Below are positions 1 through 64,000 of a DNA stretch of 64,000 bases, piece after piece; within the stretch, counting starts at the first letter, position 1, and the number at the start of each line of letters is the position of its first letter. The DNA comes from Modestobacter italicus (GTDB lineage Bacteria > Actinomycetota > Actinomycetes > Mycobacteriales > Geodermatophilaceae). The stretch lies in contig NC_017955.1 of NCBI RefSeq assembly GCF_000306785.1, positions 744,001 to 808,000 of the forward strand. The letters run 5' to 3'. The notes under the pieces were generated by a model. The model was given only the letters and a program-made list of their open reading frames with translations. It searched no databases and was not told the DNA's origin. The translations under genes were made by a program, and so were the position numbers.

Positions 1-576
1 GACGGCACGGAACTGGACCTGTCCGGGGAGTGGCCGCAGATCCCGCTCTACACCGCGGTGTCGCAGGCGGTGGGGGAGGAGGTCACCCCGCAGACGCCGG
101 TCGACCGGCTGCACGCCCTCGCCGCCGCCCACGACGTCGGCACCGACCCGGCGTGGCTGCCGGGCAAGGTCGTCGAGGAGGTCTTCGAGGCGCTGGTGCA
201 GCACACGCTGCAGGCACCGACGTTCGTCGTCGACTACCCGCTGGACACCTCGCCGCTGACCCGTGCGCACCGCTCGGAGCCCGGTCTGGCCGAGAAGTGG
301 GACCTCTACATCGGCGGGATCGAGCGCGGCACCGGGTACTCCGAGCTCGTGGACCCGGTGGCCCAGCGCGAGCGGTTCACCCAGCAGGCGCTGCTGGCCG
401 CCGCCGGCGACCCCGAGGCGATGGTGCTGGACGAGGACTTCCTGGAGGCGCTCGAGTACGGGATGCCGCCGACCGCCGGGGTCGGGATGGGCATCGACCG
501 GCTCATGATGACGCTCACCGGATTGGGCATCCGGGAGACGATCCTGTTCCCCCTGGTGCGTCCGCTGCACCAATAG
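1..576 (+). CDS. lysS: Lysyl-tRNA synthetase, class II, C-terminal part (5' end outside window)
   Basis: The reading frame is open from base 1 and stops at 576, so only about the last 191 residues are present. The enzyme charges tRNA-Lys with lysine in the cytoplasm. The visible part holds the class II catalytic core: a motif resembling [14 protein letters not shown], then KWDLYIGG, then the class II motif 3 region [13 protein letters not shown] near the end and the usual family ending [12 protein letters not shown]. The sequence of these blocks matches bacterial LysRS rather than AspRS or AsnRS. The actinobacterial neighbour lsr2 downstream of lysS is a common arrangement. The start cannot be judged. 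Confidence 0.95.
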
Positions 577-606
577 CGTCACCTGTTCGGAGGCATTCTG
601 TCGGCA

Positions 607-628
607 TTTGCACCGATATTGGTGCAAA
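607..628. promoter_or_regulatory. 22-bp palindrome upstream of lsr2
   Basis: Two perfect 8-base arms, TTTGCACC and GGTGCAAA, flank the 6-base centre GATATT. The element lies in the AT-richer gap between lysS and lsr2, about 90 bases before the lsr2 start. No T-run follows, so it does not look like an intrinsic terminator. A dimeric repressor site or an Lsr2 self-binding site are both possible; neither is shown by the sequence. Confidence 0.45.
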
Positions 629-717
629 AGCGGGCCGATGTGGTGGAATGGGGCCGTCGACCACGGGGCGGTAATACGACACTCCACATGTCCGGCGAAT
701 AGGAAGCAGCGAACACA

Positions 718-1077
718 ATGGCACGCAAGGTCCAGGTCATCTTGAGCGACGACCTCGATGACAGCATCTCCGCTGACGAGACCGTCTCCTTCGCCCTCGA
801 CGGGACGACGTACGAGATCGACCTCTCCGAGAAGAACGCGAACGAGATGCGCGACGTGCTCGGCAAGTACGTCTCGGCTGCCCGCAAGGTCAGCAGCCGC
901 GGCACCCGCGCCTCCGGTGCCGGCCGTTCCCGCGCGACCGGTGGCGGCGGCGGGGGCCGGATGGACCGCGAGCAGGCCGGCGCCATCCGCGAGTGGGCCC
1001 GCAAGAACGGCCACGAGGTGAGCGACCGCGGCCGCATCCCGGCCAGCGTCGTCGAGGCCTTCGAAGCCGCGCACTGA
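718..1077 (+). CDS. lsr2: Nucleoid-associated protein Lsr2
   Basis: This 119-residue protein is a DNA-bridging, H-NS-like xenogeneic silencer that binds AT-rich DNA. The N-terminal oligomerisation domain (about residues 1-60) begins [14 protein letters not shown] and contains the typical [16 protein letters not shown] stretch. A basic, glycine-rich linker of about 20 residues follows. The C-terminal DNA-binding domain (about 80-119) includes [18 protein letters not shown], with the RGR AT-hook-like core that enters the minor groove. Length and domain order fit the family exactly. The gene is alone between lysS and clpC, ends at a strong hairpin, and has an unusual palindrome upstream that may serve its regulation. 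Silencing of acquired DNA such as the mobile element later in this window would be its expected job. Confidence 0.97.
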
Positions 1078-1116
1078 GCCCTGACGGCCTCCCTGCGAGG
1101 GGCCGTTCCAGCACGT

Positions 1117-1160
1117 CGCACGGCCCGGCGCCCCTCTGTGGGGTGCCGGGCCGTCGTGCG
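1117..1160 (+). terminator. Rho-independent-type hairpin after lsr2
   Basis: A GC-rich inverted repeat (left arm about 1117-1134, right arm about 1140-1160, loop TCTGT) lies 40 bases after the lsr2 stop. There is no clear U tract, as is usual in high-GC actinobacteria. Confidence 0.7.
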
Positions 1161-1340
1161 TTCCGGGGTGGGGCGGGTGGGGCGGAGGGGGCAGGCGTCC
1201 GCTGACGGCGTAAAGGCGGCGGAACACCCTCAGTGGGACGACAGTTGTGTCCATCGAGCCGCCCCGCCGGTCCGACGGCATCATGTCGACGCCGGGTGGG
1301 TGGTGCGATCTACAGTGGAACGACCGGTGCCCCAGCGCGC

Positions 1341-1352
1341 CGACGTACGTCG
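1341..1352. promoter_or_regulatory. Palindrome in the clpC upstream region
   Basis: The perfect 12-base palindrome CGACGTACGTCG lies about 70 bases before the clpC start and about 25 bases after a possible -10 hexamer TACAGT (about 1311-1316). It may be an operator for a stress regulator of clpC. It does not match a site I can name with certainty. Confidence 0.3.
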
Positions 1353-1420
1353 GGTGTCCACCGTCCCCTGCCGGGGACACGAGCACAGCAGGTCCAGCCG
1401 GTCAGAGGGAGATACAGCAG

Positions 1421-3964
<2,544 letters not shown>

Positions 3965-4029
3965 CCGGAGCCAGCACGGCAGAGGGCCGTCACCCGCACC
4001 GCGGGTGGCGGCCCTCTGCCGTGCTCCGG
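3965..4029 (+). terminator. Long perfect-stem hairpin after clpC
   Basis: The arm beginning CCGGAGCCAGCACGGCAGAG pairs across a short ACCG loop with a matching right arm ending near 4029. The stem is about 30 base pairs and starts directly after the clpC stop. Confidence 0.8.
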
Positions 4030-4033
4030 CCCG

Positions 4034-4148
4034 GCACCGCGCTCTCGCGCGATCAAGCACCGCGCTTTCGCGCGATCAAGCACCGCGCTTTCGCGCGATC
4101 AAGCACCGCGCTTTCGCGCGATCAAGCACCGTGCTCTCGTGCCATGAA
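4034..4148. repeat. Five tandem copies of a 23-bp repeat
   Basis: Units begin at 4034, 4057, 4080, 4103 and 4126. Copies 2 to 4 are identical, copy 1 differs by one base, and copy 5 has diverged at several positions. Each unit contains the core CGCTTTCGCGCGATCAA, itself partly palindromic. There are no spacers, so it is a minisatellite and not a CRISPR array. A related core recurs as a palindrome at 38056-38071. Confidence 0.9.
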
Positions 4149-4204
4149 GCGCGGGTCTCGGACAACGCAGATCTCGAGCGGTGGAGTTGGAGGGAGACGG
4201 CGGG

Positions 4205-4417
4205 ATGGCGCGGGGTGACCACCCGATGCGGACGCCGGTCTACGGCGGGCTGCTGATCGCCGCCGCGATGATCGGCGCGACGCTGGCCGTCTCCGGTGGC
4301 CAGACCTGGCCGGGGTGGGCGCGGGTCGTGGTCTACGTGGTGGCCGTCGTGGCGATCCTGGGCGGGGCCCTGCTCACCCTCCGGGACCGCACCCCGCCGC
4401 GGCGGCCCCGCCGCTGA
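4205..4417 (+). CDS. Small two-helix membrane protein of unknown function
   Basis: A 70-residue protein starting MARGDHPMRTPVYGG. The ATG at 4205 is preferred over an in-frame GTG at 4181 because the GGAGGGAG ribosome-binding site sits 8-9 bases before it. Two hydrophobic segments are visible, about residues 12-30 and 38-57, followed by a short arginine- and proline-rich tail (RDRTPPRRPRR) that would lie in the cytoplasm. It resembles the many small integral membrane proteins of actinobacteria. I do not recognise a family. It is convergent with mutY, whose stop lies 17 bases downstream, and the 23-bp tandem repeats lie just upstream, within its likely promoter region. Confidence 0.65.
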   Translation: MARGDHPMRTPVYGGLLIAAAMIGATLAVSGGQTWPGWARVVVYVVAVVAILGGALLTLRDRTPPRRPRR

Positions 4418-4433
4418 CCCGCCGGGCAGGCGG

Positions 4434-5342
4434 TCAGCTGGGAAGGGCGAACCGGCCGTCCTCGGTCTGGACGACGAGACCGTCGACCAGCAGCGAGTCC
4501 AGGCAGCGGGAGCGCTGGACGGCGTCCTCCCACGCCGGGACCAGGGCGTCCGGGTCGACCGGCTCGTGGGCCGCGCGCAGCACGTCGAGCAGTCGGCCGC
4601 GCACCTGCCGGTCGGTGCCGGCGAACCGCTGCACCCGCTTCGGTGGGCCGTCGTGCGCCGGGTACCCCGCGAGCCGCCAGGCGCAGCGGTCGCGCACCGG
4701 GCACGCGGCGCAGCGGGGCGTCCCGGCCACGCAGACCAGCGCCCCCAGCTCCATCACGGCCACCGAGAACCGCACGGCCCGCTCGTCGTCCACGGGGGCC
4801 AGCGCGGTGATGTCCAGCAGGTCGGCGGCGCGGGCAGGTGCCGCCTCGGCCCGCCCGTGCACCAGCCGCGCGACGACCCGGCGCACGTTGGTGTCCACCA
4901 CCGCCTGGCGTCGTCCGTGGCCGAAGCAGGACACCGCCCGGGCGGTGTACGTCCCGATCCCGGGCAGCGCCTCCAGCTCGTCGACCTCGGCGGGGACGAC
5001 GCCGGCGTGCCGTGCGGTGATCGCGACGGCCGCCTCCCGCAGCCGCAGCGCGCGGCGGGGGTAGCCGAGCTTGCCCCAGGCGCGGATCACCTCGGCCGGG
5101 CTCGCGGCCGCCATCGCCGCGGGGGTGGGCCACCGGGCCAGCCACTCCCGCCAGACGGGCTCCACGCGCGCCACCGGGGTCTGCTGCAGCATCACCTCGC
5201 TGACCAGGACGGCCCACGGGTCGGTGCCCGACTCGCGCCACGGGAGGTCCCGCGCCGCACCGGCGTACCAGTCCACGACCACCTCGCCCACCGGCTCGTC
5301 GCTCGGACCGGGCAGGGGGACGGCGGAGGGCGCGCTGCTCAC
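4434..5342 (-). CDS. mutY: A/G-specific adenine DNA glycosylase
   Basis: A 302-residue base-excision repair enzyme that removes adenine mispaired with 8-oxoguanine. The GTG at 5342 (MSSAPSAVPL) is preferred; the frame continues to 5432 but that extension lacks family similarity. The helix-hairpin-helix LPGIGTYTA and the catalytic aspartate region AVVDTNVRRV are clear, as is VMLQQTPVARV near the start. The 4Fe-4S cluster loop has four cysteines spaced C-X6-C-X2-C-X5-C (CVAGTPRCAACPVRDRC). The C-terminus is shorter than in E. coli MutY and seems to lack the full NUDIX-like domain, as is common in actinobacterial homologues. The gene stands alone on the minus strand. Confidence 0.93.
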   Translation of the reverse strand: MSSAPSAVPLPGPSDEPVGEVVVDWYAGAARDLPWRESGTDPWAVLVSEVMLQQTPVARVEPVWREWLARWPTPAAMAAASPAEVIRAWGKLGYPRRALRLREAAVAITARHAGVVPAEVDELEALPGIGTYTARAVSCFGHGRRQAVVDTNVRRVVARLVHGRAEAAPARAADLLDITALAPVDDERAVRFSVAVMELGALVCVAGTPRCAACPVRDRCAWRLAGYPAHDGPPKRVQRFAGTDRQVRGRLLDVLRAAHEPVDPDALVPAWEDAVQRSRCLDSLLVDGLVVQTEDGRFALPS

Positions 5343-5514
5343 GACCGCCCAGTGTGCCCCCGCTCGTCCGCGAGGCCCGCACGACACCCGTCCACCACGG
5401 TGGGTGATCGGGTCCATGGGATCCGGTGACAACCGTGTGACCTGGGCAGACGCGCTGCGTCGTGGCGTGGCGTGGCGTGCGGTCGCCGGGTGGAGCGGCG
5501 GCTAGCGTCGGCAC

Positions 5515-6213
5515 GTGCTCCACCCGGTCGGCCCGCTGCCCACCGCCGTCTACTGGCGGCGGCGCCTCCTGGTGCTCGTCGGCACCCTGGGCGTGCTCGG
5601 CGGCGGCAGCTGGCTCGGCGTCGCCGCGGCCACCGGCGGCTCGACCGGCGCGGACCCGGCGTCGGACTCGCTGGCCGCGGCCGGGGCGACCGCCGACGCG
5701 CCCACCCCCGCGCTGGAGCAGGTGCTGCCCTCGTTGGCCGCCGTCGAGGTCCCCACCGCGGCGCCGACCACGTCGGCCCCGGCTCCGGCCCCCAGCGCCG
5801 CGCCGGCCGGGCCGGTCGCCGGCGGACCCTGCACCGACGACATGATCTCGGTCGACGTCCGCCCGGAGGTCCCGAGCAGCCCGGTGGGCGGCAAGCCGAC
5901 GTTCGACCTCGTGGTCACCAACACGTCACCGGTCGCCTGCGTGCGGGCGCTGGACAAGGGCCTGCAGGAGATCGTGCTGCTCGACGGGGCAGGCGACCGG
6001 CTGTGGGGCAGCAACGACTGCTTCCCGGAGGCGAGCTCGGACACCCGGACGCTGCAGCCGGGTGAGGCCGTGGTGTTCCCGGTGCTGTGGAGCGGGCTGA
6101 GCAGCGCCCCCGGCTGCACCGCCGACCGGACGACGCCCGGGCCGGGCAGCTACGTGCTCCGCGGCCGGCTGGACACCAAGGCCAGCGGCGACGCCGCCTT
6201 CACCCTCACCTGA
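5515..6213 (+). CDS. Membrane-anchored secreted protein of unknown function
   Basis: A 232-residue protein starting with GTG. It has a short basic N-terminus (YWRRRLLVLVG), one hydrophobic segment at about residues 18-38, then a low-complexity Ala/Pro/Thr linker to about residue 105. The C-terminal 125 residues look like a beta-sandwich: PCTDDMISVDVRPE opens it and there are four well-spaced cysteines (for example PVACVRAL, NDCFPE, APGCTA) likely to form disulfides outside the membrane. This overall design matches actinobacterial exported proteins with an intracellular-proteinase-inhibitor or DUF4232-like fold, but I cannot name the family. It converges on disA and shares a hairpin with it. 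Confidence 0.7.
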   Translation: MLHPVGPLPTAVYWRRRLLVLVGTLGVLGGGSWLGVAAATGGSTGADPASDSLAAAGATADAPTPALEQVLPSLAAVEVPTAAPTTSAPAPAPSAAPAGPVAGGPCTDDMISVDVRPEVPSSPVGGKPTFDLVVTNTSPVACVRALDKGLQEIVLLDGAGDRLWGSNDCFPEASSDTRTLQPGEAVVFPVLWSGLSSAPGCTADRTTPGPGSYVLRGRLDTKASGDAAFTLT

Positions 6214-6225
6214 CGGCCCCGGCGC

Positions 6226-6275
6226 AGGGGCCCGCGCTGAGCCTGCGAAGCGTGGGGGCGGCGGGGTCCTTCGTC
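6226..6275. repeat. Convergent-gene hairpin element, copy A
   Basis: A roughly 50-base sequence containing GAGCCTGCGA and ending GGGGTCCTTC lies between the ends of two convergent genes. A clearly related copy lies at 23676-23725, also between convergent genes. The flanks can pair (GACGG..CCCC with GGGG..CCGTC-like bases), so it probably acts as a bidirectional terminator. Confidence 0.55.
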
Positions 6276-7357
6276 TAGCTGTATCGGTCGAGGATGGAGG
6301 TCTCGGCGAGCCGGGACAGCCCCTCGCGGATGCCGCGGGCGCGGGCCTCGCCGACGCCCTCCACGGCCAGCAGGTCCTCGATGGTGGCGGCCAGCAGCTT
6401 CTGCAGCCCGCCGAAGTGCGCCACCAGGCGGTCGATGATGCCGGCCGGCAGCCGGGGCACCCGGGCCAGCAGCCGGTAGCCGCGGGGGCTCACCGGGGAG
6501 TCCAGCGCGTCGGGGGAGGTGGGCAGGCCGTAGCAGCGGGCCACCGCGGACAGGTCGAGCAGCTCGGTGGCCGACAGCGCCCGCAGGTCGGCGAGCACCT
6601 CCTCACCGGAGCGGTTCCGCCGCCCGCTGGGCAGGTAGTCGCGGACCAGGAGCCCGCGGTCCTCCTCGACGCCGGCGAGCATCTCGTCCAGCTGCAGGGC
6701 GAGCAGCCGGCCGTCGGTGCCCAGCTCGACGACGAAGCCCTCGATCTCGTCGGCGATCCGGCGGACCATCTCCAGCCGCTGGCTGACGCTCATCGCGTCC
6801 CGGACGGTGACCAGGTCCTCGATCTCCAGCGCCGACAGCGTGGAGGCGACCTCGTCCAGCCGCAGCTTGTAGCGCTCGAGGGCGGCCAGGGCCTGGTTGG
6901 CCCGCGCCAGGATCGTGGTCGGGTGCTCCAGGGTGTACCGGCGGCCGGCCACGTAGACCGAGATGATGTGCATCGACTGGCTGACCGAGATCACCGGGAA
7001 GTCGGTCTGCAGCGCCACCCGCTCGGCGGTGCGGTGCCGGGTGCCGGACTCCTCCGTGGGGATGGTCGGGTCGGGCATCAGGTGCACCCCGGCGCGGACG
7101 ATCCGGGTGCCGTCGTAGGAGACGATCACCGCGCCGTCCATCTTGGCGAGCTCGCGGAGTCGGGTGGCCGACAGCGCCACGTCGAGGGCGAAGCCGCCGG
7201 TGCACAGCGACTCGACGACCCGGTCGTAGCCGAGGACGATGAGCGCTCCCGTACGGCCGGCCAGGATCCGCTCCAGACCGTCCCGGAGAGCGGTGCCGGG
7301 GGCGATCCGACCGAGCAGTTCCCGCAACGAGGCCTCAGGGTCCACAGCGGGTGGCAC
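6275..7357 (-). CDS. disA: DNA integrity scanning protein DisA, diadenylate cyclase
   Basis: A 360-residue enzyme that makes c-di-AMP from two ATP while scanning DNA. The GTG at 7357 ([15 protein letters not shown]) is chosen because AGGAG stands 5 bases upstream; the frame reaches 7423 without support. The N-terminal DAC domain carries the two catalytic motifs DGA (KMDGAVIV) and RHR (GTRHRTAER). A helical linker follows, and the C-terminal helix-hairpin-helix region ([19 protein letters not shown]) binds branched DNA. Length and order fit the octameric DisA family. It lies 115 bases downstream of radA on the same strand, the usual actinobacterial pairing, in which RadA restrains DisA activity. 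Confidence 0.97.
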
Positions 7358-7471
7358 GTGCGCTCCTGACGGTCGGGCGGTACGGGGGCCGATTCTACGG
7401 TGCGGGCACGAGGCGACGACCACCTCGGGTCCTCCGAGGGTGTGACCGGGCCGTCCGGCGGTGCCGGAGAG

Positions 7472-8842
7472 TCACCACAGGCGCGCGATCGCGCCCCCGA
7501 GGTCGGCCACCTCGACCAGCCGCATCCCCTTGGGTGCCGGGCCGGAGTCCTCGGGCACGAGGGCGGCGGTGTAGCCCTGCCGGGCGGCCTCGGCGAGCCG
7601 CCGGGCGGTGCCGCCGACCCGGCGGATCTCCCCGGACAGTCCGACCTCGCCCAGCGCGATCAGCCCCGCGGGCACCGGCCGGTCCTTCGACGCCGAGGCG
7701 ATGGCCAGGGCGAGCGCGAGGTCGGCGGCGGGCTCGAGGATCCGCACCCCGCCGACGGAGGCGGCGAAGACGTCGGCGTCGGCCAGCCGCACCCCGCCGC
7801 GGCGCTCGACGACGGCGTTGACCATCGCCACCCGCTGCGAGTCCAGCCCGCTGACCGCGCGGCGCGGCGAGCCGCCGCCACCGGAGGAGGCGACCAGCGC
7901 CTGCACCTCCGCCAGCAGGGGTCGGCTGCCCTCCATCGTCACGGTGACGCAGCTGCCGGGCACCGGCGCCGAGCGGCGGGAGACGAACAGGTGGGACGGG
8001 TCGGGGACGCCGACCACGCCGCCGTCGCCGATCTCGAAGCAGCCGATCTCGTCGGCCGGGCCGAAGCGGTTCTTGGTGGCCCGCACCAGGCGCAGCGTCG
8101 AGTGCCGCTCGCCGTCGAAGGAGATGACCACGTCGACCAGGTGCTCCAGGGCGCGCGGGCCGGCGATCGCGCCGTCCTTGGTGACGTGGCCGACCAGGAT
8201 GACGGTCATGTTCCGGCTCCGGGCCACCGCGCTCAGCGCGGTCGCGACCGCGCGGACCTGGGTGGCGCCGCCGTCGGTGCCGTCGACGGCGGGGGAGCGG
8301 ACGGTCTGCACGCTGTCGAGCACGAGGAGGGTGGGGGCGACGTCCTCCACGTGGGCGAGGACGGCGGACAGTTCGGTCTCCGCGGCGAGGTAGAGGTCGT
8401 CGTGCAGCGCGCCGATCCGCTCGGCGCGCAACCGCACCTGGGCCGCGGACTCCTCACCGGAGACCACCAGCGTCGGCCCGTTCGCGGCGGCGACCCGGTG
8501 GGCGACCTCCAGCAGCAGGGTGGACTTGCCCACGCCGGGCTCACCGGCGACCAGCAGCAGCGCCCCCGGCACCAGGCCGCCGCCGAGCACCCGGTCGAAC
8601 TCGGTGATGCCGGTGGGCACGGCTCGCGCGCCGGCCAGCTCGACCTGGCCGATCGGCCGGGCCTTGGCGCTGACCGGACCGGCCGAGACCGACCGCAGCG
8701 GTGAGGAGCCGACCGCGCCGACCTCCTGGATGCTGCCCCAGGCCTGGCACTCCGGGCAGCGGCCGACCCACTTCGCCGAGGTGTAGCCGCACTCGGTGCA
8801 GCGGTGGGCGGGACGGGAGGACTTCACACCGGATGCTGGCAC
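7472..8842 (-). CDS. radA: DNA repair protein RadA
   Basis: A 456-residue RecA-like ATPase that drives branch migration during recombination. The GTG start at 8842 gives MPASGVKSSRPAHRCTECGY. The N-terminal zinc finger has two CXXC pairs (CTECGYTSAKWVGRCPEC). The ATPase core has Walker A GEPGVGKSTLL, Walker B TLLVLDSVQ, and the RadA signature KNRFGPADEIG. The C-terminal Lon-protease-like domain (about residues 290-456) is complete but lacks the Lon catalytic dyad, as expected. Paired with disA downstream, likely co-transcribed. Confidence 0.97.
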   Translation of the reverse strand: MPASGVKSSRPAHRCTECGYTSAKWVGRCPECQAWGSIQEVGAVGSSPLRSVSAGPVSAKARPIGQVELAGARAVPTGITEFDRVLGGGLVPGALLLVAGEPGVGKSTLLLEVAHRVAAANGPTLVVSGEESAAQVRLRAERIGALHDDLYLAAETELSAVLAHVEDVAPTLLVLDSVQTVRSPAVDGTDGGATQVRAVATALSAVARSRNMTVILVGHVTKDGAIAGPRALEHLVDVVISFDGERHSTLRLVRATKNRFGPADEIGCFEIGDGGVVGVPDPSHLFVSRRSAPVPGSCVTVTMEGSRPLLAEVQALVASSGGGGSPRRAVSGLDSQRVAMVNAVVERRGGVRLADADVFAASVGGVRILEPAADLALALAIASASKDRPVPAGLIALGEVGLSGEIRRVGGTARRLAEAARQGYTAALVPEDSGPAPKGMRLVEVADLGGAIARLW

Positions 8843-8908
8843 GCCGTCAGCGTGGCAGCGGGGTACGACAGTCCGGGGGACGGACCAGGACGGTCCGGCC
8901 CGACCGGC

Positions 8909-9493
8909 TCAGCCGCCGGCCTGCTCCTCCACGCCCTCGGGGCCGTGGAAGTCGAACGGCTCGCCGCGGGGGAGGTCGCGGGCAGGCGTGGCGACCGGCA
9001 CCGGGACGGTGACCGAGCCGGCCTGCTCGAAGGTGAAGGTCACGTTGATCGACTGGCCCACGCCGATGTCGTCGGCGAGCCCGACCAGGGTCACCGCGGG
9101 CCCGGTGCCGCTGCCCAGGTACAGGATCCCGTCGGCCGGGACGGCGAGGTCGAGCGAGCCGCTGTTGGTGGCGGGCTCACCGGCGGCCTCGGGGTCGACG
9201 ACCTCGACGCTGTCGAACTGGTCACCCTCGATGCGGACCAGCGTGTCGTCGGTCTCGGCGGAGCTGGCCACCGCGGCCAGCAGCCGGGCGCTGCTGCCCT
9301 GCGCGTACACCCCGCCGGTCGGGTAGGGCATCTCGACCGCGCGCAGGGAGAGGTCCCCGACGTTGGTCATCGCCCCGGTCTTGTCCCGGTTCTGCTCGGC
9401 GGTCTGGGCGACCTGGCCGGCGCTGCAGGCGCCCAGCGCCACGGGGGTGAGCAACAGGGCAGCCGTCGCGGCAGCGCGCAGTCCGCGGTTCAC
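8909..9493 (-). CDS. Secreted lipoprotein, PCu(A)C-like
   Basis: A 194-residue exported lipoprotein. The GTG at 9493 has a GGAGG about 9 bases upstream; the much longer open frame upstream on this strand is antisense to the photolyase and UbiA genes. The signal peptide NRGLRAAATAALLLTPVALG ends at the lipobox LGAC, so the mature protein starts at a lipidated cysteine. The mature part resembles the copper-chaperone PCu(A)C/DUF461 fold seen in many actinobacterial lipoproteins, but I do not see a clear H(M)X10MX21HXM copper motif, so copper binding is doubtful. It is transcribed away from the photolyase-like gene, sharing a divergent promoter region of about 100 bases. Confidence 0.75.
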   Translation of the reverse strand: MNRGLRAAATAALLLTPVALGACSAGQVAQTAEQNRDKTGAMTNVGDLSLRAVEMPYPTGGVYAQGSSARLLAAVASSAETDDTLVRIEGDQFDSVEVVDPEAAGEPATNSGSLDLAVPADGILYLGSGTGPAVTLVGLADDIGVGQSINVTFTFEQAGSVTVPVPVATPARDLPRGEPFDFHGPEGVEEQAGG

Positions 9494-9598
9494 AGGGGGT
9501 CGACCTCCAGAGGACGTGCCGGTCACCGTGTGCTCCGGTGACACGAGTCGCGGTGAGCCTAACCGTCCCCACAGGATGTCCGCTGGGAGGTGCGGCAG

Positions 9599-11176
9599 AT
9601 GGCGGCACGGTCGGGCAGCGGTGGCGGCGGGGAGATGCCGGGCGACGGGGACCCCGCGCTCGGGGACTTCCCGGGCCGGGCACCGGGGACCCGCCGCTGG
9701 TTGTTCGCCGACCAGCTGGGGCCGCACTTCCTGGACGCCCCGGACCAGCCCGTGCTGCTCGTCGAGTCGCGGGCGGTCTTCCGCCGCCGCCGGTTCCACC
9801 GGCAGAAGGCGCACCTGCTGCTGTCCGCCCTCCGGCACCGCGCGGCCCAGCTCGGCGACCAGGCGGTCTTCCTGCAGACCGACACCTACGCCGAGGCGCT
9901 GGACCAGGTGGCCGAGCCGCTGTCGGTGTGCGCACCGACCACCTGGCCGGCCCGCGACTTCGTGCTGCGCCGTCCGGGGCTGACCGTGCTCGAGGCGCGC
10001 GGGTTCGTCACCCGGCAGGCCGACTTCCGGCGCTGGGCGGGCGGCCGCACGCGCGAACGGCTGCTGATGGACGACTTCTACCGCACCGCACGCCGGGTGC
10101 ACGACGTCCTCATGGACGGCGCGGAGCCGGCCGGCGGCACCTGGAACCTCGACCACGACAACCGGGAACCGCCGCCGGCCGACGGACGGGTCCCCGCGCC
10201 GCCGCCGTGGCTGCCGGTCGAGGACGAGATCGACGCGCAGGTCCGCGCCGACCTGGACCGCTGGGTGGCCGACGGGGACGTGGCCTTCGTCGGCGACGAC
10301 GGCCCCCGGCTGTTCCCGGTCACCGCTGCCGAGACCGAGGAGCGGCTGGCCGACTTCCTCACCCACCGGCTGCGGGCGTTCGGGCCGCACGAGGACGCGA
10401 TGCTGGCCGGCGACCCGTGGCTGGCCCACTCGATGCTGTCGGCGTCGCTCAACCTGGGGCTGGTCGACCCGGCCGACGTCGTCCACCGCGCCGAGCTGGC
10501 CTGGCGGGAGTCGGTCGCGGCCGGCGACCCGCTGCCGCTGAACTCCGTGGAGGGCTTCGTCCGCCAGGTGATGGGCTGGCGCGACTGGATCTGGCACCTG
10601 TACTGGCAGCTGGGCCGGGAGTACCGGCACGGCAACGCGCTCGAGGCGCACGAGGACGTGCCGGGCTGGATGGGCGAGCTGGCGGCCGAGGAGGTCGACG
10701 CGAACTGCCTGTCCTCGGTGCTCTCCGACGTCCGCGAGCGCGGCTGGGTGCACCACATCCCGCGGCTGATGGTGCTGGGCAACTACGCGCTGCAGCGCGG
10801 GATCGAGCCGCTGGCGATCACCGACTGGTTCCACCGGGTGTTCCTCGACGGCTACGACTGGGTGATGGTGGCCAACGTCGTCGGGATGAGCCAGCACGCC
10901 GACGGCGGGGTGCTGGCCACCAAGCCCTACGCGGCGGGCGGTGCCTACATCGACCGGATGAGCGACTACTGCGGCGGCTGCCGGTACGACCCGAAGAAGC
11001 GCCTGGGCGAGGACGCCTGCCCGTTCACCGCCGGCTACTGGTCCTTCCTGGACCGCAACCGGGAGCGGCTGGCCGACAACCGGCGGATGCGCCAGCCGCT
11101 GGCCGGGCTGGGCCGGCTGAAGGACCTGGAGGCGGTCGTGGGGCAGGAGCGGGTGCGCGGCACCGAGGCGCCCTAG
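9599..11176 (+). CDS. Cryptochrome/photolyase-related Fe-S protein
   Basis: A 525-residue member of the Fe-S bacterial cryptochrome/photolyase group (PhrB-like, COG3046). The ATG at 9599 follows GGGAGG by 8 bases. After a glycine-rich head of about 30 residues the family start RRWLFADQLGPHFLD is clear. The flavin-binding region contains RQVMGWRDWIWHLYW, and the C-terminal DYCGGCRYDPKKRLGEDACP holds closely spaced cysteines consistent with 4Fe-4S ligands. Such proteins repair (6-4) photoproducts or act as light sensors; which role applies here cannot be told. The stop overlaps the 3' end of the UbiA-like gene on the other strand by 4 bases. Confidence 0.9.
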   Translation: MAARSGSGGGGEMPGDGDPALGDFPGRAPGTRRWLFADQLGPHFLDAPDQPVLLVESRAVFRRRRFHRQKAHLLLSALRHRAAQLGDQAVFLQTDTYAEALDQVAEPLSVCAPTTWPARDFVLRRPGLTVLEARGFVTRQADFRRWAGGRTRERLLMDDFYRTARRVHDVLMDGAEPAGGTWNLDHDNREPPPADGRVPAPPPWLPVEDEIDAQVRADLDRWVADGDVAFVGDDGPRLFPVTAAETEERLADFLTHRLRAFGPHEDAMLAGDPWLAHSMLSASLNLGLVDPADVVHRAELAWRESVAAGDPLPLNSVEGFVRQVMGWRDWIWHLYWQLGREYRHGNALEAHEDVPGWMGELAAEEVDANCLSSVLSDVRERGWVHHIPRLMVLGNYALQRGIEPLAITDWFHRVFLDGYDWVMVANVVGMSQHADGGVLATKPYAAGGAYIDRMSDYCGGCRYDPKKRLGEDACPFTAGYWSFLDRNRERLADNRRMRQPLAGLGRLKDLEAVVGQERVRGTEAP

Positions 11177-12039
11177 CCCAGGGCGGCACCGCCGGCGACC
11201 AGCAGGACGACGTCGAGCACGGTCAGCAGCAGCACGGCGGGGAAGGCGAGCCGGCGTGCCCGCGGGCTGCCGGCCAGCGCGGCGACGACGACGGCCGGCA
11301 CGGCGAGCACGCCGGCCGCCCTTTCGAGCGCGCTGGGCGGCCCCGCCGGGCCGAGCACCAGCAGCAGCGACGCCGCGCCGAGCAGCACCGCCCCGGCGAC
11401 CGCCGAGGGCACCGGACCCACCCGGTGCGGCAGGCCGCGGACGCCGGTGGCGAGGTCGTCGGCGACGTCGGGGGCGACGTTGGCCACGTGCGCGGCCCCG
11501 CCGAGCGCCGCGCCGGCGGCGACCAGCCACCACGGCGCAGCCGGCGTGCCCGGCGCCGCGGCGACCACGCCGGCGGGCAGGGCACCGAAGCCGGTCAGGT
11601 AGGGGAGCGGGGAGAGCGCCGTGCGCTTGAGACCGGCGTCGTAGGCCCAGCCGCTGGCGACGAGCACCAGCAGCAGGAGACCGGGGACGACGCCCAGCAG
11701 CAGGGACAGGACGACGGCGACGGCGACCGCGGTCAGCGCCGCCGTGCGCAGCGTCGCCGGTGTGACGACGCCCTGCACGACCGGTTTGTCCTGCCTGCCG
11801 ACCGCGCGGTCGCGGTCGGCGTCCAGCCAGTCGTTGCACCAGCCGATGGAGGCCTGACCTGCGAGGACGGCCGCGCCGACCAGGACGGTGCGGCCCGGGG
11901 TGACCCCGGCGGCGACCGCCAGCAGGACGGCGACGGCGCTCACCGCGAGGGCCGGCTCGAGGTGCGTCGCGCGGGCCAGGGCGACCCCGCGCCGCACCGG
12001 GCCGGTGCGTCCCGCGGCGCCGGTCACCTGCACACCCAC
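11173..12039 (-). CDS. UbiA-family prenyltransferase (SCO1-like membrane enzyme)
   Basis: A 288-residue integral membrane protein with about eight hydrophobic helices. The first aspartate-rich motif NDWLDADRD (NDXXDXXXD, about residues 69-77) and the second, DVADD, are present and would bind Mg2+ and a prenyl diphosphate. UbiA enzymes attach isoprenoid chains to aromatic or polar acceptors. The acceptor cannot be deduced; menaquinone, haem O and carotenoid-type substrates are all handled by the family. It is convergent with the photolyase-like gene and divergent from carD. Confidence 0.85.
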   Translation of the reverse strand: MGVQVTGAAGRTGPVRRGVALARATHLEPALAVSAVAVLLAVAAGVTPGRTVLVGAAVLAGQASIGWCNDWLDADRDRAVGRQDKPVVQGVVTPATLRTAALTAVAVAVVLSLLLGVVPGLLLLVLVASGWAYDAGLKRTALSPLPYLTGFGALPAGVVAAAPGTPAAPWWLVAAGAALGGAAHVANVAPDVADDLATGVRGLPHRVGPVPSAVAGAVLLGAASLLLVLGPAGPPSALERAAGVLAVPAVVVAALAGSPRARRLAFPAVLLLTVLDVVLLVAGGAALG

Positions 12040-12162
12040 CGCCTCCTGTCAAGAGCGAGCTGACCTCGGTCGAGCCGCTGACCTGCACTTTTGTCGGACT
12101 TCGCCGAGCCGGACGGCATTCTGCCGTGGTAACCTGGGGACAGCGAAAGGGGTCACATCCAC

Positions 12163-12645
12163 ATGGGCTTCACTGTTGGCGAGACCGTTGTCTACCCGCA
12201 CCACGGCGCTGCGCTCATCGAGGCGATCGAGCAGCGGACCATCAAGGGCGTCGAAAAGCGTTACCTCGTGCTCAAGGTCGCCCAGGGCGACCTGACCGTG
12301 CGCGTGCCGGCGGACAACGCCGAGATCGTCGGCGTCCGCGACGTCGTCGGCCAGGACGGCCTGAACAAGGTCTTCGAGGTGCTGCGCGCGCCGCACACCG
12401 AGGAGCCGACCAACTGGTCGCGGCGCTACAAGGCCAACCTCGAGAAGCTGGCCTCCGGTGACGTGAACAAGGTCGCCGAGGTCGTGCGTGACCTCTGGCG
12501 GCGCGACAAGGACCGCGGCCTGTCCGCGGGCGAGAAGCGCATGCTGTCGAAGGCCCGTCAGATCCTGGTCAGCGAGCTCGCGCTGGCCGAGGGGACCAAC
12601 GAGGACAAGGCCGAGCTGCTGCTCGACGAGGTCCTCGCCTCCTGA
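12163..12645 (+). CDS. carD: CarD-family transcriptional regulator
   Basis: A 160-residue protein that binds RNA polymerase beta and stabilises the open complex at rRNA and other promoters. The N-terminal RNAP-interaction Tudor-like domain starts [20 protein letters not shown]. The C-terminal helical DNA-binding domain contains the tryptophan in [22 protein letters not shown] that wedges the upstream edge of the bubble. Length matches mycobacterial CarD (about 162). GAAAGGGG precedes the start, and a TAACCT hexamer near 12130 may be the -10. The following ispD starts 38 bases later, the standard actinobacterial carD-ispD-ispF order. Confidence 0.97.
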
Positions 12646-12683
12646 TCCCCCTGCTCCACCCCCGAGACACCCAGACCACTCCC

Positions 12684-13343
12684 GTGCACGCTGTCGGCAT
12701 CGTCGCAGCGGCCGGGAGTGGTCTGCGTCTGGGGGCAGAACTGCCGAAGGCGCTGGTCCCGCTCGGTGGCCGCCCGCTGGTCTGCTGGGCCGTCGAGTCG
12801 CTGCGCGCCGGCGGGGTCGCCGAGGTCGTCGTGGCCGTGCCGGGGCCGCAGCGGGCCGCCTTCACCGCGGTCCTCCCGGGCGATGTGCACGTCGTGCTCG
12901 GTGGTGACACCCGCACCGCCTCGGTCCGGGCCGCGCTGGCCGCCGCCCGTGAGCACGCCGACGCCGTGCTGGTGCACGACGCCGCCCGACCGCTGACCCC
13001 GCCGGACGTCGTCGCCCGGGTGCTGGCGGCGCTGGCGGCCGGCGCGGCCGCCGTCGTCCCGGTGCTGCCGGTCGTCGACACCACCGTGGTCGTGGACGAC
13101 GACGGGGTGGTCAGCGCCGACGTCGCCCGGGCCCACCTCCGCCGGGTGCAGACCCCGCAGGGCTTCGACCGGGCGACCCTGGTCGCCGCCTACGCCGCCG
13201 CGCACGGCACCGCAGCGGAGTTCACCGACGACGCCTCGGTGGTCCGCGCTGCCGGCATCCCGGTGCACACCGTCGCCGGCGACGAGCGCGCCGCCAAGAT
13301 CACCGTGGCACACGACCTCCGGCTCGCGGAGCTGCAACTGTGA
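12684..13343 (+). CDS. ispD: 2-C-methyl-D-erythritol 4-phosphate cytidylyltransferase
   Basis: A 219-residue enzyme that joins CTP and MEP to give CDP-ME, the third step of the non-mevalonate isoprenoid pathway. It starts with GTG. The nucleotide-binding head [19 protein letters not shown] has the G-S/T-G-X-R-X4-PK pattern with the essential Arg and Lys. [10 protein letters not shown] contains the conserved aspartate-alanine-alanine-arginine block, and RVQTPQGF is the late signature. The stop overlaps the ispF start by 4 bases, so the two are translationally coupled. Products feed undecaprenyl-phosphate and menaquinone synthesis. Confidence 0.96.
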
Positions 13344-13846
13344 CGGCCCTGCCCCGGGTCGGCATCGGCACCGACGTGCACCCGATCGAGGCCGGCCGGG
13401 CCTGCTGGCTGGCCGGGCTGGAGTGGCCGGGCGTCGACGGCTGCGCGGGTCACTCCGACGGCGACGTCGTCGCGCACGCCCTCACCGACGCGGTGCTGTC
13501 GGCCGCCGGGCTCGGCGACATCGGCGGCCTGCTCGGCACCGACGACCCGCGCTGGGCCGGTGCCCGCGGGGCCGACGTGCTCGCCCACGTCCGGGAGGTG
13601 CTCGCCGCCGCCGGCTGGGAGGTGGGCAACGCCGCCGTGCAGCTGATCGGCACCACCCCGAAGGCGTCGCCGCGGCGGGCGGAGGCCGAGGCCGTGCTGT
13701 CGGCAGCGCTCGGCGCACCGGTCAGCGTCACCGCGACCACGACCGACGGCCTGGGCCTCACCGGGCGCGGTGAGGGCCGGGCAGCGGTGGCCACCGCGCT
13801 CGTGGTCCGGAGCACTGCCGCGCCGCCCGTAGAATCGACCGGGTGA
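13340..13846 (+). CDS. ispF: 2-C-methyl-D-erythritol 2,4-cyclodiphosphate synthase
   Basis: A 168-residue trimeric zinc enzyme that cyclises CDP-ME 2-phosphate to MEcPP. The GTG start overlaps ispD. The zinc ligands are in [10 protein letters not shown] (Asp and His) and in [17 protein letters not shown] (second His), and LGDIGG follows as expected. The GRGEGRAA stretch near the C-terminus is typical. It overlaps the cysS start by 4 bases. Together with ispD it gives this strain the MEP pathway. Confidence 0.96.
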
Positions 13847-15246
13847 CCCTCCGCCTGTACGACACGGCCGTGCGTGCCGTGCGCGACTTCACGCCCCTGC
13901 GTGCAGGACGGGTCTCCATGTACGTCTGCGGCCTGACCGTGCAGGGGCCGCCGCACATCGGGCACGTCCGCTTCGCCCTCGCCTTCGACGTGCTCCGCCG
14001 CTGGCTGCTGCACTCCGGCTCCGAGGTGACTTACATCCGCAACGTCACCGACGTCGACGACAAGATCCTCGCCAAGTCCGCCGCCGCCGGGGAGCCGTGG
14101 TGGGCCTGGGCCTACGAGAACGAGCGGGCCGCCACCCGCGCCTACGAGGTGCTCGGGACGCTGCCGCCGACCTACGAGCCGCGGGCGACCGGTCACGTGC
14201 CGGAGATGGTCGAGCTGATCGGTCTGCTCATCGACCGCGGCCACGCCTACGCCGTCGACGGCGACGTCTACTTCGACGTCCGGTCCTTCCCCGGCTACGG
14301 CGAGCTGTCCGGTCAGCGGCTCGGCGAGCTGCAGGCGGCCGCGGACACCGAGACCGACGAGCGCAAGCGCGACCCGCGCGACTTCGCGCTGTGGAAGGCG
14401 CACAAGCCCGGCGAGCCGGAGACCGCGTCCTGGCCGACGCCGTGGGGTCGCGGCCGGCCGGGCTGGCACCTGGAGTGCTCGGCGATGGCGGAGAAGTACC
14501 TGGGCCCGGAGTTCGACGTCCACGGCGGCGGGCTGGACCTGCGCTTCCCGCACCACGAGAACGAGCGCGCCCAGTCCCAGGCCGCCGGTCACGGGTTCGC
14601 CCGCTACTGGCTGCACAACGCCTGGGTGACCATGGGCGGCGAGAAGATGAGCAAGTCGCTGGGCAACACACTGCTGGTCGACGAGGTCGTCCAGCGGGTC
14701 CGCCCGGTCGAGCTGCGCTACTACCTCGTCGCGCCCCACTACCGCTCCATGATCGAGTACACCGAGGCGGCGCTCGAGGAGGCCGGGGTGGCCTACCGGC
14801 GGCTGGAGAGCTTCGTGCGCCGGGCCGCCGAGCGGGTCGGTCCGGACGGCGGCAAGCCGGTGCTCGCCGAGGCGTTCAGCGCGGCGATGGACGACGACCT
14901 GGCCACCCCGGCCGCCGTCGCCGCCGTGCACGAGGCGGTCACCGCCGGGAACACCGCGCTGGCCGACGGCGACGACGCCGCGGTCGCCGCCGCCCTGGGG
15001 TCGGTGCGCGCCATGCTCGGCGTGCTCGGCCTGGACCCGCTCGACCCGCAGTGGGCCACCGCGGGCGGGGACCAGCGCCTCGCCGCGGCCACCGACGGCC
15101 TGGTGCAGCTCGCGCTGGAGCAGCGCGCGGCCGCCCGGGCCCGCAAGGACTACGCGTCAGCTGACGCGATCCGGAACCAGCTCGGCGCCCTGGGCGTGCA
15201 GGTCGAGGACACCCCCCAGGGCACACGATGGGAGCTGACCAGCTGA
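13843..15246 (+). CDS. cysS: Cysteinyl-tRNA synthetase
   Basis: A 467-residue class I synthetase. The start GTG overlaps ispF. HIGH is seen as PPHIGHVR and KMSKS as [11 protein letters not shown]. Zinc ligands are the Cys in [11 protein letters not shown], the Cys in [12 protein letters not shown] and the His pair in PHHENE. The C-terminal anticodon-binding helical domain is complete and ends with [12 protein letters not shown] considered MshC, the mycothiol paralogue, and rejected it: the length (MshC is about 410) and the full C-terminal DALR-like domain fit CysS. It sits in the conserved ispF-cysS-rlmB order. Confidence 0.95.
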
Positions 15247-16208
15247 TGGCCGGCAACAGCCAACGACGCGGCCGCTCGGCCGGCGCCGGCAAGAAGACCG
15301 CCACCGCCGGGACCGGCGGCAAGAACCGCCGGTCGCTGGCCGGCCGGGGCGCGACCCCGCCGGCCTCGGCCCGGCCGCACCACCCCGCCTACAAGAAGGC
15401 GCAGGCCGACGCCGCCCGCCGGGACAACCGGGCCCGGGTCCAGCGCCGCAACGAGGAGCAACCCGAGCTGCTGCTCGGCCGCAACCCGGTGCTCGAGGCG
15501 CTGCGCGCGGCGATCCCGGCGACGGCGCTCTACGTCGTCACCGGCGACACGACCCGCGGCGGCACCGACGAGCGGATCACCGAGTCCGTGCAGCTGGCCG
15601 CCGACCGCGGGCTGCCGCTGCTCGAGGTCGGCAAGGCCGAGTTCGACCGGATGTCGGCCGGGGCGCTGCACCAGGGCATCGGGCTGATGGTGCCGCCGTA
15701 CGAGTACGCGCACCCCGACGACCTGCTCGACATCGCCCGCAACTCCGGTCGCCCGCCGCTGCTGGTGGCGCTGGACGGGGTCACCGACCCGCGGAACCTG
15801 GGCGCGATCATCCGCTCGGCCGCGGCGTTCGACGCGCACGGCGTCGTCGTGCCCGAGCGCCGCGCGGTCGGCATGACCGGCTCGGCCTGGCGCACCAGCG
15901 CCGGCGCCGCCGCCCGGCTGCAGGTCGCCCGGGCCACCAACCTGGCCCGCTCGCTCGGCTCCTACCAGGACGCCGGCCTGCAGACCGTGGGGTTGGCGGC
16001 CGACGGCGACATGACCGTGCACGACTACGACGGCTTCGCCGACCCGATCGCGCTCGTGGTCGGGGCCGAGGGCGCCGGGCTGTCACGGCTGGTCCGCGAG
16101 CGCTGCGACGTGGTGCTGTCCATCCCGATCACGAAGTCGACGGAGTCGCTGAACGTCAGCGTCGCCGCCGGCATCGCCCTGTTCGCGGCGGCGTCCGCCC
16201 GCCGGTGA
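15246..16208 (+). CDS. rlmB: 23S rRNA (guanosine-2'-O-)-methyltransferase RlmB
   Basis: A 320-residue SPOUT methyltransferase that 2'-O-methylates a guanosine of 23S rRNA (G2251 in E. coli numbering). The ATG at 15246 overlaps the cysS stop as TGATG and has GGAG 11 bases upstream. The first 65 residues are a basic, low-complexity tail. The substrate-binding L30e-like domain begins [11 protein letters not shown]. The knotted catalytic domain shows the three SPOUT motifs: [31 protein letters not shown] and [21 protein letters not shown]. Confidence 0.93.
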
Positions 16209-16229
16209 CGGCAGGCGGCGCCCGGCCGG

Positions 16230-16622
16230 TCAGGCCCGCGGGGACCAGGCCACGGCGGAGACCTCCACCAGGAACGGCGGCACGAGGCCGCAGGAGATCG
16301 TCGTCCGGATCGGCATCGGCGCGCTGAAGTACTCGCTGTAGATCCCGTTGAACTCGTCCCAGCGGGCCATCTCGGTCAGGTAGCAGGCGGTCTCGACCAC
16401 CTCGCTGGGGCTGCTGCCCGCGGCCTCGAGCACGGCGACCAGGTTGTCCATCGTCGACCGGACCTGGGCACGGAAGTCGGTCAGGGAGGCCGGCCGTCCG
16501 GTCGTGTAGTCGATCCCCACGATGCCGGCGGTCCGCACGGTGTCGCCGAGCCGCACGGCGAGCGAGTAGGGGAACAGCCCGGGCAGCATGCCGGGGACGT
16601 CGGTGTGCACGGGTGCGCTCAT
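16230..16622 (-). CDS. RidA-family protein
   Basis: A 130-residue protein of the RidA/YjgF group, trimeric enzymes that hydrolyse reactive enamines and imines made by PLP enzymes. The catalytic arginine is in MPIRTTISCGLV, and the family late glutamate block is FLVEVSAVAW. The N-terminal region SVRLGDTVRTAGIVG-like segment is conserved. The gene is small, stands alone on the minus strand and ends 22 bases past the rlmB stop. The exact subfamily is unclear. Confidence 0.88.
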   Translation of the reverse strand: MSAPVHTDVPGMLPGLFPYSLAVRLGDTVRTAGIVGIDYTTGRPASLTDFRAQVRSTMDNLVAVLEAAGSSPSEVVETACYLTEMARWDEFNGIYSEYFSAPMPIRTTISCGLVPPFLVEVSAVAWSPRA

Positions 16623-16689
16623 GTCCGGACCCTAGGGCCGTCGTGTTGCCGGCACCGGCACCCGCGGGTGGGGCGGGGCCGGAGGACGC

Positions 16690-17985
16690 TCAGGAGAGCA
16701 GCTGGGCGATCGTGTAGATGACCAGGCCGGCCAGGCCGCCGACGACGGTGCCGTTCACCCGGATCCACTGCAGGTCGCGGCCGACCTGCAGCTCGATCCG
16801 CCGGCTGGTCTCCTCGGTGTCCCAGCGCGCCACCGTGGTGCCGACCAGCTCGGCGGCGTCCCCGGCGAAGCGCTCGACGGCCCAGCCCGCGCCGCGGCGC
16901 GCCTCGCGCTGGACGAGCTCGCGGACGGTGGGGTCCTCGGTGAGCAGCCGGGCGCCGGAGCGGATCACCGACACCATCCGGGCCCGCAGCTGGGAGTCCG
17001 GGTCGGCGGCGGCGGTGAGCACGGAGGCCTTCGCCGTCGTCCACAGCGAGCCGGACCAGGTGCGGACGGCGGGGTGCTCGAGCACCTCGGCCTTGAACTG
17101 CTCCACCCGCGCGGCCGCCTCGGGGTCGGTGCGCAGCTTGTGCACGTAGGCCCGCAGCCGGCGGTCGTACACCTGGCGGACGGGGTGCTCCGGGTCGGCG
17201 CCGACCTCGGCCAGGAAGCTGCGCAGCAGCTCGAAGACCCGGTCGAACACCTTGTCGTCGACCCAGTCGGGCACCCAGGACGGCGACGCGTCGCCCAGCC
17301 GGGTGCGGAAGACCAGCCGGTTGTCGGCGAGGAACTCGGCCAGCCCGGACAGCCCGGCGGAGAGGACCTCCTGGTGCCGGTCGCCGTCGACGGCGAGCTC
17401 GAGCACCCGGGCCAGCCCCGGCGCGGCGGGCGTCTCACGCAGCTTGCGGTCGACGAAGGCGGAGACCGTCTGCTGCACCTCGTCGTCGGCGATGAGGTCG
17501 CTCAGCGCGCCGAGGGCCGCACCGGCGTCGCCGGCCAGCCGCTCGGCCCGGCCGGGGGCGGCCAGGAACGCACCCAGCTTGCCGGGGACGTCGACGGCGT
17601 CCAGCCGCTCCTCGACCACGCGCCGGGTCAGGAAGTTCTCCTGCACGAAGGTGCCCAGGCTGGTGCCGATCTGGTCCTTCTTGCGCGGGATGATCGCGGT
17701 GTGCGGGATCGGCAGCCCCATCGGGTGCCGGAAGAGCGCGGTGACGGCGAACCAGTCGGCCAGCGCGCCGACCATCGACGCCTCGGCGGTCGCCCGCACG
17801 TAGCCGACCCAGGCGCCGGCGTCGTCCCCGACCAGCACGCACACCAGGAAGACCGCCGCGGCCAGCAGGAACAGGCCGGTGGCCAGCCGCTTCATCTTCG
17901 TCAGGTCGCGGGCGCGCTGCGGGTCGTCGAGCGCGCCGGTGAGCGGGACGGTCAGCTGGTGGCTGGGCAGCTGCGGGCTCGGCAC
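16690..17985 (-). CDS. DUF445 family membrane protein
   Basis: A 431-residue protein with one hydrophobic segment near the N-terminus (TGLFLLAAAVFLVCVLV, about residues 37-55), the conserved EASMVGALADWFAVTALFRHPMG block just after it, a long helical middle (about 90-390) and a final hydrophobic stretch VGGLAGLVIYTIAQLL. This design matches the YjiN/DUF445 family. No catalytic motif is visible and the function is unknown. The gene stands alone on the minus strand. Confidence 0.9.
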   Translation of the reverse strand: MPSPQLPSHQLTVPLTGALDDPQRARDLTKMKRLATGLFLLAAAVFLVCVLVGDDAGAWVGYVRATAEASMVGALADWFAVTALFRHPMGLPIPHTAIIPRKKDQIGTSLGTFVQENFLTRRVVEERLDAVDVPGKLGAFLAAPGRAERLAGDAGAALGALSDLIADDEVQQTVSAFVDRKLRETPAAPGLARVLELAVDGDRHQEVLSAGLSGLAEFLADNRLVFRTRLGDASPSWVPDWVDDKVFDRVFELLRSFLAEVGADPEHPVRQVYDRRLRAYVHKLRTDPEAAARVEQFKAEVLEHPAVRTWSGSLWTTAKASVLTAAADPDSQLRARMVSVIRSGARLLTEDPTVRELVQREARRGAGWAVERFAGDAAELVGTTVARWDTEETSRRIELQVGRDLQWIRVNGTVVGGLAGLVIYTIAQLLS

Positions 17986-18064
17986 CCGACCGAGCCTAGG
18001 TGGTCACCACGCACGACGACCCCGGGGCCGCGGGGGCGGCACCGGGGTCGTCGGTCGGGGGCGG

Positions 18065-19585
18065 CTACTTCGAGGCGGCGTCCAGGGTGACGTCGACCTT
18101 CGAGGTGTCCGAGCCGCGGCGGATGGTCAGGGTGACCGTGTCGCCGGGCTGCGCGCTGCGGACGGCGGCGGTCAGCTCGGTGGAGCTGGTGACCGTCCGG
18201 TCGCCGACCGCGGTGATCACGTCGCCGGCCTCGAGCCCGGCGTCGGCGGCAGGGGAGCCGTCCTGCACCGAGACCAGCTGGGCGCCGGTGCCGACCGCCG
18301 CCTCGGCGTTGTCCGCGGCGGTGGTGGCGTTCACGCCGAGCAGGGCGTGGGTGGCCGACCCGGTGTCGATGATCTCCTCGGCGATCCGCTTGGCGGTGTT
18401 GGCCGGGATCGCGAAGCCGACGCCGATGTTCCCGCTCTGGCTCGCCTCCTGACCGGGCAGGTCGGAGCTGGCGACGGTGGCGATGGCGCTGTTGATGCCG
18501 ATCACCTGGCCCTTCGCGTCGACCAGCGCACCGCCGGAGTTGCCGGGGTTGATCGCCGCGTCGGTCTGCAGCGCGTCGATGACCGCCTGGTCGGTGTTCG
18601 AACCGGTGGCGACGGCGCGGTTGGTCGCGCTGATGATGCCGTCGGTCACCGTGTTCGACAGCCCGAGGGGCGCACCGATCGCGACGGCCAGGTCACCGAC
18701 CTGCACGTCGTCGGAGTCGGCGAACGTGGCCGGGGTCAGCCCGCTGGCGTCGCTGAGCTTGACGACGGCCAGGTCGGAGGTCGGGTCGGTGCCCACCACG
18801 GTGGCGTCGTAGAGCGTGCCGTCGGAGGTGCGCACCTGGACCGTGGCCTGGTCGGTCGAGCTGTCCAGCGTGACCACGTGGTTGTTGGTCAGCACGTAGC
18901 CGTCCGCGGAGAGCACGACGCCGGACCCGGAGCCCGAGCCGGAGCCCCCGCTCACGTAGATGGTGACGACGCTGGGTGCCGCCTTCGCGGCCGCGGCGGT
19001 GGTGCTCGTGGCGTTGTCGGCGTCCTTGATGACGACGCTCTGCGCGGAGGCGCCGCTCGCGGTCGCCACGCCGCCGTCGTCGGTCAGCGCCATCACGCCC
19101 GCACCGGCTCCACCACCGATCAGCGCCGCGCCGACCAGGCCGGCGGCGACGCCGAGGCGCCAGCGGCCGGGCCGCCGGGTCGGCTGGGCGGGGACACCGG
19201 GCTGCACCGGGGGCTGGAAGGCCGGCGGGACCGCGCCCGCGCCGGGCTGACCGTGCGCCTGGTGGTACCCGGGCGTCCCGTAGCCGGCCGGCGGCCACGG
19301 CTGGTGCTGCGCGGCAGCGGGCTGGCCGTACTGCTGGGTGGGGTGCTGGCCGAACGGCGGCGTCGGCTGCTGGCCCGGCTGCGCCGGGGTCGGCGGGAAC
19401 TGCTGGGTCGGCTGGGCGCCCAGCGGCTGCTGCGGTGCGGGCTGCCCGAGCGGCTGGGCCGTCGCGCCGCCCGGCTGCTGTGGGGCGGGCTGCTGCGGTG
19501 CGGCCCACCCGGCGCCGGTGCCGGCGTCCGCGTTCCGGTCCGTGCCGTGCCCGGTCTCGTCGGCGGGGCGGTCGTTCTCAGTCAC
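18065..19585 (-). CDS. HtrA/PepD-type membrane serine protease with PDZ domain
   Basis: A 506-residue S1C protease. The GTG at 19585 (MTENDRPADETG) follows AAGGA by 7 bases; the frame runs to 20470 but that part opposes another gene. About 190 residues of Pro/Gln-rich cytoplasmic tail come first, with repeated PAQPGQQ-like blocks. One transmembrane helix follows (GVAAGLVGAALIGGGAGAGV). The extracellular protease domain holds the triad as NNHVV (His), TSDLAVVKL (Asp) and GNSGGALVD (Ser). A C-terminal PDZ domain begins LLGVNATTA. It is expected to degrade or refold damaged envelope proteins. No mprA-mprB-like two-component pair is next to it. Confidence 0.92.
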   Translation of the reverse strand: MTENDRPADETGHGTDRNADAGTGAGWAAPQQPAPQQPGGATAQPLGQPAPQQPLGAQPTQQFPPTPAQPGQQPTPPFGQHPTQQYGQPAAAQHQPWPPAGYGTPGYHQAHGQPGAGAVPPAFQPPVQPGVPAQPTRRPGRWRLGVAAGLVGAALIGGGAGAGVMALTDDGGVATASGASAQSVVIKDADNATSTTAAAAKAAPSVVTIYVSGGSGSGSGSGVVLSADGYVLTNNHVVTLDSSTDQATVQVRTSDGTLYDATVVGTDPTSDLAVVKLSDASGLTPATFADSDDVQVGDLAVAIGAPLGLSNTVTDGIISATNRAVATGSNTDQAVIDALQTDAAINPGNSGGALVDAKGQVIGINSAIATVASSDLPGQEASQSGNIGVGFAIPANTAKRIAEEIIDTGSATHALLGVNATTAADNAEAAVGTGAQLVSVQDGSPAADAGLEAGDVITAVGDRTVTSSTELTAAVRSAQPGDTVTLTIRRGSDTSKVDVTLDAASK

Positions 19586-19835
19586 TGGTGGTCCTTCCCA
19601 CGTCGCGGCAGGCCCTCCCCGTCGCGATGCACCCACTGTGCGCCCGGGGACTGGTCCGGGACTGGTGGTCCGCTGTGAGTTGTCTGGACGCGGCGGAGCC
19701 CGCCGTACCGCGACTCTGCGCGGCCGGACGGTTTCCTGGCGTGTGCGCGCGTGATCATGCGGGGCCGGGGGAAGGGGAGGGGCGGCCGGCGCTCGTCGTC
19801 CCTCGCACTCCCTCTCCCCGTCCCGGAGGCCGTCG

Positions 19836-20492
19836 GTGCCGGTTCGTGCACTCCTCACCCGTTCCGCCCTCGCCCTGCTCGTGCTGGTGCTCGCCGCGCT
19901 CGCCGCCGTCGGCGGGGTCTCCCTGGGCGGGTCGGGCCTGGTCGCCGTCGTGCTGGCCGCGGTCGTCACCGCCTGCCTGGCCGCGGGCATCGTCCGCGAC
20001 GGGGACACGCCGCGGCCCCGCCAGGCGGTGGTCGACACCGCGTGGCGCGCGGCGGTGGGCACGGTGGCGGTGCTGCTCGTGCTGAGCGGCTGCGTGGTGC
20101 TGGCCGGCGGCTCGCTGACCGCCCTGCTGGCCGGCGTCGCCGTGGGCGGCGTGCTGGTGCGCTGGGCGGTGCGGTCGGCCCGCCGGGCCCGGCGCGACCC
20201 CGGGGCCACCGTGCTGCCGCTCCCGGGAGCCGGAGCCGGGGGTGGCCCGGTCGGGTTCCTGTCCGTGGAGGCGCTGGGCCGGGAGTGGCTGCGCACCTCG
20301 GCGGCGCTGGCCCAGACCCGGGACGCCGCCGTCCGCCAGGCGCTGGTCCAGCGGCGGGAGGAGGCGCTCGACGAGCTCGAGCGGCGGGACCCCGTGGGCT
20401 TCAGCCGCTGGCTGGCCGAGGGTGCGACCGTCGACAGCGACCCGGCGCGGTACGTCTCCGGCGACCCCACCGCCGGCTACGACGCGGCCTGA
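19836..20492 (+). CDS. Membrane protein of unknown function
   Basis: A 218-residue protein. Four hydrophobic segments lie in the first 115 residues (for example ALLVLVLAALAAVGGVSLGG and TVAVLLVLSGCVVLAGG), followed by an arginine-rich stretch RSARRARRDPGA. The C-terminal half is soluble: FLSVEALGREWLRTSAALAQTRDAAVRQALVQRREEALDELE looks helical and coiled-coil-like, then DPVGFSRWLAEGATVDSDPARYV. This tail resembles actinobacterial proteins of unknown role. It is divergent from the protease gene, with 250 bases between them. Confidence 0.7.
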   Translation: MPVRALLTRSALALLVLVLAALAAVGGVSLGGSGLVAVVLAAVVTACLAAGIVRDGDTPRPRQAVVDTAWRAAVGTVAVLLVLSGCVVLAGGSLTALLAGVAVGGVLVRWAVRSARRARRDPGATVLPLPGAGAGGGPVGFLSVEALGREWLRTSAALAQTRDAAVRQALVQRREEALDELERRDPVGFSRWLAEGATVDSDPARYVSGDPTAGYDAA

Positions 20493-20501
20493 CCGCCCCG
20501 C

Positions 20502-21368
20502 TCAGCGCGGCTCGGTCAGGCCGGCGATCACCGCGCTGACGTCGGCCGCGGCCGGGTCGTCGAGCGCGGCGGCCGCGGCCTCCATCGTCTGCAGTACCGC
20601 GGTGTCGAGCCGGTCGGAGACGCCGGCGGACCGCAGCGCCTCCTGGATGAGCCGCGCGTCCTTGGTCGCACCGGGGAGCCCGAAGCTGACCGGGAAGCGC
20701 CCGTCGATCATCAGCCCGCCCTTGACGTGCGCGTAGGGGGTGTCCAGCGGACCGCCCTCGATGGCGGCCAGGAAGTGCTCGGGGTCGACGCCCAGGCCGC
20801 GGGCCAGCGCGATCGACTGGGCCGCCCCGGCGGTGACCATGAACAGCCACGCGTTGCACGCCATCTTCAGCCGGCTGCCCGCCCCGGCCTCGCCGAGCCA
20901 CAGCGTCTTCGACCCCAGCGCGTCCAGGACCGGGGCGAGGGGCTCGCGGAGCTGCTCGGGACCCGAGGCGAGCATCACCAGCGCGCCCTTCTCCGCGGGC
21001 TCCTTGGTGCCCAGCACCGGGCAGTCGACCAGCGCCAGGCCCAGCTCGGCCGCGACCGCGGCGGTGCGCTCGGCGCCCTCCACCCCGACGGTGCTGCACT
21101 GCAGCCACGGCGTGCCGGCCGGCGGCGCCGCCTGCCGGACGACGTCGATGGCCGCGTCGGCGTCGAAGAGCATGGTGAGGACGACGTCGGCGCCGGCGAC
21201 GGCCTCGGCGGGGGAGCCGCAGGCCTCGGCGCCGGTGCCGGTGAGCGCCTGCACCTTGGCCGCGTCCCGGTTCCACGCGCGCACCGGGAGCCCGGCGCGA
21301 CGCAGCGACCGGACCATCCCCGCGCCCATCGTGCCCGTGCCGAGGACCGCCACCACCGGGTTCGTCAT
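20502..21368 (-). CDS. NAD(P)-dependent beta-hydroxyacid dehydrogenase-like oxidoreductase
   Basis: A 288-residue member of the 3-hydroxyisobutyrate dehydrogenase/6-phosphogluconate dehydrogenase superfamily. The N-terminal Rossmann motif is VAVLGTGTMGAGMVRSL, followed by the NADP-favouring VRAWNRD. The catalytic lysine lies in GSRLKMACNAW and the substrate-binding block in VDCPVLGTKEPAEKG. The substrate cannot be deduced; glyoxylate/succinic semialdehyde reductases and imine reductases share these motifs. It ends 10 bases from the convergent membrane-protein gene. Confidence 0.85.
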   Translation of the reverse strand: MTNPVVAVLGTGTMGAGMVRSLRRAGLPVRAWNRDAAKVQALTGTGAEACGSPAEAVAGADVVLTMLFDADAAIDVVRQAAPPAGTPWLQCSTVGVEGAERTAAVAAELGLALVDCPVLGTKEPAEKGALVMLASGPEQLREPLAPVLDALGSKTLWLGEAGAGSRLKMACNAWLFMVTAGAAQSIALARGLGVDPEHFLAAIEGGPLDTPYAHVKGGLMIDGRFPVSFGLPGATKDARLIQEALRSAGVSDRLDTAVLQTMEAAAAALDDPAAADVSAVIAGLTEPR

Positions 21369-21448
21369 GCCCTGATCCTCACCCGGGCCGGCCGCCGCGG
21401 CAGCCCGGCCGCGAGGGCTCCCGGTAACCTCGGGGCCGGCTCAGGCCC

Positions 21449-21520
21449 GCCCCATTAGCTCAGTGGTAGAGCACTCGCCTTGTAAGCGAAAGGTCGTCCG
21501 TTCGATCCGGACATGGGGCT
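21449..21520 (+). tRNA. tRNA-Thr (anticodon TGT)
   Basis: A 72-base cloverleaf. The acceptor arms GCCCCAT and ATGGGGC pair perfectly. The D-arm is GCTC-loop-GAGC, the anticodon arm CTCGC-CTTGTAA-GCGAA reads anticodon TGT, and the T-arm is GTCCG-TTCGATC-CGGAC. The outermost anticodon-stem pair is C-A and unpaired. CCA is not encoded. Confidence 0.95.
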
Positions 21521-21593
21521 CGTCCCCGGCCTGCCCCCGGGGTCGCCGCCGGGCAGGGCAGGATGCACCCGTGCAGACCCCGGCAGCCCGCTG

Positions 21594-22562
21594 ATGCCCG
21601 CCCCAGGGACCCGCTGGGGGGTGCTCGGGACCGCCGGCATCGCCCGGTCCCGCTTCCTCCCCGCGCTGGCCGAGGCCGGTGGCGAGGCGGTGGTCGTGGG
21701 CAGCCGGGACGGCGCCCGCGCGGCCGAGTTCGCCGCAGCGCACGGCGTCGCCCGCGGTGTCACGAGCTACGAGGCGGTGCTCGCCGACCCTGCCGTGCAG
21801 GCGGTCTACGTGCCGCTGCCCAACCCGCTGCACGCCGAGTGGGCGGTGGCGGCGCTGGAGGCCGGCAAGGCGGTGCTCTGCGAGAAGCCGCTGTGCGTCG
21901 ACGCCGACCAGGCCCGGCGGTTGCTGGCGGTGGCCGAGCGGGCCGCGCTGCCGCTGTGGGAGGCGTTCGTCTTCCCGTTCACCGCCCAGCACCGGCGGCT
22001 GGTCGAGCTGCTGGCCGGGGGTGCGATCGGGGAGCTGCGCGAGATCTCCGGCGCCTTCCACTTCCTGCTCCGCCGCACCGAGGACATCCGGCTGTCCGCG
22101 GCGACGGCCGGCGGCGCGCTGGCCGACGTCGGGTGCTACCCGCTGCGGCTGGCCGCGGAGCTGTTCGGCGGCCCGGCGCTCACCGCCGCCGCGTCCGCGG
22201 TGCGCGGCGCCGAGGTCGAGACCGAGCTCGCCGCCCTGGTCGACTACCCCGACGACCGGCGGCTGCTGCTGTCCTGCGGCTTCCGGCGGAGCGCGGACAC
22301 CACGACGGTGCTCAGCGGCACCGAGGGCACGATCCACCTCGAGGACCCGTACCACCCGCGGCCCGGGAGCAGCGTGGAGCTGCGCCGTCCGGGGGCCGAC
22401 CCCGTGGTCGAGCGGCCGACCCGTGACCAGCACTCGTTCACCGCCGCGCTGCGGCACGTCGGCGCCGTCCTGGCCGGTGAGGAGGCGCCGCGGCACACCG
22501 CGCTGGAGTCGTCCCTCCCGGTCGCCGAGGCGATCGACCTGGTGCGGGCGGCGGCCCGGTGA
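21594..22562 (+). CDS. Gfo/Idh/MocA family oxidoreductase
   Basis: A 322-residue NAD(P)-dependent sugar or cyclitol dehydrogenase-like protein. The ATG at 21594 (MPAPGTRWGVLGTAGIARSRF) is chosen because the earlier open frame overlaps the tRNA. The Rossmann block GVLGTAGIARSRFLPAL is followed by AVLCEKPLCVDADQARRLL, with the EKP motif whose lysine is usually catalytic, and later by GGALADVGCYPLRLA. The substrate is unknown. The stop overlaps the next gene by 4 bases (GTGA), so the two are probably coupled. Confidence 0.9.
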   Translation: MPAPGTRWGVLGTAGIARSRFLPALAEAGGEAVVVGSRDGARAAEFAAAHGVARGVTSYEAVLADPAVQAVYVPLPNPLHAEWAVAALEAGKAVLCEKPLCVDADQARRLLAVAERAALPLWEAFVFPFTAQHRRLVELLAGGAIGELREISGAFHFLLRRTEDIRLSAATAGGALADVGCYPLRLAAELFGGPALTAAASAVRGAEVETELAALVDYPDDRRLLLSCGFRRSADTTTVLSGTEGTIHLEDPYHPRPGSSVELRRPGADPVVERPTRDQHSFTAALRHVGAVLAGEEAPRHTALESSLPVAEAIDLVRAAAR

Positions 22563-23365
22563 GCCGGCGCGGGCTCTTCCTGGCGCCGTTCGACGTGCTG
22601 GCCGACCCCCGGCTGGTCGCCGAGCTGGCCGCCGAGGCGGAGGAGGCCGGCTGGGACGGCGTCTTCCTCTGGGACCACCTGCTCTACGCCGCCCCCGTCA
22701 CGGCGATCTCCGACCCGTGGACCTGCTGCGCCGCGATCGCCGTCCGCACCTCCCGGATCGAGTTCGGCCCGATGGTGACGCCGCTGACCCGGCGGCGGCC
22801 GCAGGTGCTGGCGCGGCAGGCCGCCGCGCTGGACCAGCTGTCCGGCGGGCGGCTGGTGCTCGGGTTCGGCCTCGGCGACGACGGCGGGGTGGGGGAGCTG
22901 TCCCGGTTCGGCGAGGAGCTCGACCCGAAGGTGCGCGCCGCCCGGCTGGACGAGGGGCTCGCGCTGCTCCGCGGGCTGCTGTCCGGCGCCGAGGTCGACC
23001 ACGACGGGGAGCACTTCACCGCCCGCGGGGTCCGGTTCTCCCCGCCGGCGACCCGCCCCGGCGGCATCCCGTTCTGGATCGGCGGGCGCTGGCCCAACGC
23101 CGCGCCGCTGCGCCGGGCCGCCCGGCACGAGGGCGCGTTCGTCATCTCGGTGCCCGGGCCGGCCGGGCTGGCCCAGGTCCGCGAGACGGTCGCCGCGGCG
23201 CGGGCCGACGGGCTGGCGGGCTTCGACGTCGTCGTCGACCTCCCGGTGGGGGAGGACGCGCAGCCGTGGGTGGCGGCCGGGGCCACCTGGGTGCTCACCC
23301 GGCTGGGCCCCTACGACCTGGACCTCGCCGAGGTCCGCCGGGTGGTCCGCGCCGGTCCCGGCTGA
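22559..23365 (+). CDS. LLM-class flavin-dependent oxidoreductase
   Basis: A 268-residue TIM-barrel protein of the luciferase-like monooxygenase family, using FMN or F420. Typical blocks are GWDGVFLWDHLLY, SRIEFGPMVTPLTRRRPQVLARQAAALDQLSGGRLVLGFG (split in the two usual motifs) and the C-terminal WIGGRWPNAAPLRRAARH. At 268 residues it is somewhat shorter than average (about 300). Actinobacterial relatives are often F420-dependent, but the cofactor cannot be read from the sequence. It is coupled to the upstream Gfo/Idh-type gene. Confidence 0.87.
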   Translation: MSRRGLFLAPFDVLADPRLVAELAAEAEEAGWDGVFLWDHLLYAAPVTAISDPWTCCAAIAVRTSRIEFGPMVTPLTRRRPQVLARQAAALDQLSGGRLVLGFGLGDDGGVGELSRFGEELDPKVRAARLDEGLALLRGLLSGAEVDHDGEHFTARGVRFSPPATRPGGIPFWIGGRWPNAAPLRRAARHEGAFVISVPGPAGLAQVRETVAAARADGLAGFDVVVDLPVGEDAQPWVAAGATWVLTRLGPYDLDLAEVRRVVRAGPG

Positions 23366-23454
23366 GCCGCTCGCGACGCGCGGCTCCCGGAGCGGTGTGC
23401 CAGGGTCGCAGGCGATCGCTGCCGACCGGGCAGCCGACCCCGAGGAGGACCTCC

Positions 23455-23664
23455 ATGAGCGACCACGTGTACCGGCTGAGCGAGATCGTCGGCAGCTCGC
23501 CCACCAGCGTCGACGACGCGATCCGCACGGCGGTGCGGAAGGCGTCCCAGACCGTGCGCAACATCGAGTGGTTCCAGACCTCGGAGATCCGCGGTCAGGT
23601 CGTCGACGGCGACGTGGCCTACTACCAGGTGACGCTCAAGATCGGCTTCCGCGTCGAGGACTGA
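23455..23664 (+). CDS. Dodecin, flavin-storage protein
   Basis: A 69-residue protein that forms dodecameric shells storing flavin or CoA. GAGGAGG lies 6-7 bases before the ATG. The family sequence is complete: VYRLSEIVGSSPTSVDDAIRTAV, then NIEWFQTSEIRGQVVDG with the stacking tryptophan, and YQVTLKIGFRVED at the end. It is convergent with the Rieske gene and shares a hairpin with it. Confidence 0.93.
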   Translation: MSDHVYRLSEIVGSSPTSVDDAIRTAVRKASQTVRNIEWFQTSEIRGQVVDGDVAYYQVTLKIGFRVED

Positions 23665-23675
23665 GGCCCCCTCAC

Positions 23676-23725
23676 AGGGGCCCGCCGCGAGCCTGCGAGT
23701 GGGGGGGCGAGGGGGTCCTTCCTCA
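23676..23725. repeat. Convergent-gene hairpin element, copy B
   Basis: This is the partner of the element at 6226-6275, sharing AGGGGCCCGC, GAGCCTGCGA and GGGGTCCTTC in the same order. Just outside it TGAGG-CCCCCTC can pair with GAGGGGG-T-CCTTCCTCA. It sits between the ends of dodecin and the Rieske gene and probably terminates both. Confidence 0.55.
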
Positions 23726-24130
23726 GGTGAGGACGACGTCGGTGCCGCGGACGGTGACGCCGACCGGGGCCAGCGGCTCGGTGGCCGGGCCGTGCACCGC
23801 GGCGCCGTCGGCGGGGTCGAACACCGAACCGTGGCAGGGGCACACCAGCCCCTCGTCGGCGGCCCGGACGGTGCAGCCCTGGTGGGTGCACCGCGCCGAG
23901 AAGGCGACCACGGTGTCCTCGCTGGGCCGGCTGACCACCACCCGCCGTCCGTCGATCGACACCTCGTAGGCGCCGCCGGCGGGCACCTCCGACAGCGGCA
24001 CGACGACGTCGCCCGGGCCCACCCCGGTGAGCTCGGGCACGTCGCCCCCGCCCCCGCAGGCAGAGAGCGCGACCACCCCCGCCCCCACGCCCCCGGCGAT
24101 CAGCAGGTCCCGGCGGGAGAAGCAGTGCAT
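23723..24130 (-). CDS. Exported Rieske 2Fe-2S protein
   Basis: A 135-residue protein. The N-terminus CFSRRDLLIAGGVGAGVVALSAC has a twin-arginine core (SRRDLL) and ends at a lipobox-like LSAC, so it may be a Tat-exported lipoprotein. The Rieske cluster ligands are both visible: CTHQGC (Cys, His) and CPCHGS (Cys, His). The fold is complete with GPATEPLAPVGV near the end. It is a stand-alone small Rieske, not a cytochrome bc subunit. The electron partner is unknown. Confidence 0.9.
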   Translation of the reverse strand: MHCFSRRDLLIAGGVGAGVVALSACGGGGDVPELTGVGPGDVVVPLSEVPAGGAYEVSIDGRRVVVSRPSEDTVVAFSARCTHQGCTVRAADEGLVCPCHGSVFDPADGAAVHGPATEPLAPVGVTVRGTDVVLT

Positions 24131-24140
24131 CCGGCCATCC

Positions 24141-24198
24141 TGCCCGAGGGGCCCACGGACCTCCGGCCCTGCCCGAGGAGCCCTACGGACCCCCGGCG
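24141..24198. repeat. Two tandem copies of a 29-bp repeat
   Basis: Copies start at 24141 and 24170 and share TGCCCGAGG, CC.ACGGAC and CCGG at the same spacing, with a few mismatches. They lie upstream of the Rieske gene in a 187-base gap that otherwise shows nothing. Confidence 0.55.
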
Positions 24199-24317
24199 TC
24201 AGCCGGTCGCCGTGACGAGTGACGGCCGGAGGCTGTCGCGCAGGAGCGGCGGCAACAGCTCAGCGCACCCGGGGCACGGCTCCTGGCCGCGGTGCGGCCC
24301 GAAGGGTCGCGATCAAC

Positions 24318-24716
24318 TCAGTCGAAGCTGCCGGAGCCGCCGGAGCGGTAGCGGGCGTTGCGCTCCAGCCGCTCCCGCTCGGCCCGCTCCTCGCGGCGCG
24401 CGGCGGTGGTGCCCGGCGGCCAGCCGGCCTTCACCGCGCGGTGCTCGGTGGTCTCGGTCATGTACGCCAGGGAGAACAGCAGGCCGATGACCAGGCCGCC
24501 GCCGGCGGCGGTCGCCCGGATGCCGAGGTCGACGGGGGGCAGCAGCAGGCAGAGCGCGACGACCGGGGCCAGCTGGACCAGGGCCCGCGCCAGGTGCCGC
24601 AGCACCCAGGTGCGCCGGGTGGTGTCCTCCAGCACCCAGGGCGACAGCGACCGCGGCAGCCCGCCGCCGTAGGCGTACCAGAGCCACTGGGCCGGGTTCG
24701 GGCGTCCAGCGTCCAC
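24318..24716 (-). CDS. DUF5313 family membrane protein
   Basis: A 132-residue protein. The start MDAGRPNPAQWLWYAYGGGLP and WVLEDTTRRTWVLRHLARAL match the actinobacterial DUF5313 family, known mainly from mycobacteria. Two hydrophobic helices follow (APVVALCLLLPPVDLG and GGGLVIGLLFSLAYM), then a charged tail ending RSGGSGSFD. The function is unknown. It ends 187 bases from the Rieske gene and follows the antiporter-gene start region on the opposite side. Confidence 0.8.
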   Translation of the reverse strand: MDAGRPNPAQWLWYAYGGGLPRSLSPWVLEDTTRRTWVLRHLARALVQLAPVVALCLLLPPVDLGIRATAAGGGLVIGLLFSLAYMTETTEHRAVKAGWPPGTTAARREERAERERLERNARYRSGGSGSFD

Positions 24717-24762
24717 ACAGCCACGGTAGGCGCACCGGGGGTCGCGTGCGGGCCCGTGGTGC

Positions 24763-26415
24763 TCAGAACCGGGTGACCCACGAGCTGGCGCCGGCGGCCT
24801 CCTCGTGGTCCAGCTCCTGCAGCACGGCGCGCACGACCTCCTCGTCGACGTGGCCCTTGTCGCGCTCCTCCATGAGCACCTGGCGCTGCACCTCGATGAC
24901 CTGCTGGCGCACCCGCCGGAAGGTCTGCGCCCGGCGGCGCCCGCGCTCGGCCTGCTCCTCCTCGTCGGCCCGGATCGCCTGGTGCATGGTCTCGGTGCGG
25001 GCGAGCAGCGGCCGGCGGATGCGCTCGTCCCACTCCTTGGCCTTGTCCTCGCCGATCTTCGGCGTCAGCGTGGCGACCAGCTCGTCGAGCCGGGCCAGCG
25101 CGGCCTCGGTCGACTTCTCCTGCAGGTGCAGCTCCTCCTCGGCGTCCCGCTGCGGCTGGTCCTGGTCCTGCACGCCGAGCCGCCGGATCAGCCGGGGCAG
25201 CGTGAGGCCCTGCAGCAACAGGGTGCCGATGGTCACGGCGTAGGCCAGGAACTGCACGGCGCCGCGCTCGGTGAAGGGCGCCCCCTCGACCTCGACCGGC
25301 AGCGCCGCGGCCGCGGCCAGGGTGACCACGCCGCGCATGCCGGTCCAGGAGATGACCACCTGGTAGCTCCACGGTGGTCGTTCCGGCCGGGTGAGCCCGG
25401 ACCGCGACGGCCGCGGTGCCCGGCGGACCAGCTCCAGCCCGAAGACGTAGGCGAACCGGACCAGGACGACGGTGGCCAGCACCGCCACCGCGGCGGCCAG
25501 CAGGGAGGCGTTGGACCGGTCGGACTCCTGCACCGCGCTGAGGACGTAGCGCAGCTGCAGCCCGATCAGCGCGAAGACGACCGCCTCGAGCAGCAGGTCC
25601 AGCGAGGACCACAGCGGTCGTTCCTGCAGCCGGGTGGCGTAGCCGGCCTGCGGCCCGCGGTGCCCGAGGTACAGCCCGGCCGCGACGACGGCGAGCACGC
25701 CCGAACCGTGCAGCTCCTCGGCCAGCAGGTAGGCGGCGAACGGCACGATCAGCCCGAGCACGGACTCCACGACCGGGTCGTCCAGCCGCATCCGGAGCAT
25801 GTGCACCAGCCAGCCCAGGGCGAGCCCGGTGGCCACGCCGGCGACCACGGCGAGCGCGAAGGTGCCCGCTGCGGAGGTCCAGTCGACGCCGAGCAGGCTC
25901 CCGCTGGCGCCGAACACCCCGGCGAGGGCCACCTTGTAGAAGGTCAGCGCCGCGGCGTCGTTGATCAGGCTCTCGCCGGACAGCACGGTCATCACCGGCC
26001 GGGGGAGCCCCAGCTTGCGGCCGATCGAGGCGGCGGAGACGGCGTCCGGCGGGGCGACGATCGCGCCGAGCACCAGGGCCACCGGCATCGGCAGCCCGGG
26101 GACGACGACCCGGGCGACCAGCGCCACCACGATCGCGGTCACGAACACCAGGCCGACGCCCAACTGCACGATCGGGTGGAACAGGGCGCGGAAGCCGACG
26201 TAGGAGACCCCCAGCGCCGCGGAGTAGAGCAGCGGCGGCAGGACGGTGGCCAGCAGCAGCTCGCCGTCGATCTCCAGCTCGGGCACCCCGGGCACCAGGC
26301 TGACGGCGAAGCCGACCAGGACCAGGACCAGCGGGGTCTGCCAGCCCATCCGCCGGGACACCGCCGCCACCCCCACCGCGCCGAGTGCCAGCAGCAGCAG
26401 TTCGGCCGCGTCCAT
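24763..26415 (-). CDS. CPA1-type Na+/H+ antiporter
   Basis: A 550-residue transporter exchanging Na+ or K+ for protons. The ATG at 26415 begins MDAAELLLLALGAVGVAAV; a longer frame upstream has no similarity. About 12 hydrophobic helices are visible. The unwound helix motif ends in IVAPPDAVSAASI and the ion-binding motif is GESLINDAAALTFYKVAL, with the two-aspartate pattern ND typical of electroneutral CPA1 proteins. The C-terminal 150 residues are cytoplasmic and highly charged (LQEKSTEAALARLDELVATL and following), likely a coiled-coil regulatory tail. It is divergent from the rarD-like gene. Confidence 0.92.
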   Translation of the reverse strand: MDAAELLLLALGAVGVAAVSRRMGWQTPLVLVLVGFAVSLVPGVPELEIDGELLLATVLPPLLYSAALGVSYVGFRALFHPIVQLGVGLVFVTAIVVALVARVVVPGLPMPVALVLGAIVAPPDAVSAASIGRKLGLPRPVMTVLSGESLINDAAALTFYKVALAGVFGASGSLLGVDWTSAAGTFALAVVAGVATGLALGWLVHMLRMRLDDPVVESVLGLIVPFAAYLLAEELHGSGVLAVVAAGLYLGHRGPQAGYATRLQERPLWSSLDLLLEAVVFALIGLQLRYVLSAVQESDRSNASLLAAAVAVLATVVLVRFAYVFGLELVRRAPRPSRSGLTRPERPPWSYQVVISWTGMRGVVTLAAAAALPVEVEGAPFTERGAVQFLAYAVTIGTLLLQGLTLPRLIRRLGVQDQDQPQRDAEEELHLQEKSTEAALARLDELVATLTPKIGEDKAKEWDERIRRPLLARTETMHQAIRADEEEQAERGRRRAQTFRRVRQQVIEVQRQVLMEERDKGHVDEEVVRAVLQELDHEEAAGASSWVTRF

Positions 26416-26574
26416 CCCCCACCTCTCACCGTCGCCCCACGTCGTCCGCCGGGCGCTGTCGGCGTCCATGGTGCGGGGTGCCGGACCGGGCAGCAGGACG
26501 AGCGGGGCGCCGGGACCTTCCCGAGGGTCGTGAGCCCTGCTCAGCACCTGCGGCGCGGGGCGTACGGTCCCCCG

Positions 26575-27489
26575 GTGGACGAACGCCGTACCGGGGTGGT
26601 GGCCGGTCTCGCCGCCTACCTGCTCTGGGGCCTGTTCCCGCTGTACTTCCCGCTGCTGGAGCCGGCCGGTGGGCTGGAGATCGTGGCCCACCGGGTGGCC
26701 TGGTCGCTGCTGTTCGTCGGGCTGCTGCTGACCGTGCTCCGCGGGTGGTCGCAGGTCCGCGCCGCCTTCACCGACGGCCGGACGCTGCTGGTGCTCAGCG
26801 GGGCCGCGGTGCTCATCGTGATCAACTGGCTGGTCTTCGTCTTCGCGGTGAACTCCGGGCACGTCGTCGAGAGCTCGCTGGGCTACTTCATCAACCCGCT
26901 GGTCAGCGTCCTGCTCGGGGTGGTGGTGTTCCGCGAGCGGCTGCGCCGGCTGCAGTGGGTCGCGGTCGCGCTGGCCGCGCTCGCGGTCGTCGTGCTCACC
27001 GTCGACTACGGCCACCCGCCGTGGATCGCCCTCGCCCTGGCCGGCTCCTTCGGGCTCTACGGGCTGATGAAGAAGCTGGTCCGGGTCGAGGCCGCACCCG
27101 GGCTGTTCGTCGAGACGGCGCTGGTGTTCCTGCCGGCGCTGGTGGTGATCGCGGTGCTCGAGGCGCGGGGCACCGCCGCCTTCGGGCACGAGGGCGCCGG
27201 CAACGCGGTGCTGCTGGCCCTCTCCGGCGTGGCCACGGCCGTGCCGCTGCTGCTGTTCGCCGCTGCGGCGCGCCGGGTGCCGCTGTCGACCGTCGGGCTG
27301 CTGCAGTACGTGAACCCGCTGATGCAGCTGGCGATCGGCGTCTTCGTCCTGGGCGAGCCGATGCCGCCGGCCCGGCTGGTCGGGTTCGCCATCGTCTGGC
27401 TGGCGCTGGTCGTGTTCACCGCCGACACCCTGCGGCAGGCGCGCAGCACCCGCCGGGACGCCGCCACGCCGGTGCCGGTCGGCATCTGA
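26575..27489 (+). CDS. rarD: RarD-type EamA drug/metabolite transporter
   Basis: A 304-residue inner-membrane transporter with ten hydrophobic helices in two EamA repeats. The GTG at 26575 gives MDERRTGVVAGLAAYLLWGLFPLYF, the RarD family start; the frame is open far upstream but opposes the antiporter. Conserved blocks are EIVAHRVAWSLLF and YFINPLVSVLLGVVVFRERL in the first half and LLQYVNPLMQLAIGVFVLGEPM in the second. The family exports unidentified small molecules; E. coli RarD is named for chloramphenicol sensitivity. Confidence 0.93.
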   Translation: MDERRTGVVAGLAAYLLWGLFPLYFPLLEPAGGLEIVAHRVAWSLLFVGLLLTVLRGWSQVRAAFTDGRTLLVLSGAAVLIVINWLVFVFAVNSGHVVESSLGYFINPLVSVLLGVVVFRERLRRLQWVAVALAALAVVVLTVDYGHPPWIALALAGSFGLYGLMKKLVRVEAAPGLFVETALVFLPALVVIAVLEARGTAAFGHEGAGNAVLLALSGVATAVPLLLFAAAARRVPLSTVGLLQYVNPLMQLAIGVFVLGEPMPPARLVGFAIVWLALVVFTADTLRQARSTRRDAATPVPVGI

Positions 27490-27568
27490 GGCCGGCGGCG
27501 CGCCGATCGTCGGTGCTGCGGACTACCGTCGTGTGATTCGATCGGACGCCGGCGGAGGACGACCCCAG

Positions 27569-27940
27569 ATGAGCAGCGAGACCGGCAGCGAGCTGCGCGA
27601 CGCCGAGGCTGCGGCACCCGCAGCGACCCCCGAGGGCGGGGCCGCCGGGACGGGTGGGACACCCGGGAACAGCGGGGCGAGCGGTCTGCCCGCCCGGGAA
27701 CGCGAGATCCTGGCCTTCGAGCGCCAGTGGTGGCGCTTCGCGGGGGCCAAGGAGGAGGCCATCCGAGAGCGCTTCGGGATGTCCGCCACCCGCTACTACC
27801 AGGTGCTCAACGCCCTGGTCGACCGTCCCGAGGCCCTCGCGGCCGACCCGCTGCTGGTGCGCCGGCTGCGCCGGATGCGGGGCGCGCGGCAACGGCAGCG
27901 TTCCGGGCGGGTCCTGGGCAGCGACCCCCTGCGCGACTAG
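27569..27940 (+). CDS. DUF3263 domain protein
   Basis: A 123-residue protein. The ATG at 27569 has GGAGG about 10 bases upstream. The first 50 residues are low-complexity Ala/Gly/Glu. The DUF3263 domain covers about 50-105: LPAREREILAFERQWWRFAGAKEEAIRERFGMSATRYYQVLNALVDRPEAL. This looks like a helix-turn-helix, with SATRYYQVLNAL as the probable recognition part. In mycobacteria the same pair, a DUF3263 gene followed by a LytR_C gene, is conserved. Its job is unknown. Confidence 0.88.
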   Translation: MSSETGSELRDAEAAAPAATPEGGAAGTGGTPGNSGASGLPAREREILAFERQWWRFAGAKEEAIRERFGMSATRYYQVLNALVDRPEALAADPLLVRRLRRMRGARQRQRSGRVLGSDPLRD

Positions 27941-27963
27941 CCTCTCTCACTGTGGGGAGGCAT

Positions 27964-29499
27964 GTGGCACCAGGCAGTGACGGGAAGCCGCCAGCGGCGG
28001 CCGGTGGTCGTCGGTGGCCCGCGGGCGACGGCGACGTCCCGGTGCGGCTCGGGCAGCCGGTGCGCGAGCCCCGCACCGACGCCGACGCCGACCTGCGCGG
28101 GGTGCTGACCCCCGCCGCCGACGAGCCGGGCGCCGACGGTTCGACGCTGTCGCCGTCCCCCCGCGCGGACCGCCGACGGGAGGGGCTGCTCCCCTCCGGC
28201 GAGGACCCGATGATCCGCCGTCCGCCGGCCCGCCCCGCCCGGGGCCCGCCGCCCGGCGCCGGCCGCCGCCGCACCGACTTCGACCCGACCGCCGCACCGG
28301 GCCGCCCGCCCGAGACGGGCGAACGCCGCCGGGCCCTGCTGCAGCCGGCACCGCAGGCCCGCCCGGCTGCGGCCGGTCCGCAGCCCTCGGGACCGATGAC
28401 CGCGGCCGCCTCCCCGGCGGTCGCCGCCGGCCGCCCGACCCCGCAGCCGTCCCGTCGGGGCGACGCCGTCCCGACGTCGCCCGGCGCCCGCGCCGCAGGC
28501 GCTCCCGCCCGGGACGTCGCCCCGCGCACCACCGGCATGCCGAGCTGGGCGGCGGAGCCCGGCCCGCCCACGCCCCCGCCGTACGACGTCACCCAGCGCG
28601 TCTCCGGGCAGGCTCCCGCCGAGTCGCCGTGGGGACAGTCCCCGGCCGCACCGGTGGCCGCCCGTGCTGTGCAGACCCCCTCGACCGTCCCGCCCGCCGG
28701 GCGACCGGCCCGCGCGGCGCAGGCACCCGCCCGGCCGCCGGCCCCGGCCGTGCCGCCGCCCGGCCGCGGCGCTGCCACGCCCCCGGTCCTGCCCGAGCCG
28801 GACGCCGCCGAGCCGGTGCGCCGACGCGCCGACGTACCGGTGGGCGGCCGGGCCGCCGCCCGGCTGGAGCGGCAGGCCGCCGAGGCCGCGCGGAAGAAGT
28901 CCGGCAAGCGGAGCGGACCGCCCACCGGCCCCGGGATCCCCGCGCAGAGCGGTCCCGGTCGCGGCAGCGAGCCTGAGGCCGCCCCCCGGCGGTCGTCGAC
29001 CCGGCTCGTGCAGGGCCTGGTCGCCACGGTCGTGGTCGCCGTCGGCGTGCTGGGCTTCTGGTCGTTCACCTCGCCCGGGACGACGGAGACCGCCGCGCAG
29101 ACCCCGGTGACCAGCGACGCGCCCGCGAGCTCGGCGCCGGTGCTGCCGTCCACCGAGACCGCCGCCCCCACGGCCGAGGTCGCCCCGACCCCGGTCGGCC
29201 CGGTGTTCGCGCCGATCACCGTGCTCAACAGCACGCGGATCAACGGCCTGGCCGGCGACGTCGGCGACGCGTTCAGCGCCGCGGGCTGGGAGGTCATCGG
29301 CACGGGCGAGTCGCCGGTCCAGGACGTCGCCACCACGACCGTCTACTACACCGAGGGCGACACGGTGCAGCAGCAGGCCGCCACCCAGCTGGCCGAGCAG
29401 TTCCCCGACGTCACCGGTCCGGTGGCCCGCTACTTCGACGTGCCGGACGAGCCCGCCCCGGGGCTCGTCGTGGTCGCCACCGGGAACTGGCAGCCCTGA
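27964..29499 (+). CDS. LytR C-terminal domain protein with long disordered head
   Basis: About 511 residues. The start is uncertain: GTG at 27964 is close to GGGGAGG, and an in-frame GTG at 27952 is the alternative. Residues 1 to about 345 are Pro/Arg/Ala-rich and almost certainly disordered. A single transmembrane helix follows (RLVQGLVATVVVAVGVLGFW), then a Thr/Ala/Pro linker, and the extracellular LytR_C domain of about 90 residues (ITVLNSTRINGLAGDVGDAFSAAGW to the end). LytR_C domains occur on cell-wall glycopolymer ligases, but the catalytic LCP domain is missing here. It is probably expressed with the DUF3263 gene. Confidence 0.85.
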   Translation: MAPGSDGKPPAAAGGRRWPAGDGDVPVRLGQPVREPRTDADADLRGVLTPAADEPGADGSTLSPSPRADRRREGLLPSGEDPMIRRPPARPARGPPPGAGRRRTDFDPTAAPGRPPETGERRRALLQPAPQARPAAAGPQPSGPMTAAASPAVAAGRPTPQPSRRGDAVPTSPGARAAGAPARDVAPRTTGMPSWAAEPGPPTPPPYDVTQRVSGQAPAESPWGQSPAAPVAARAVQTPSTVPPAGRPARAAQAPARPPAPAVPPPGRGAATPPVLPEPDAAEPVRRRADVPVGGRAAARLERQAAEAARKKSGKRSGPPTGPGIPAQSGPGRGSEPEAAPRRSSTRLVQGLVATVVVAVGVLGFWSFTSPGTTETAAQTPVTSDAPASSAPVLPSTETAAPTAEVAPTPVGPVFAPITVLNSTRINGLAGDVGDAFSAAGWEVIGTGESPVQDVATTTVYYTEGDTVQQQAATQLAEQFPDVTGPVARYFDVPDEPAPGLVVVATGNWQP

Positions 29500-29516
29500 T
29501 CCGGCGCGGGCGGAAC

Positions 29517-29533
29517 CACGGGGCCTCCCCGTG
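29517..29533 (+). terminator. Short hairpin after the LytR_C gene
   Basis: Perfect 7-base arms CACGGGG and CCCCGTG with a CCT loop lie 18 bases past the stop and 14 bases before the next start. It could attenuate rather than end transcription. Confidence 0.5.
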
Positions 29534-29546
29534 CGTTGCCGCCGTC

Positions 29547-32426
29547 GTGCGCACCGCAGCAGGGCCGGCGACGGTCGGTCCCCGCCCCGGCGGCCGCGCC
29601 GGGCTCGTCGTCCTCCTCGCCGTCCTGCTCAGCCTGGCCGGCACGGTCGCCGGCGGCACCCCGTCCGCGCGCGCCGCGGCCGACGTCAGCACCGAGGACG
29701 CGCGCGTCCCCTCCGGCTCCGGCGCGGACGCCGTCGAACTGGACACCTCGCTCTACCTGCCCGCGTCGGCCAGCGCCGACGACCCGGCCCCCGCGGTCCT
29801 GCTCGCGCACGGCTTCGGGGGCAGCAAGGCCTCCGTCGCCGCCGATGCCCGCGACCTGGCCGGCCGCGGCTACGTCGTCCTGGCCTGGTCCGCCCGCGGC
29901 TTCGGCGCCAGCACCGGCCAGATCGGGCTGGACGACCCGCGGTACGAGGTGGCCGACGTCAGCACGCTGCTCGACCTCCTCGCCGAGCGCGACGACGTGC
30001 TGCTCGACGGGCCCGGGGACCCCCGGGTGGGCATCGCCGGCGGCTCCTACGGCGGCGCGCTGGCGCTGCTCGCGGCCGGCTACGACCAGCGGGTCGACGC
30101 CATCGCACCGCAGATCACCTGGAACTCGCTGACCACCGCGCTCTTCCCCGACCAGGCCGGTGTCGTCGACGACGCCAGCTCGCCGGCGGCCACGCCGCGG
30201 ACCGGCGCGGCCGGGGTGTTCAAGCGACTGTGGTCCGGGCTCTTCTTCGGCGTCGGGTCGGTGCCCACCGGCGACGGCCTGCTCGGCGGTCTGCTCGGCG
30301 GCGGTGGTGCCAGCGGCGATGGTGGCGGTGGCACCGCACCCGACCTCTCGACCGTCGACCCCGCCGCGGTGACCCAGGCGCTGACCTGTGGCCGGTTCCG
30401 CGCCGACGTCTGCGCGGCCTACCAGTCCGCGGCCTCGACCGGCCGGCTCACCCCGGAGGTCGCCGCCGTCCTGGACCGCAGCAGCCCCGCCACGGTGCTG
30501 GACCGGATCACCGCGCCGACCCTGCTCGTCCAGGGCACCCAGGACTCGCTCTTCGGCTTGGGCGAGGCCGACGCCAACGCCCGCGGCATCGCCGCGAACG
30601 GCACCGAGGTCAAGGTCGTCTGGTACGCCGGCGGCCACGACAGCTCCGCCTCCGACGCCGTCACCGCCGACCTGCGGGAGCAGGTCGCCGGCTGGTTCGA
30701 CCACCACCTGCGGGGCACCGGACCCGACCCGGGCGCCGGGTTCAGCTACCCGGCGCCGACCGGCCTGGGCAGCGGGGTGGGCACCGTGCAGGGCGGGCAG
30801 CAGACCGTCGACGCCGCCGCCTACCCCGGGCTGGCCGCCGACGACCCGGTGCGCCGCACCGAGGTGGCGCTGCAGGGGCGGACCCAGCCGGTGGTGACGC
30901 CGCCGGGCGGGAGCCCCGCCGCGCTGTCGACGCTGCCCGGCCTCGGCGGGGTGACCGCCGCGCTGGGCGGCACCACGCTGGAGATCCCCGGCCAGTACGC
31001 CGCCTTCGACAGCGCCGAGCTCACCGACGCCGTCGACGTCGTCGGCGCACCGACGGTCACCCTGCAGGTCGCCGCCCCGGCCGGGACGGCGACGCTGTTC
31101 GCCAAGCTCTACGACGTCGGCCCGGACGGGTCGCTGACGCTGCCCAGCGGCCTGGTCGCCCCGCTGGCGCTGACCGGGCTGTCCGCCGACCCGAGCGCGC
31201 CGACCGAGGTCGCGGTGACGCTGCCGGCGATCGTGCACCGCTTCGAGGTCGGGCACACCATGCGGCTGCTGGTCTCCTCGACCGACCAGGCGTACGCGCT
31301 GCCCGCGGACGCGGCCGTCGACAGCGTCGGCCTGGCCGCGGGCACCTCGCTGGCCGTCCCCGAGGTCCCCGGCCAGACCCAGGCCACCGCCGGCTCGGCC
31401 CGCTGGTGGGTGCTGCTCGCGGTGCTCGCCGCCCTCGCGCTGCTCGGCTGGCTGGCCGCCCGGCTGCTCGCCCGCCGGCGGGGCCGCCGGCTGGCGGTGA
31501 CCTCGCCCGACGGGGAGGACGTGCCGCTGCGCTTCACCGGCGTCACCAAGGCCTACAAGGACGGGTTCGTCGCCGTCCGGGACCTCTCCTTCGAGGTGCG
31601 CCGCGGCCAGGTCCTCGGCCTCCTCGGGCCGAACGGCGCCGGGAAGACCACCTCGCTGCGGATGCTGATGGGGCTCATCCGCCCGACGGAGGGCCGGATC
31701 GAGGTCTTCGGGCACGCGGCACGGCCCGGTGCCCCGGTGCTCTCCCGGCTGGGGTCGTTCGTCGAGGGCACCGGCCTGCTGCCGCACCTGTCCGGCCGGG
31801 ACAACCTCGACCTGTACTGGGCCGCGACCGGTCGCCCGCGCGCGGACGCGCACATGGAGGAGGCGATCGAGGTCGCCGGGCTCGGCACCGCCATCGACAA
31901 GCGGGTGCGCAGCTACAGCCAGGGCATGCGCCAGCGGGTGGCGATCGCCCAGGCGATGCTCGGCCTGCCCGACCTGCTGGTCCTCGACGAGCCGACCAAC
32001 GGGCTGGACCCGCCGCAGATCCACGCGATGCGCGACGTGCTCCGCTCCTACGCCGACACCGGCCGCACGGTGATCGTCTCCAGCCACCTGCTGGCCGAGA
32101 TCGAGCAGACCTGCAGCCACGTCGTCGTCATGGCCAAGGGCCGCAAGATCGCCCAGGGCACCGTCGAGGAGATCGTCGGCACCGGGGGAGCGGTGCTCAT
32201 CGGCCTGGCCGACGAGCGCGACGCCGACCGCGCGGTCGAGGTCCTCGCCGGTCTCCCCGGCGCCGGTCCGGTCGAGCGCACCGACGAGGGGCTGGTCGTC
32301 GACCTCGGGCCGGTCGGCCGGGCGCAGGCGCTGACCGCGCTGGTCACCGTCGGCGTGGCGGTCGACCAGCTCACCCCGCGCCGTCGTCTCGAGGACGCGT
32401 TCCTGTCGCTGGTGGGGGAGTCGTGA
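29547..32426 (+). CDS. Fusion of secreted alpha/beta hydrolase and ABC transporter ATPase
   Basis: A 959-residue protein joining two proteins that are normally separate. Residues 1-43 form a signal or membrane segment ([19 protein letters not shown]). Residues about 60-610 are a CocE/NonD-like serine hydrolase: [13 protein letters not shown], nucleophile elbow [14 protein letters not shown] (about 165), an acid and His (AGGHDSS) downstream, then the jelly-roll X-Pro-dipeptidase C-domain. A transmembrane helix ([20 protein letters not shown], about 622-645) leads into a cytoplasmic ABC ATPase: Walker [10 protein letters not shown] (about 693), signature YSQGMRQR, Walker [11 protein letters not shown] and the H-loop SSHLL. 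The layout places the hydrolase outside and the ATPase inside. The permease gene overlaps the stop. Confidence 0.9.
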
Positions 32427-33280
32427 CGTCGTCCACCGGAGCCGCCGCCGGGTACCGGCCCGAGCGCACCCTGCGGCTGGGGGTCGAGCTCCGCCGGCAG
32501 TTCAAGCGGCGCCGGACCATCGGCGTCCTGGTGCTGATGGCCGTCCTGCCGCTGGTCCTGATCGGCGCCCTGGCGCTGGGCGGCGCGGAGGAGGCCGAGG
32601 CCAACAGCCGGGTCAACCTGGTCGACGTCGCGACGGCGAGCGGGCTCAACCTGACGCTGTTCGTGCTGTTCGCGACCTCCGGCTTCTTCCTGGTGGTGGT
32701 CTTCGCGCTGTTCTTCGGCGACACCGTCGCCAGCGAGGCGTCGTGGGGGTCGCTGCGGTACGCGCTGGCCACCCCGGTGCCGCGCGCCCGGCTGCTCCGG
32801 CAGAAGTGGCTGGCCGCGCTGGTGATGTCGGTCGGCGCGATGGTCCTGCTGGTCGTCGTCGCGGTCGTCGCCGGCGGGATCGCCTACGGCTTCGGCGACG
32901 TCCAGACGCCGGTGGGCATCGGGCTGGAGCAGCGGACGGCGCTGGTCCGGCTGGCCGGGATGGTCGGCTTCCTCGCCGTCCACCTGCTCGTCGTCGGCAC
33001 GCTGGCGTTCTGGCTGTCCACGGTCACCGACGCCCCGCTGGCCGCGGTCGGCGGCGCGGTGTTCACCACGGTGGTGTTCGCGGTGCTCGAGGCCGTCGAG
33101 CAGCTGGGCGACATCCGCGACTGGTTCCCCACCGCGTTCAGCCTGGCCTGGACCGACCTGCTGCAGACCCCGGTCGACTCCGGTGACCTGTTCCGCGGCG
33201 TCGTCCAGGGGCTGGCCTGGTCGGCGCTGTTCACCGCGCTCGCCTTCCGCCACTTCGCCCGCAAGGACGTCACCTCCTAG
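32423..33280 (+). CDS. ABC-2-type transporter permease
   Basis: A 285-residue membrane protein with six hydrophobic helices. The GTG overlaps the fusion gene's stop by 4 bases (GTGA), so the two are coupled. Its first part ELRRQFKRRRTIGVLVLMAVLPLVLIG and the block WGSLRYALATPVPRARLLRQKWLAAL match ABC-2 permeases that partner with an ATPase encoded just upstream. It would pair with the ATPase half of the fusion. The substrate is unknown; drug, lipid or peptide export are all possible. Confidence 0.9.
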   Translation: MTSSTGAAAGYRPERTLRLGVELRRQFKRRRTIGVLVLMAVLPLVLIGALALGGAEEAEANSRVNLVDVATASGLNLTLFVLFATSGFFLVVVFALFFGDTVASEASWGSLRYALATPVPRARLLRQKWLAALVMSVGAMVLLVVVAVVAGGIAYGFGDVQTPVGIGLEQRTALVRLAGMVGFLAVHLLVVGTLAFWLSTVTDAPLAAVGGAVFTTVVFAVLEAVEQLGDIRDWFPTAFSLAWTDLLQTPVDSGDLFRGVVQGLAWSALFTALAFRHFARKDVTS

Positions 33281-33281
33281 C

Positions 33282-33319
33282 GGAGTGCCACGGCGCGGAG
33301 AACGCGCCCGTGGCACTCC
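33282..33319. terminator. Hairpin between convergent genes
   Basis: The 16-base arm GGAGTGCCACGGCGCG pairs with the arm ending CGTGGCACTCC across a GAGAA-type loop. It starts directly after the permease stop and lies before the stop of the HAD gene on the other strand, so it likely works in both directions. Confidence 0.75.
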
Positions 33320-33320
33320 A

Positions 33321-34142
33321 CTAGAGCGAGGCGAGCACCGCCTGGGCCCAGCCCTCGCCCATGGGGTGGTCGGTCACCGAGGCGTTCGGGACGGCGGCCA
33401 GCAGCTCGCCCATGCCGGTGACGGCCGCGCCGTTGGCGGTGACCCACAGCCGGCGGACCGCCGGGGCCATCTCCAGGTCGCTGACGCTGTCGCCCACCGC
33501 GACGGCGTCGTCCGCGGTCAGCCCGCGGCGGGCGAGGTCCCAGGTGATCGCCGCTCCCTTGGAGATCCCGCGCGGCATGAGGTGGTAGACGTGCGGGGGC
33601 AGCGCGTCGTCGTCCAGGGTCATCCGCGGGGTCGCCGGGACGGCGCCGTTGTCGTTCATCGTCAGCCAGCCCCAGCCGCGCTCGGCCAGCCACCGGTCGA
33701 CGGCGGCGGCGTCGACCCGGCCGCGCAGCAGCGCGTCGGCCGAGTGCGCGGTGTGCCAGGGCTCGTGCCACTCCAGCCGGCCGGGGTGCGCGGCGGTCAG
33801 CGCCTCGACCACGCCGAGCTCGGCCATCACCTGCATCGGCGTCCGGCCGGCGTACCGCTCGGGCAGGTCGCCGGTGAGCAGGTGGGTCTCCCGGCCACCG
33901 GACCAGCTGACCAGCGACCCCAGCTCGGAGATGGCACCGTCGGCGGCGAAGATCCGCGCGGCCTCCACCAGCTGCGCGTGCGTCCGGCCGCTGACCAGCA
34001 CGAGGGCGACGCCGGCCCGGTGCAGCTCCAGGAGGGCCTCGGCCGGGGTCGGGGTGAGGGCACGGCCGGCGGTGTGCCAGAACGAGCCCCGGGGGCCGAC
34101 CATCGTGCCGTCCAGGTCGGTGTAGACGATGCGGGCAGCCAC
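33321..34142 (-). CDS. HAD-family hydrolase
   Basis: A 273-residue phosphatase-like protein. The GTG at 34142 gives MAARIVYTDLDGTMVGPRGSF; the longer open frame runs over the thrC leader and is not used. Motif I is YTDLDGTMV, with the nucleophile Asp and the acid Asp two residues on. Motif II is VLVSGRT. Motif III and IV are SKGAAITWDL and AVGDSVSDLEMAPAV. The cap between motifs II and III marks the Cof/sucrose-phosphatase type. The substrate is unknown, and mannosyl-3-phosphoglycerate-type sugars are one possibility. Confidence 0.88.
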   Translation of the reverse strand: MAARIVYTDLDGTMVGPRGSFWHTAGRALTPTPAEALLELHRAGVALVLVSGRTHAQLVEAARIFAADGAISELGSLVSWSGGRETHLLTGDLPERYAGRTPMQVMAELGVVEALTAAHPGRLEWHEPWHTAHSADALLRGRVDAAAVDRWLAERGWGWLTMNDNGAVPATPRMTLDDDALPPHVYHLMPRGISKGAAITWDLARRGLTADDAVAVGDSVSDLEMAPAVRRLWVTANGAAVTGMGELLAAVPNASVTDHPMGEGWAQAVLASL

Positions 34143-34203
34143 CCGTCCATCCTGGCCGGTTCGGGGTCCGCCCCACCGCCCCGGGTAGGCTCGCGGCGTT
34201 CCA

Positions 34204-34327
34204 CTCATCCAGAGGGGCAGAGGGACACGGCCCGATGAAGCCCCGGCAACCGCCGTGCGCAGTCCTGCGCACGGAAGGTGCCACATCCGTCCCGCGCGGC
34301 TCGACGGCCCGGCGCGGGGAAGATGAG
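34204..34327 (+). promoter_or_regulatory. SAM-I (S-box) riboswitch upstream of thrC
   Basis: The core is unmistakable: GAGGGAC at about 34219-34225, CCCGATGAAGCC with GGCAACC just after, and GGTGCCACATCC further on. The P1 helix is CTCATC (34204-34209) with GATGAG (34322-34327). P4 pairs CCCGCGC with GCGCGGGG. The last bases of the P1 strand overlap the ribosome-binding site GAGGAGG (34325-34331) of thrC, so the switch can act on translation. A possible -10, TAGGCT, lies at 34186-34191, so transcription would begin just before P1. Confidence 0.85.
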
Positions 34328-34341
34328 GAGGTAGTCGTCGT

Positions 34342-35643
34342 ATGACCATGACCGCTCCCGGTTCCGCCCAGGCAGACGTCACCGAAGGCGGGCCGGTCCC
34401 ACCGAACCCCGCCCGCGGGCTGGTCTGCCGCAACTGCGGCGCCACCTTCGGCCTCATCGCCGAGCACGCCTGCGCCGAGTGCTTCGGCCCGCTGGAGGTC
34501 GACTACGACCCCGAGGTCATGCGTGCGGTGACCCGCCAGCAGATCGAGGCCGGGCCGCAGAACATCTGGCGCTACGCCGCGCTGCTGCCCGTCGGCCACG
34601 ACCCGGCCGACCGGGTCACCCTCGACCCGGGCATGACGCCGCTGGTGCGGGCCGACCGGCTGGCCGCCGAGCTCGGCATCACCGGCGGGCTCTGGGTCAA
34701 GGACGACTCGGCCAACCCCACCCACTCCTTCAAGGACCGGGTGGTCAGCCTGGCCGCGACCGCGGCCAAGGGCTTCGGCTACGCCAAGATCGCCTGCGCC
34801 TCGACCGGCAACCTGGCCAACTCCGTCGCGGCGCACGCCGCCCGGATGGGGCTGCCCTCCTTCGTCTTCGTCCCCAGCGACCTGGAGCCGGGCAAGATCG
34901 TCCAGTCCGCGGTGTACGGGCAGGCGTTGATCGCCGTCGACGGCTCCTACGACGACGTCAACCGGCTGACCAGCGAGCTCGCCGAGACCGACGAGTTCGA
35001 GGACACCGCCTTCGTCAACCAGAACGTCCGGCCCTACTACGCCGAGGGCTCCAAGACGATGGGCTACGAGATCGCCGAGCAGCTCGGCTGGCGGATCCCG
35101 GCTCAGGTGGTCATCCCGATGGCGTCGGGCTCGCTGCTCACCAAGGTCGACAAGGCGTGGCGCGAGCTGGTCGCCGCAGGCATCGTCGAGGACACCGGCT
35201 GGAAGGTCTTCGGCGCCCAGTCCGCCGGCTGCGACCCGATCGCCACCGCGTTCGACAACGGCTGGGACGTCGTGAAGCCGGTCAAGCCGACCGGGATCGC
35301 CAAGTCGCTCAACATCGGCAACCCCGCCGACGGCCCCTACGCGCTGGACGCCGTCCGGCGCACCGGCGGGTCGGTCGCCCGGGTCGGGGACGACGAGATC
35401 GTCGCCGGCATCCGCGACCTGGCCCGCACGACCGGCGTCTTCGCCGAGACGGCAGGCGGGGTCACCACCGCGGTGCTGCGCAAGCTGGTCGAGGGCGGGC
35501 TGCTCGACCCGACGCTGGAGACCGTCGTGCTGAACACCGGTGAGGGCCTCAAGACCCTCGACCCGCTGCTCGACGTCGTCGGCCCCTCGCACCGGGTCCA
35601 GCCCTCGCTGCGGTCGCTGCGCGAGGCCGGTCTCATCGGCTGA
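34342..35643 (+). CDS. thrC: Threonine synthase
   Basis: A 433-residue PLP enzyme that turns O-phosphohomoserine into threonine. The ATG at 34342 lies 10 bases after GAGGAGG; a second ATG follows at 34348. An N-terminal zinc-ribbon-like segment has paired cysteines ([15 protein letters not shown]). The PLP lysine is in [12 protein letters not shown], and the phosphate-binding glycine-rich block is later, with [11 protein letters not shown]. Length and the N-terminal CXXC pair fit the plant-like actinobacterial class. Expression is under the SAM-sensing leader. A cold-shock gene follows. Confidence 0.95.
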
Positions 35644-35732
35644 GGAAGGCCCTACCACACCGGGTGAGACCCGGCGGACAGGACCGGTGACCTGGGCTCT
35701 TGCGTCCTGTACCGTTCCGCGCGGTTCGAGTT

Positions 35733-35810
35733 CCACGTTCGTGTCGACGGGCGGGAGAGCGAGACCCCGGCCCCTCGATCAAGAGGTGCCGTCCGCACGC
35801 ACGAACGTGG
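35733..35810 (+). promoter_or_regulatory. Structured 5' leader of the cold-shock gene
   Basis: An 11-base arm CCACGTTCGTG (35733-35743) is perfectly complementary to CACGAACGTGG (35800-35810). Inside it GACGG (35746-35750) pairs with CCGTC (35789-35793), and CCTC with GAGG (35773-35776, 35783-35786). The 3' arm overlaps the first bases of the ribosome-binding site GGGAG (35809-35813), five bases before the start. It could control translation by temperature, as in cspA leaders. Confidence 0.6.
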
Positions 35811-35818
35811 GAGCACAC

Positions 35819-36019
35819 GTGGCACAGGGCACCGTGAAGTGGTTCAACGCCGAGAAGGGCTTCGGCTTCATCGCCGTCGACGGCGGGCAGGATGTCTTCG
35901 TCCACTACTCGGCCATCCAGATGGACGGGTACAAGAGCCTCGAAGAGGGCCAGCGGGTCAGCTTCGAGGTCGTCCAGGGCGAGAAGGGTCCGCAGGCCGA
36001 CGCGGTCCAGGCCGTCTGA
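35819..36019 (+). CDS. Cold-shock protein, CspA family
   Basis: A 66-residue single cold-shock domain that binds single-stranded RNA and DNA and melts secondary structure. The GTG start lies 5 bases after GGGAG. The RNP motifs are visible as KGFGFIAV and VFVHYSAI, with KWFNAEKG at the start. The family length is normal. Its leader is folded and may regulate it. It is followed by a strong hairpin at 36033. Confidence 0.95.
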
Positions 36020-36032
36020 GCGGTTCGCACCA

Positions 36033-36066
36033 CGAGGCCCGGTCCCCTTCGGGGGGCCGGGCCTCG
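36033..36066 (+). terminator. Hairpin after the cold-shock gene
   Basis: Arms CGAGGCCCGGTCCCC and GGGGGCCGGGCCTCG pair with a TTCG loop. It starts 13 bases after the stop. Confidence 0.85.
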
Positions 36067-36120
36067 TCGCGTTCCCGGGGGTCCGCAGGCCCGGGAACAA
36101 GCCGTCCCGACCCCCCGTTC

Positions 36121-36145
36121 TTGCACTCGCACAGGCCGAGTGCCA
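36121..36145. promoter_or_regulatory. CIRCE operator 1 upstream of groEL
   Basis: TTGCACTC, nine bases, GAGTGCCA: a CIRCE-type inverted repeat with one mismatch between the arms. It overlaps a likely promoter (-35 TTGCAC at 36121, -10 CAGACT at 36144, 17-base spacer). CIRCE is the HrcA binding site. Confidence 0.8.
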
Positions 36146-36154
36146 GACTTCTCG

Positions 36155-36181
36155 TTGGCACTCGGGGTACCTGAGTGCCAA
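36155..36181. promoter_or_regulatory. CIRCE operator 2 upstream of groEL
   Basis: TTGGCACTC, nine bases, GAGTGCCAA: perfect 9-base arms with the standard spacer, just downstream of the predicted promoter. This is the stronger of the two sites. Confidence 0.92.
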
Positions 36182-36264
36182 CCAGGTCGGAACGGTGAGG
36201 CACTGGTCGTGCGCCGCAGGAGGCGCACGCAACCGGTGTCGTCCGTCGCGGGCGCCGGACCTGA

Positions 36265-37929
<1,665 letters not shown>

Positions 37930-37972
37930 GTCCAGCCGTCAGCGTCAGCTGACACTGCACCACCAGCACTGC

Positions 37973-38014
37973 CCGACAGGGGCGGTCCCGCATCCGCGGG
38001 GCCGCCCCTGTCGG
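37973..38014 (+). terminator. Hairpin after groEL
   Basis: CCGACAGGGGCGG and the following bases pair with a right arm ending CCGCCCCTGTCGG, across an ATC loop. It lies 43 bases past the stop. Confidence 0.85.
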
Positions 38015-38055
38015 CGTTCCGGGGCCCGGGCAGGGAATCGCGGCCCGAGCGTGCA

Positions 38056-38071
38056 CTTTCGCGCGCGAAAG
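38056..38071. repeat. 16-bp palindrome related to the 23-bp tandem repeat
   Basis: CTTTCGCGCGCGAAAG is a perfect palindrome between groEL and the convergent VOC gene. It shares the core CTTTCGCGCG with the tandem repeats at 4034-4148, which suggests a dispersed intergenic family in this genome. Confidence 0.6.
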
Positions 38072-38080
38072 CGCGGGGGG

Positions 38081-38431
38081 TCAGTCGGGGGCGAAGACGC
38101 AGAACTCGTTGCCCTCGGGGTCGGCGAGCACGTCCCAGTGGACCTCGTCGTCCTTCCGGCGCAGCAGCGTCGCGCCCAGAGTGAGCAGCGCCTCGGTGTC
38201 CCCGGTGACGTCGTGGTGCATGCGGTTCTTCACCGTCCTGGGCTCGGGCACCCGGTTGACCCAGATGTTCGGCCCCGCCCCGCTGGGGTCGACGATGAGC
38301 ACCGGCTCGTCCGGGCCGCGGTCCTCCCCGTGCCGCTGGTAGCCCATCGCGGCGCACCACCAGTCGGCGAGCGCCTGCTGGTCGCGGGCGTCGAGGCACA
38401 GGTCGAGGAACCGGGCCGGGGAGTCGGTCAT
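38081..38431 (-). CDS. VOC-family (glyoxalase/bleomycin-resistance-like) protein
   Basis: A 116-residue protein, single-module vicinal-oxygen-chelate fold. The ATG at 38431 gives MTDSPARFLDLCLDARDQQALADWWCAAMGY. The C-terminal WDVLADPEGNEFCVFAP has the usual E/N metal-ligand pattern. The substrate is unknown; antibiotic binding and metabolic roles are both possible. It is convergent with groEL, and its start is 25 bases from that of the divergent DUF72 gene. Confidence 0.85.
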   Translation of the reverse strand: MTDSPARFLDLCLDARDQQALADWWCAAMGYQRHGEDRGPDEPVLIVDPSGAGPNIWVNRVPEPRTVKNRMHHDVTGDTEALLTLGATLLRRKDDEVHWDVLADPEGNEFCVFAPD

Positions 38432-38455
38432 GGCCGAGCAGGGTAGGCGGTCGGC

Positions 38456-39295
38456 GTGACCGTGGTGATCGGGACGTCGGGGTGGCAGTACCGCGACTGG
38501 CGCGGCCGCTTCTACCCGCCGGCGCTGCCGCAGCGGCTGTGGCTGGAGCACCACGCCGCGCACTTCGCCACCGTCGAGAGCAACAACGCCTTCTACCGGC
38601 TGCCCGAGCTGACCACCTTCCAGGCCTGGCGCGAGCGCACGCCCCCGGACTACCGGTGGGCGGTGAAGGCGTCGCGCTACCTCACCCACATCAAGCGGCT
38701 GCGCGAGCCGGAGGAGCCGGTCGACCGGCTGATGGAGCGCGCGGCCGGGCTCGGCGACCGGCTCGACGTCGTCCTGCTGCAGCTCCCGCCCACCCTCAAG
38801 GCCGACGTCGACCTGCTCAGCGCGTGTCTCGGGCGGTTCCCGAGCGGCACCCGGGTCGCGGTGGAGCCGCGGCACGACAGCTGGTGGACCGACGAGGTCC
38901 GTGCGCTGCTCGAGCGCTACCAGGCCGCGCTGTGCTGGGCCGACCGCGCCGAGCAGCCGGTGGCGCCGCTGTGGCGCACCGCGGACTGGGGCTACCTGCG
39001 GCTGCACACCGGGGCCGAGGGCTGGGGCTACCGCCCGGAGGCGCTGCAGCGGTGGGCCGAGCGCCTCGCCGACACCTACGCCGGCGACGACGTCCTCGTC
39101 TACTTCAACAACGACCCGGGTGGCGCGGCGACCGTCGACGCGGTCACCTTCGCCGAGGCCGTCCGCGCCGCGGGGCAGGAGCACACCCGGGTGCCGACGA
39201 TGGCCCAGGCCAGCGGCGCCGCCTGGCCGCCGAAGCCACCGCCGAAGGCGGGTCAGAGGACGGCGGTGTCCTCGGCGAAGGTGACGCCCAGCTGA
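38456..39295 (+). CDS. DUF72 family protein
   Basis: A 279-residue protein with a TIM-barrel-like pattern. The GTG start gives MTVVIGTSGWQYRDWRGRFYPP, followed by ATVESNNAFYRLP and RWAVKASRYLTHIKRL, and a late YFNNDPGGAATVDA. All are DUF72 hallmarks. The family has no proven reaction. The 3' end overlaps the Gfo/Idh gene on the opposite strand by 43 bases. Confidence 0.9.
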   Translation: MTVVIGTSGWQYRDWRGRFYPPALPQRLWLEHHAAHFATVESNNAFYRLPELTTFQAWRERTPPDYRWAVKASRYLTHIKRLREPEEPVDRLMERAAGLGDRLDVVLLQLPPTLKADVDLLSACLGRFPSGTRVAVEPRHDSWWTDEVRALLERYQAALCWADRAEQPVAPLWRTADWGYLRLHTGAEGWGYRPEALQRWAERLADTYAGDDVLVYFNNDPGGAATVDAVTFAEAVRAAGQEHTRVPTMAQASGAAWPPKPPPKAGQRTAVSSAKVTPS

Positions 39296-40248
39296 CCGGC
39301 GGCCTCCTCCAGCACCTGCTGGACGGCGAGGGTGTCGGCCAGCGGCATCACCGCGCTCTCGGTCCGCCCGGCGCGCAGGCACTCGGTGACCTCGATCAGC
39401 TCGTGCGCGTAGCCCGCCCCGAGCTGGGGGACGGTGATCTCCTCCGGGTCGGCGTCGGCCCGGTGCAGCACGATCGTCTGCGGGTGGTGGAAGCGGGGGA
39501 GCACGTCGATCCAGCCCGCCGTCCCGAACACCCGGGCCTGCCCGGGCAGCGCGTTGCGCAGCGAGGTCGTCAGCGTCGCGGAGCGGCCGTCGGCCCAGCC
39601 GAGCAGCAGGGAGGCCTCCGCGTCGACGCCGGTCGGGAAACGGGACCCGGCCGCGGTGACGGTGTCCGGCGCCCCCAGCAGCATCTGCGCCCAGGAGACG
39701 ACGTAGACGCCCAGGTCCAGCAGCGCGCCGCCGCCGAGCTCCAGGGCGAACAGCCGGTCGGTGGGGTCGAACTCCCGCTGCACGCCGAGGTCGGCCTGCA
39801 CCGAGCGCACCTCGCCGATGGCGCCGTCGGCGATCAGCTCGCGCATCCGGACGACGGCCGGCTGGAACCGCGTCCACATCGCCTCCATCGCGAAGACGCC
39901 GGTCTCCCGGGAGGCCTCGACCACCTCGCGGGCACCGGCGACCGTGGCGGTGAACGCCTTCTCGACCAGCAGCGCCTTGCCCGCGCGCAGCGCGCCCAGC
40001 GCGATCGCGTGGTGCTGGGGGTGCGGGGTCGCGACGTAGAGGACGTCGACCCCGGGGTCGGCCAGGACGTCGGCGTAGCTGCCGTGCGCCCGCTCGATGC
40101 CGTGCCGGGCGGCGAAGCCCTGCGCGCGGTCGAGCGAGCGCGAGGCGACCGCGACCACCCGGGCCCCGTCGACGACGGCGAAGTCCTCGACCACCTTCTC
40201 CGCGATGCGGCCCGGCCCCACGACTCCCCAGCGGATCTCCTCGGTCAC
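39253..40248 (-). CDS. Gfo/Idh/MocA family oxidoreductase
   Basis: A 331-residue NAD(P)-dependent dehydrogenase-like protein. The Rossmann motif GVVGPGRIAEKVVEDF comes first, then the AGKALLVEKAFTATVAGA block, in which the usual EKP reads EKA, and the C-domain with GGALLDLGVYVVSWAQ. The proline loss is mild and the lysine is kept. The start overlaps the upstream VOC stop by 4 bases, so the two genes form an operon on the minus strand. Confidence 0.88.
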   Translation of the reverse strand: MTEEIRWGVVGPGRIAEKVVEDFAVVDGARVVAVASRSLDRAQGFAARHGIERAHGSYADVLADPGVDVLYVATPHPQHHAIALGALRAGKALLVEKAFTATVAGAREVVEASRETGVFAMEAMWTRFQPAVVRMRELIADGAIGEVRSVQADLGVQREFDPTDRLFALELGGGALLDLGVYVVSWAQMLLGAPDTVTAAGSRFPTGVDAEASLLLGWADGRSATLTTSLRNALPGQARVFGTAGWIDVLPRFHHPQTIVLHRADADPEEITVPQLGAGYAHELIEVTECLRAGRTESAVMPLADTLAVQQVLEEAAGQLGVTFAEDTAVL

Positions 40249-40583
40249 CCCTCAGACGCTAGCGGGGACCCGAACCGCAGCAGGTTGCCGTCCGGGTCGA
40301 CGTGGCTGCCCTCGCGCACGCCCCAGGCCTTGGGGGTGGGCGTCGTCGTCCCGGGGCCCGCCCACGAGGAGGCGACCACGTCGGCGTCCGGCACGTGCAG
40401 GTAGACCTCCGCGCCGGCGGCGTCCGGGTCGAGGGTGAGGTGCAGCTCCAGGCCGGACCAGGCGGCGAAGCCGTAGGTGTCGTCGTGCCGGCTGGTGGTG
40501 AACCCCAGGGCCGCATAGTGGGCCAGCGCCCGGTCCAGGTCGGTGACCGGCAGGACCGGGGAGGCGCGCACCTCGGAGCTCAT
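40245..40583 (-). CDS. VOC-family protein
   Basis: A 112-residue bleomycin-resistance/glyoxalase-like protein. The ATG at 40583 gives MSSEVRASPVLPVTDLDRALAHYAALGF, the normal start of the module. FAAWSGLELHL and DPDGNLLRFGSP carry the later strands. Coupled by a 4-base overlap to the Gfo/Idh-type gene downstream. The substrate is unknown. Confidence 0.85.
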   Translation of the reverse strand: MSSEVRASPVLPVTDLDRALAHYAALGFTTSRHDDTYGFAAWSGLELHLTLDPDAAGAEVYLHVPDADVVASSWAGPGTTTPTPKAWGVREGSHVDPDGNLLRFGSPLASEG

Positions 40584-40600
40584 GCGGGCAGACTGGCACG

Positions 40601-40876
40601 GTGGCACTGCTGATCGACACCCCTGTCTGGCCGTGGCGGGGGCGGCGCTGGTCGCACCTGGTCAGCGACACCGACTACGACGAGCTGCACGCGTTCGTGG
40701 CCGAGCACCTGGGCATGCCGCGCCGGGCGTTCCAGGGCGACCACTACGACGTCCCCGAGGAGCTCTACGCGGTGGCGGTGGCCGCCGGGGCGGAGGCGGT
40801 CGGCAGCCGCGAGCTGCTGCAGCGGCTGCTCGCGGCCGGGCTGCGGCTCAGGAAGAACGCGCGCGCAGCAGGCTGA
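40601..40876 (+). CDS. DUF4031 family protein
   Basis: A 91-residue protein starting with GTG. It has the DUF4031 pattern: MALLIDTPVWPWRGRRWSHLVSD, then ELHAFVAEHLGMPRRAFQGDHYDVPEE. The family is small and its role is unknown. It overlaps the 3' end of the HD gene on the other strand by 29 bases and is divergent from the VOC gene. Confidence 0.85.
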   Translation: MALLIDTPVWPWRGRRWSHLVSDTDYDELHAFVAEHLGMPRRAFQGDHYDVPEELYAVAVAAGAEAVGSRELLQRLLAAGLRLRKNARAAG

Positions 40877-41474
40877 GCTCGGCGGCCAGGTTGGCGCGCG
40901 CCGGGGCGGTCCACCGGTCGGCCGCCGCGGGGGTGCGGAACAGCGCGGGCAGCGCGAGCAGGTGCTCCAGGACGGCGATCCGGCCGGCGGTGAACGCGTC
41001 GTCGGAGAGGTGCCCGTACTCCTCGCGGACCGCCGAGGCGTAGGCCGCGTACGCCGGCGCCGGGCTGGCCAGCACGGCGAGGTCGGCGTCGCAGAGCACG
41101 GCGCCGTTGGCGTCGTCCGGCTGCGGGTCGTGGCCGGCGGTGAGCAGCACCAGGCGCTCGACCTCGGCGACCCTCGCCTCCTCCACCAGCCCGAGCAGGC
41201 CGATCCGCGCGCGTGCCGCGCTGACCTCCTCGTTGTCGCTGCGCAGCGGGTCGTAGGCGACGTCGTGGTACCAGGCGGCCAGCCGGACGGCGGCCGGGTC
41301 GGGAGCCGCCGCGGCGAGCTGGTCGACGATGCCGAGGACCGCGGCCAGGTGCGCGAGGTCGTGGTAGCGGCGGTGCGGCTCGCTCCAGGCGCCGACGACG
41401 GCGGCCCACTCGGTGCGGGAGGTGGGGGAGTCCCCGGCCAGCGCTGTCCACCCCGCGAAGTCGACCCCGGCCAC
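40848..41474 (-). CDS. HD-domain metal-dependent phosphohydrolase-like protein
   Basis: A 208-residue protein. The GTG at 41474 gives MAGVDFAGWTALAGDSP. HD residues are visible in HRRYHDLAHLAAVLGIV and AAWYHDVAYDPLRSDNE, and a later HDPQPDDANGAVLCDADLAVL supplies the final Asp. HD proteins hydrolyse phosphate esters of nucleotides. The substrate is unknown. It overlaps DUF4031 and is divergent from the 2OG oxygenase gene, sharing about 100 bases of upstream DNA. Confidence 0.82.
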   Translation of the reverse strand: MAGVDFAGWTALAGDSPTSRTEWAAVVGAWSEPHRRYHDLAHLAAVLGIVDQLAAAAPDPAAVRLAAWYHDVAYDPLRSDNEEVSAARARIGLLGLVEEARVAEVERLVLLTAGHDPQPDDANGAVLCDADLAVLASPAPAYAAYASAVREEYGHLSDDAFTAGRIAVLEHLLALPALFRTPAAADRWTAPARANLAAELSLLRARSS

Positions 41475-41574
41475 GCCGGGAGTCTGGCACGGGCTCGCAA
41501 CACCACCGACCCACCGCTGGCACAGCCGGCCGTTACAACAGGTGGGCCAGACCGCCGGAGAGAGGACCGCCCGC

Positions 41575-42552
41575 ATGACCGCGACACCGGACATCCCGCT
41601 CATCGACGTGGGACGGTGGCGGACCGGCGACCCGTCCGAGCGGGCCGCCCTGGCGTCGCGGCTGGACCGGGCGATGCAGGACTCGGGCTTCTTCCTCGTC
41701 TCCGGCCACGGCATCCCCGCCGACCTGCGCGACCGGCTGCGCGCTGCGGCCCGCCGCTTCTTCGCCCTGGCGCCGGCGGAGAAGGAGCCCTACCGCTGCG
41801 CGCCCGGCGGGCGGGGGTGGATCGCCAAGGGCATGGAGGCCAACGCCTTCTACGGCGAGGAGCCCGACGCCGCCCGCGCCGACCTCAAGGAGACGCTCAC
41901 CTCCGGCCGCGACCACCGCACCGGGGACGCCGCGCTGGACGAGGAGTGGTTCCCGGCCAACGTCTGGCTGCCGCAGGTCCCCGAGCTGGAGCAGCTGTGC
42001 GCCGAGTACACCGCCGTCACCTGGCAGCTGTACCTCGACCTGATGCAGATGTGCGCCCTCGCCCTCGGGCTCGAGGAGAGCTGGTTCACCGAGCGGTCCC
42101 GGGACGCGCCCTTCACCTTCAACATCAACCGCTACCCCTCGCTGGCCGACACCGGCACGCCGCTGGAGGGTCAGTACCGGGTGGGGCCGCACACCGACTG
42201 GGGTGTCCTCACCATCCTCGACCGGCAGCCCGGCTACGGCGGCCTCCAGGTGCAGGGGCTGGACGGCGAGTGGACCGACGCCCCGTTCGTGCCGGACGCG
42301 TTCACCGTCAACATCGCCGACCTGCTCGCGCGCTGGACCGGCGACCGCTGGCGCTCGACCCGGCACCGGGTGCTGCCGCCGTCGGCCGACGCCCCGGACG
42401 AGGAGCTCATCTCGCTGATCATGTTCTTCGAGACCGACGTGACCGCCGTGGTGGAGCCGTTCGCACCGCCGGTCGGCGGGGGTGCCTGGTACGAGCCGGT
42501 GACCGCCGGGGACTACCTGCTGGAGCGGGAACGCGCCGCGACCGTCGCCTGA
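41575..42552 (+). CDS. 2-oxoglutarate/Fe(II)-dependent oxygenase, isopenicillin N synthase type
   Basis: A 325-residue non-haem iron dioxygenase. The ATG at 41575 has GGAGAGAGGA just upstream. IPLIDVGRW and SGFFLVSGHGIP form the N-terminal DIOX_N domain. The iron ligands are in VGPHTDWGVLTIL (HXD) and the later WRSTRHRVLPP (His), which also carries the arginine that binds 2-oxoglutarate (R-X-S-like region after it). Family members act on plant-like flavonoids, peptides or secondary metabolites. The regulator and permease after it suggest uptake and oxidation of some compound. Confidence 0.88.
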   Translation: MTATPDIPLIDVGRWRTGDPSERAALASRLDRAMQDSGFFLVSGHGIPADLRDRLRAAARRFFALAPAEKEPYRCAPGGRGWIAKGMEANAFYGEEPDAARADLKETLTSGRDHRTGDAALDEEWFPANVWLPQVPELEQLCAEYTAVTWQLYLDLMQMCALALGLEESWFTERSRDAPFTFNINRYPSLADTGTPLEGQYRVGPHTDWGVLTILDRQPGYGGLQVQGLDGEWTDAPFVPDAFTVNIADLLARWTGDRWRSTRHRVLPPSADAPDEELISLIMFFETDVTAVVEPFAPPVGGGAWYEPVTAGDYLLERERAATVA

Positions 42553-42610
42553 CCGGGTGGGCCCCACCTCGACGCGCACCGGCCCGCGGCCAGCGGGCAG
42601 GATCGCCGGC

Positions 42611-43210
42611 ATGCCCGACGTGCCGTCACCCGAGCCAGACCCGGTGGACGACGAGCTCGGCGTGGCGCTCGGCGGGCGGATCCGCGAGCGACGCCGGGCC
42701 CAGGGCCTCACCATGGTGCAGCTCGCCGAGCGGGCCGAGCTCTCCCAGCCGTTCCTGAGCCAGGTCGAGCGCGGGCTGGCCCGGCCGAGCATGGGCTCGC
42801 TGCACCGGATCGCCCGGTCGCTGGGCACCACCACCCCGGCGCTGATGGCCGGCGCCGGGCCCTCGGGCGACGCGCGGTTCAGCGTCGTCCGGGCCGGCGC
42901 GGGGACGACGGTGCAGCACGACGGCGGCAGCACCCGGGCGCTGGCCCAGGGCAGCCCGGCGCTGCTGCCGCTGGAGTTCCGGGTGACCCACCGGGACTTC
43001 CCGGACTTCTTCCAGCACCCCGCCGCGGAGTTCCTCTACGTCGTCGCCGGCCGGATCGAGGTCGACCTGGGCGACCAGGGGCGGCACCAGCTGTCGGCCG
43101 CGGACTCGCTGTACTACGCCGGCGAGGTGCCGCACCGGTTCCGGCTGACCGGCCGGACGCCGGCCACCGTGCTGGTCGTCCAGGGTGGCGCCGAGGACCA
43201 CCCCGGCTGA
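42611..43210 (+). CDS. XRE-type transcriptional regulator with cupin domain
   Basis: A 199-residue regulator. Residues about 20-75 form a helix-turn-helix (RIRERRRAQGLTMVQLAERAELSQPFLSQVERGLARPSM). Residues about 115-190 form a cupin barrel (FFQHPAAEFLYVVAGRIEVDLGDQ and SADSLYYAGEVPHRFR), which usually senses a small ligand. It follows the 2OG oxygenase by 58 bases and may be co-transcribed with it. It likely controls the oxygenase and the permease genes. Confidence 0.87.
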   Translation: MPDVPSPEPDPVDDELGVALGGRIRERRRAQGLTMVQLAERAELSQPFLSQVERGLARPSMGSLHRIARSLGTTTPALMAGAGPSGDARFSVVRAGAGTTVQHDGGSTRALAQGSPALLPLEFRVTHRDFPDFFQHPAAEFLYVVAGRIEVDLGDQGRHQLSAADSLYYAGEVPHRFRLTGRTPATVLVVQGGAEDHPG

Positions 43211-43312
43211 GCGGGGCGGGACGGAACCGAAGACCAACCTGGCGGCAACGCGGCGGAAACACGCCGGGCTGATATTGGTGTGGTCAATGTCGGTCCGTGC
43301 TCGGAGGTGGTC

Positions 43313-44104
43313 GTGACCGGGACGTCGCAGGAGGTCGCCGACCGCACGGCGGGCGCCGTCCCGCCTGCAGCCGGCGGGGGGCCCGCCGCCCCGGGCGGTC
43401 GACCGGCGCCCGGTCGCCGGCCGCGCGCCGAGGGCGGCTCCGGGGGACCGTCCGGTGGCCTGGCCCGCGTGCTCGTGCCGGCGCTGCTCGGGTTGGTGGT
43501 CATCGGCCTCTGGTACCTGGTCAGCCTGGTCGTGCTGGAGCCCCGCCGGCAGTTCATCCTGCCGCCTCCGCACGAGGTGGTGCGGCAGGCGTTCCTGGAC
43601 GGCGACTCGTTCGTCGAGCTGCTGGGCCCGCTGGCCACCACCGCGCAGGTGGCGCTCACCGGGCTCGCGCTGGCCGCGGTGCTCGGCCTGCTGCTCGCCA
43701 TGCTGATGAGCCAGTCACGGTGGGTCGAGGCGGCCGTCTACCCCTACGCGGTCGCGCTGCAGAGCATCCCGATCCTCGCCCTGGTGCCGCTCATCGCGTT
43801 CGCGCTGGGCTACGGGTTCGGCAGCCGGCTGGTCGTCGTCGTCCTCATCTGCCTGTTCCCGATCATCACCAACACGCTGTTCGGGCTGCACTCGGCCAGC
43901 GAGGAGATGCACGACCTGTTCAGCCTGCACGGCGCCGGGCGGCTCGTCCGGCTGCGCAAGCTGCAGGTGCCGGCGGCGCTGCCGGCCACCTTCGCCGGGC
44001 TGCGGATCTCCGCCGGGATGGCGGTCGTCGGGTCGATCGTCGCGGACTTCTTCTTCCGCCAGGGGAAGCCCGGCATCGGCCTGCAGATCGACATCTACCG
44101 CTGA
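43313..44104 (+). pseudogene. ABC transporter permease (NrtB/SsuC/TauC type), C-terminus missing
   Basis: 263 residues, with GTG at 43313 five bases after GGAGG. The first 40 residues are Pro/Gly-rich. The helices and the loop SEEMHDLFSLHGAGRLVRLRKLQVPAALPATFAGLRI are those of anion/sulfonate-type BPD permeases. The protein stops right after KPGIGLQIDIYR, where relatives continue for about 40-50 residues. The next in-frame codons after the stop read FFASLLVSG, close to what the family shows in its last helix, so the gene looks interrupted or deleted at this point. The integrase lies 30 bases further on. No ATPase or binding protein remains nearby. Confidence 0.75.
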
Positions 44105-44134
44105 TTCTTCGCGTCTCTGCTGGTCAGCGGCTCG

Positions 44135-45253
44135 TCAGAGTCCCTTGGTCCGCAAGGAGTCCGCAGAAGCGCCCAGCGCGGCGGCCATGAGGTCGCCCGC
44201 TGCGGCGCGCGTGCGGTCCTCGGCCGTGGGCCAGAGGTGGGAGTAGACGCCGAGCGTGATCGTCGCCGAGGAGTGCCCGAGCGCGCGCTGCACGGTCACC
44301 ACATCGCATCCCGACGCGATGAGCCCGCTCGCGTAGAAGTGCCGCAGGTCGTGCAGCGTGTACCCGCCCAGCCCGGCCGCCTTGCGGACCTCCCGCCACT
44401 GGTGGCCCGCCGAGTTCCGGTTCAACGGCTGCCCGACATTGGCGATCATCCAGTCACCCTGCTGGGTTCCCGCTCGCTGCACGTGCCGAGCCAGCAGATC
44501 GACCAGCTCCGCCGGGACGTAGACCACCCGCTCGGAGCCGAACTTGGGCGCCACGAGCTCGGTTGTCGATCGGTTCTCGCCCTGCAGCTGCCGCCGGACG
44601 GCGATGGTCCGACGCAGGAAGTCGACGTCCTCCAGCCGCAGCCCGGCCGCCTCGCCCAACCGGAGCCCGGCGAAGGCGCAGACGGCGATGAACGGCCGGA
44701 ACCACGCCGGTGCGACGCTGAGTGCGCTCCCGACTTCCTCGATGGCGGGGATCGTCATGGCCGCCGACGCCTTGCGCGCCCGTGGCAGCGGCACGCCGGC
44801 CGACGGGTCCGACTTGATGATCCGGTCGACGACGGCGGCCCGCATCGCCATGTGGACATAGTTGTAGCGGGTCCGGATCGTGCTGGGGGCGAGCCCGGAC
44901 GCACGGCTACTCGCCGGCTGGGACATGACCTTGACCCACTGCTGCACATGGGAGGGACGGATCTGGCGCATCGGCACATCAGCGAACGTCACCGAGTCGG
45001 CCGCCTGCTGAGCGGCGAGCGTCGTGCCGCGCCCCCATACCTGTCGGCCGGACCACGCCTTGTACCAGACCTTGAAAGTGATCTTCCCCGCCGCCGGGTC
45101 GACATAGTCGCCGGTGACTATCGCCGCGGTCTGCTCATCGAGCCACCGCTGGGCGTCGACCTTTCGCTTGAAGTGGCGGGCGTGCTCCTTCCCGTTCTCG
45201 TCCCGGTATCGCGGCCGGTAGGTCCCGTCGGGTCTCTTCGCGATTGACGCCAC
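44135..45253 (-). CDS. int: Tyrosine site-specific integrase
   Basis: A 372-residue phage-type recombinase. The GTG start at 45253 is preceded by GGAGG. The N-terminal AP2-like arm-binding domain (SIAKRPDGTYRPRYRDENGKE) and the SAM-like core-binding domain (about 60-165) come first. The catalytic residues are R198 (FAGLRLGEA), the HDLRH block around 301-305, H327 (LGHSSA) and the nucleophile Y337 (LGVYSHLW). All are present, so it should be active. It sits at the element's left end, reading towards the chromosome junction. Confidence 0.93.
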   Translation of the reverse strand: MASIAKRPDGTYRPRYRDENGKEHARHFKRKVDAQRWLDEQTAAIVTGDYVDPAAGKITFKVWYKAWSGRQVWGRGTTLAAQQAADSVTFADVPMRQIRPSHVQQWVKVMSQPASSRASGLAPSTIRTRYNYVHMAMRAAVVDRIIKSDPSAGVPLPRARKASAAMTIPAIEEVGSALSVAPAWFRPFIAVCAFAGLRLGEAAGLRLEDVDFLRRTIAVRRQLQGENRSTTELVAPKFGSERVVYVPAELVDLLARHVQRAGTQQGDWMIANVGQPLNRNSAGHQWREVRKAAGLGGYTLHDLRHFYASGLIASGCDVVTVQRALGHSSATITLGVYSHLWPTAEDRTRAAAGDLMAAALGASADSLRTKGL

Positions 45254-45423
45254 CGTTCATCGCCTCCATCTCGTCGAGCCCTGGGGCTCTTGGCACCGCA
45301 GTGTGGGCCTGGCCACTGACTGGAACGCTGTCATCCCCGGGCGCGAGCGTGCCGCCCAACGTCGGATCCGCCTGCCGGGCACAACACGCCTCCGCGTCGC
45401 TGGCCGGGCGCCACGGGTAGATC

Positions 45424-48400
45424 TCATCGCCCGATGCCTGGACCAGCGGCGGTGCGCCGGGTGAGTGCCGCGAGGTCCTCGGGGCGCGGGAGGCGAACAC
45501 CCGGTTCGGGGGCAGTCGGCAGCGGGGCGGCCGATCGGTGTGAGGTCGGGTCGGCGTTCTGGTGTGCGCGCCAGGTGTCCCGCTCGTGGATGAGGCGGTC
45601 GGCCGGCTGGGTGAGGAGGGCCGGCTCGGCCGTCAGCCGCGCGATGCGCGCGCGGATGGCGGCCAGTTCGGTGCGGGTGGCGGCGATGTCCCGGTCGGTG
45701 TCGGACATGCGCTCCGCCGGGTCGAGGGTCCAGGCGAGGGGTCCGAAGCAGGCGAGCCGGTCCTCGTGCTGACGGCGGGCGTCGGCCACCGCCGCTCCGG
45801 CGTGCCGGTGGGTCTCCTGGGCGGTGGCTGCGGTCGCGCGCGACTCAGCGTGTTCCGGGTGGGCGTGTTCGGCGTGATGGCGGGCGTACTGGTCGAAAGC
45901 AGTCCACAGCTTCGGTAGGTCGTCGGCCCGGTCAGCCAGGCGCGCGATCTGCTGCAGGTCGGTGGGCATCCCAGGCAGGGAGGGCCGCCAGGCGTCCGCC
46001 CAGTCGACCAGCTGCTCGCCGGCCCGGTTCACCGCCCCCTGCCGAAGCCGGAGACGGCCGGGACCGTCGAGCACGACCTGCGCGGCCTGGCGGGCGGCGT
46101 CCCGCCCGGTATCCCAGTTGCCGAGCAGCGTGTCGCGGATCCGGTCGGTCCCGGCGGTGACGACCGCGCCGCCGGCGTCGGCCCGCGCCGTGGCGTGGCG
46201 GGCCTCGATTCCCGTCTGCCGATATGCCTCGGTGAGCGCGGCGGCCCGGTCGGCGTGGGCGGACTCGAGCGCGACGATCTCGCGCAGCGCGTCCCGGCGC
46301 GGCAGGTCGTGGGCGAGCCGGTCCAGGCAGCGCTGCTCGGCCGTCCACGCGGAGTGCAGGTCGGCGAGCGCCTGTTCCAGCGGTCGGGGCGTGGCGTAGC
46401 GGGTGGCCTCGGCGGCGGCCAGCCGGGCGGCATGCGCCGGGCCAAGATCGGCGCGGTCGCGGGCGAAGACCGCGAGCCACTGCTCCCGCGCCTCGGCGGG
46501 GTCGCCCGCGACGAGGTGGGCGGTATTGGCCTCCCTGCCCCGGGTCATCCCGACGTAGGCCGCGGCCGCGCCGGTGTCCTCGCCGACCACCAAATGGGCG
46601 GCGGTCACGGTGTCGCCTTGAGTGCCGTGCGCGGTGGTTGCGTAGGCCAGCTCCACGTGCGCGGTGACGTAGTCGGCGGGCAGCACCCGCGCCCCTGTCC
46701 CGGCGGGGGTGACGTGCGGTGTGCCGTCGGGGGTGACGAGCAACCCGCCGTCCCGGTCGACGGCGGTGACCGTCCACACGTCGCGGTTGGCGACCTGCAG
46801 GTGGCGGTCGTTGCGGCGGGTGGCGATCCGGTCGCCGACCCCGATCCGCTCTCCGGCCCCGGTGGCGACCACGCGCCGGTCGTCGACCCGGCCGTCGGTG
46901 ACGAGCCGGTCGCGGATGGCGGCGTTGAGGGCGGCGGCCTGCTCGCGGGTGGCGGCCACCACGGCCACACGCTCGCCCGCGGTGTAGCAGTCGGCCGCGC
47001 CGGCGGCGAGCGTCTCGCGCAGCGCCTGCGTGTCGGGGTGCATCCGGATCTGCCCGCGGGCCAGGAGCGCGTCGAACACCGCCCCGGGATTGGCGCCGGC
47101 GCGCATCGCCAGGGTCAGCTCGGCGTAGTCGGTATCCGGTGTCGTGGCACCGGTGGCGTCGGTGCGGGTGAAGCGGTGCACCCCGACCAGGGTCAGGTGC
47201 TCGGCCGGGTCGACCTGGGCCGCGGCGAGGTCGAGGACGCCACCGCGCCCGACCGCCGCAAGCTGGTGCCGGTCCCCGAGTAGGGCGAGGTGCACCCGCC
47301 ACTCGTCGGCGACCGTCAGGAGGGCCCGGGCGGTGTCCTGATCCAGCATCCCGGCCTCGTCCACGACGAGCAGGTCGCCGGCCCGCAGCCGCGCCCCCTC
47401 GGCCGGCCCGGCGTAGGCGCGACCGGTGACCGGGTCGGTGTGGCCGACGGCGAGGCGGGTCCACCCGCCGTCGGCGTTCCAGCGCCAGCCGTACTCGAAG
47501 GCCAGCCGGGCCGCCGATCCGGCGACCGCGCCGACCTCCGCGGCGGCGACCTTGGCCGCCTTCAGCGTCGGGGTGACGACCACCAGCCGACGGCCCTGCT
47601 GGTCGAGCAGGTTCCTGGTGGCGGCCAGCGTGGTCGTCTTGCCGGCGCCGGCCGCGCCCTCGATCACCACCAGGGACCGCGGGCCGGCCAGTGCGGCGAC
47701 CGCCGCGGCCTGCCCGGGATCCAGCCGCGCGGCACCGACTGCGACGTCGACGGGCGGTGTCGGGTCGGTGTCCGGGACGCCGGCCGGGCGCTCGGTGACC
47801 CGGGCGGCGAGGCGGGCGGCCAGCTCGGCCTCAACGGCGAGCACCGGCGCCGAGGTCCAGGCCCGGATGTGCTCGGGGACGCCGTCGCGGTCCAGCAGCG
47901 GCAGGCAGCGGTCCATCGCGCGGGCGGCGACATCTTCGGCCAGCTCGATCCGCGCCGCCGCCTGCACGACGACGCCCGCCGCGGCGATCAGCCGCTCCAC
48001 CTCGCCGCGGACGTCCGCGGCGTTCCACGCCGACCGGCCCGCCGCCAGCCGGGCCAACGCGCGCTGCACCAGCTCCTCTCGATCGAGTGCGCCGACCGGG
48101 ATGGGCGTCAGGTCCACGGGACCGGCCGGGCCGCGGTAGCCGAGCCCCGACAGCTGCCCCCGCCACCGCTCCTCGAGGGTCACCCCGGGCTGCGCCACCA
48201 CCTTGTCCGGGCGGCCGTCGGCCCAGGCGCGGGCGTCCCAGGCGCGGCGCAGCGCCGGGCCTGGCCGTTCGCCGGGGTGCGTGGTGGTCCATTCGGCTTC
48301 GTAGCGGTCCACATTCCGGGCGATCTGTGCGTTTCGCGCGCTGAATGGGCCGACGTAGTCGGCGAGCTCCTGTATTTCTCCAGTAGCGTCCTTCGTGTAG

Positions 48401-49065
48401 CCGTGCGCGGCGAACGCGGCGTTCAATTCCGGGTCACACGCCATCGCCGCGTGCCCGATCCCGTTGATCGCATTCAGCGAATCCCGGACACCGACGGTGT
48501 GCAGGCCCCGCCATTTCTCGGCGGCGAACACCCGGGCCAGCAGCTGCAGGTGCAGATGCCAGTGCGGATCGTTGGCGCGGGAGGTGTAGTGCCGCACGGT
48601 GGCCGCCTCCAGCACCTGCAGCGGCACCTGCACCTGCCCGCCGCGCGGGCCGAGCCTGGTGGTGGCGTGCTGCGAGAGCCAGCCGATGATCTGCTCGGCC
48701 GCGCGGTCCTGCGCCGCCTCGTACGCGGCGGCGATGTCCGGATGCAGTGCGGCGGCCAGCGACCAGGTCTTTGGGCCGTTGACGACCACCTCGACGAACC
48801 GCACCGCCCGGTCGTCGTCGCGCAGCTGCCCCCGCGGCTGGTCGGTGTTTGGGTCGCGGCCGGCAACCCAGGTCTCGTAGCCGTCGCCGGTCAGCGGGAC
48901 CAGTTCGGTCACGCGGGCGTCGGTGGCGGTGAAGCGGCGGGCGAAGCCGGTGCCCTCGGCCAGGTAGTAGTCATCGGCCCGACCCCGGTCGGCCTCCACA
49001 TAAGCGCGGGCGGCTGTCGGGTCGCCGACGTACACCTTCATTCCCCCGTGCATTTTCAACGCCAC
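45424..49065 (-). CDS. MobF-family conjugative relaxase with helicase domain
   Basis: A 1213-residue TrwC/TraA-type protein that nicks at oriT and unwinds plasmid DNA for transfer. GTG at 49065 is used; ATG at 49041 (MKVYVGDPTAAR) is an alternative. The relaxase domain (about 1-300) has the metal-binding HXHXH triad at H168, H170 and H172 (DPHWHLHLQ) and an N-terminal tyrosine-containing stretch. The RecD-like helicase half has Walker A EGAAGAGKTTTL near 470 and Walker B LLVVDEAGM near 572, and a late UvrD-like motif YVGMTRGREANTAH. The final 300 residues are helical. Conjugation coupling proteins are not in view. Confidence 0.92.
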   Translation of the reverse strand: MALKMHGGMKVYVGDPTAARAYVEADRGRADDYYLAEGTGFARRFTATDARVTELVPLTGDGYETWVAGRDPNTDQPRGQLRDDDRAVRFVEVVVNGPKTWSLAAALHPDIAAAYEAAQDRAAEQIIGWLSQHATTRLGPRGGQVQVPLQVLEAATVRHYTSRANDPHWHLHLQLLARVFAAEKWRGLHTVGVRDSLNAINGIGHAAMACDPELNAAFAAHGYTKDATGEIQELADYVGPFSARNAQIARNVDRYEAEWTTTHPGERPGPALRRAWDARAWADGRPDKVVAQPGVTLEERWRGQLSGLGYRGPAGPVDLTPIPVGALDREELVQRALARLAAGRSAWNAADVRGEVERLIAAAGVVVQAAARIELAEDVAARAMDRCLPLLDRDGVPEHIRAWTSAPVLAVEAELAARLAARVTERPAGVPDTDPTPPVDVAVGAARLDPGQAAAVAALAGPRSLVVIEGAAGAGKTTTLAATRNLLDQQGRRLVVVTPTLKAAKVAAAEVGAVAGSAARLAFEYGWRWNADGGWTRLAVGHTDPVTGRAYAGPAEGARLRAGDLLVVDEAGMLDQDTARALLTVADEWRVHLALLGDRHQLAAVGRGGVLDLAAAQVDPAEHLTLVGVHRFTRTDATGATTPDTDYAELTLAMRAGANPGAVFDALLARGQIRMHPDTQALRETLAAGAADCYTAGERVAVVAATREQAAALNAAIRDRLVTDGRVDDRRVVATGAGERIGVGDRIATRRNDRHLQVANRDVWTVTAVDRDGGLLVTPDGTPHVTPAGTGARVLPADYVTAHVELAYATTAHGTQGDTVTAAHLVVGEDTGAAAAYVGMTRGREANTAHLVAGDPAEAREQWLAVFARDRADLGPAHAARLAAAEATRYATPRPLEQALADLHSAWTAEQRCLDRLAHDLPRRDALREIVALESAHADRAAALTEAYRQTGIEARHATARADAGGAVVTAGTDRIRDTLLGNWDTGRDAARQAAQVVLDGPGRLRLRQGAVNRAGEQLVDWADAWRPSLPGMPTDLQQIARLADRADDLPKLWTAFDQYARHHAEHAHPEHAESRATAATAQETHRHAGAAVADARRQHEDRLACFGPLAWTLDPAERMSDTDRDIAATRTELAAIRARIARLTAEPALLTQPADRLIHERDTWRAHQNADPTSHRSAAPLPTAPEPGVRLPRPEDLAALTRRTAAGPGIGR

Positions 49066-49103
49066 CCAATAATGACCAACAGGTCACCCCTAGAAACGGC
49101 GAT

Positions 49104-49124
49104 GGGCCCCGCGAAACGGGGCCC
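49104..49124. terminator. Hairpin upstream of the relaxase gene
   Basis: Perfect 8-base arms GGGCCCCG and CGGGGCCC with a CGAAA loop lie in the 406-base gap between the relaxase start and the SQR start. The loop resembles a stable tetraloop. It may stop transcription entering from the SQR side. Confidence 0.55.
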
Positions 49125-49471
49125 GAACTACCCGTGAAGGTAGCATGCGTGCCGTTCTCTAGTGAAGGGATGACATTCCTTCAGCGAAGGGCTGAATGGC
49201 GGGGGTTGCAGTTGATTGCCATTGACTGCGAGACGGACCTTGATCGGAGTATCAAGTAGCGACGGCGGGATGCATTGACGCTGGATCGGGCGTATGCGGG
49301 CATGCGGCTGAAGCACCCGACTGTCAGGCCCGGACGCTGGACGATCTAACCCGACGCCATCGGGGCTTCGAGCTGGAAGGTCGAGTGATCGACCCTGACG
49401 GGGCAGTGACCGGGTCCCGCTCCTGCTGCGCACCCCGTTTGCGCCTCGCCACGAGGCGGTAGCGTCTGATC
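49125..49471. promoter_or_regulatory. Divergent promoter region with small inverted repeats
   Basis: This gene-free stretch lies between two divergent genes and is slightly AT-richer than its surroundings. It contains TTCAGC-GAAGG-GCTGAA (about 49180-49197) and CTTGAT-CGGAGT-ATCAAG (49239-49256). Either could be a regulator site or part of oriT, since the relaxase gene is adjacent. I see no gene in it. Confidence 0.4.
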
Positions 49472-50605
49472 GTGGCTGCACATGTTGTGATCCTGGGGGC
49501 CGGCTTCGGCGGGCTGGAGCTGTCGGCTCGGCTCGCCGAAGACCTCGCCGACGACGTTCGCGTCACGCTCATCGATCAGAACGACTCGTTCATCTTCGGA
49601 TTCGCCAAGCTCGACGTTATGTTCGGTAGGCGCGGTCCGGACGAGGTGCGCCTGTTCTACCGGGACATCGCCAAGCCAAATGTGCAGTTCCGGCAGGAGA
49701 CCGTTCTGTCGATCGACCCGCAGGCCCGGCGTGTCCGGACCGATCGGGCGACGTACGACGCCGACATTCTCGTCGTCGCGCTCGGAGCCGACCTCGATCC
49801 GGGCGCCACCCCTGGACTCGTGGAAGGCGGCCACGAGTTCTACTCCACACAAGGAGCCGAAAGCGTCGCGAACGTGCTGCCGTCCTTCCAGGCCGGCGTC
49901 GCCGTCATCGGGGTACTGGGCCCGGTCTTCAAGTGCCCGCCGGCACCCAATGAGGCCGCGCTGATGCTCCATGACTACCTCAGTGAGCGGGGCGTGCGCG
50001 ACGCCGTCACCATCCACCTGGTCAACCCGCTCGGGTCGCCGATCCCGGTGTCAGAGGAAACCTCGGCGGCGATCGTGTCGATGCTCGCCGAGAGGGGCAT
50101 CGAGCACTGGCCGTCGTCCCAGGTTGAGCGTCTCGACCCTGCAGCCAAGGTGGCCCACCTCGCCGACGGCCGCAGGCTGCCCTTTGATCTCTTCCTGGCG
50201 GTCCCCGTACACCGCGCCCCCGCAGTCGTCCTCGATGCCGGCCTCACCGAGGACGGCTGGATCCCGGTGGACCCGGCCACCTTCGCGACCCGGTTCCCCG
50301 CCGTCTATGCGGTCGGGGACGTCACCAACGCTCCCGTCCCCCGAGCTGGGACCATCGCCGAAGGGGAGGCAGCGACACTCGCCGACGTACTGCTCGCCAC
50401 GCTCAAGGGGAGGCCCCAACCGCCGCCGTACAGCGGAGCGGCGGTCTGCTACATCGAGACCGGCGGCGGAACCGTCGCCAAGGTCGACGTCGACTTCCTG
50501 TCCGGAGCGGAGCCCACGGCAGTGTTCACCGCCCCGTCCGCCGAAGTCGCCGAGGAGAAGCGGCGCTTCGGATCAGTCCGTGCACAGCGATGGTTCGGCG
50601 ACTGA
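49472..50605 (+). CDS. Sulfide:quinone oxidoreductase-like FAD protein
   Basis: A 377-residue flavoprotein of the SQR/NDH-2 superfamily. The GTG start gives MAAHVVILGAGFGGLELSARLAEDL, the FAD dinucleotide-binding motif. A second motif, YDADILVVALGADLDPG, and the late FAD-contact FPAVYAVGDVTNAPVPRAG are clear. One cysteine lies in GPVFKCPPAP, close to where SQRs hold a catalytic Cys, while the other usual cysteine near residue 130 is not evident, so SQR activity is likely but not certain. It stands alone on the plus strand facing the sulfur operon. Reported SQRs feed electrons from sulfide to quinone and produce persulfide. Confidence 0.8.
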   Translation: MAAHVVILGAGFGGLELSARLAEDLADDVRVTLIDQNDSFIFGFAKLDVMFGRRGPDEVRLFYRDIAKPNVQFRQETVLSIDPQARRVRTDRATYDADILVVALGADLDPGATPGLVEGGHEFYSTQGAESVANVLPSFQAGVAVIGVLGPVFKCPPAPNEAALMLHDYLSERGVRDAVTIHLVNPLGSPIPVSEETSAAIVSMLAERGIEHWPSSQVERLDPAAKVAHLADGRRLPFDLFLAVPVHRAPAVVLDAGLTEDGWIPVDPATFATRFPAVYAVGDVTNAPVPRAGTIAEGEAATLADVLLATLKGRPQPPPYSGAAVCYIETGGGTVAKVDVDFLSGAEPTAVFTAPSAEVAEEKRRFGSVRAQRWFGD

Positions 50606-50768
50606 CGACCACCTACGCGGGCCGGCCGACGCAGACGATCGGTGCGGACACGCAGAAGGCGCCCGGCCGCGCTCCCCCCTGAAGAGAAACGGGGCAGAAC
50701 CGTCCCGGCGAACGACCGGGGCGAGCCGCCTCTGTTCGTGGGGTCCGGTTGGAGATCAGCGCCATGGT

Positions 50769-52211
50769 TCAGGTCGCGGTCAGGACGCCCATCATGCCGT
50801 CGTCCTCGTGATCGAGGACGTGGCAGTGGTACACGGTGCGGCCGGGGTAGCGGTCGAAGGCGATGCGCACCGTCACCTGGCCGCCCGGGGGGACGTTGAC
50901 GACGTCGCGCCACCTGACCTCGTCGAGCGGCTGACCGCCCTCGGCGATGACCTGCATGGGCCAGACGTGCAGGTGCACCGGATGGTCCATGGAGGAGGCG
51001 TTGGTCAGCTTCCACTCCTCCACGGTGCCCACCTGCACGGCTTGGTCGACCCGTGCGGGGTCGAACGCCTTGCCGTCGATGGTGAACTGCATTCCCCCGC
51101 CGCCCATGCCCATCGCGAAGATCAGTTCGCGCCGGCCGGCGACGGTCAGGCCGCGCAGGTCACGCGGAGCGGGCTGCGCTTCCAGGGGAGGCAGTGCGGC
51201 CACCGCGGCGCCCGCGACGTCCAGGGTCGCCAGGGCGATCGCTCCGCCGCCGGACGATGTCGAGCCGCCGCCCATCATGCCGCCCATCCCGCCGCGGTCG
51301 TAGGGCAGCGACTCCAGGACGCTGGACCCCGCAGTGGCGGTGACGAGCAGGTCGGCCCGGTTGCCGGTGGCCAGCACGATCTCGTCGACGTCGCGTGGTT
51401 CGGGGTAGCGGCCGGAGTCGACGCCGAGCAGCTGCAGCTGCTGCCCGTCCAGGCGCAGCCGCACGTAGCGGGACGAGCAGGCGTTGACGATCCGCCAGCG
51501 TTCCCGTTCGCCCGGGCGGGCGGTGAGCACCGGTCGCGACTGGCCGTTGACCAGGACCAGCTCCCCTTCCCGCCCGGCCATCCGCGCCATCGCCGGGGGC
51601 GCGGCGACCTGGCCGGACCCGTCCAGGGACAGGTCGGAGATCACCAGTACCCGCTCGCGGGTCACCGCCACCCGCTCGGGGTCGCCGACGACGATCGCGC
51701 CGTAGAGGCCACCGAAGACCTGGTCGGCGACCATGCCGTGGTGGTGCGGGTGGTACCAGTACACGCCGGGGGGATGGTCGGCGGGGAGCTGGTAGTCGTA
51801 GTCGAAGGACTCCCCCGGTTGCACGGCGATGAACACGTTGTCGCCGTTGTCCAGCGGCGAGACGTGCAGACCGTGCACGTGCAGGTTGGTCGGGTCGCCG
51901 AGGTCGTTGACCAGCCGCACCTGCAGCCGGTCACCGGGCTGCAAGTAGAGCGTCGGCCCGGGCAGGCCGCCGTTGTAGCTCAGCGTGGTGGCCTCCCGGC
52001 CGGCGACCCTGGTCGGCCCCTGGGCCGCTCGCAGGGTCACCCGGAGACGGCCGCCGCTGCTGCGAAGCACGTCCGGCTGGGTCAGCGCGCGCCCGGGCGC
52101 CGGTTCGAATCCGGCGGCCGACTGCCACGTCAAGCCGGCGCCCCCGACGACGGCGCTGAGCAGGCCCAGCCCGCCCAGTTGCAGGGCGCGGCGGCGGCTG
52201 ATCGGCTGCAC
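50769..52211 (-). CDS. Tat-exported multicopper oxidase
   Basis: A 480-residue protein with three cupredoxin domains. The GTG at 52211 overlaps the SHOCT gene's stop by one base and follows GGGAG. The signal SRRRALQLGGLGLLSAVVGG is a twin-arginine type. Copper ligands are visible: LHVHGLHV (HXHG), WYHPHHHG (HPHXHG), HPVHLHVW (HXXHXH) and YHCHVLDHEDDGMMG (HCHX3HX4M, the T1 site). A methionine-rich GGMGGMMGGG insert hints at copper or copper-like metal tolerance. It is the last gene of the leftward run and converges with the SQR gene. Confidence 0.92.
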   Translation of the reverse strand: MQPISRRRALQLGGLGLLSAVVGGAGLTWQSAAGFEPAPGRALTQPDVLRSSGGRLRVTLRAAQGPTRVAGREATTLSYNGGLPGPTLYLQPGDRLQVRLVNDLGDPTNLHVHGLHVSPLDNGDNVFIAVQPGESFDYDYQLPADHPPGVYWYHPHHHGMVADQVFGGLYGAIVVGDPERVAVTRERVLVISDLSLDGSGQVAAPPAMARMAGREGELVLVNGQSRPVLTARPGERERWRIVNACSSRYVRLRLDGQQLQLLGVDSGRYPEPRDVDEIVLATGNRADLLVTATAGSSVLESLPYDRGGMGGMMGGGSTSSGGGAIALATLDVAGAAVAALPPLEAQPAPRDLRGLTVAGRRELIFAMGMGGGGMQFTIDGKAFDPARVDQAVQVGTVEEWKLTNASSMDHPVHLHVWPMQVIAEGGQPLDEVRWRDVVNVPPGGQVTVRIAFDRYPGRTVYHCHVLDHEDDGMMGVLTAT

Positions 52212-52468
52212 TACTGGTTCTCCCCCAGTGCGGTCAGCCGCTCGCGGTACTCCTCGGTGGTCAGCTCGCCGCGGGCGTAGCGCTCGTCGAGCACGTTCCG
52301 GGCACGGCTCCGGCCCGGCCGCCCGCCCTCCGCGCGGGAAGTGTTCCCTTCCCGTCGGACGCTGCCGCCGACCGCCTTCACCGCGACGACGATCACCAGC
52401 ACGATCCCGACGAGCACCAGTAGCCAGAAGAGCCAGCCCCAGCCCATGCCCATGCCGTTCCCCATCAT
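52211..52468 (-). CDS. SHOCT-domain membrane protein
   Basis: An 85-residue protein. MMGNGMGMGWGWLFWLLVLVGIVLVIVVAVKAVGG gives a methionine-rich head and one transmembrane helix. The C-terminal SHOCT motif is NVLDERYARGELTTEEYRERLTAL. GAGGAG lies just before the start. The helix and tail suggest a small membrane accessory. It overlaps the oxidase start by one base (TAGTG), so the two genes are coupled. Confidence 0.87.
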   Translation of the reverse strand: MMGNGMGMGWGWLFWLLVLVGIVLVIVVAVKAVGGSVRREGNTSRAEGGRPGRSRARNVLDERYARGELTTEEYRERLTALGENQ

Positions 52469-52606
52469 GATGTCTCCTCGTCCTCATCGTCATGCTCGGC
52501 CACATGCGGGCAGGCGCCCGGTGCGGGGTGCCATCTCGCGGTCCGCGTCGCAACCGCCGTGGTGCGGCGCACGTCCCCCTGCTGCTCGCGCCGACGGTCG
52601 ATGGTC

Positions 52607-53389
52607 TCAACCGGCCGCGGACGGGTTGATCAGCGCCTGGACCAGGACGAACGCAGCGACGGCGAACACCAGGTAGGCGAACCAGCGGCGCAGCCGTTCC
52701 GCCGGCAGCCGGGAGGCCACCCGCGCCGAGGCCAGCGAGCCGACCACCGCAGCCGCAGTGAAGGCCAGCGCGATCCGGTAGTCCAGCGCGGCGTCCCCGG
52801 CGTGGGCGGCGAACCCGGCCAGGGAGTTGATCACGATGATGACCAGCGAGGTGCCGACCGCGACGGTCATCGGCAGGCCCAGGAGCAGCACCAGCGCGGG
52901 GATGATGAGGAATCCGCCGCCGACGCCGAACAGGCCGGTGAGGAACCCGACGACCACGCCGGAGCCGATGGCCTTGGGCAGGCAACCGCGCCAGTTGATG
53001 CCGCCACCGGGGAGTGCGCAGTCGCCGCCGACCGTGGTCTGCTCCCGCAGCATCCGCACGCCGGCGGCGACCATCATCGTGGCGAAGCCGACCAGGACGA
53101 CCCGCGGCTCCAGCAGCCGGTTGACCGCCGCGCCGGCGAAGGCTGCGCCGGCACCGGCTGCGCCGAAGACGGCCGCCAGACGCCACTGCACCTGGCCTTC
53201 GCGCAGTCGGGGAATCAGCGCCGTAGCCGAGGAGATTCCGACGACGACCAGGGACGTCGGCACTGCAGCTGCCAGCGGCATTCCCACGCCGTACACCAGC
53301 GCCGGAACGGCGAGGATGGAACCCCCGCCGCCGAGCAGTCCCAGCAGCATCCCGATGATGAGGCCCAGACCCAGCGCCGCGGCCATCAC
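52607..53389 (-). CDS. TauE/SafE family sulfite or sulfonate exporter
   Basis: A 260-residue membrane protein of eight helices. The start is GTG at 53389 or ATG at 53386. The duplicated motifs GLIIGMLLGLLGGGGSILAVPALV and GFLTGLFGVGGGFLIIPALVLLLG are diagnostic of TauE/SafE. Members export sulfite, thiosulfate or sulfoacetate. A pair of cysteines in the loop GGDCALPGGGINWRGCLPK is unusual. Next to the rhodaneses and the dioxygenase, it probably removes oxidised sulfur from the cell. Confidence 0.9.
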   Translation of the reverse strand: MMAAALGLGLIIGMLLGLLGGGGSILAVPALVYGVGMPLAAAVPTSLVVVGISSATALIPRLREGQVQWRLAAVFGAAGAGAAFAGAAVNRLLEPRVVLVGFATMMVAAGVRMLREQTTVGGDCALPGGGINWRGCLPKAIGSGVVVGFLTGLFGVGGGFLIIPALVLLLGLPMTVAVGTSLVIIVINSLAGFAAHAGDAALDYRIALAFTAAAVVGSLASARVASRLPAERLRRWFAYLVFAVAAFVLVQALINPSAAG

Positions 53390-53432
53390 CTCGTGTCCCG
53401 CAGTGTGGGCTCTCGTCCGCGCCGGCTGCCCA

Positions 53433-54020
53433 TCAGGCCGCCTGCTGCGCGCCCGGCAGCCGGCCGAGGATCTCGCCGGCGGTCAGCTCGCGCGGCCCGC
53501 GGTTGTAGGGCAGCACCGAGAGCAGGCGCGCCATCGTGCACGTGTCAGTCAGGGCGGAGGCGGTGAGCCCGGCGCCCACGCCGCCGGCGAGCAGGGAGGC
53601 CTTCGGGGCGCGCCAGGCGAGGGCGACCCCGGCCACGACGAGGGAGCCGGCGAGGAGGCGGACCTGCCGCTCCATCGGCCAGCGGGCCCGCCCACGCACG
53701 ACCTCGCCGCCGGCCGCGGCGTAGGCGCCGATGCCGCCGTCCAGGACGTGGACGTGGTCGGCGCCGACTCCCGCCAGCCGCTGCCGGGCCTCCGCGGCGC
53801 GGGCCCCGGAGGCGCAGACCAGCACGACCTGGCGGTCCAGCCGGGCGGCCAACTGATCGGCGTGCTCCCCGAGCAGGGTGAGTGGCACGTTGTAGGAGCC
53901 GGCGACATGAGCGGTCTCGAACTCCGCCGGGCTGCGGACGTCGATCACCGTGACGGCGTCGGGGTCGCGGATCCAGTCGATGACCGTGTGGGCGTCGAGG
54001 CGGTCAGGGGCGGGCGTCAT
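53433..54020 (-). CDS. Rhodanese with C-terminal DUF2892 membrane domain
   Basis: A 195-residue YgaP-like protein. The ATG follows AAGGACACCC. Residues 1-110 form a rhodanese with DVRSPAEFETAHVAGSYNVPL and the active loop VCASGARA, whose Cys carries the persulfide. The rest (about 120-175) is a DUF2892-like pair of hydrophobic helices (LLAGSLVVAGVALAW and LLAGGVGAGLTASAL). A Cys in TDTCTMARLLS is shared with the family. It could hand sulfur across or to the inner face of the membrane. Confidence 0.9.
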   Translation of the reverse strand: MTPAPDRLDAHTVIDWIRDPDAVTVIDVRSPAEFETAHVAGSYNVPLTLLGEHADQLAARLDRQVVLVCASGARAAEARQRLAGVGADHVHVLDGGIGAYAAAGGEVVRGRARWPMERQVRLLAGSLVVAGVALAWRAPKASLLAGGVGAGLTASALTDTCTMARLLSVLPYNRGPRELTAGEILGRLPGAQQAA

Positions 54021-54067
54021 GGGTGTCCTTCAAGAAGTGCGGCGACGTCGGGGCGGACGGTGGTGGT

Positions 54068-55453
54068 TCAGGCAGTGGGAGATCCGGCACCTTCGGTAGG
54101 GCGCTCGTCCTCGAGGCCGGCCTCGGCGGCGGCGCCGTACGAGTCGTTGATGAGGACGACCTGGCGGCCGGGGCGGTCCAGGACCGAGGCGGCGATGGAC
54201 GCCCGGTAGCCCGATCCGCAGTACACCCACACCTCGCCCTCGGGCACCTCGCCGATGCGGTCGTTGAGTTCGTGCAACGGGATGTGCTGGGAGTCGCGCA
54301 CGCCGCCCTGGGCACGCTCGTCGTCGCGGCGCGCGTCGAGGACCTGCACCGGCCCCTGGCGGACGGCTTCGGCGAGGCTGGCGAAGTCACTCACCTCGTA
54401 GGAGCGGAGCTGTGCCCCGTGGGCGAGGGTCTCGATGTTCCCGACTGCGGCACCAGCGAGCTCGTCGATGCCGATTCGAACCAGCTGCCGGCGCGCCTCG
54501 GCGACCTGCTCTTCGCTCTCGCCGATCAGGGTCAGCGGCGCACCCCACCGGTAGAGCCAGCCGAGGTAGGTGACGAAGTTGTCGCCCAGCTCGAAGTTCA
54601 GCGAGTCGGTCAGGTGTCCGGCCGCGAAGGCGGTGCGCTCGCGCAGGTCGACCACCCACTCACCGGCCTCGATCCGCCGGCGCAGCTCCGCCGGGTCGAC
54701 GAGCTGGGGCAGGGACAGGTCCACCGGCCGGGGGCCCTGCCGATTGATCGGCCCCATGTGGGCGTAGTAGGCGGGAAAGGCGTCCAGCCCGGCCAGCAGG
54801 GTGTCGACGTAGTCCTGCTCGGCCGACGTCAGGGCGGGGTTGACGCGCCTCTGCTCGCCGACGGTGGACGCCGTTCCGCTGGTGGGCGTGGCCGAGCAGA
54901 AGCTGCCGAACCCGTGGGTGGGAAAGACTCCGGTTTCCGCGGGGAGTTCGCGGGCGAGCCGCTGCACCGAGTGGTACTGCGCGTGGGTCAGGCCCACGGT
55001 GTCCTCGGGGCTGACCAGGTCGGTTCGTCCGGTGGAGCCGTAGAGCATCGAACCGCCGGTGAACACGGCCTCGACGTCTCCGTCGGCGTTCTCCAGTGCG
55101 TAGCTCATGTGGTGGTGGGTGTGTCCGGGGGTGTGCAGTGCCCGCAGCCGCATCCGACCGGCCTGGAACTCCTCGCCGTCGCCGGCCGGCAGGTGGTCGA
55201 ACTCTGCGCCGCTGTCGGCGGGCACCACGTAGGCGGCACCGGTGCGCTGGGCCAGCTCCAGCCCGCCGGTGACGTAGTCGTTGTGGATGTGAGTCTCCAG
55301 GACGTGGGTCACTCGGACTCCGCGCTTGTCGACCAGGTCCAGGACCCGGTCAATGTCCCGCTGGGGGTCGACCACGACGGCGATTTCGCCGTCACTGGCC
55401 AGGTAGCTGCGGTCGCCGAGGCTGGATGTCTCGATCGTCTCGATCTGGATCAT
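54068..55453 (-). CDS. Metallo-beta-lactamase/rhodanese fusion (persulfide dioxygenase-like)
   Basis: A 461-residue protein. ATG at 55453 is preferred over 55474 since GAAGGA lies 6-7 bases upstream. Residues 1-240 form an ETHE1/CstB-type metallohydrolase with the metal motif THIHNDYVTGG, then TPGHTHHHMSY and a later FPTHGFGSF. Two rhodanese domains follow: the first (about 250-345) has no Cys in its loop (PLTLIGESEEQ), and the second (about 360-450) has the active loop YCGSGYRAS. Such fusions oxidise persulfide to sulfite and pass sulfur on. It is flanked by rhodaneses in an apparent operon. Confidence 0.88.
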   Translation of the reverse strand: MIQIETIETSSLGDRSYLASDGEIAVVVDPQRDIDRVLDLVDKRGVRVTHVLETHIHNDYVTGGLELAQRTGAAYVVPADSGAEFDHLPAGDGEEFQAGRMRLRALHTPGHTHHHMSYALENADGDVEAVFTGGSMLYGSTGRTDLVSPEDTVGLTHAQYHSVQRLARELPAETGVFPTHGFGSFCSATPTSGTASTVGEQRRVNPALTSAEQDYVDTLLAGLDAFPAYYAHMGPINRQGPRPVDLSLPQLVDPAELRRRIEAGEWVVDLRERTAFAAGHLTDSLNFELGDNFVTYLGWLYRWGAPLTLIGESEEQVAEARRQLVRIGIDELAGAAVGNIETLAHGAQLRSYEVSDFASLAEAVRQGPVQVLDARRDDERAQGGVRDSQHIPLHELNDRIGEVPEGEVWVYCGSGYRASIAASVLDRPGRQVVLINDSYGAAAEAGLEDERPTEGAGSPTA

Positions 55454-55510
55454 GGGTTGTCCTTCCGTAGGCATGTGCTGCGCGCTGGGTGATGGAGGTC
55501 GAGTGGTGGC

Positions 55511-55828
55511 TCAGGCGACGTGTCCGGGGGCCCCCTCGGGCGTGGTGACCGGCAGGCCGGCCTTCGCCCAGGCGGTCATGCCCCCGTCCATGACCTCGGC
55601 GGTCCACCCGGACCCACCGAGGAGCTCGGCGGCCTTGCCTGCGCGACCGCCGCTACGACAAACGGTGACGACGGTCCGGTCCCGGTCGAGCTCGCCGAGG
55701 CGGGCCGGAAGCTGGCTCAGGGGAATGTGCGTCGCGCCGTCGATACGCCCGGCGCTCCACTCGTCGTCCTCTCGGACGTCGAGCAGTTGCACCTGATCAC
55801 GACGGCTGTTGACGGTCTTCGAATCCAC
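55511..55828 (-). CDS. Single-domain rhodanese
   Basis: A 105-residue sulfurtransferase. The GTG at 55828 follows GAGGAG by 6 bases; the longer frame upstream is not used. LLDVREDDEWSAGRIDGATHIPLSQLP leads to the active loop VTVCRSGGRAGKA. It is a minimal GlpE-like domain that moves sulfane sulfur. It lies 57 bases upstream of the fusion gene. Confidence 0.88.
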   Translation of the reverse strand: MDSKTVNSRRDQVQLLDVREDDEWSAGRIDGATHIPLSQLPARLGELDRDRTVVTVCRSGGRAGKAAELLGGSGWTAEVMDGGMTAWAKAGLPVTTPEGAPGHVA

Positions 55829-56103
55829 GTTGACTCCTCTTTCAGTTGCGGGGGGCTTGCCGGGAGGGGTGCCGCAGGGCCAGACCAGGGAGCGGAACAA
55901 TCGCTCCGGTTCAGCCCCTCGAGCTGGCGTGTGCCGGCGTCCTCGTCGACCACGCACTGCCGCAGGCCGAGGGCTGTGATCTTGGAACTGGCGCAGTCGA
56001 GCGCGGGGTGTCCGCCAACGCCTCGACGAAGCCGGAAGGCGCGGGCGATGATCATGGCGCCGGCGCGGTCCGGCGGTCCGGCGGGCTTCACCGGACCGGC
56101 CAG

Positions 56104-56274
56104 TCACCGGCGGGAGAACAGGCGCGCGACCCAGCCCGTCGGCGCGGACCCGTCGTCGTGGTGACCGCGGCAACGTTGGTTGGTGGCCACGCCCCGCATG
56201 ACCTGATCCACGTGCTGGCCGCAGCCGGCCCACGTGGTCTTGCCGCAGGTCCGGCACGCGACTGCTCTACACAT
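56104..56274 (-). CDS. Small cysteine-rich protein (56 residues)
   Basis: Read by eye: ATG at 56274, stop at 56104-56106. The protein begins MCRAVACRTCGKTTWAGCG, then QHVDQVMRGVATNQRCRGHHDDG, and ends LFSRR. It has five cysteines and several histidines: a CRTC pair, a GCGQH block and a later CRGHH, arranged like a small zinc or metal ribbon. Similar small proteins are common in actinobacteria; I do not know their function. Its start overlaps the stop of the upstream triple-rhodanese gene by 8 bases, so it is translationally coupled to the sulfur operon. Confidence 0.75.
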   Translation of the reverse strand: MCRAVACRTCGKTTWAGCGQHVDQVMRGVATNQRCRGHHDDGSAPTGWVARLFSRR

Positions 56275-57331
56275 GAGTGGCGTCTACCTCCATAGTCCGG
56301 TCGTCTGGGCGTGGCGGTGTGTGGAGCCCGAGGGCGGCGGCGCCGGTCTCCGGGTCGTCGTAGGGCCCGTCCACGAGGATCGGGTGGTACCCGGCGCGGG
56401 CGAGGATGGAGGCGGCGATCGATGCGCGGTAGCCCGATCCGCTGTAGACCCAGACCTCAGGCTGGGGCACGCGGCCGAGGCGGACCCGCAGATGGTCGAC
56501 AGGCACGTGCAGGGAGTCGCGTACGCCACCGGCGGCGCGCTCGTCGGCTCGGCGGACATCGAGGACGTTGGGCGTCCCGGCCGCCATGGCCTGCGCGAGT
56601 CCGGCGAAGTCGGTGACCGGATAGGAGGCCACGGGGCGTCCGCCGGTGAGCTCCTCGGGGCGGCCGATCGCGGCTCCGTTGATTCGGTGGATACCGACGC
56701 GCATCAGTCGGCGGCGGGCGTCGGCGATCTGTGCCCGGGCGTCGGCGATGAGGGTCAGTGGCGAGCCCAGGTCGTAGAGCCGGCCCAGGTAGGTCGCGAA
56801 GTCGTCACCCAACTCGAAGTTGAGCGCGCCGGGCAGGTGGCCGGCGGCGAACGCGGTACGGGTGCGGATATCGACCACCCACTCGCGGACGAGAAGACGG
56901 CGGCCCAACTCGGCCGGATCGACGATGCGGGGTTTGGAGAGGTCGGCCGGGTCCGGCCCTTCGGCGCCGACATGCCCGGCCTTCCTTACCGAACGGGGCA
57001 GGGTATATAGATCAGAAAAGGGGGAGCCGATGGTCGGCCAGCCGGCGCTGACCCAGTCGTTCATGCCACCCGTCAGGTTGCTGACCATCAACCCGGCGAC
57101 GGTCAATATCTCTGCGGCCTGCTGGCTGCGCCGCCCGCTCTGGCAGACGACCACGATCGGCCGGCGAGGCTCCAACTCGTCGAGCCTGGCGGGCAGCTGA
57201 CCGAGCGGGATGTTGGTGCTGCCGGGGATGTGGCCGCGGGCGACCTCCTCCGGCTCGCGGACGTCGAGAACGGCCACGTTGTCGCGGACGATGCTCAGCT
57301 GGGCGGGGGTCACCTGTGGGACGAGATTCAT
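56267..57331 (-). CDS. Triple-rhodanese sulfurtransferase
   Basis: A 354-residue protein of three rhodanese domains. The first (about 1-105) is complete with VLDVREPEEVARGHIPGS and active loop VCQSGRRS. Domains two and three are clearly related to the two rhodanese domains of the fusion protein at 54068-55453: VDPAELGRRLLVREWVVDIRTRTAFAAGH and so on. In domain two the Cys loop is absent (PLTLIADARAQ), and in domain three the fusion protein's YCGSGYRAS has become YSGSGYRAS, losing the Cys. So only the first domain should be catalytic. It follows the repressor gene by 25 bases. Confidence 0.9.
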   Translation of the reverse strand: MNLVPQVTPAQLSIVRDNVAVLDVREPEEVARGHIPGSTNIPLGQLPARLDELEPRRPIVVVCQSGRRSQQAAEILTVAGLMVSNLTGGMNDWVSAGWPTIGSPFSDLYTLPRSVRKAGHVGAEGPDPADLSKPRIVDPAELGRRLLVREWVVDIRTRTAFAAGHLPGALNFELGDDFATYLGRLYDLGSPLTLIADARAQIADARRRLMRVGIHRINGAAIGRPEELTGGRPVASYPVTDFAGLAQAMAAGTPNVLDVRRADERAAGGVRDSLHVPVDHLRVRLGRVPQPEVWVYSGSGYRASIAASILARAGYHPILVDGPYDDPETGAAALGLHTPPRPDDRTMEVDATHV

Positions 57332-57356
57332 CGGGTCCTCTCGCAGGGGTCGGCGG

Positions 57357-57623
57357 TCAGGCCAGGGACAAGAACAGCCGCTCGAGTTCGCGCAGGTCGA
57401 GCTCGCGCGCCTTGCCGTCCTCGGAGGTGGAGCAGTAGCGCATCCCCGTGGAGACCACCGCGAAGCCGGCCTTGCTCAGCGCCTTGGACGCGGCGGCCAG
57501 CTGGGTAACCACGGCCGAGCAGTCCCGCCCGTCCTCGATCATGCGGACGATGCCGCCGATCTGGCCCTCAACGCGCTTGAGGCGCTTGATCACGTCGGCG
57601 AGCTCGCTCTGGGGGATGTCCAC
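57357..57623 (-). CDS. CsoR/CstR-family repressor, CstR-like
   Basis: An 88-residue all-helical regulator (DUF156). The GTG at 57623 has AGGG 8 bases upstream. KRLKRVEGQIGGIVRMIEDGRDCSAVVTQL starts the family core. The conserved cysteines are C35 (RDCSAV) and C64 (MRYCST). The copper ligand His of CsoR, four residues before the second Cys, is Gly60 here, so copper sensing is unlikely and persulfide sensing by a Cys pair, as in CstR, fits. It is the first gene of the sulfur operon and probably represses it via the operator just upstream. Confidence 0.9.
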   Translation of the reverse strand: MDIPQSELADVIKRLKRVEGQIGGIVRMIEDGRDCSAVVTQLAAASKALSKAGFAVVSTGMRYCSTSEDGKARELDLRELERLFLSLA

Positions 57624-57636
57624 GTAGACAACCCTA

Positions 57637-57654
57637 GATACCCCAGGGGGTATC
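57637..57654. promoter_or_regulatory. CsoR/CstR-type operator
   Basis: GATACCCCAGGGGGTATC: perfect 8-base arms around a 2-base centre, 14 bases before the repressor start. This G-tract palindrome is the known CsoR/CstR operator type. It overlaps a plausible leftward -10 TATCTA, so the repressor would block its own promoter. Confidence 0.85.
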
Positions 57655-57924
57655 CGCAACTCTGCCTCAGCGAGCCGCTCTGGTGAGCGGGACCAGTGGG
57701 CCGACTGGGTTGACGCGCCCCGCGGGGAGACCACTCGGTATTGGGTCGGCGCCTTCACCGACCCGACGAAGCCGCGAGAGAGGGAGACATCGCATTCGGC
57801 GGAAGTCACCGGCTGTGACCGGCTCCCCGACCCTGGGAGCGCCGAACGGTGACCCCCAGCCGCCCAGCTGTCTTCGGCGCTCGATGCCTTCGCGCAGGTC
57901 GCTCTTTCCCCGTCTCACGACGGT
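57655..57924. other. Intergenic region, no gene seen
   Basis: This 270-base stretch holds no convincing reading frame. It carries no further copy of the repressor operator. A weak minus-strand frame of about 80 residues (57667-57918) has neither a ribosome-binding site nor any recognisable protein pattern. Confidence 0.5.
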
Positions 57925-58413
57925 TCACTGGAGGTTCGGCTGGGGCCAGGGGACCAGCGGCGGCAGCCGGTCACCCGGGTGCGGGACTCCGTCAGGGACG
58001 TGGGTGATGCTGCGGGGTTCGTGGCTGCCGGCGGCGTGGGCGATCGCGGCGAGGACGAGGGTGAGGGCGTGGCGGTCGAGGCCGGTGGCGAGGTCGCCGA
58101 GGTCGACGGGGTGGCCGTCGGCGATGCTGGCGGCCGCCCGCAGGACCTGGTGGTCACTGCTCCTGCCGGTGATGGTGCCGATGCGAAGGGCCCCGTCGAG
58201 GTCTGGCCAGGCGATGTGGGCCCACAGTCCCTCGCCGTCGACGTTGCCGTCGAGGGTGATCAGCCCGGCGTGCTGCAGCTGGGGCAGCCAGTGGCCGGAG
58301 GTGATCAGCAGGAGGATCGCGGCCTCGTCGGAGTAGTCGCCGAGGGCGGCGCGCAGCAGGGCATTTTCCACGCCGACCGGGTCGAGGTCGGCGGCTCTGG
58401 GTTCGAAGATCAC
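57925..58413 (-). CDS. Hypothetical protein on the element
   Basis: A 162-residue soluble protein, start MIFEPRAADLDPVGVENALLRAALGDYSDEAA. It has an alpha/beta mixture, with LLLITSGHWLPQLQHAGLITLDG, then HIAWPDLDGALRIGTITGRSS, and a proline-rich end. I see no motif or family. Proteins of this kind occur on actinobacterial plasmids and integrative elements. It lies between the sulfur operon and the ParB-like gene, and its codon use looks like the rest of the element. Confidence 0.6.
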   Translation of the reverse strand: MIFEPRAADLDPVGVENALLRAALGDYSDEAAILLLITSGHWLPQLQHAGLITLDGNVDGEGLWAHIAWPDLDGALRIGTITGRSSDHQVLRAAASIADGHPVDLGDLATGLDRHALTLVLAAIAHAAGSHEPRSITHVPDGVPHPGDRLPPLVPWPQPNLQ

Positions 58414-58641
58414 TGGGGTTCTCCTGTCCTCCGGCCTCCAGGCTCAGGTTGGAGTGTGCCGTTGGGGTCTGACAGGCGCGGCCGGGGACGGGTGTGCGGC
58501 GGCGGTCGCGGTGCTGGTGAGCGCGTCGGGCCGGCAGGCCCGCCGGCAGCTTGCTGACGGTTGGTCTCGACGCGCCAGCGGCGGGGCCTCGCGCGACCCC
58601 CGCCGCCGGCCGGCTACATGAACCGGCCCCCGCCTCGGCGT

Positions 58642-58670
58642 GGCCGCCCCGCAGGGGTGCGGGGGCGGCC
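58642..58670 (-). terminator. Hairpin after the ParB-like gene
   Basis: Arms GGCCGCCCCGCA and TGCGGGGGCGGCC pair across GGGG. It lies 10 bases after the stop of the leftward parB-like gene. Confidence 0.75.
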
Positions 58671-58679
58671 GGACGCCGG

Positions 58680-60374
58680 TCAGGTCGGGTCGGGTGAGGG
58701 GTCGTCGGTGTGTTGGTTCGCGGCGTCGACGATCTGCCGTTCGATGTCGGCGAGGGTGTAGCCGCAGGAGGCCAGGAACCGTAGCCAGCGGGCGTCGCCG
58801 GTGCCGGGGTTGCGCCAGGACTGGCGGTGCAGCCCGGACTCGATGGCCCCGGCGACGTGGGCCAGCAGCGCCACGGCGAGCCGCCCGTCGGGCACCTGTT
58901 CGCCGCTGGTCAGCGTGGGCGCGGGCTTGTCCCTGGTGGTCCACCACTGGCCGGGGGCGTCGATGCCGAGGTCGGCGGCGGCGGTGTCCTGGGCGCGGTT
59001 GGGCTGCCCGGACAGCCAGCGGGACAGTGCCCGGTGGTCGGTGGCCATCGTCTCGATGGCGAATCGCAGCGCGGCCTTGGGCGCGGTCTTGCGCTGCAGG
59101 AGGCCCTTGATCCACTCGCGGCGGGTCTCGTTGGCCGCGGCCATCGCCTTGTTGTTCTCGATGGTGGCCCGCCGCTCGGCCGCGGCGGCCTCCCGGTCGT
59201 CCTCGCCAGCTGCGCCGACGGGTAGGGCGGTGGCCGTCCAGCGGTAGCGGTGGCCGTTGCCCGCCGGGTCGGTGCACACCTCCACGGCTTGCGGCCCCTG
59301 CCAGCCGGTGGTGGCGACGTAGACCGCCGCGCCGGGGCAGCCGGCGTGGCCGTCGGCGGTCAGTGGCCGGCCGTCGTGCTCGAGGTCTGCCAGCCGGGTG
59401 CGGGCGCGGCCGGTGTCCTCGTCCAAGACGGTGCGCCCGGCGGCGGTCAGCTCCGCCAGCAGGTCGGTTGCCCGTTCGGCTTCGGCGCGGGCCTGCTTGG
59501 CCCGGGTCAGGGCGTGGGCGAACCGCCCGGGCCCCTCCCCCGCTGCCGCAATGAGGGCGGCGGTGGTGTCGGCGTCGCCGGCGTAGACGGCGACGGCGGC
59601 GGCCTGGTCCAGGGTCAGCCCCGCACCCGCCACCGCGGCCGCGGTCTCGCCGTCCAGCCGGGCCACGCCTGCGGCCTTGGCGACTCTCTTCCGACCGAGT
59701 CCGGTGGACTTGGCCACCTTCGTGAGGGGCACGCCGAGGTCGAGCATCGCCTGCACGCCGCGTGCTTCCTCCACCGCGGACAGGCCCCGGCGGTGCAGGT
59801 TCTCGGCCAGCATCGCGCCCACGTGCACGGCTTGGGCGGCCCGGTCACCGTCGGCGGAGTCGTGCGCGAGGTCGGGGCGCAGCACGCACGGCACCGCGGT
59901 GACTCCGGCGAGGATCGCGGCGGCCGCCCGGCGGTGCCCGGCCACAAGCTGATGACCCGGCGTGCCGTCGGCGGCGGCGTGCGGAATCACGGTGAGGACC
60001 TCCAGCACGCCCTGGGCTGCGATGGAGTCGGCCAGCCCGGACAGGTCGCCGAGGTCGTCGCGGATGTTGCGGGGATGCACGGCCAGCCCCCGAGGGTCCA
60101 GCCACACCAGCCGGTGAGCCCGGCCGCTGTCCTCGGCCATCCCGGCGCTTGTGGTGCCGGTGCCGGCCGGGTCGACGTGCCCGGTCTCGCGCGGCTCGAT
60201 CCCGGCACGTTGAGCGTTTCCGGTCGCGGACGGCTCGTCGGGCGCGCTCTCCCGGCCGCTGTTCGGGGCGGTGACTGTGGTGGTCGTGGTCATGGCGGGT
60301 TCTCCTTCGATGCTCTGTGGGGTGGCGGTGCTCTCGGTGCGGGTGCTGTCGGCGGGGGTGCTGGTGGCGGTCAT
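58680..60374 (-). CDS. parB: ParB/RepB/Spo0J-family partition protein
   Basis: About 564 residues. ATG at 60374 lies 16 bases after the ardC-like stop and is preceded by GGGGAGAG; an in-frame ATG at 60293 with a strong AAGGAG is a good alternative, giving 537 residues. The ParB/Srx-like N-domain has the VAGHRRAAAAILAGV signature. The HTH is within LTKVAKSTGLGRKRVAKAAGV. The C-terminal half is long and unusual for ParB. No ParA is visible nearby. It probably helps the element persist or regulates it, and it is transcribed with the ardC-like gene. Confidence 0.85.
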   Translation of the reverse strand: MTATSTPADSTRTESTATPQSIEGEPAMTTTTTVTAPNSGRESAPDEPSATGNAQRAGIEPRETGHVDPAGTGTTSAGMAEDSGRAHRLVWLDPRGLAVHPRNIRDDLGDLSGLADSIAAQGVLEVLTVIPHAAADGTPGHQLVAGHRRAAAAILAGVTAVPCVLRPDLAHDSADGDRAAQAVHVGAMLAENLHRRGLSAVEEARGVQAMLDLGVPLTKVAKSTGLGRKRVAKAAGVARLDGETAAAVAGAGLTLDQAAAVAVYAGDADTTAALIAAAGEGPGRFAHALTRAKQARAEAERATDLLAELTAAGRTVLDEDTGRARTRLADLEHDGRPLTADGHAGCPGAAVYVATTGWQGPQAVEVCTDPAGNGHRYRWTATALPVGAAGEDDREAAAAERRATIENNKAMAAANETRREWIKGLLQRKTAPKAALRFAIETMATDHRALSRWLSGQPNRAQDTAAADLGIDAPGQWWTTRDKPAPTLTSGEQVPDGRLAVALLAHVAGAIESGLHRQSWRNPGTGDARWLRFLASCGYTLADIERQIVDAANQHTDDPSPDPT

Positions 60375-60390
60375 GTCGCGCTCTCCCCGC

Positions 60391-61494
60391 TCAGGCGGTG
60401 GCGAGGACGCGGGCGCCGGCGGCCTGCGTGACCGGTTCGGCGGGCGGCGCGGTTCCCCCATCCCCCGGCCGGTTCTCGGCGCCCTCGGCGCCGTCGAGGT
60501 GGTCGAGGATGCGGCGGGCGGCAGCGGTCACCGTGGCCGCGGCGGCGCGGACGACGTCGGTGTCCCCGGCCGACCAGGCGGCGACGTAGGGGACGGTGTA
60601 GGTGCCGGAGTCCAGCCCGGCCCAGGCGGTGACGATGTAGGCCACCGACTCGGCCTCGGCCTCGGCCCGCCCGCGGCAGCCGGTGTAGTCGAAGCCGTCG
60701 GCGGTGTGCCCGCACTCGATGTGGGCCAGTTCGTGGGCGAGGGTCTTAACCGCCTGCGCGTCGGCGACGTCCGGGCGGACCCGCACAGTGCGGGCGGCCG
60801 GGTCGGTGAGCCCGTTGGCCTGCCCGCAGGCCTCGCGGGTGAGCGTGTAGCCGTGCCCGGCGACCTGGGTGGCCAGCGCCTGCCACAGGGCGTCGGGGGC
60901 GTCACCGGTGAGCAGCTCCGGGGTGATCTCCGGCAACGGGTCGCCCTCGGTCTGGGAGATGTCGAAGACGTGCGCCACGCGAAACCCGCGCAACACCCGC
61001 CCCGGCGCCCGCTGGTCGGCGTCCCCGCCAGACGGCTCACCCGCCGTCCCCGTCCCGGGGGCGGGGACGGGGACGGCCTGGTCGGTGGGGGTGTCCTTGG
61101 GCGTGTAGGTGCAGGGGGCCAGGACCGCGAGCCCGGTGGAGCCCTTGAGCACGCTGCGGCCCAGCGCCTTCCAGGTGCCGAACCCGGCGACCCGGGTCGG
61201 GCTGATGCCCAGCCGCGCGGCCTGCAACTCGATCAGCATCTGGTTGTTGAGGCTGTAGGTGTGGAACTTCGCCGCCGCGTCGAGCATCGCCCGCCACTGC
61301 GGATCGGCGGTGAGCGCCTCGACCTGCTCGCCGATCTGGTCATGCAGGGCGGCGATCCTCGCCGCCCGGGCGGCGTCTGCTGCCTCCCGCTGCTCCGGAC
61401 TCGGCTGCGGCCGCCGGCTGCGGCTCCCCCTGCCGGTCCGGCTGGTGCTCGTGGCGCTGGCCGCGCTGCTGGTTGTTGTGCTGCTGGTGGTCAT
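60391..61494 (-). CDS. ArdC-like antirestriction protein
   Basis: A 367-residue protein. ATG at 61494 is preceded by GGAGG by 7 bases; the frame extends to 61827 without support. The N-terminal ArdC domain (about 40-180) has FHTYSLNNQMLIELQAARLG. The C-terminal zinc metallopeptidase domain carries HEXXH in TLAHELAHIECGH and a downstream glutamate in AEAESVAY. ArdC proteins protect incoming DNA during conjugation. Together with ParB it forms the element's maintenance module. Confidence 0.87.
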   Translation of the reverse strand: MTTSSTTTSSAASATSTSRTGRGSRSRRPQPSPEQREAADAARAARIAALHDQIGEQVEALTADPQWRAMLDAAAKFHTYSLNNQMLIELQAARLGISPTRVAGFGTWKALGRSVLKGSTGLAVLAPCTYTPKDTPTDQAVPVPAPGTGTAGEPSGGDADQRAPGRVLRGFRVAHVFDISQTEGDPLPEITPELLTGDAPDALWQALATQVAGHGYTLTREACGQANGLTDPAARTVRVRPDVADAQAVKTLAHELAHIECGHTADGFDYTGCRGRAEAEAESVAYIVTAWAGLDSGTYTVPYVAAWSAGDTDVVRAAAATVTAAARRILDHLDGAEGAENRPGDGGTAPPAEPVTQAAGARVLATA

Positions 61495-61621
61495 CTGGAC
61501 CCTCCCGGTACCGAAGCCGAAACCGGATCGAGAGGGACTACGGAACAGGTGTCCTGCCACCCATTCCCCCGGCCCGTCCGGCACAGAGCTCTGCTCAGGG
61601 GCCGGGAGCGACGGCGGGGGA

Positions 61622-61685
61622 CGACCGGACCAAGACTGCTTCCGCAGCGGAGCGCCCGAAGGGCGGAAGGATCTTGGTCCGGTCG
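61622..61685. repeat. Long near-perfect palindrome, possible oriT or ssDNA origin
   Basis: The outer arms are a perfect 14-base inverted repeat: CGACCGGACCAAGA (61622-61635) and TCTTGGTCCGGTCG (61672-61685). Inside, after a small bulge, CTTCCGC (61639-61645) pairs with GCGGAAG (61663-61669), and CCC-GAA-GGG can form at the tip. Single strands would fold into a stable cruciform. Confidence 0.8.
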
Positions 61686-62021
61686 GGAGGAGGCGGCGCG
61701 GGAGGCCCCTACGCTGAGCTGCCGGACGGGTCGGGGGACCAGCAAGCGCAGCCCGCCGCAGGCGGACCTTGACGACGGCGCAGCCGGCGCCACGCGCAGC
61801 GTGGCCCGAAGGGCGCTCCTGGCCCACCCCGGCGGTCGCGGCGCGACGACGTCGACGACGCGCCCACCGGATAGCAAGCCTCGATCACCCGACACGTCGC
61901 GGAGGGCCCCGGCGGACCGGTCACGGGGGCCGCGGTCTGGCCGTAGTCGGGGTGAGGTGTCGAACGCCATGATCTGAGCGTGGCCAGGCCAGCGCACGCC
62001 CGAGCGTGTCCGTCCGGATGC

Positions 62022-62045
62022 TGTGGACAGGAGCCGTTGTCCACA
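62022..62045. promoter_or_regulatory. Pair of facing DnaA-box-like sequences
   Basis: TGTGGACA (62022-62029) and TGTCCACA (62038-62045) form an inverted repeat with an 8-base gap. The right half extended by one base is TTGTCCACA, the actinobacterial DnaA box; the left reads CTGTCCACA on the other strand. A further perfect box lies at 62660-62668. Confidence 0.6.
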
Positions 62046-62358
62046 GGGACCGATTGCGACCGAGCGGGCCTAATGCGCAGGAAGCGGACGCCTGGCAGGT
62101 CACCAGAGGACCTCCGGTAGTTCTCCAGTCTGCGAAGGCGCTGGTCGGGCGGCTGTGGCCGGCTACCGGAGGACAGCTGCAGAAGCGCGGCCGGGGCGGT
62201 CCATCAGCGGCCCTCGCCGCGGAGAACAACCGGGCGGCGGCAGGAGAAAAACTGCAGAGAGTCGGACGAGGCTGGCTGCGAAGTGTCACCAACGGGCCGG
62301 AAATGGCGCCTTGTGTGGTGAAGGCACCACCCGCACCGAGACTCCCGGGGAGCCAGCC

Positions 62359-62568
62359 ATGCCCGACCCCACTGCCGACCACGAGCCCGAACTGCTCACC
62401 ATCACCGAGGCCGCGAACGTGCTCCGCGCGCCCGTCGCCACCCTCCGGTACTGGCGACACCTCGGCACCGGCCCGGCCAGCTTCCGCCTCGGCCGGCGCG
62501 TCCTCTACCGCCGCGCCGACCTGCGCACCTGGATCGACGCACAAGCAGACCAGTGCCCGCGCCGATAG
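62359..62568 (+). CDS. Excisionase-like HTH protein
   Basis: A 69-residue protein, ATG at 62359 following GGGGAG. The winged helix-turn-helix of MerR/Xis type spans almost the whole protein: LLTITEAANVLRAPVATLRYWRHLGTGPASFRLGRRVLYRRADLRTWI. Such small proteins direct excision by the integrase or act as repressors. It is far from the integrase gene in this window, which is unusual but common in actinobacterial integrative elements where replication genes lie between them. Confidence 0.8.
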   Translation: MPDPTADHEPELLTITEAANVLRAPVATLRYWRHLGTGPASFRLGRRVLYRRADLRTWIDAQADQCPRR

Positions 62569-62659
62569 CCCCGCCTCCGGAGAGCGGCTGGACCGGGCGC
62601 GAGGCCCGCTTCCGACTCCGACTCCGGGCACACGGTGAGGCCTTGTGGCCACCCCCGGC

Positions 62660-62668
62660 TGTGGACAA
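62660..62668 (-). promoter_or_regulatory. DnaA-box-like sequence
   Basis: TGTGGACAA is the perfect reverse of TTGTCCACA. A weaker box CCATCCACA follows at 62675-62683. It lies upstream of the next gene, in the same general area as the paired boxes at 62022. Confidence 0.5.
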
Positions 62669-62754
62669 CGACGGCCATCCACAGAAGCCGAACAGGCCAG
62701 GCCTCGGCTGCGCCGGAAAGGCGACGCTGCCTACGCGCATCGAGAGGAGGAGCG

Positions 62755-63411
62755 ATGGGATGGGTGGGCCCGGTCGTGGACGGCCAGGAGCACGAGGGCT
62801 GGGTGGTGCCGCTGTTCGCCGACGGCGCTCAGGGCGCCGGCACCAGCAGCGCCCGCGGTCGACTGATAGCCCACCGGCCCGACGACGGGCCCTGCAACGG
62901 CGACCGGATGCGGCTGACCTACCGCGACGGCTCCACCGCCGAGGGCCTCTGGCAGGACGGCACGCTCATCCACGGCGACCGGATTCTGCACGCCCACACC
63001 AGCGGCCAGGTCCACCTCGAGGTGCTCGACCAGGCCGAGGAGTGGCGCCCCGATGCCGCGGTCGTCGGCTGGGCCGCCGGCTGCACCTGCGGCTGGCGCG
63101 GCACCCCCTGGACCCGCGTACCACCGGAGCTGGCCGACCCCGCGGCGCGGCGGCTCGCCACCGCTGGCCCGTGGGCCGATCTGGAGGCCGCCGACGAGCA
63201 CCGGGTGATGACCGAATGGCGCCGACACATCGCCGGATGGCAAGCCCTAGAGGACGTCGAGGCGGCCGCCGCCCGGCAGGCCGCCGCCGCCCGCGCGCTG
63301 GACCAGGCGGTGCGTGCCGCGCTCGCGGCCGGAGCCTCGTGGGCCGACATCGGCCGGGCCACCGGCATGACCGGCCGGTCGGCCACCGAGCGGTGGTCCG
63401 CCCGTGACTGA
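62755..63411 (+). CDS. Hypothetical protein with C-terminal HTH-like segment
   Basis: A 218-residue protein with ATG at 62755 close after GAGAGGAGGA. The first 90 residues are beta-rich (RLTYRDGSTAEGLWQDGTLI). A CTCGWRG block may be a metal or disulfide pair. The end SWADIGRATGMTGRSATERW is a helix-turn-helix. I do not recognise the family. The next gene starts inside its last codons, so both are coupled. Confidence 0.7.
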   Translation: MGWVGPVVDGQEHEGWVVPLFADGAQGAGTSSARGRLIAHRPDDGPCNGDRMRLTYRDGSTAEGLWQDGTLIHGDRILHAHTSGQVHLEVLDQAEEWRPDAAVVGWAAGCTCGWRGTPWTRVPPELADPAARRLATAGPWADLEAADEHRVMTEWRRHIAGWQALEDVEAAAARQAAAARALDQAVRAALAAGASWADIGRATGMTGRSATERWSARD

Positions 63412-64000
63412 GCAGCCCACCGGCCGCCCCGGACCGAGCAAGCAAACCCCGCCAGGGCAGCGGGCCGTGCTCGTCGTCGACCTCGACGGCGAGCCGCTGG
63501 CACCGCTGCGCGCCCTGGAGGAAATCCTGCTGTGCCTGGGCAGGTGGGAGGACGACGACCGGCGGGATCCGAGCGCCGGCGCGGAGCCGCTGCGGTTGCC
63601 GGCCCCGCTGGCCGACCGGGCCGCGCTCGCCGCCGTGCAGCGCCTGCTCAGCGCACTGGCGCCCACCCAGTCCCGGGAACCGTGGCGTGGCCGGCTGCTC
63701 GCCCCGGACGGCCGCTACGAGCACGCGCCGATGACCGCGCTCACCCTGCCCGCCACCGACATCGACATCCTCGCCGCGACCGCCGCCACCCTCGGCCACC
63801 CCGGGCTGGACGCCGACCTCGCCGAGCTGGTAGACGCGCACACCGCGCAGCTCGCCGGCGGCTACCGTCGGGCCGACCGCACCGAACTGGTCTCGCTCCT
63901 GGCACGGCTGGCCGGCCTGCTCGACCTCGCCCCCACCGACGACACCCGACTGCTCATCGTCCGCCTTCGGGCCACCCCGCCCGGCACCGACTGCGTGCTC
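63404..64000 (+). CDS. Hypothetical protein, partial (3' end outside window)
   Basis: The GTG at 63404 overlaps the upstream stop by 8 bases, and the frame is open for 199 codons to the window edge. It begins MTEQPTGRPGPSKQTPPGQ, then RAVLVVDLDGEPLAPLRALEEILLCLGRW. The sequence is helical with leucine- and alanine-rich stretches and has no motif I recognise. Being coupled to the preceding gene, it is probably co-expressed with it. Confidence 0.65.
   Translation, partial: MTEQPTGRPGPSKQTPPGQRAVLVVDLDGEPLAPLRALEEILLCLGRWEDDDRRDPSAGAEPLRLPAPLADRAALAAVQRLLSALAPTQSREPWRGRLLAPDGRYEHAPMTALTLPATDIDILAATAATLGHPGLDADLAELVDAHTAQLAGGYRRADRTELVSLLARLAGLLDLAPTDDTRLLIVRLRATPPGTDCVL

Follow-up and report, generated by a model that had tools for sequence, protein, structure and literature searches.

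In Modestobacter italicus a run of predicted sulfur genes lies between genes of a mobile element, which raises the question of what this run does, how it was put together and whether it travels. The window analysed here is a stretch of 64,000 nucleotides (NC_017955.1, positions 744,001 to 808,000, forward strand), and all positions are those of the window. Judging from the genes present, the island is quite probably a persulfide-sensing detoxification operon that an integrated element of the TrwC family carries as cargo in its variable slot.

Gene content of the island

The sulfur island spans about 49,472-57,653 and has the TrwC relaxase on one side and ParB/ArdC-like genes on the other, which agrees with its placing between element genes in the first-pass annotation. 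Every gene named there was recovered by Pfam and open reading frames, the choice of frames by GC3 being a heuristic. The features are as follows.

44135..45253, minus strand: phage-type (tyrosine) integrase (Pfam Phage_integrase, 2.9e-22)
45424..49065, minus strand: TrwC-family relaxase/helicase (Pfam TrwC, 1.3e-49)
49472..50605, plus strand: SQR/FCSD-like flavoprotein (Pyr_redox_2), converging on the operon
50769..52211, minus strand: Tat-type multicopper oxidase (MCO), its GTG start overlapping the SHOCT stop
52211..52468, minus strand: small membrane protein with a C-terminal SHOCT domain (Pfam SHOCT, 2.2e-6), coupled to the oxidase
52607..53389, minus strand: TauE/SafE exporter, B-type (Pfam TauE, 5e-49; 89% to Blastococcus L053 and L054)
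53433..54020, minus strand: 195-aa rhodanese with a YgaP-like membrane domain, B-type, loop CASGARA
54068..55474, minus strand: 468-aa CstB-like MBL (persulfide dioxygenase, PDO)-pseudorhodanese-rhodanese fusion, B-type (Pfam Lactamase_B)
55511..55828, minus strand: 105-aa single-domain rhodanese, B-type, loop CRSGGRA
55918..56004, minus strand: 29-codon relic of a B-type CstR gene (55% identity)
56104..56274, minus strand: Cys56, a 56-aa Cys-rich protein; conserved gene with a Cys/His pattern
56267..57331, minus strand: 354-aa triple-rhodanese protein, an A-type rhodanese in frame with the C-terminal half of an A-type PDO-rhodanese
57357..57623, minus strand: CstR/ScCsoR-like repressor, A-type, with Cys35 and Cys64 and no histidine
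57638..57653, minus strand: operator ATACCCCCTGGGGTAT, a perfect palindromic site 14 bases before the repressor start
57925..58413, minus strand: hypothetical element gene, 162 aa, no Pfam match
58680..60461, minus strand: ParB-like element gene (ParB_N just under the cut-off, 25.3 of 26.3 bits)
60391..61827, minus strand: ArdC-like antirestriction element gene (Pfam ArdcN)

Pfam finds seven rhodanese stretches spread over four genes, three in the 354-aa protein, two in the 468-aa protein and one each in the 105-aa and 195-aa proteins. The three rhodaneses of the first-pass annotation are thus present, but one of them also carries, fused in frame, the C-terminal half of a PDO-rhodanese. The SQR-like gene is likewise present, but it is encoded on the other strand, runs towards the operon and is not part of it. 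Its product has exactly two Cys, C155 and C326, aligned with Cys of FCSD 3vrd that we take to be the redox Cys; its nearest solved relatives are FCSD (3vrd and others) and SQR, and it stays below the curated cut-offs for type III SQR (205 of 525 bits) and FCSD_central (18.5 of 27). No CstR operator could be credited to this gene in the window, the genome or the Klenkia comparison, and a one-mismatch site at 49129-49142 was set aside as it is further altered in Klenkia. Since the SQR gene has no such operator, the making of persulfide from sulfide gains no support as part of the same regulon.

The MCO begins with MQPISRRRALQLGG and has three Cu-oxidase domains by Pfam, with about 330 bits to the Thermus laccases 6wcn/2xu9. 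Three cupredoxin domains, His-rich copper-ligand motifs (by eye) and a Tat signal give it the features of the CueO/CopA type, of which the curated cut-offs are not reached (184 of 525 and 139 of 479 bits). The SHOCT gene adjoins the MCO gene in L184, L185, L186 and L188, and the pair ends similar operons in Blastococcus, Pseudonocardia, Actinomycetospora and Klenkia, being in line with the operon in 5 of the best 80 of at least 556 loci.

At E 0.01 neither Pfam nor NCBIfam gives a match for Cys56. When the window copy is aligned with 33 of its 34 distinct homologues, C2, C7, C10, C18, H21 and C35 are invariant; the homologue outside the alignment, L033, has no C7. AlphaFold gave a mean pLDDT of 72.5 and a pTM of 0.45. 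Because Foldseek found 0 matches in the PDB at E <= 0.001, it is from the Cys/His pattern alone that Cys56 is described as a probable zinc-knuckle miniprotein. Among the family copies 39/45 have a PDO-like gene no more than 5 kb away (distances were taken to the PDO-like places of 112 genomes, and the Cys56 scans covered 108), so that Cys56 is a regular companion of these genes and neither the unusual partner it had been thought to be nor an odd orphan. The MCO, also called unusual in such an operon, recurs with comparable operons in several genera. Since both recur in this way they do not make an odd mix, and on gene content the mix of island genes is only partly unusual.

The repressor, its operator and the dioxygenase

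The best choice of start for the repressor is GTG at 57623, and Pfam places it in the CsoR family (Trns_repr_metal, 7e-22). CsoR copper sensors have a Cys-His-Cys site whereas CstR has two conserved Cys and lacks the copper-ligand His. The island repressor has Cys35 and Cys64 at a spacing of 29, as have Cys37 and Cys66 of ScCsoR, and it has Gly at the position of the His in solved CsoRs and no His in the whole protein. It also has, as expected of CstR, a G/C-rich palindromic operator at its promoter. The ScCsoR site given in PMC7533328, ATACC-n6-GGTAT, is the same motif. Allowing at most one mismatch, 60 of the 65 non-duplicate CstR homologues have the operator in their 180-base start region, vs 55 of 3000 random windows; this survey took CstR matches of at least 45% identity that had 150 or more bases upstream, 71 in all, from which 6 duplicates were dropped. 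Two sites with at most one mismatch are present in the window, and two or more in 8 of 100 shuffles. The count alone is thus unsurprising, and the argument rests on the place of the operator and its conservation. Genome-wide there is one occurrence of the 16-base form, and likewise one of the reversed control pattern. Most likely, then, this repressor is a persulfide sensor of the CstR/ScCsoR type, and the reading of the run as a reactive-sulfur operon under CstR-like control gains support.

The 468-aa protein, whose only Cys are Cys193 and Cys419, matches 3r2u and 3tp9 end to end. Its residues 28-446 align to 47-460 of 3r2u, which is presumably a staphylococcal CstB-like protein, and Cys419 is the active Cys of the last domain; an MBL-pseudorhodanese-rhodanese architecture with the active Cys in the last domain is that of CstB, or type III. 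It is most likely a CstB-like PDO, with predicted activity. Compared with the iron triad of human ETHE1 (His79, His135, Asp154), both His ligands are kept and the Asp is replaced by Gly141, and Gly is found at this third-ligand position in 102/102 matches at 45% identity or more. His122 is invariant in the Gly type and was considered as a stand-in ligand, but because 3tp9 carries both that His and the Asp no ligand swap is claimed. Loss of dioxygenase activity through Gly141 was also considered, and this is weakened by the guide-RNA target of SCO0618, which, as printed in PMC7533328, reads in one frame (our own reading) as TGGSLL, the Gly-type PDO motif. The published active ScPDO appears to share the Gly-type site.

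Mosaic origin and transfer as cargo

By sequence the island is a mosaic in which the head of an A-type operon has been joined to a B-type operon, the B CstR relic marking the joint. The island CstR shares 85-90% identity with six A loci, 75-78% with six others and 62-66% with the B repressors of L041 and L053. By contrast, the six proteins downstream are 73-89% identical to those of L053 (Blastococcus). The joint between A head and B operon is 275 bp long. The relic was found by tblastn at E 9e-8, a result for which one B-repressor query was counted and the L053 query, being in the wrong frame, was excluded; 0 of 200 base shuffles reached 1e-4. In the tree of PDO C-terminal parts, built without the duplicates L050 and L060 and with only L085 and L121 taken beyond L082, the 468-aa protein falls in the B clade (98) and the 354-aa fusion in the A clade (99). 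The fusion and its Klenkia copy sit on a stem of 0.77. In the fusion the MBL domain is gone, the third catalytic Cys is Ser297 and Cys63 is the sole Cys. Its full-length form is found in 2/112 family genomes and in the same 2 of 397 order genomes, with a search depth of up to 18 candidates per genome in the family set and 5 in the order set. Against Klenkia its dN/dS is 0.48 vs 0.10 for the PDO; the fusion evolves fast, but two short genes with few changes, those for the 105-aa rhodanese (0.52) and the SHOCT protein (0.49), have equally high values.

An integrase, a relaxase and a variable cargo slot characterise an integrative mobilizable/conjugative element, and all are found here. The left end of the element lies near 44,075-44,135. 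A left-core search from 58 to 110 kb did not find a right attachment site; it gave two 22-of-30 matches (85,580 and 91,556) vs one in a 43-kb null, and because the null gave a comparable match none was credited. The integrase has partial or full matches of 78-96% beside TrwC in L148, L164, L165, L166 and L172, the relaxase has matches at E<=1e-100 in 47 of 108 family genomes, and homologues of the 162-aa protein (93% and 84%) stand beside ParB and ArdC in L166 and L170. Related elements hold other cargo in the same slot; a scan of 10 of the listed cargo ORFs showed a DUF326 protein and an ArsR regulator in the slot of one such element.

In 250-bp bins the island shows 91-100% identity to Klenkia terrae, vs 64-79% in most TrwC bins and 81-90% in the chromosomal neighbours of the two genomes. 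Eight island genes have a dS of 0.02-0.10, vs 0.20 for GroEL and 0.51 for TrwC. Since a near-identical island stands beside a diverged relaxase, it travels as cargo and has passed between genera, which bears out the earlier proposal of cargo on an integrated element, as does the variable slot elsewhere. The dS of CstR (0.16) and Cys56 (0.30) is higher than that of the other island genes and the bin at 57,500 is 88% identical; because of this the right edge may have a history of its own, or this may be noise in short genes. That the block might be unlinked to mobile elements in relatives, as the first-pass annotation had allowed, is half true: most loci with the operon core do not have this relaxase nearby, but the complete islands stand beside a relaxase in 2/2 genomes. 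This relaxase is near the operon core in 0 of 20 relatives' loci, and any TrwC match is near the operon in 2 of the best 80 of at least 556 loci, one of them Klenkia. A plasmid of Pseudonocardia carries a very similar operon. The genome sets of the separate scans overlap, and some loci share contigs with others.

Proposed function and comparison with known systems

We propose that free CstR would sit on the operator and shut the leftward operon until persulfide or polysulfide modifies Cys35/Cys64 and CstR leaves the DNA. The rhodaneses would then move sulfane sulfur, the CstB-like PDO-rhodanese would convert persulfide and O2 to sulfite, and the membrane rhodanese and TauE would be made, TauE exporting sulfite or a related anion. 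The SHOCT protein and the Tat-exported MCO would be an attached module, most likely handling Cu(I) outside the membrane. As to origin, an A-type head (repressor, rhodanese, Cys56) was placed in front of a B-type operon. An in-frame deletion of about 0.7 kb took the MBL domain from the A PDO, the remainder of which is kept in the triple-rhodanese fusion, and of the B repressor only the 29-codon relic is left. With the B repressor lost, the A repressor now precedes the B enzymes, which would be co-transcribed with the head across the joint.

These findings raise the question of whether the joint is partly decayed, with the A head a relic, the fusion non-functional and the B enzymes poorly expressed or served by another promoter. 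The missing MBL domain and catalytic Cys of the fusion, its stem and its dN/dS are what one would then expect, but the arrangement has been kept in two genera, the Klenkia genes align over their full length apart from SHOCT, which aligns from residue 11, operator and CstR are retained and the PDO has a low dN/dS; we consider decay unlikely. It is quite improbable that the set gains energy or sulfur from sulfide by SQR/FCSD plus PDO instead of detoxifying reactive sulfur. An SQR/FCSD-like gene with both redox cysteines does adjoin the operon, and its homologues (53-54%) are near CstR-TauE-PDO in five mycobacterial loci, yet it stands apart from the operon and lacks an operator, the exporter TauE is inside, and Pfam finds no Sox protein among the ten island proteins. 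Still a little less probable is a copper-response operon in which the repressor senses Cu(I), the MCO and SHOCT protein are the point and the sulfur genes are accessory. The CsoR family membership, RicR as the best curated sub-model (45.6 of 175 bits), the kinship of the MCO to CueO/laccase and the DUF326 and ArsR genes in the related slot speak for it. The repressor, however, has no His anywhere, two further CsoR homologues elsewhere in the genome retain Cys-His-Cys, and the SHOCT-MCO pair is rarely in line with the operon; on the first two of these copper was rejected as the main reading. A broader proposal is that these actinobacterial operons form a distinct persulfide system rather than mere copies of cst, with an Asp-free dioxygenase (perhaps a three-His site), Cys56 as a dedicated zinc-knuckle protein in sulfur transfer or protection, an exported, SHOCT-anchored copper oxidase that carries sulfur/copper oxidation across the membrane, modules swapped between operons on mobile elements and the fusion as a new one-cysteine sulfur carrier born of such a swap; this is speculative and, taken whole, rather unlikely.

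On the preferred reading, a persulfide-detoxification operon as cargo, the locus shows how actinobacteria rearrange reactive-sulfur defence and hand it on: parts of two related operons were spliced together, the repressor of the other operon took over control, and two genera now have the product in their cargo slot. Elsewhere this slot carries different genes, with stress and metal genes among them. Two gaps in a well-studied pathway also come into view, namely a conserved Cys-rich miniprotein that accompanies the dioxygenase and matches nothing in Pfam or NCBIfam, and a clade of dioxygenases in which the textbook third iron ligand is missing. Among the open-access papers searched we found none on a persulfide dioxygenase with a multicopper oxidase in an operon, on a multicopper oxidase with SHOCT or on a rhodanese in Geodermatophilaceae.

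The cst operon of Staphylococcus aureus comprises CstR, CstA, CstB, SQR and TauE, and is not known to have an MCO or Cys56. CstR-type control, an MBL-pseudorhodanese-rhodanese match end to end, TauE and an SQR nearby are shared with the island, which differs in having Gly for the third iron ligand and no TusA-type CstA that Pfam could find among its proteins. The experimental precedent is the ScCsoR-ScPDO-rhodanese-TauE circuit of Streptomyces coelicolor (SCO0618-0621; PMC7533328), which has the same four functions, operator motif and two-Cys repressor. Unlike that circuit, the island is one leftward run with extra rhodaneses, Cys56, SHOCT-MCO and the fusion, is mobile cargo and has an SQR alongside. 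The mobilizable MOBF plasmid pPA12743CP of Pseudonocardia autotrophica (NZ_AP018921.1) has regulator, MBL-rhodanese, TauE, rhodanese, SHOCT and MCO in one direction, but no triple-rhodanese fusion or Cys56 is annotated there. The operon of Blastococcus sp. CT_GayMR16 (L053 = L184) shares CstR-rhodanese-PDO-YgaP-TauE-SHOCT-MCO at 66-89% identity, but has an intact B repressor and neither A head nor fusion. In Klenkia terrae IHUMI-26.3 (L085) the relaxase is 70% and the integrase 33% identical to those of the island's element, and 100 kb compared gave no match to the ParB/ArdC segment, whereas the whole island, including fusion and SQR, is shared at 89-99% protein identity.

Gene content and cargo position of the island

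ORF and Pfam inspection of the window (G000:C1:744001-808000, in a genome of one contig of 5,575,517 bases) confirmed that all the genes listed in the first-pass annotation are present, and by Pfam the island is bordered on both sides by element genes, as had been claimed. Gene starts were adjusted by inspecting the upstream sequence. The order of the island (49,472-57,653), in the leftward direction, is as follows:

leftward, refined GTG start at 57623: CstR-type repressor
leftward: 354-aa triple rhodanese (the fusion)
leftward: 56-aa Cys-rich protein (Cys56)
leftward, refined GTG start at 55828: 105-aa rhodanese
54068-55474, leftward: 468-aa MBL-rhodanese (PDO)
leftward: rhodanese/YgaP
leftward: TauE
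leftward: SHOCT protein
leftward, GTG start at 52211 overlapping the SHOCT stop: multicopper oxidase (MCO)
oriented toward the leftward operon: SQR-like gene

When the window was compared with Klenkia terrae IHUMI-26.3 (G134:C4, L085), each 250-base bin from 49,500 to 57,250 was 91-100% identical and the bin at 57,500 was 88% identical. The TrwC bins were 64-79% identical at 45,500-48,000 and 82-87% at 48,250-49,250, and the chromosomal neighbours were 81, 83, and 90% identical, with GroEL alone at 92%. Against Klenkia, eight island genes have dS values of 0.02-0.10, CstR has 0.16, and Cys56 has 0.30; GroEL and TrwC have 0.20 and 0.51, respectively. ArdC-like sequence lies opposite TrwC across the slot in 6 of 15 TrwC loci (L165, L166, L168-L171), two of which (L166 and L170) additionally have the 162-aa gene and ParB. 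What the slot holds varies among these related elements: L166 has a GGDEF-EAL protein, L168 has TerC and a Na/H antiporter, and L170 has ArsR, DUF326, DUF305, and TetR proteins. The counter-evidence on mobility is the low number of TrwC matches around the operons of relatives, namely, none near the operon in 20 loci and two in the 80 named loci (the best 80 of 556), and these counts hold only locally because none of the relatives' loci is longer than about 21 kb.

Some other observations on these elements are recorded here. The second TrwC element of this genome (L174, G000:C1:5166000-5185999) has at 13445-13603 a 159-base TauE remnant that is 90.6% identical to the island TauE. In the window the integrase end (44075-44135) borders an ABC permease gene at its 3' end, and at about 1501 of L146 (G006) a comparable integrase end adjoins a gene ending ALQFDNYR, presumably yajQ; these two gene ends are similar. 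In L033 (G003), 150 bases at 7484-7633, just past the TauE of an A-type operon, are similar to the 3' end of the window integrase and are perhaps an old element scar. A RES-domain protein, presumably of a toxin-like family, is encoded at 1913-2476 of L134 just past the probable right-hand end of the element.

Two operon lineages and the fusion protein

The A-type operons in relatives from the same genus and in Klenkia have the order CstR, rhodanese, MBL-rhodanese, Cys56, YgaP, TauE, with individual members missing from some loci. The B-type order is CstR, rhodanese, MBL-rhodanese, YgaP, TauE, SHOCT, MCO. A complete B-type operon is found in Blastococcus sp. CT_GayMR16 (L053, the same locus as L184), whose proteins are identical to those of the window at 66% (CstR), 74% (rhodanese), 80% (MBL-rhodanese), 75% (YgaP), 89% (TauE), 73% (SHOCT), and 85% (MCO). 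In G003 (L041), CstR (62%), rhodanese (78%), PDO (80%), and YgaP (77%) are in line, the SHOCT-MCO pair is on the opposite strand, and TauE is merely 42% identical to that of the window. The window CstR is 85-90% identical to that of six A loci and 75-78% to that of six others. In a 60-row tree built by a quick method from the C-terminal half of the PDO, with SH-aLRT as the only support, the 468-aa protein falls within a 13-row B clade (SH-aLRT 98) and the 354-aa protein within a 16-row A clade (SH-aLRT 99), where it and its Klenkia counterpart share a stem of 0.77. Cys56 and the 105-aa rhodanese are separated by a 275-base joint, in which 29 residues align at 55% identity with the C-terminal portion of the L041 B-type CstR (E 9e-8); no match as good as 1e-4 arose in 200 base shuffles.

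Residues 1 to about 102 of the fusion match A-type rhodaneses, and from about residue 107 on it matches the A-type PDO, starting at the PDO inter-domain linker. The corresponding two points are about 750 bases apart in L030 and about 36 in the window, so by arithmetic about 0.7 kb was lost in frame. In the third domain of the fusion a Ser occupies the position that is Cys in 119 of 120 matches from the loci of relatives, the sole exception being the Klenkia fusion; the 354-residue protein retains one Cys. Full-length matches were found only in this genome and in Klenkia (G134), both among 112 family genomes and among 397 order genomes. Between window and Klenkia, the fusion has a dN/dS of 0.48 and the PDO one of 0.10; values as high as that of the fusion, on few changes, are seen for the 105-aa rhodanese (0.52, 5 changes) and SHOCT (0.49, 9 changes).

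Among 108 family genomes, Cys56 has 45 matches in 33 genomes and MCO has 13 matches in 12. A PDO-like place lies no more than 5 kb away for 39 of the 45 Cys56 matches and for 5 of the 13 MCO matches; at up to 12 kb the MCO figure is 7. The SHOCT-MCO pair is also found apart from the operon, in L188, and so resembles an independent module that has apparently joined these persulfide operons. Among the best 80 of 556 loci, SQR homologues of 53-54% identity lie near CstR-TauE-PDO in five mycobacterial loci (L082, L097, L101, L104, and L105), and the remaining matches are 25-27% identical with the exception of the Klenkia copy (96%).

Iron site, repressor and operator

The iron ligands of ETHE1 are His79, His135, and Asp154 (PMC4383860). 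Residue 141 of the PDO, at the position of Asp154, is Gly. In relatives' loci all 102 matches of at least 45% identity have Gly there, and those below 45% have Asp in 14 and Gly in 2. His122 is conserved in all of 100 distinct Gly-type rows, and 14 distinct Asp-type rows have Ser there; 3tp9 has His at this position together with Asp. Analogy with ScPDO, itself judged solely from a printed guide-RNA target, suggests that the Gly-type PDO may still be active. Five mycobacterial loci (L068, L069, L070, L074, and L075) have a Gly-type and an Asp-type MBL-rhodanese together, and a distant SQR (25-27%) lies between the two or next to them.

The 14-base core TACCC-N4-GGGTA has one exact copy in the window, 15 bases upstream of the repressor start, and one further site with a single mismatch; at least two such sites were found in 8 of 100 shuffles. 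In the whole genome the 16-base operator form, with at most one mismatch, occurs at a single place, which is the CstR promoter, and since its reversed control pattern likewise occurs at one place, the count by itself proves little. The case for this predicted operator rests on conservation of the motif and not on its count: with a spacer of 4 or 5, 60 of 65 non-duplicate CstR homologues have it in their start region (exact in 44), compared with 55 of 3000 random 180-base windows. The island repressor has exactly two Cys residues (35 and 64) and no His, and the other two CsoR homologues of this genome carry the Cys-His-Cys set. PMC7533328 gives the ScCsoR site as ATACC-n6-GGTAT and states that release of ScCsoR by polysulfide requires both its cysteines.

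Relationship to known persulfide operons

Any match to the PDO was found in 648 plasmid records, with 173 covering 80% of the query and 37 at 60-80% identity. The plasmid pPA12743CP carries a closely matching operon including SHOCT and MCO, and the place in pRHL3 is without these two genes. The island belongs to the CstR/ScCsoR persulfide operons as a real, mobile, and mosaic member; this kind of operon is already known, and it is the arrangement found here that is new.
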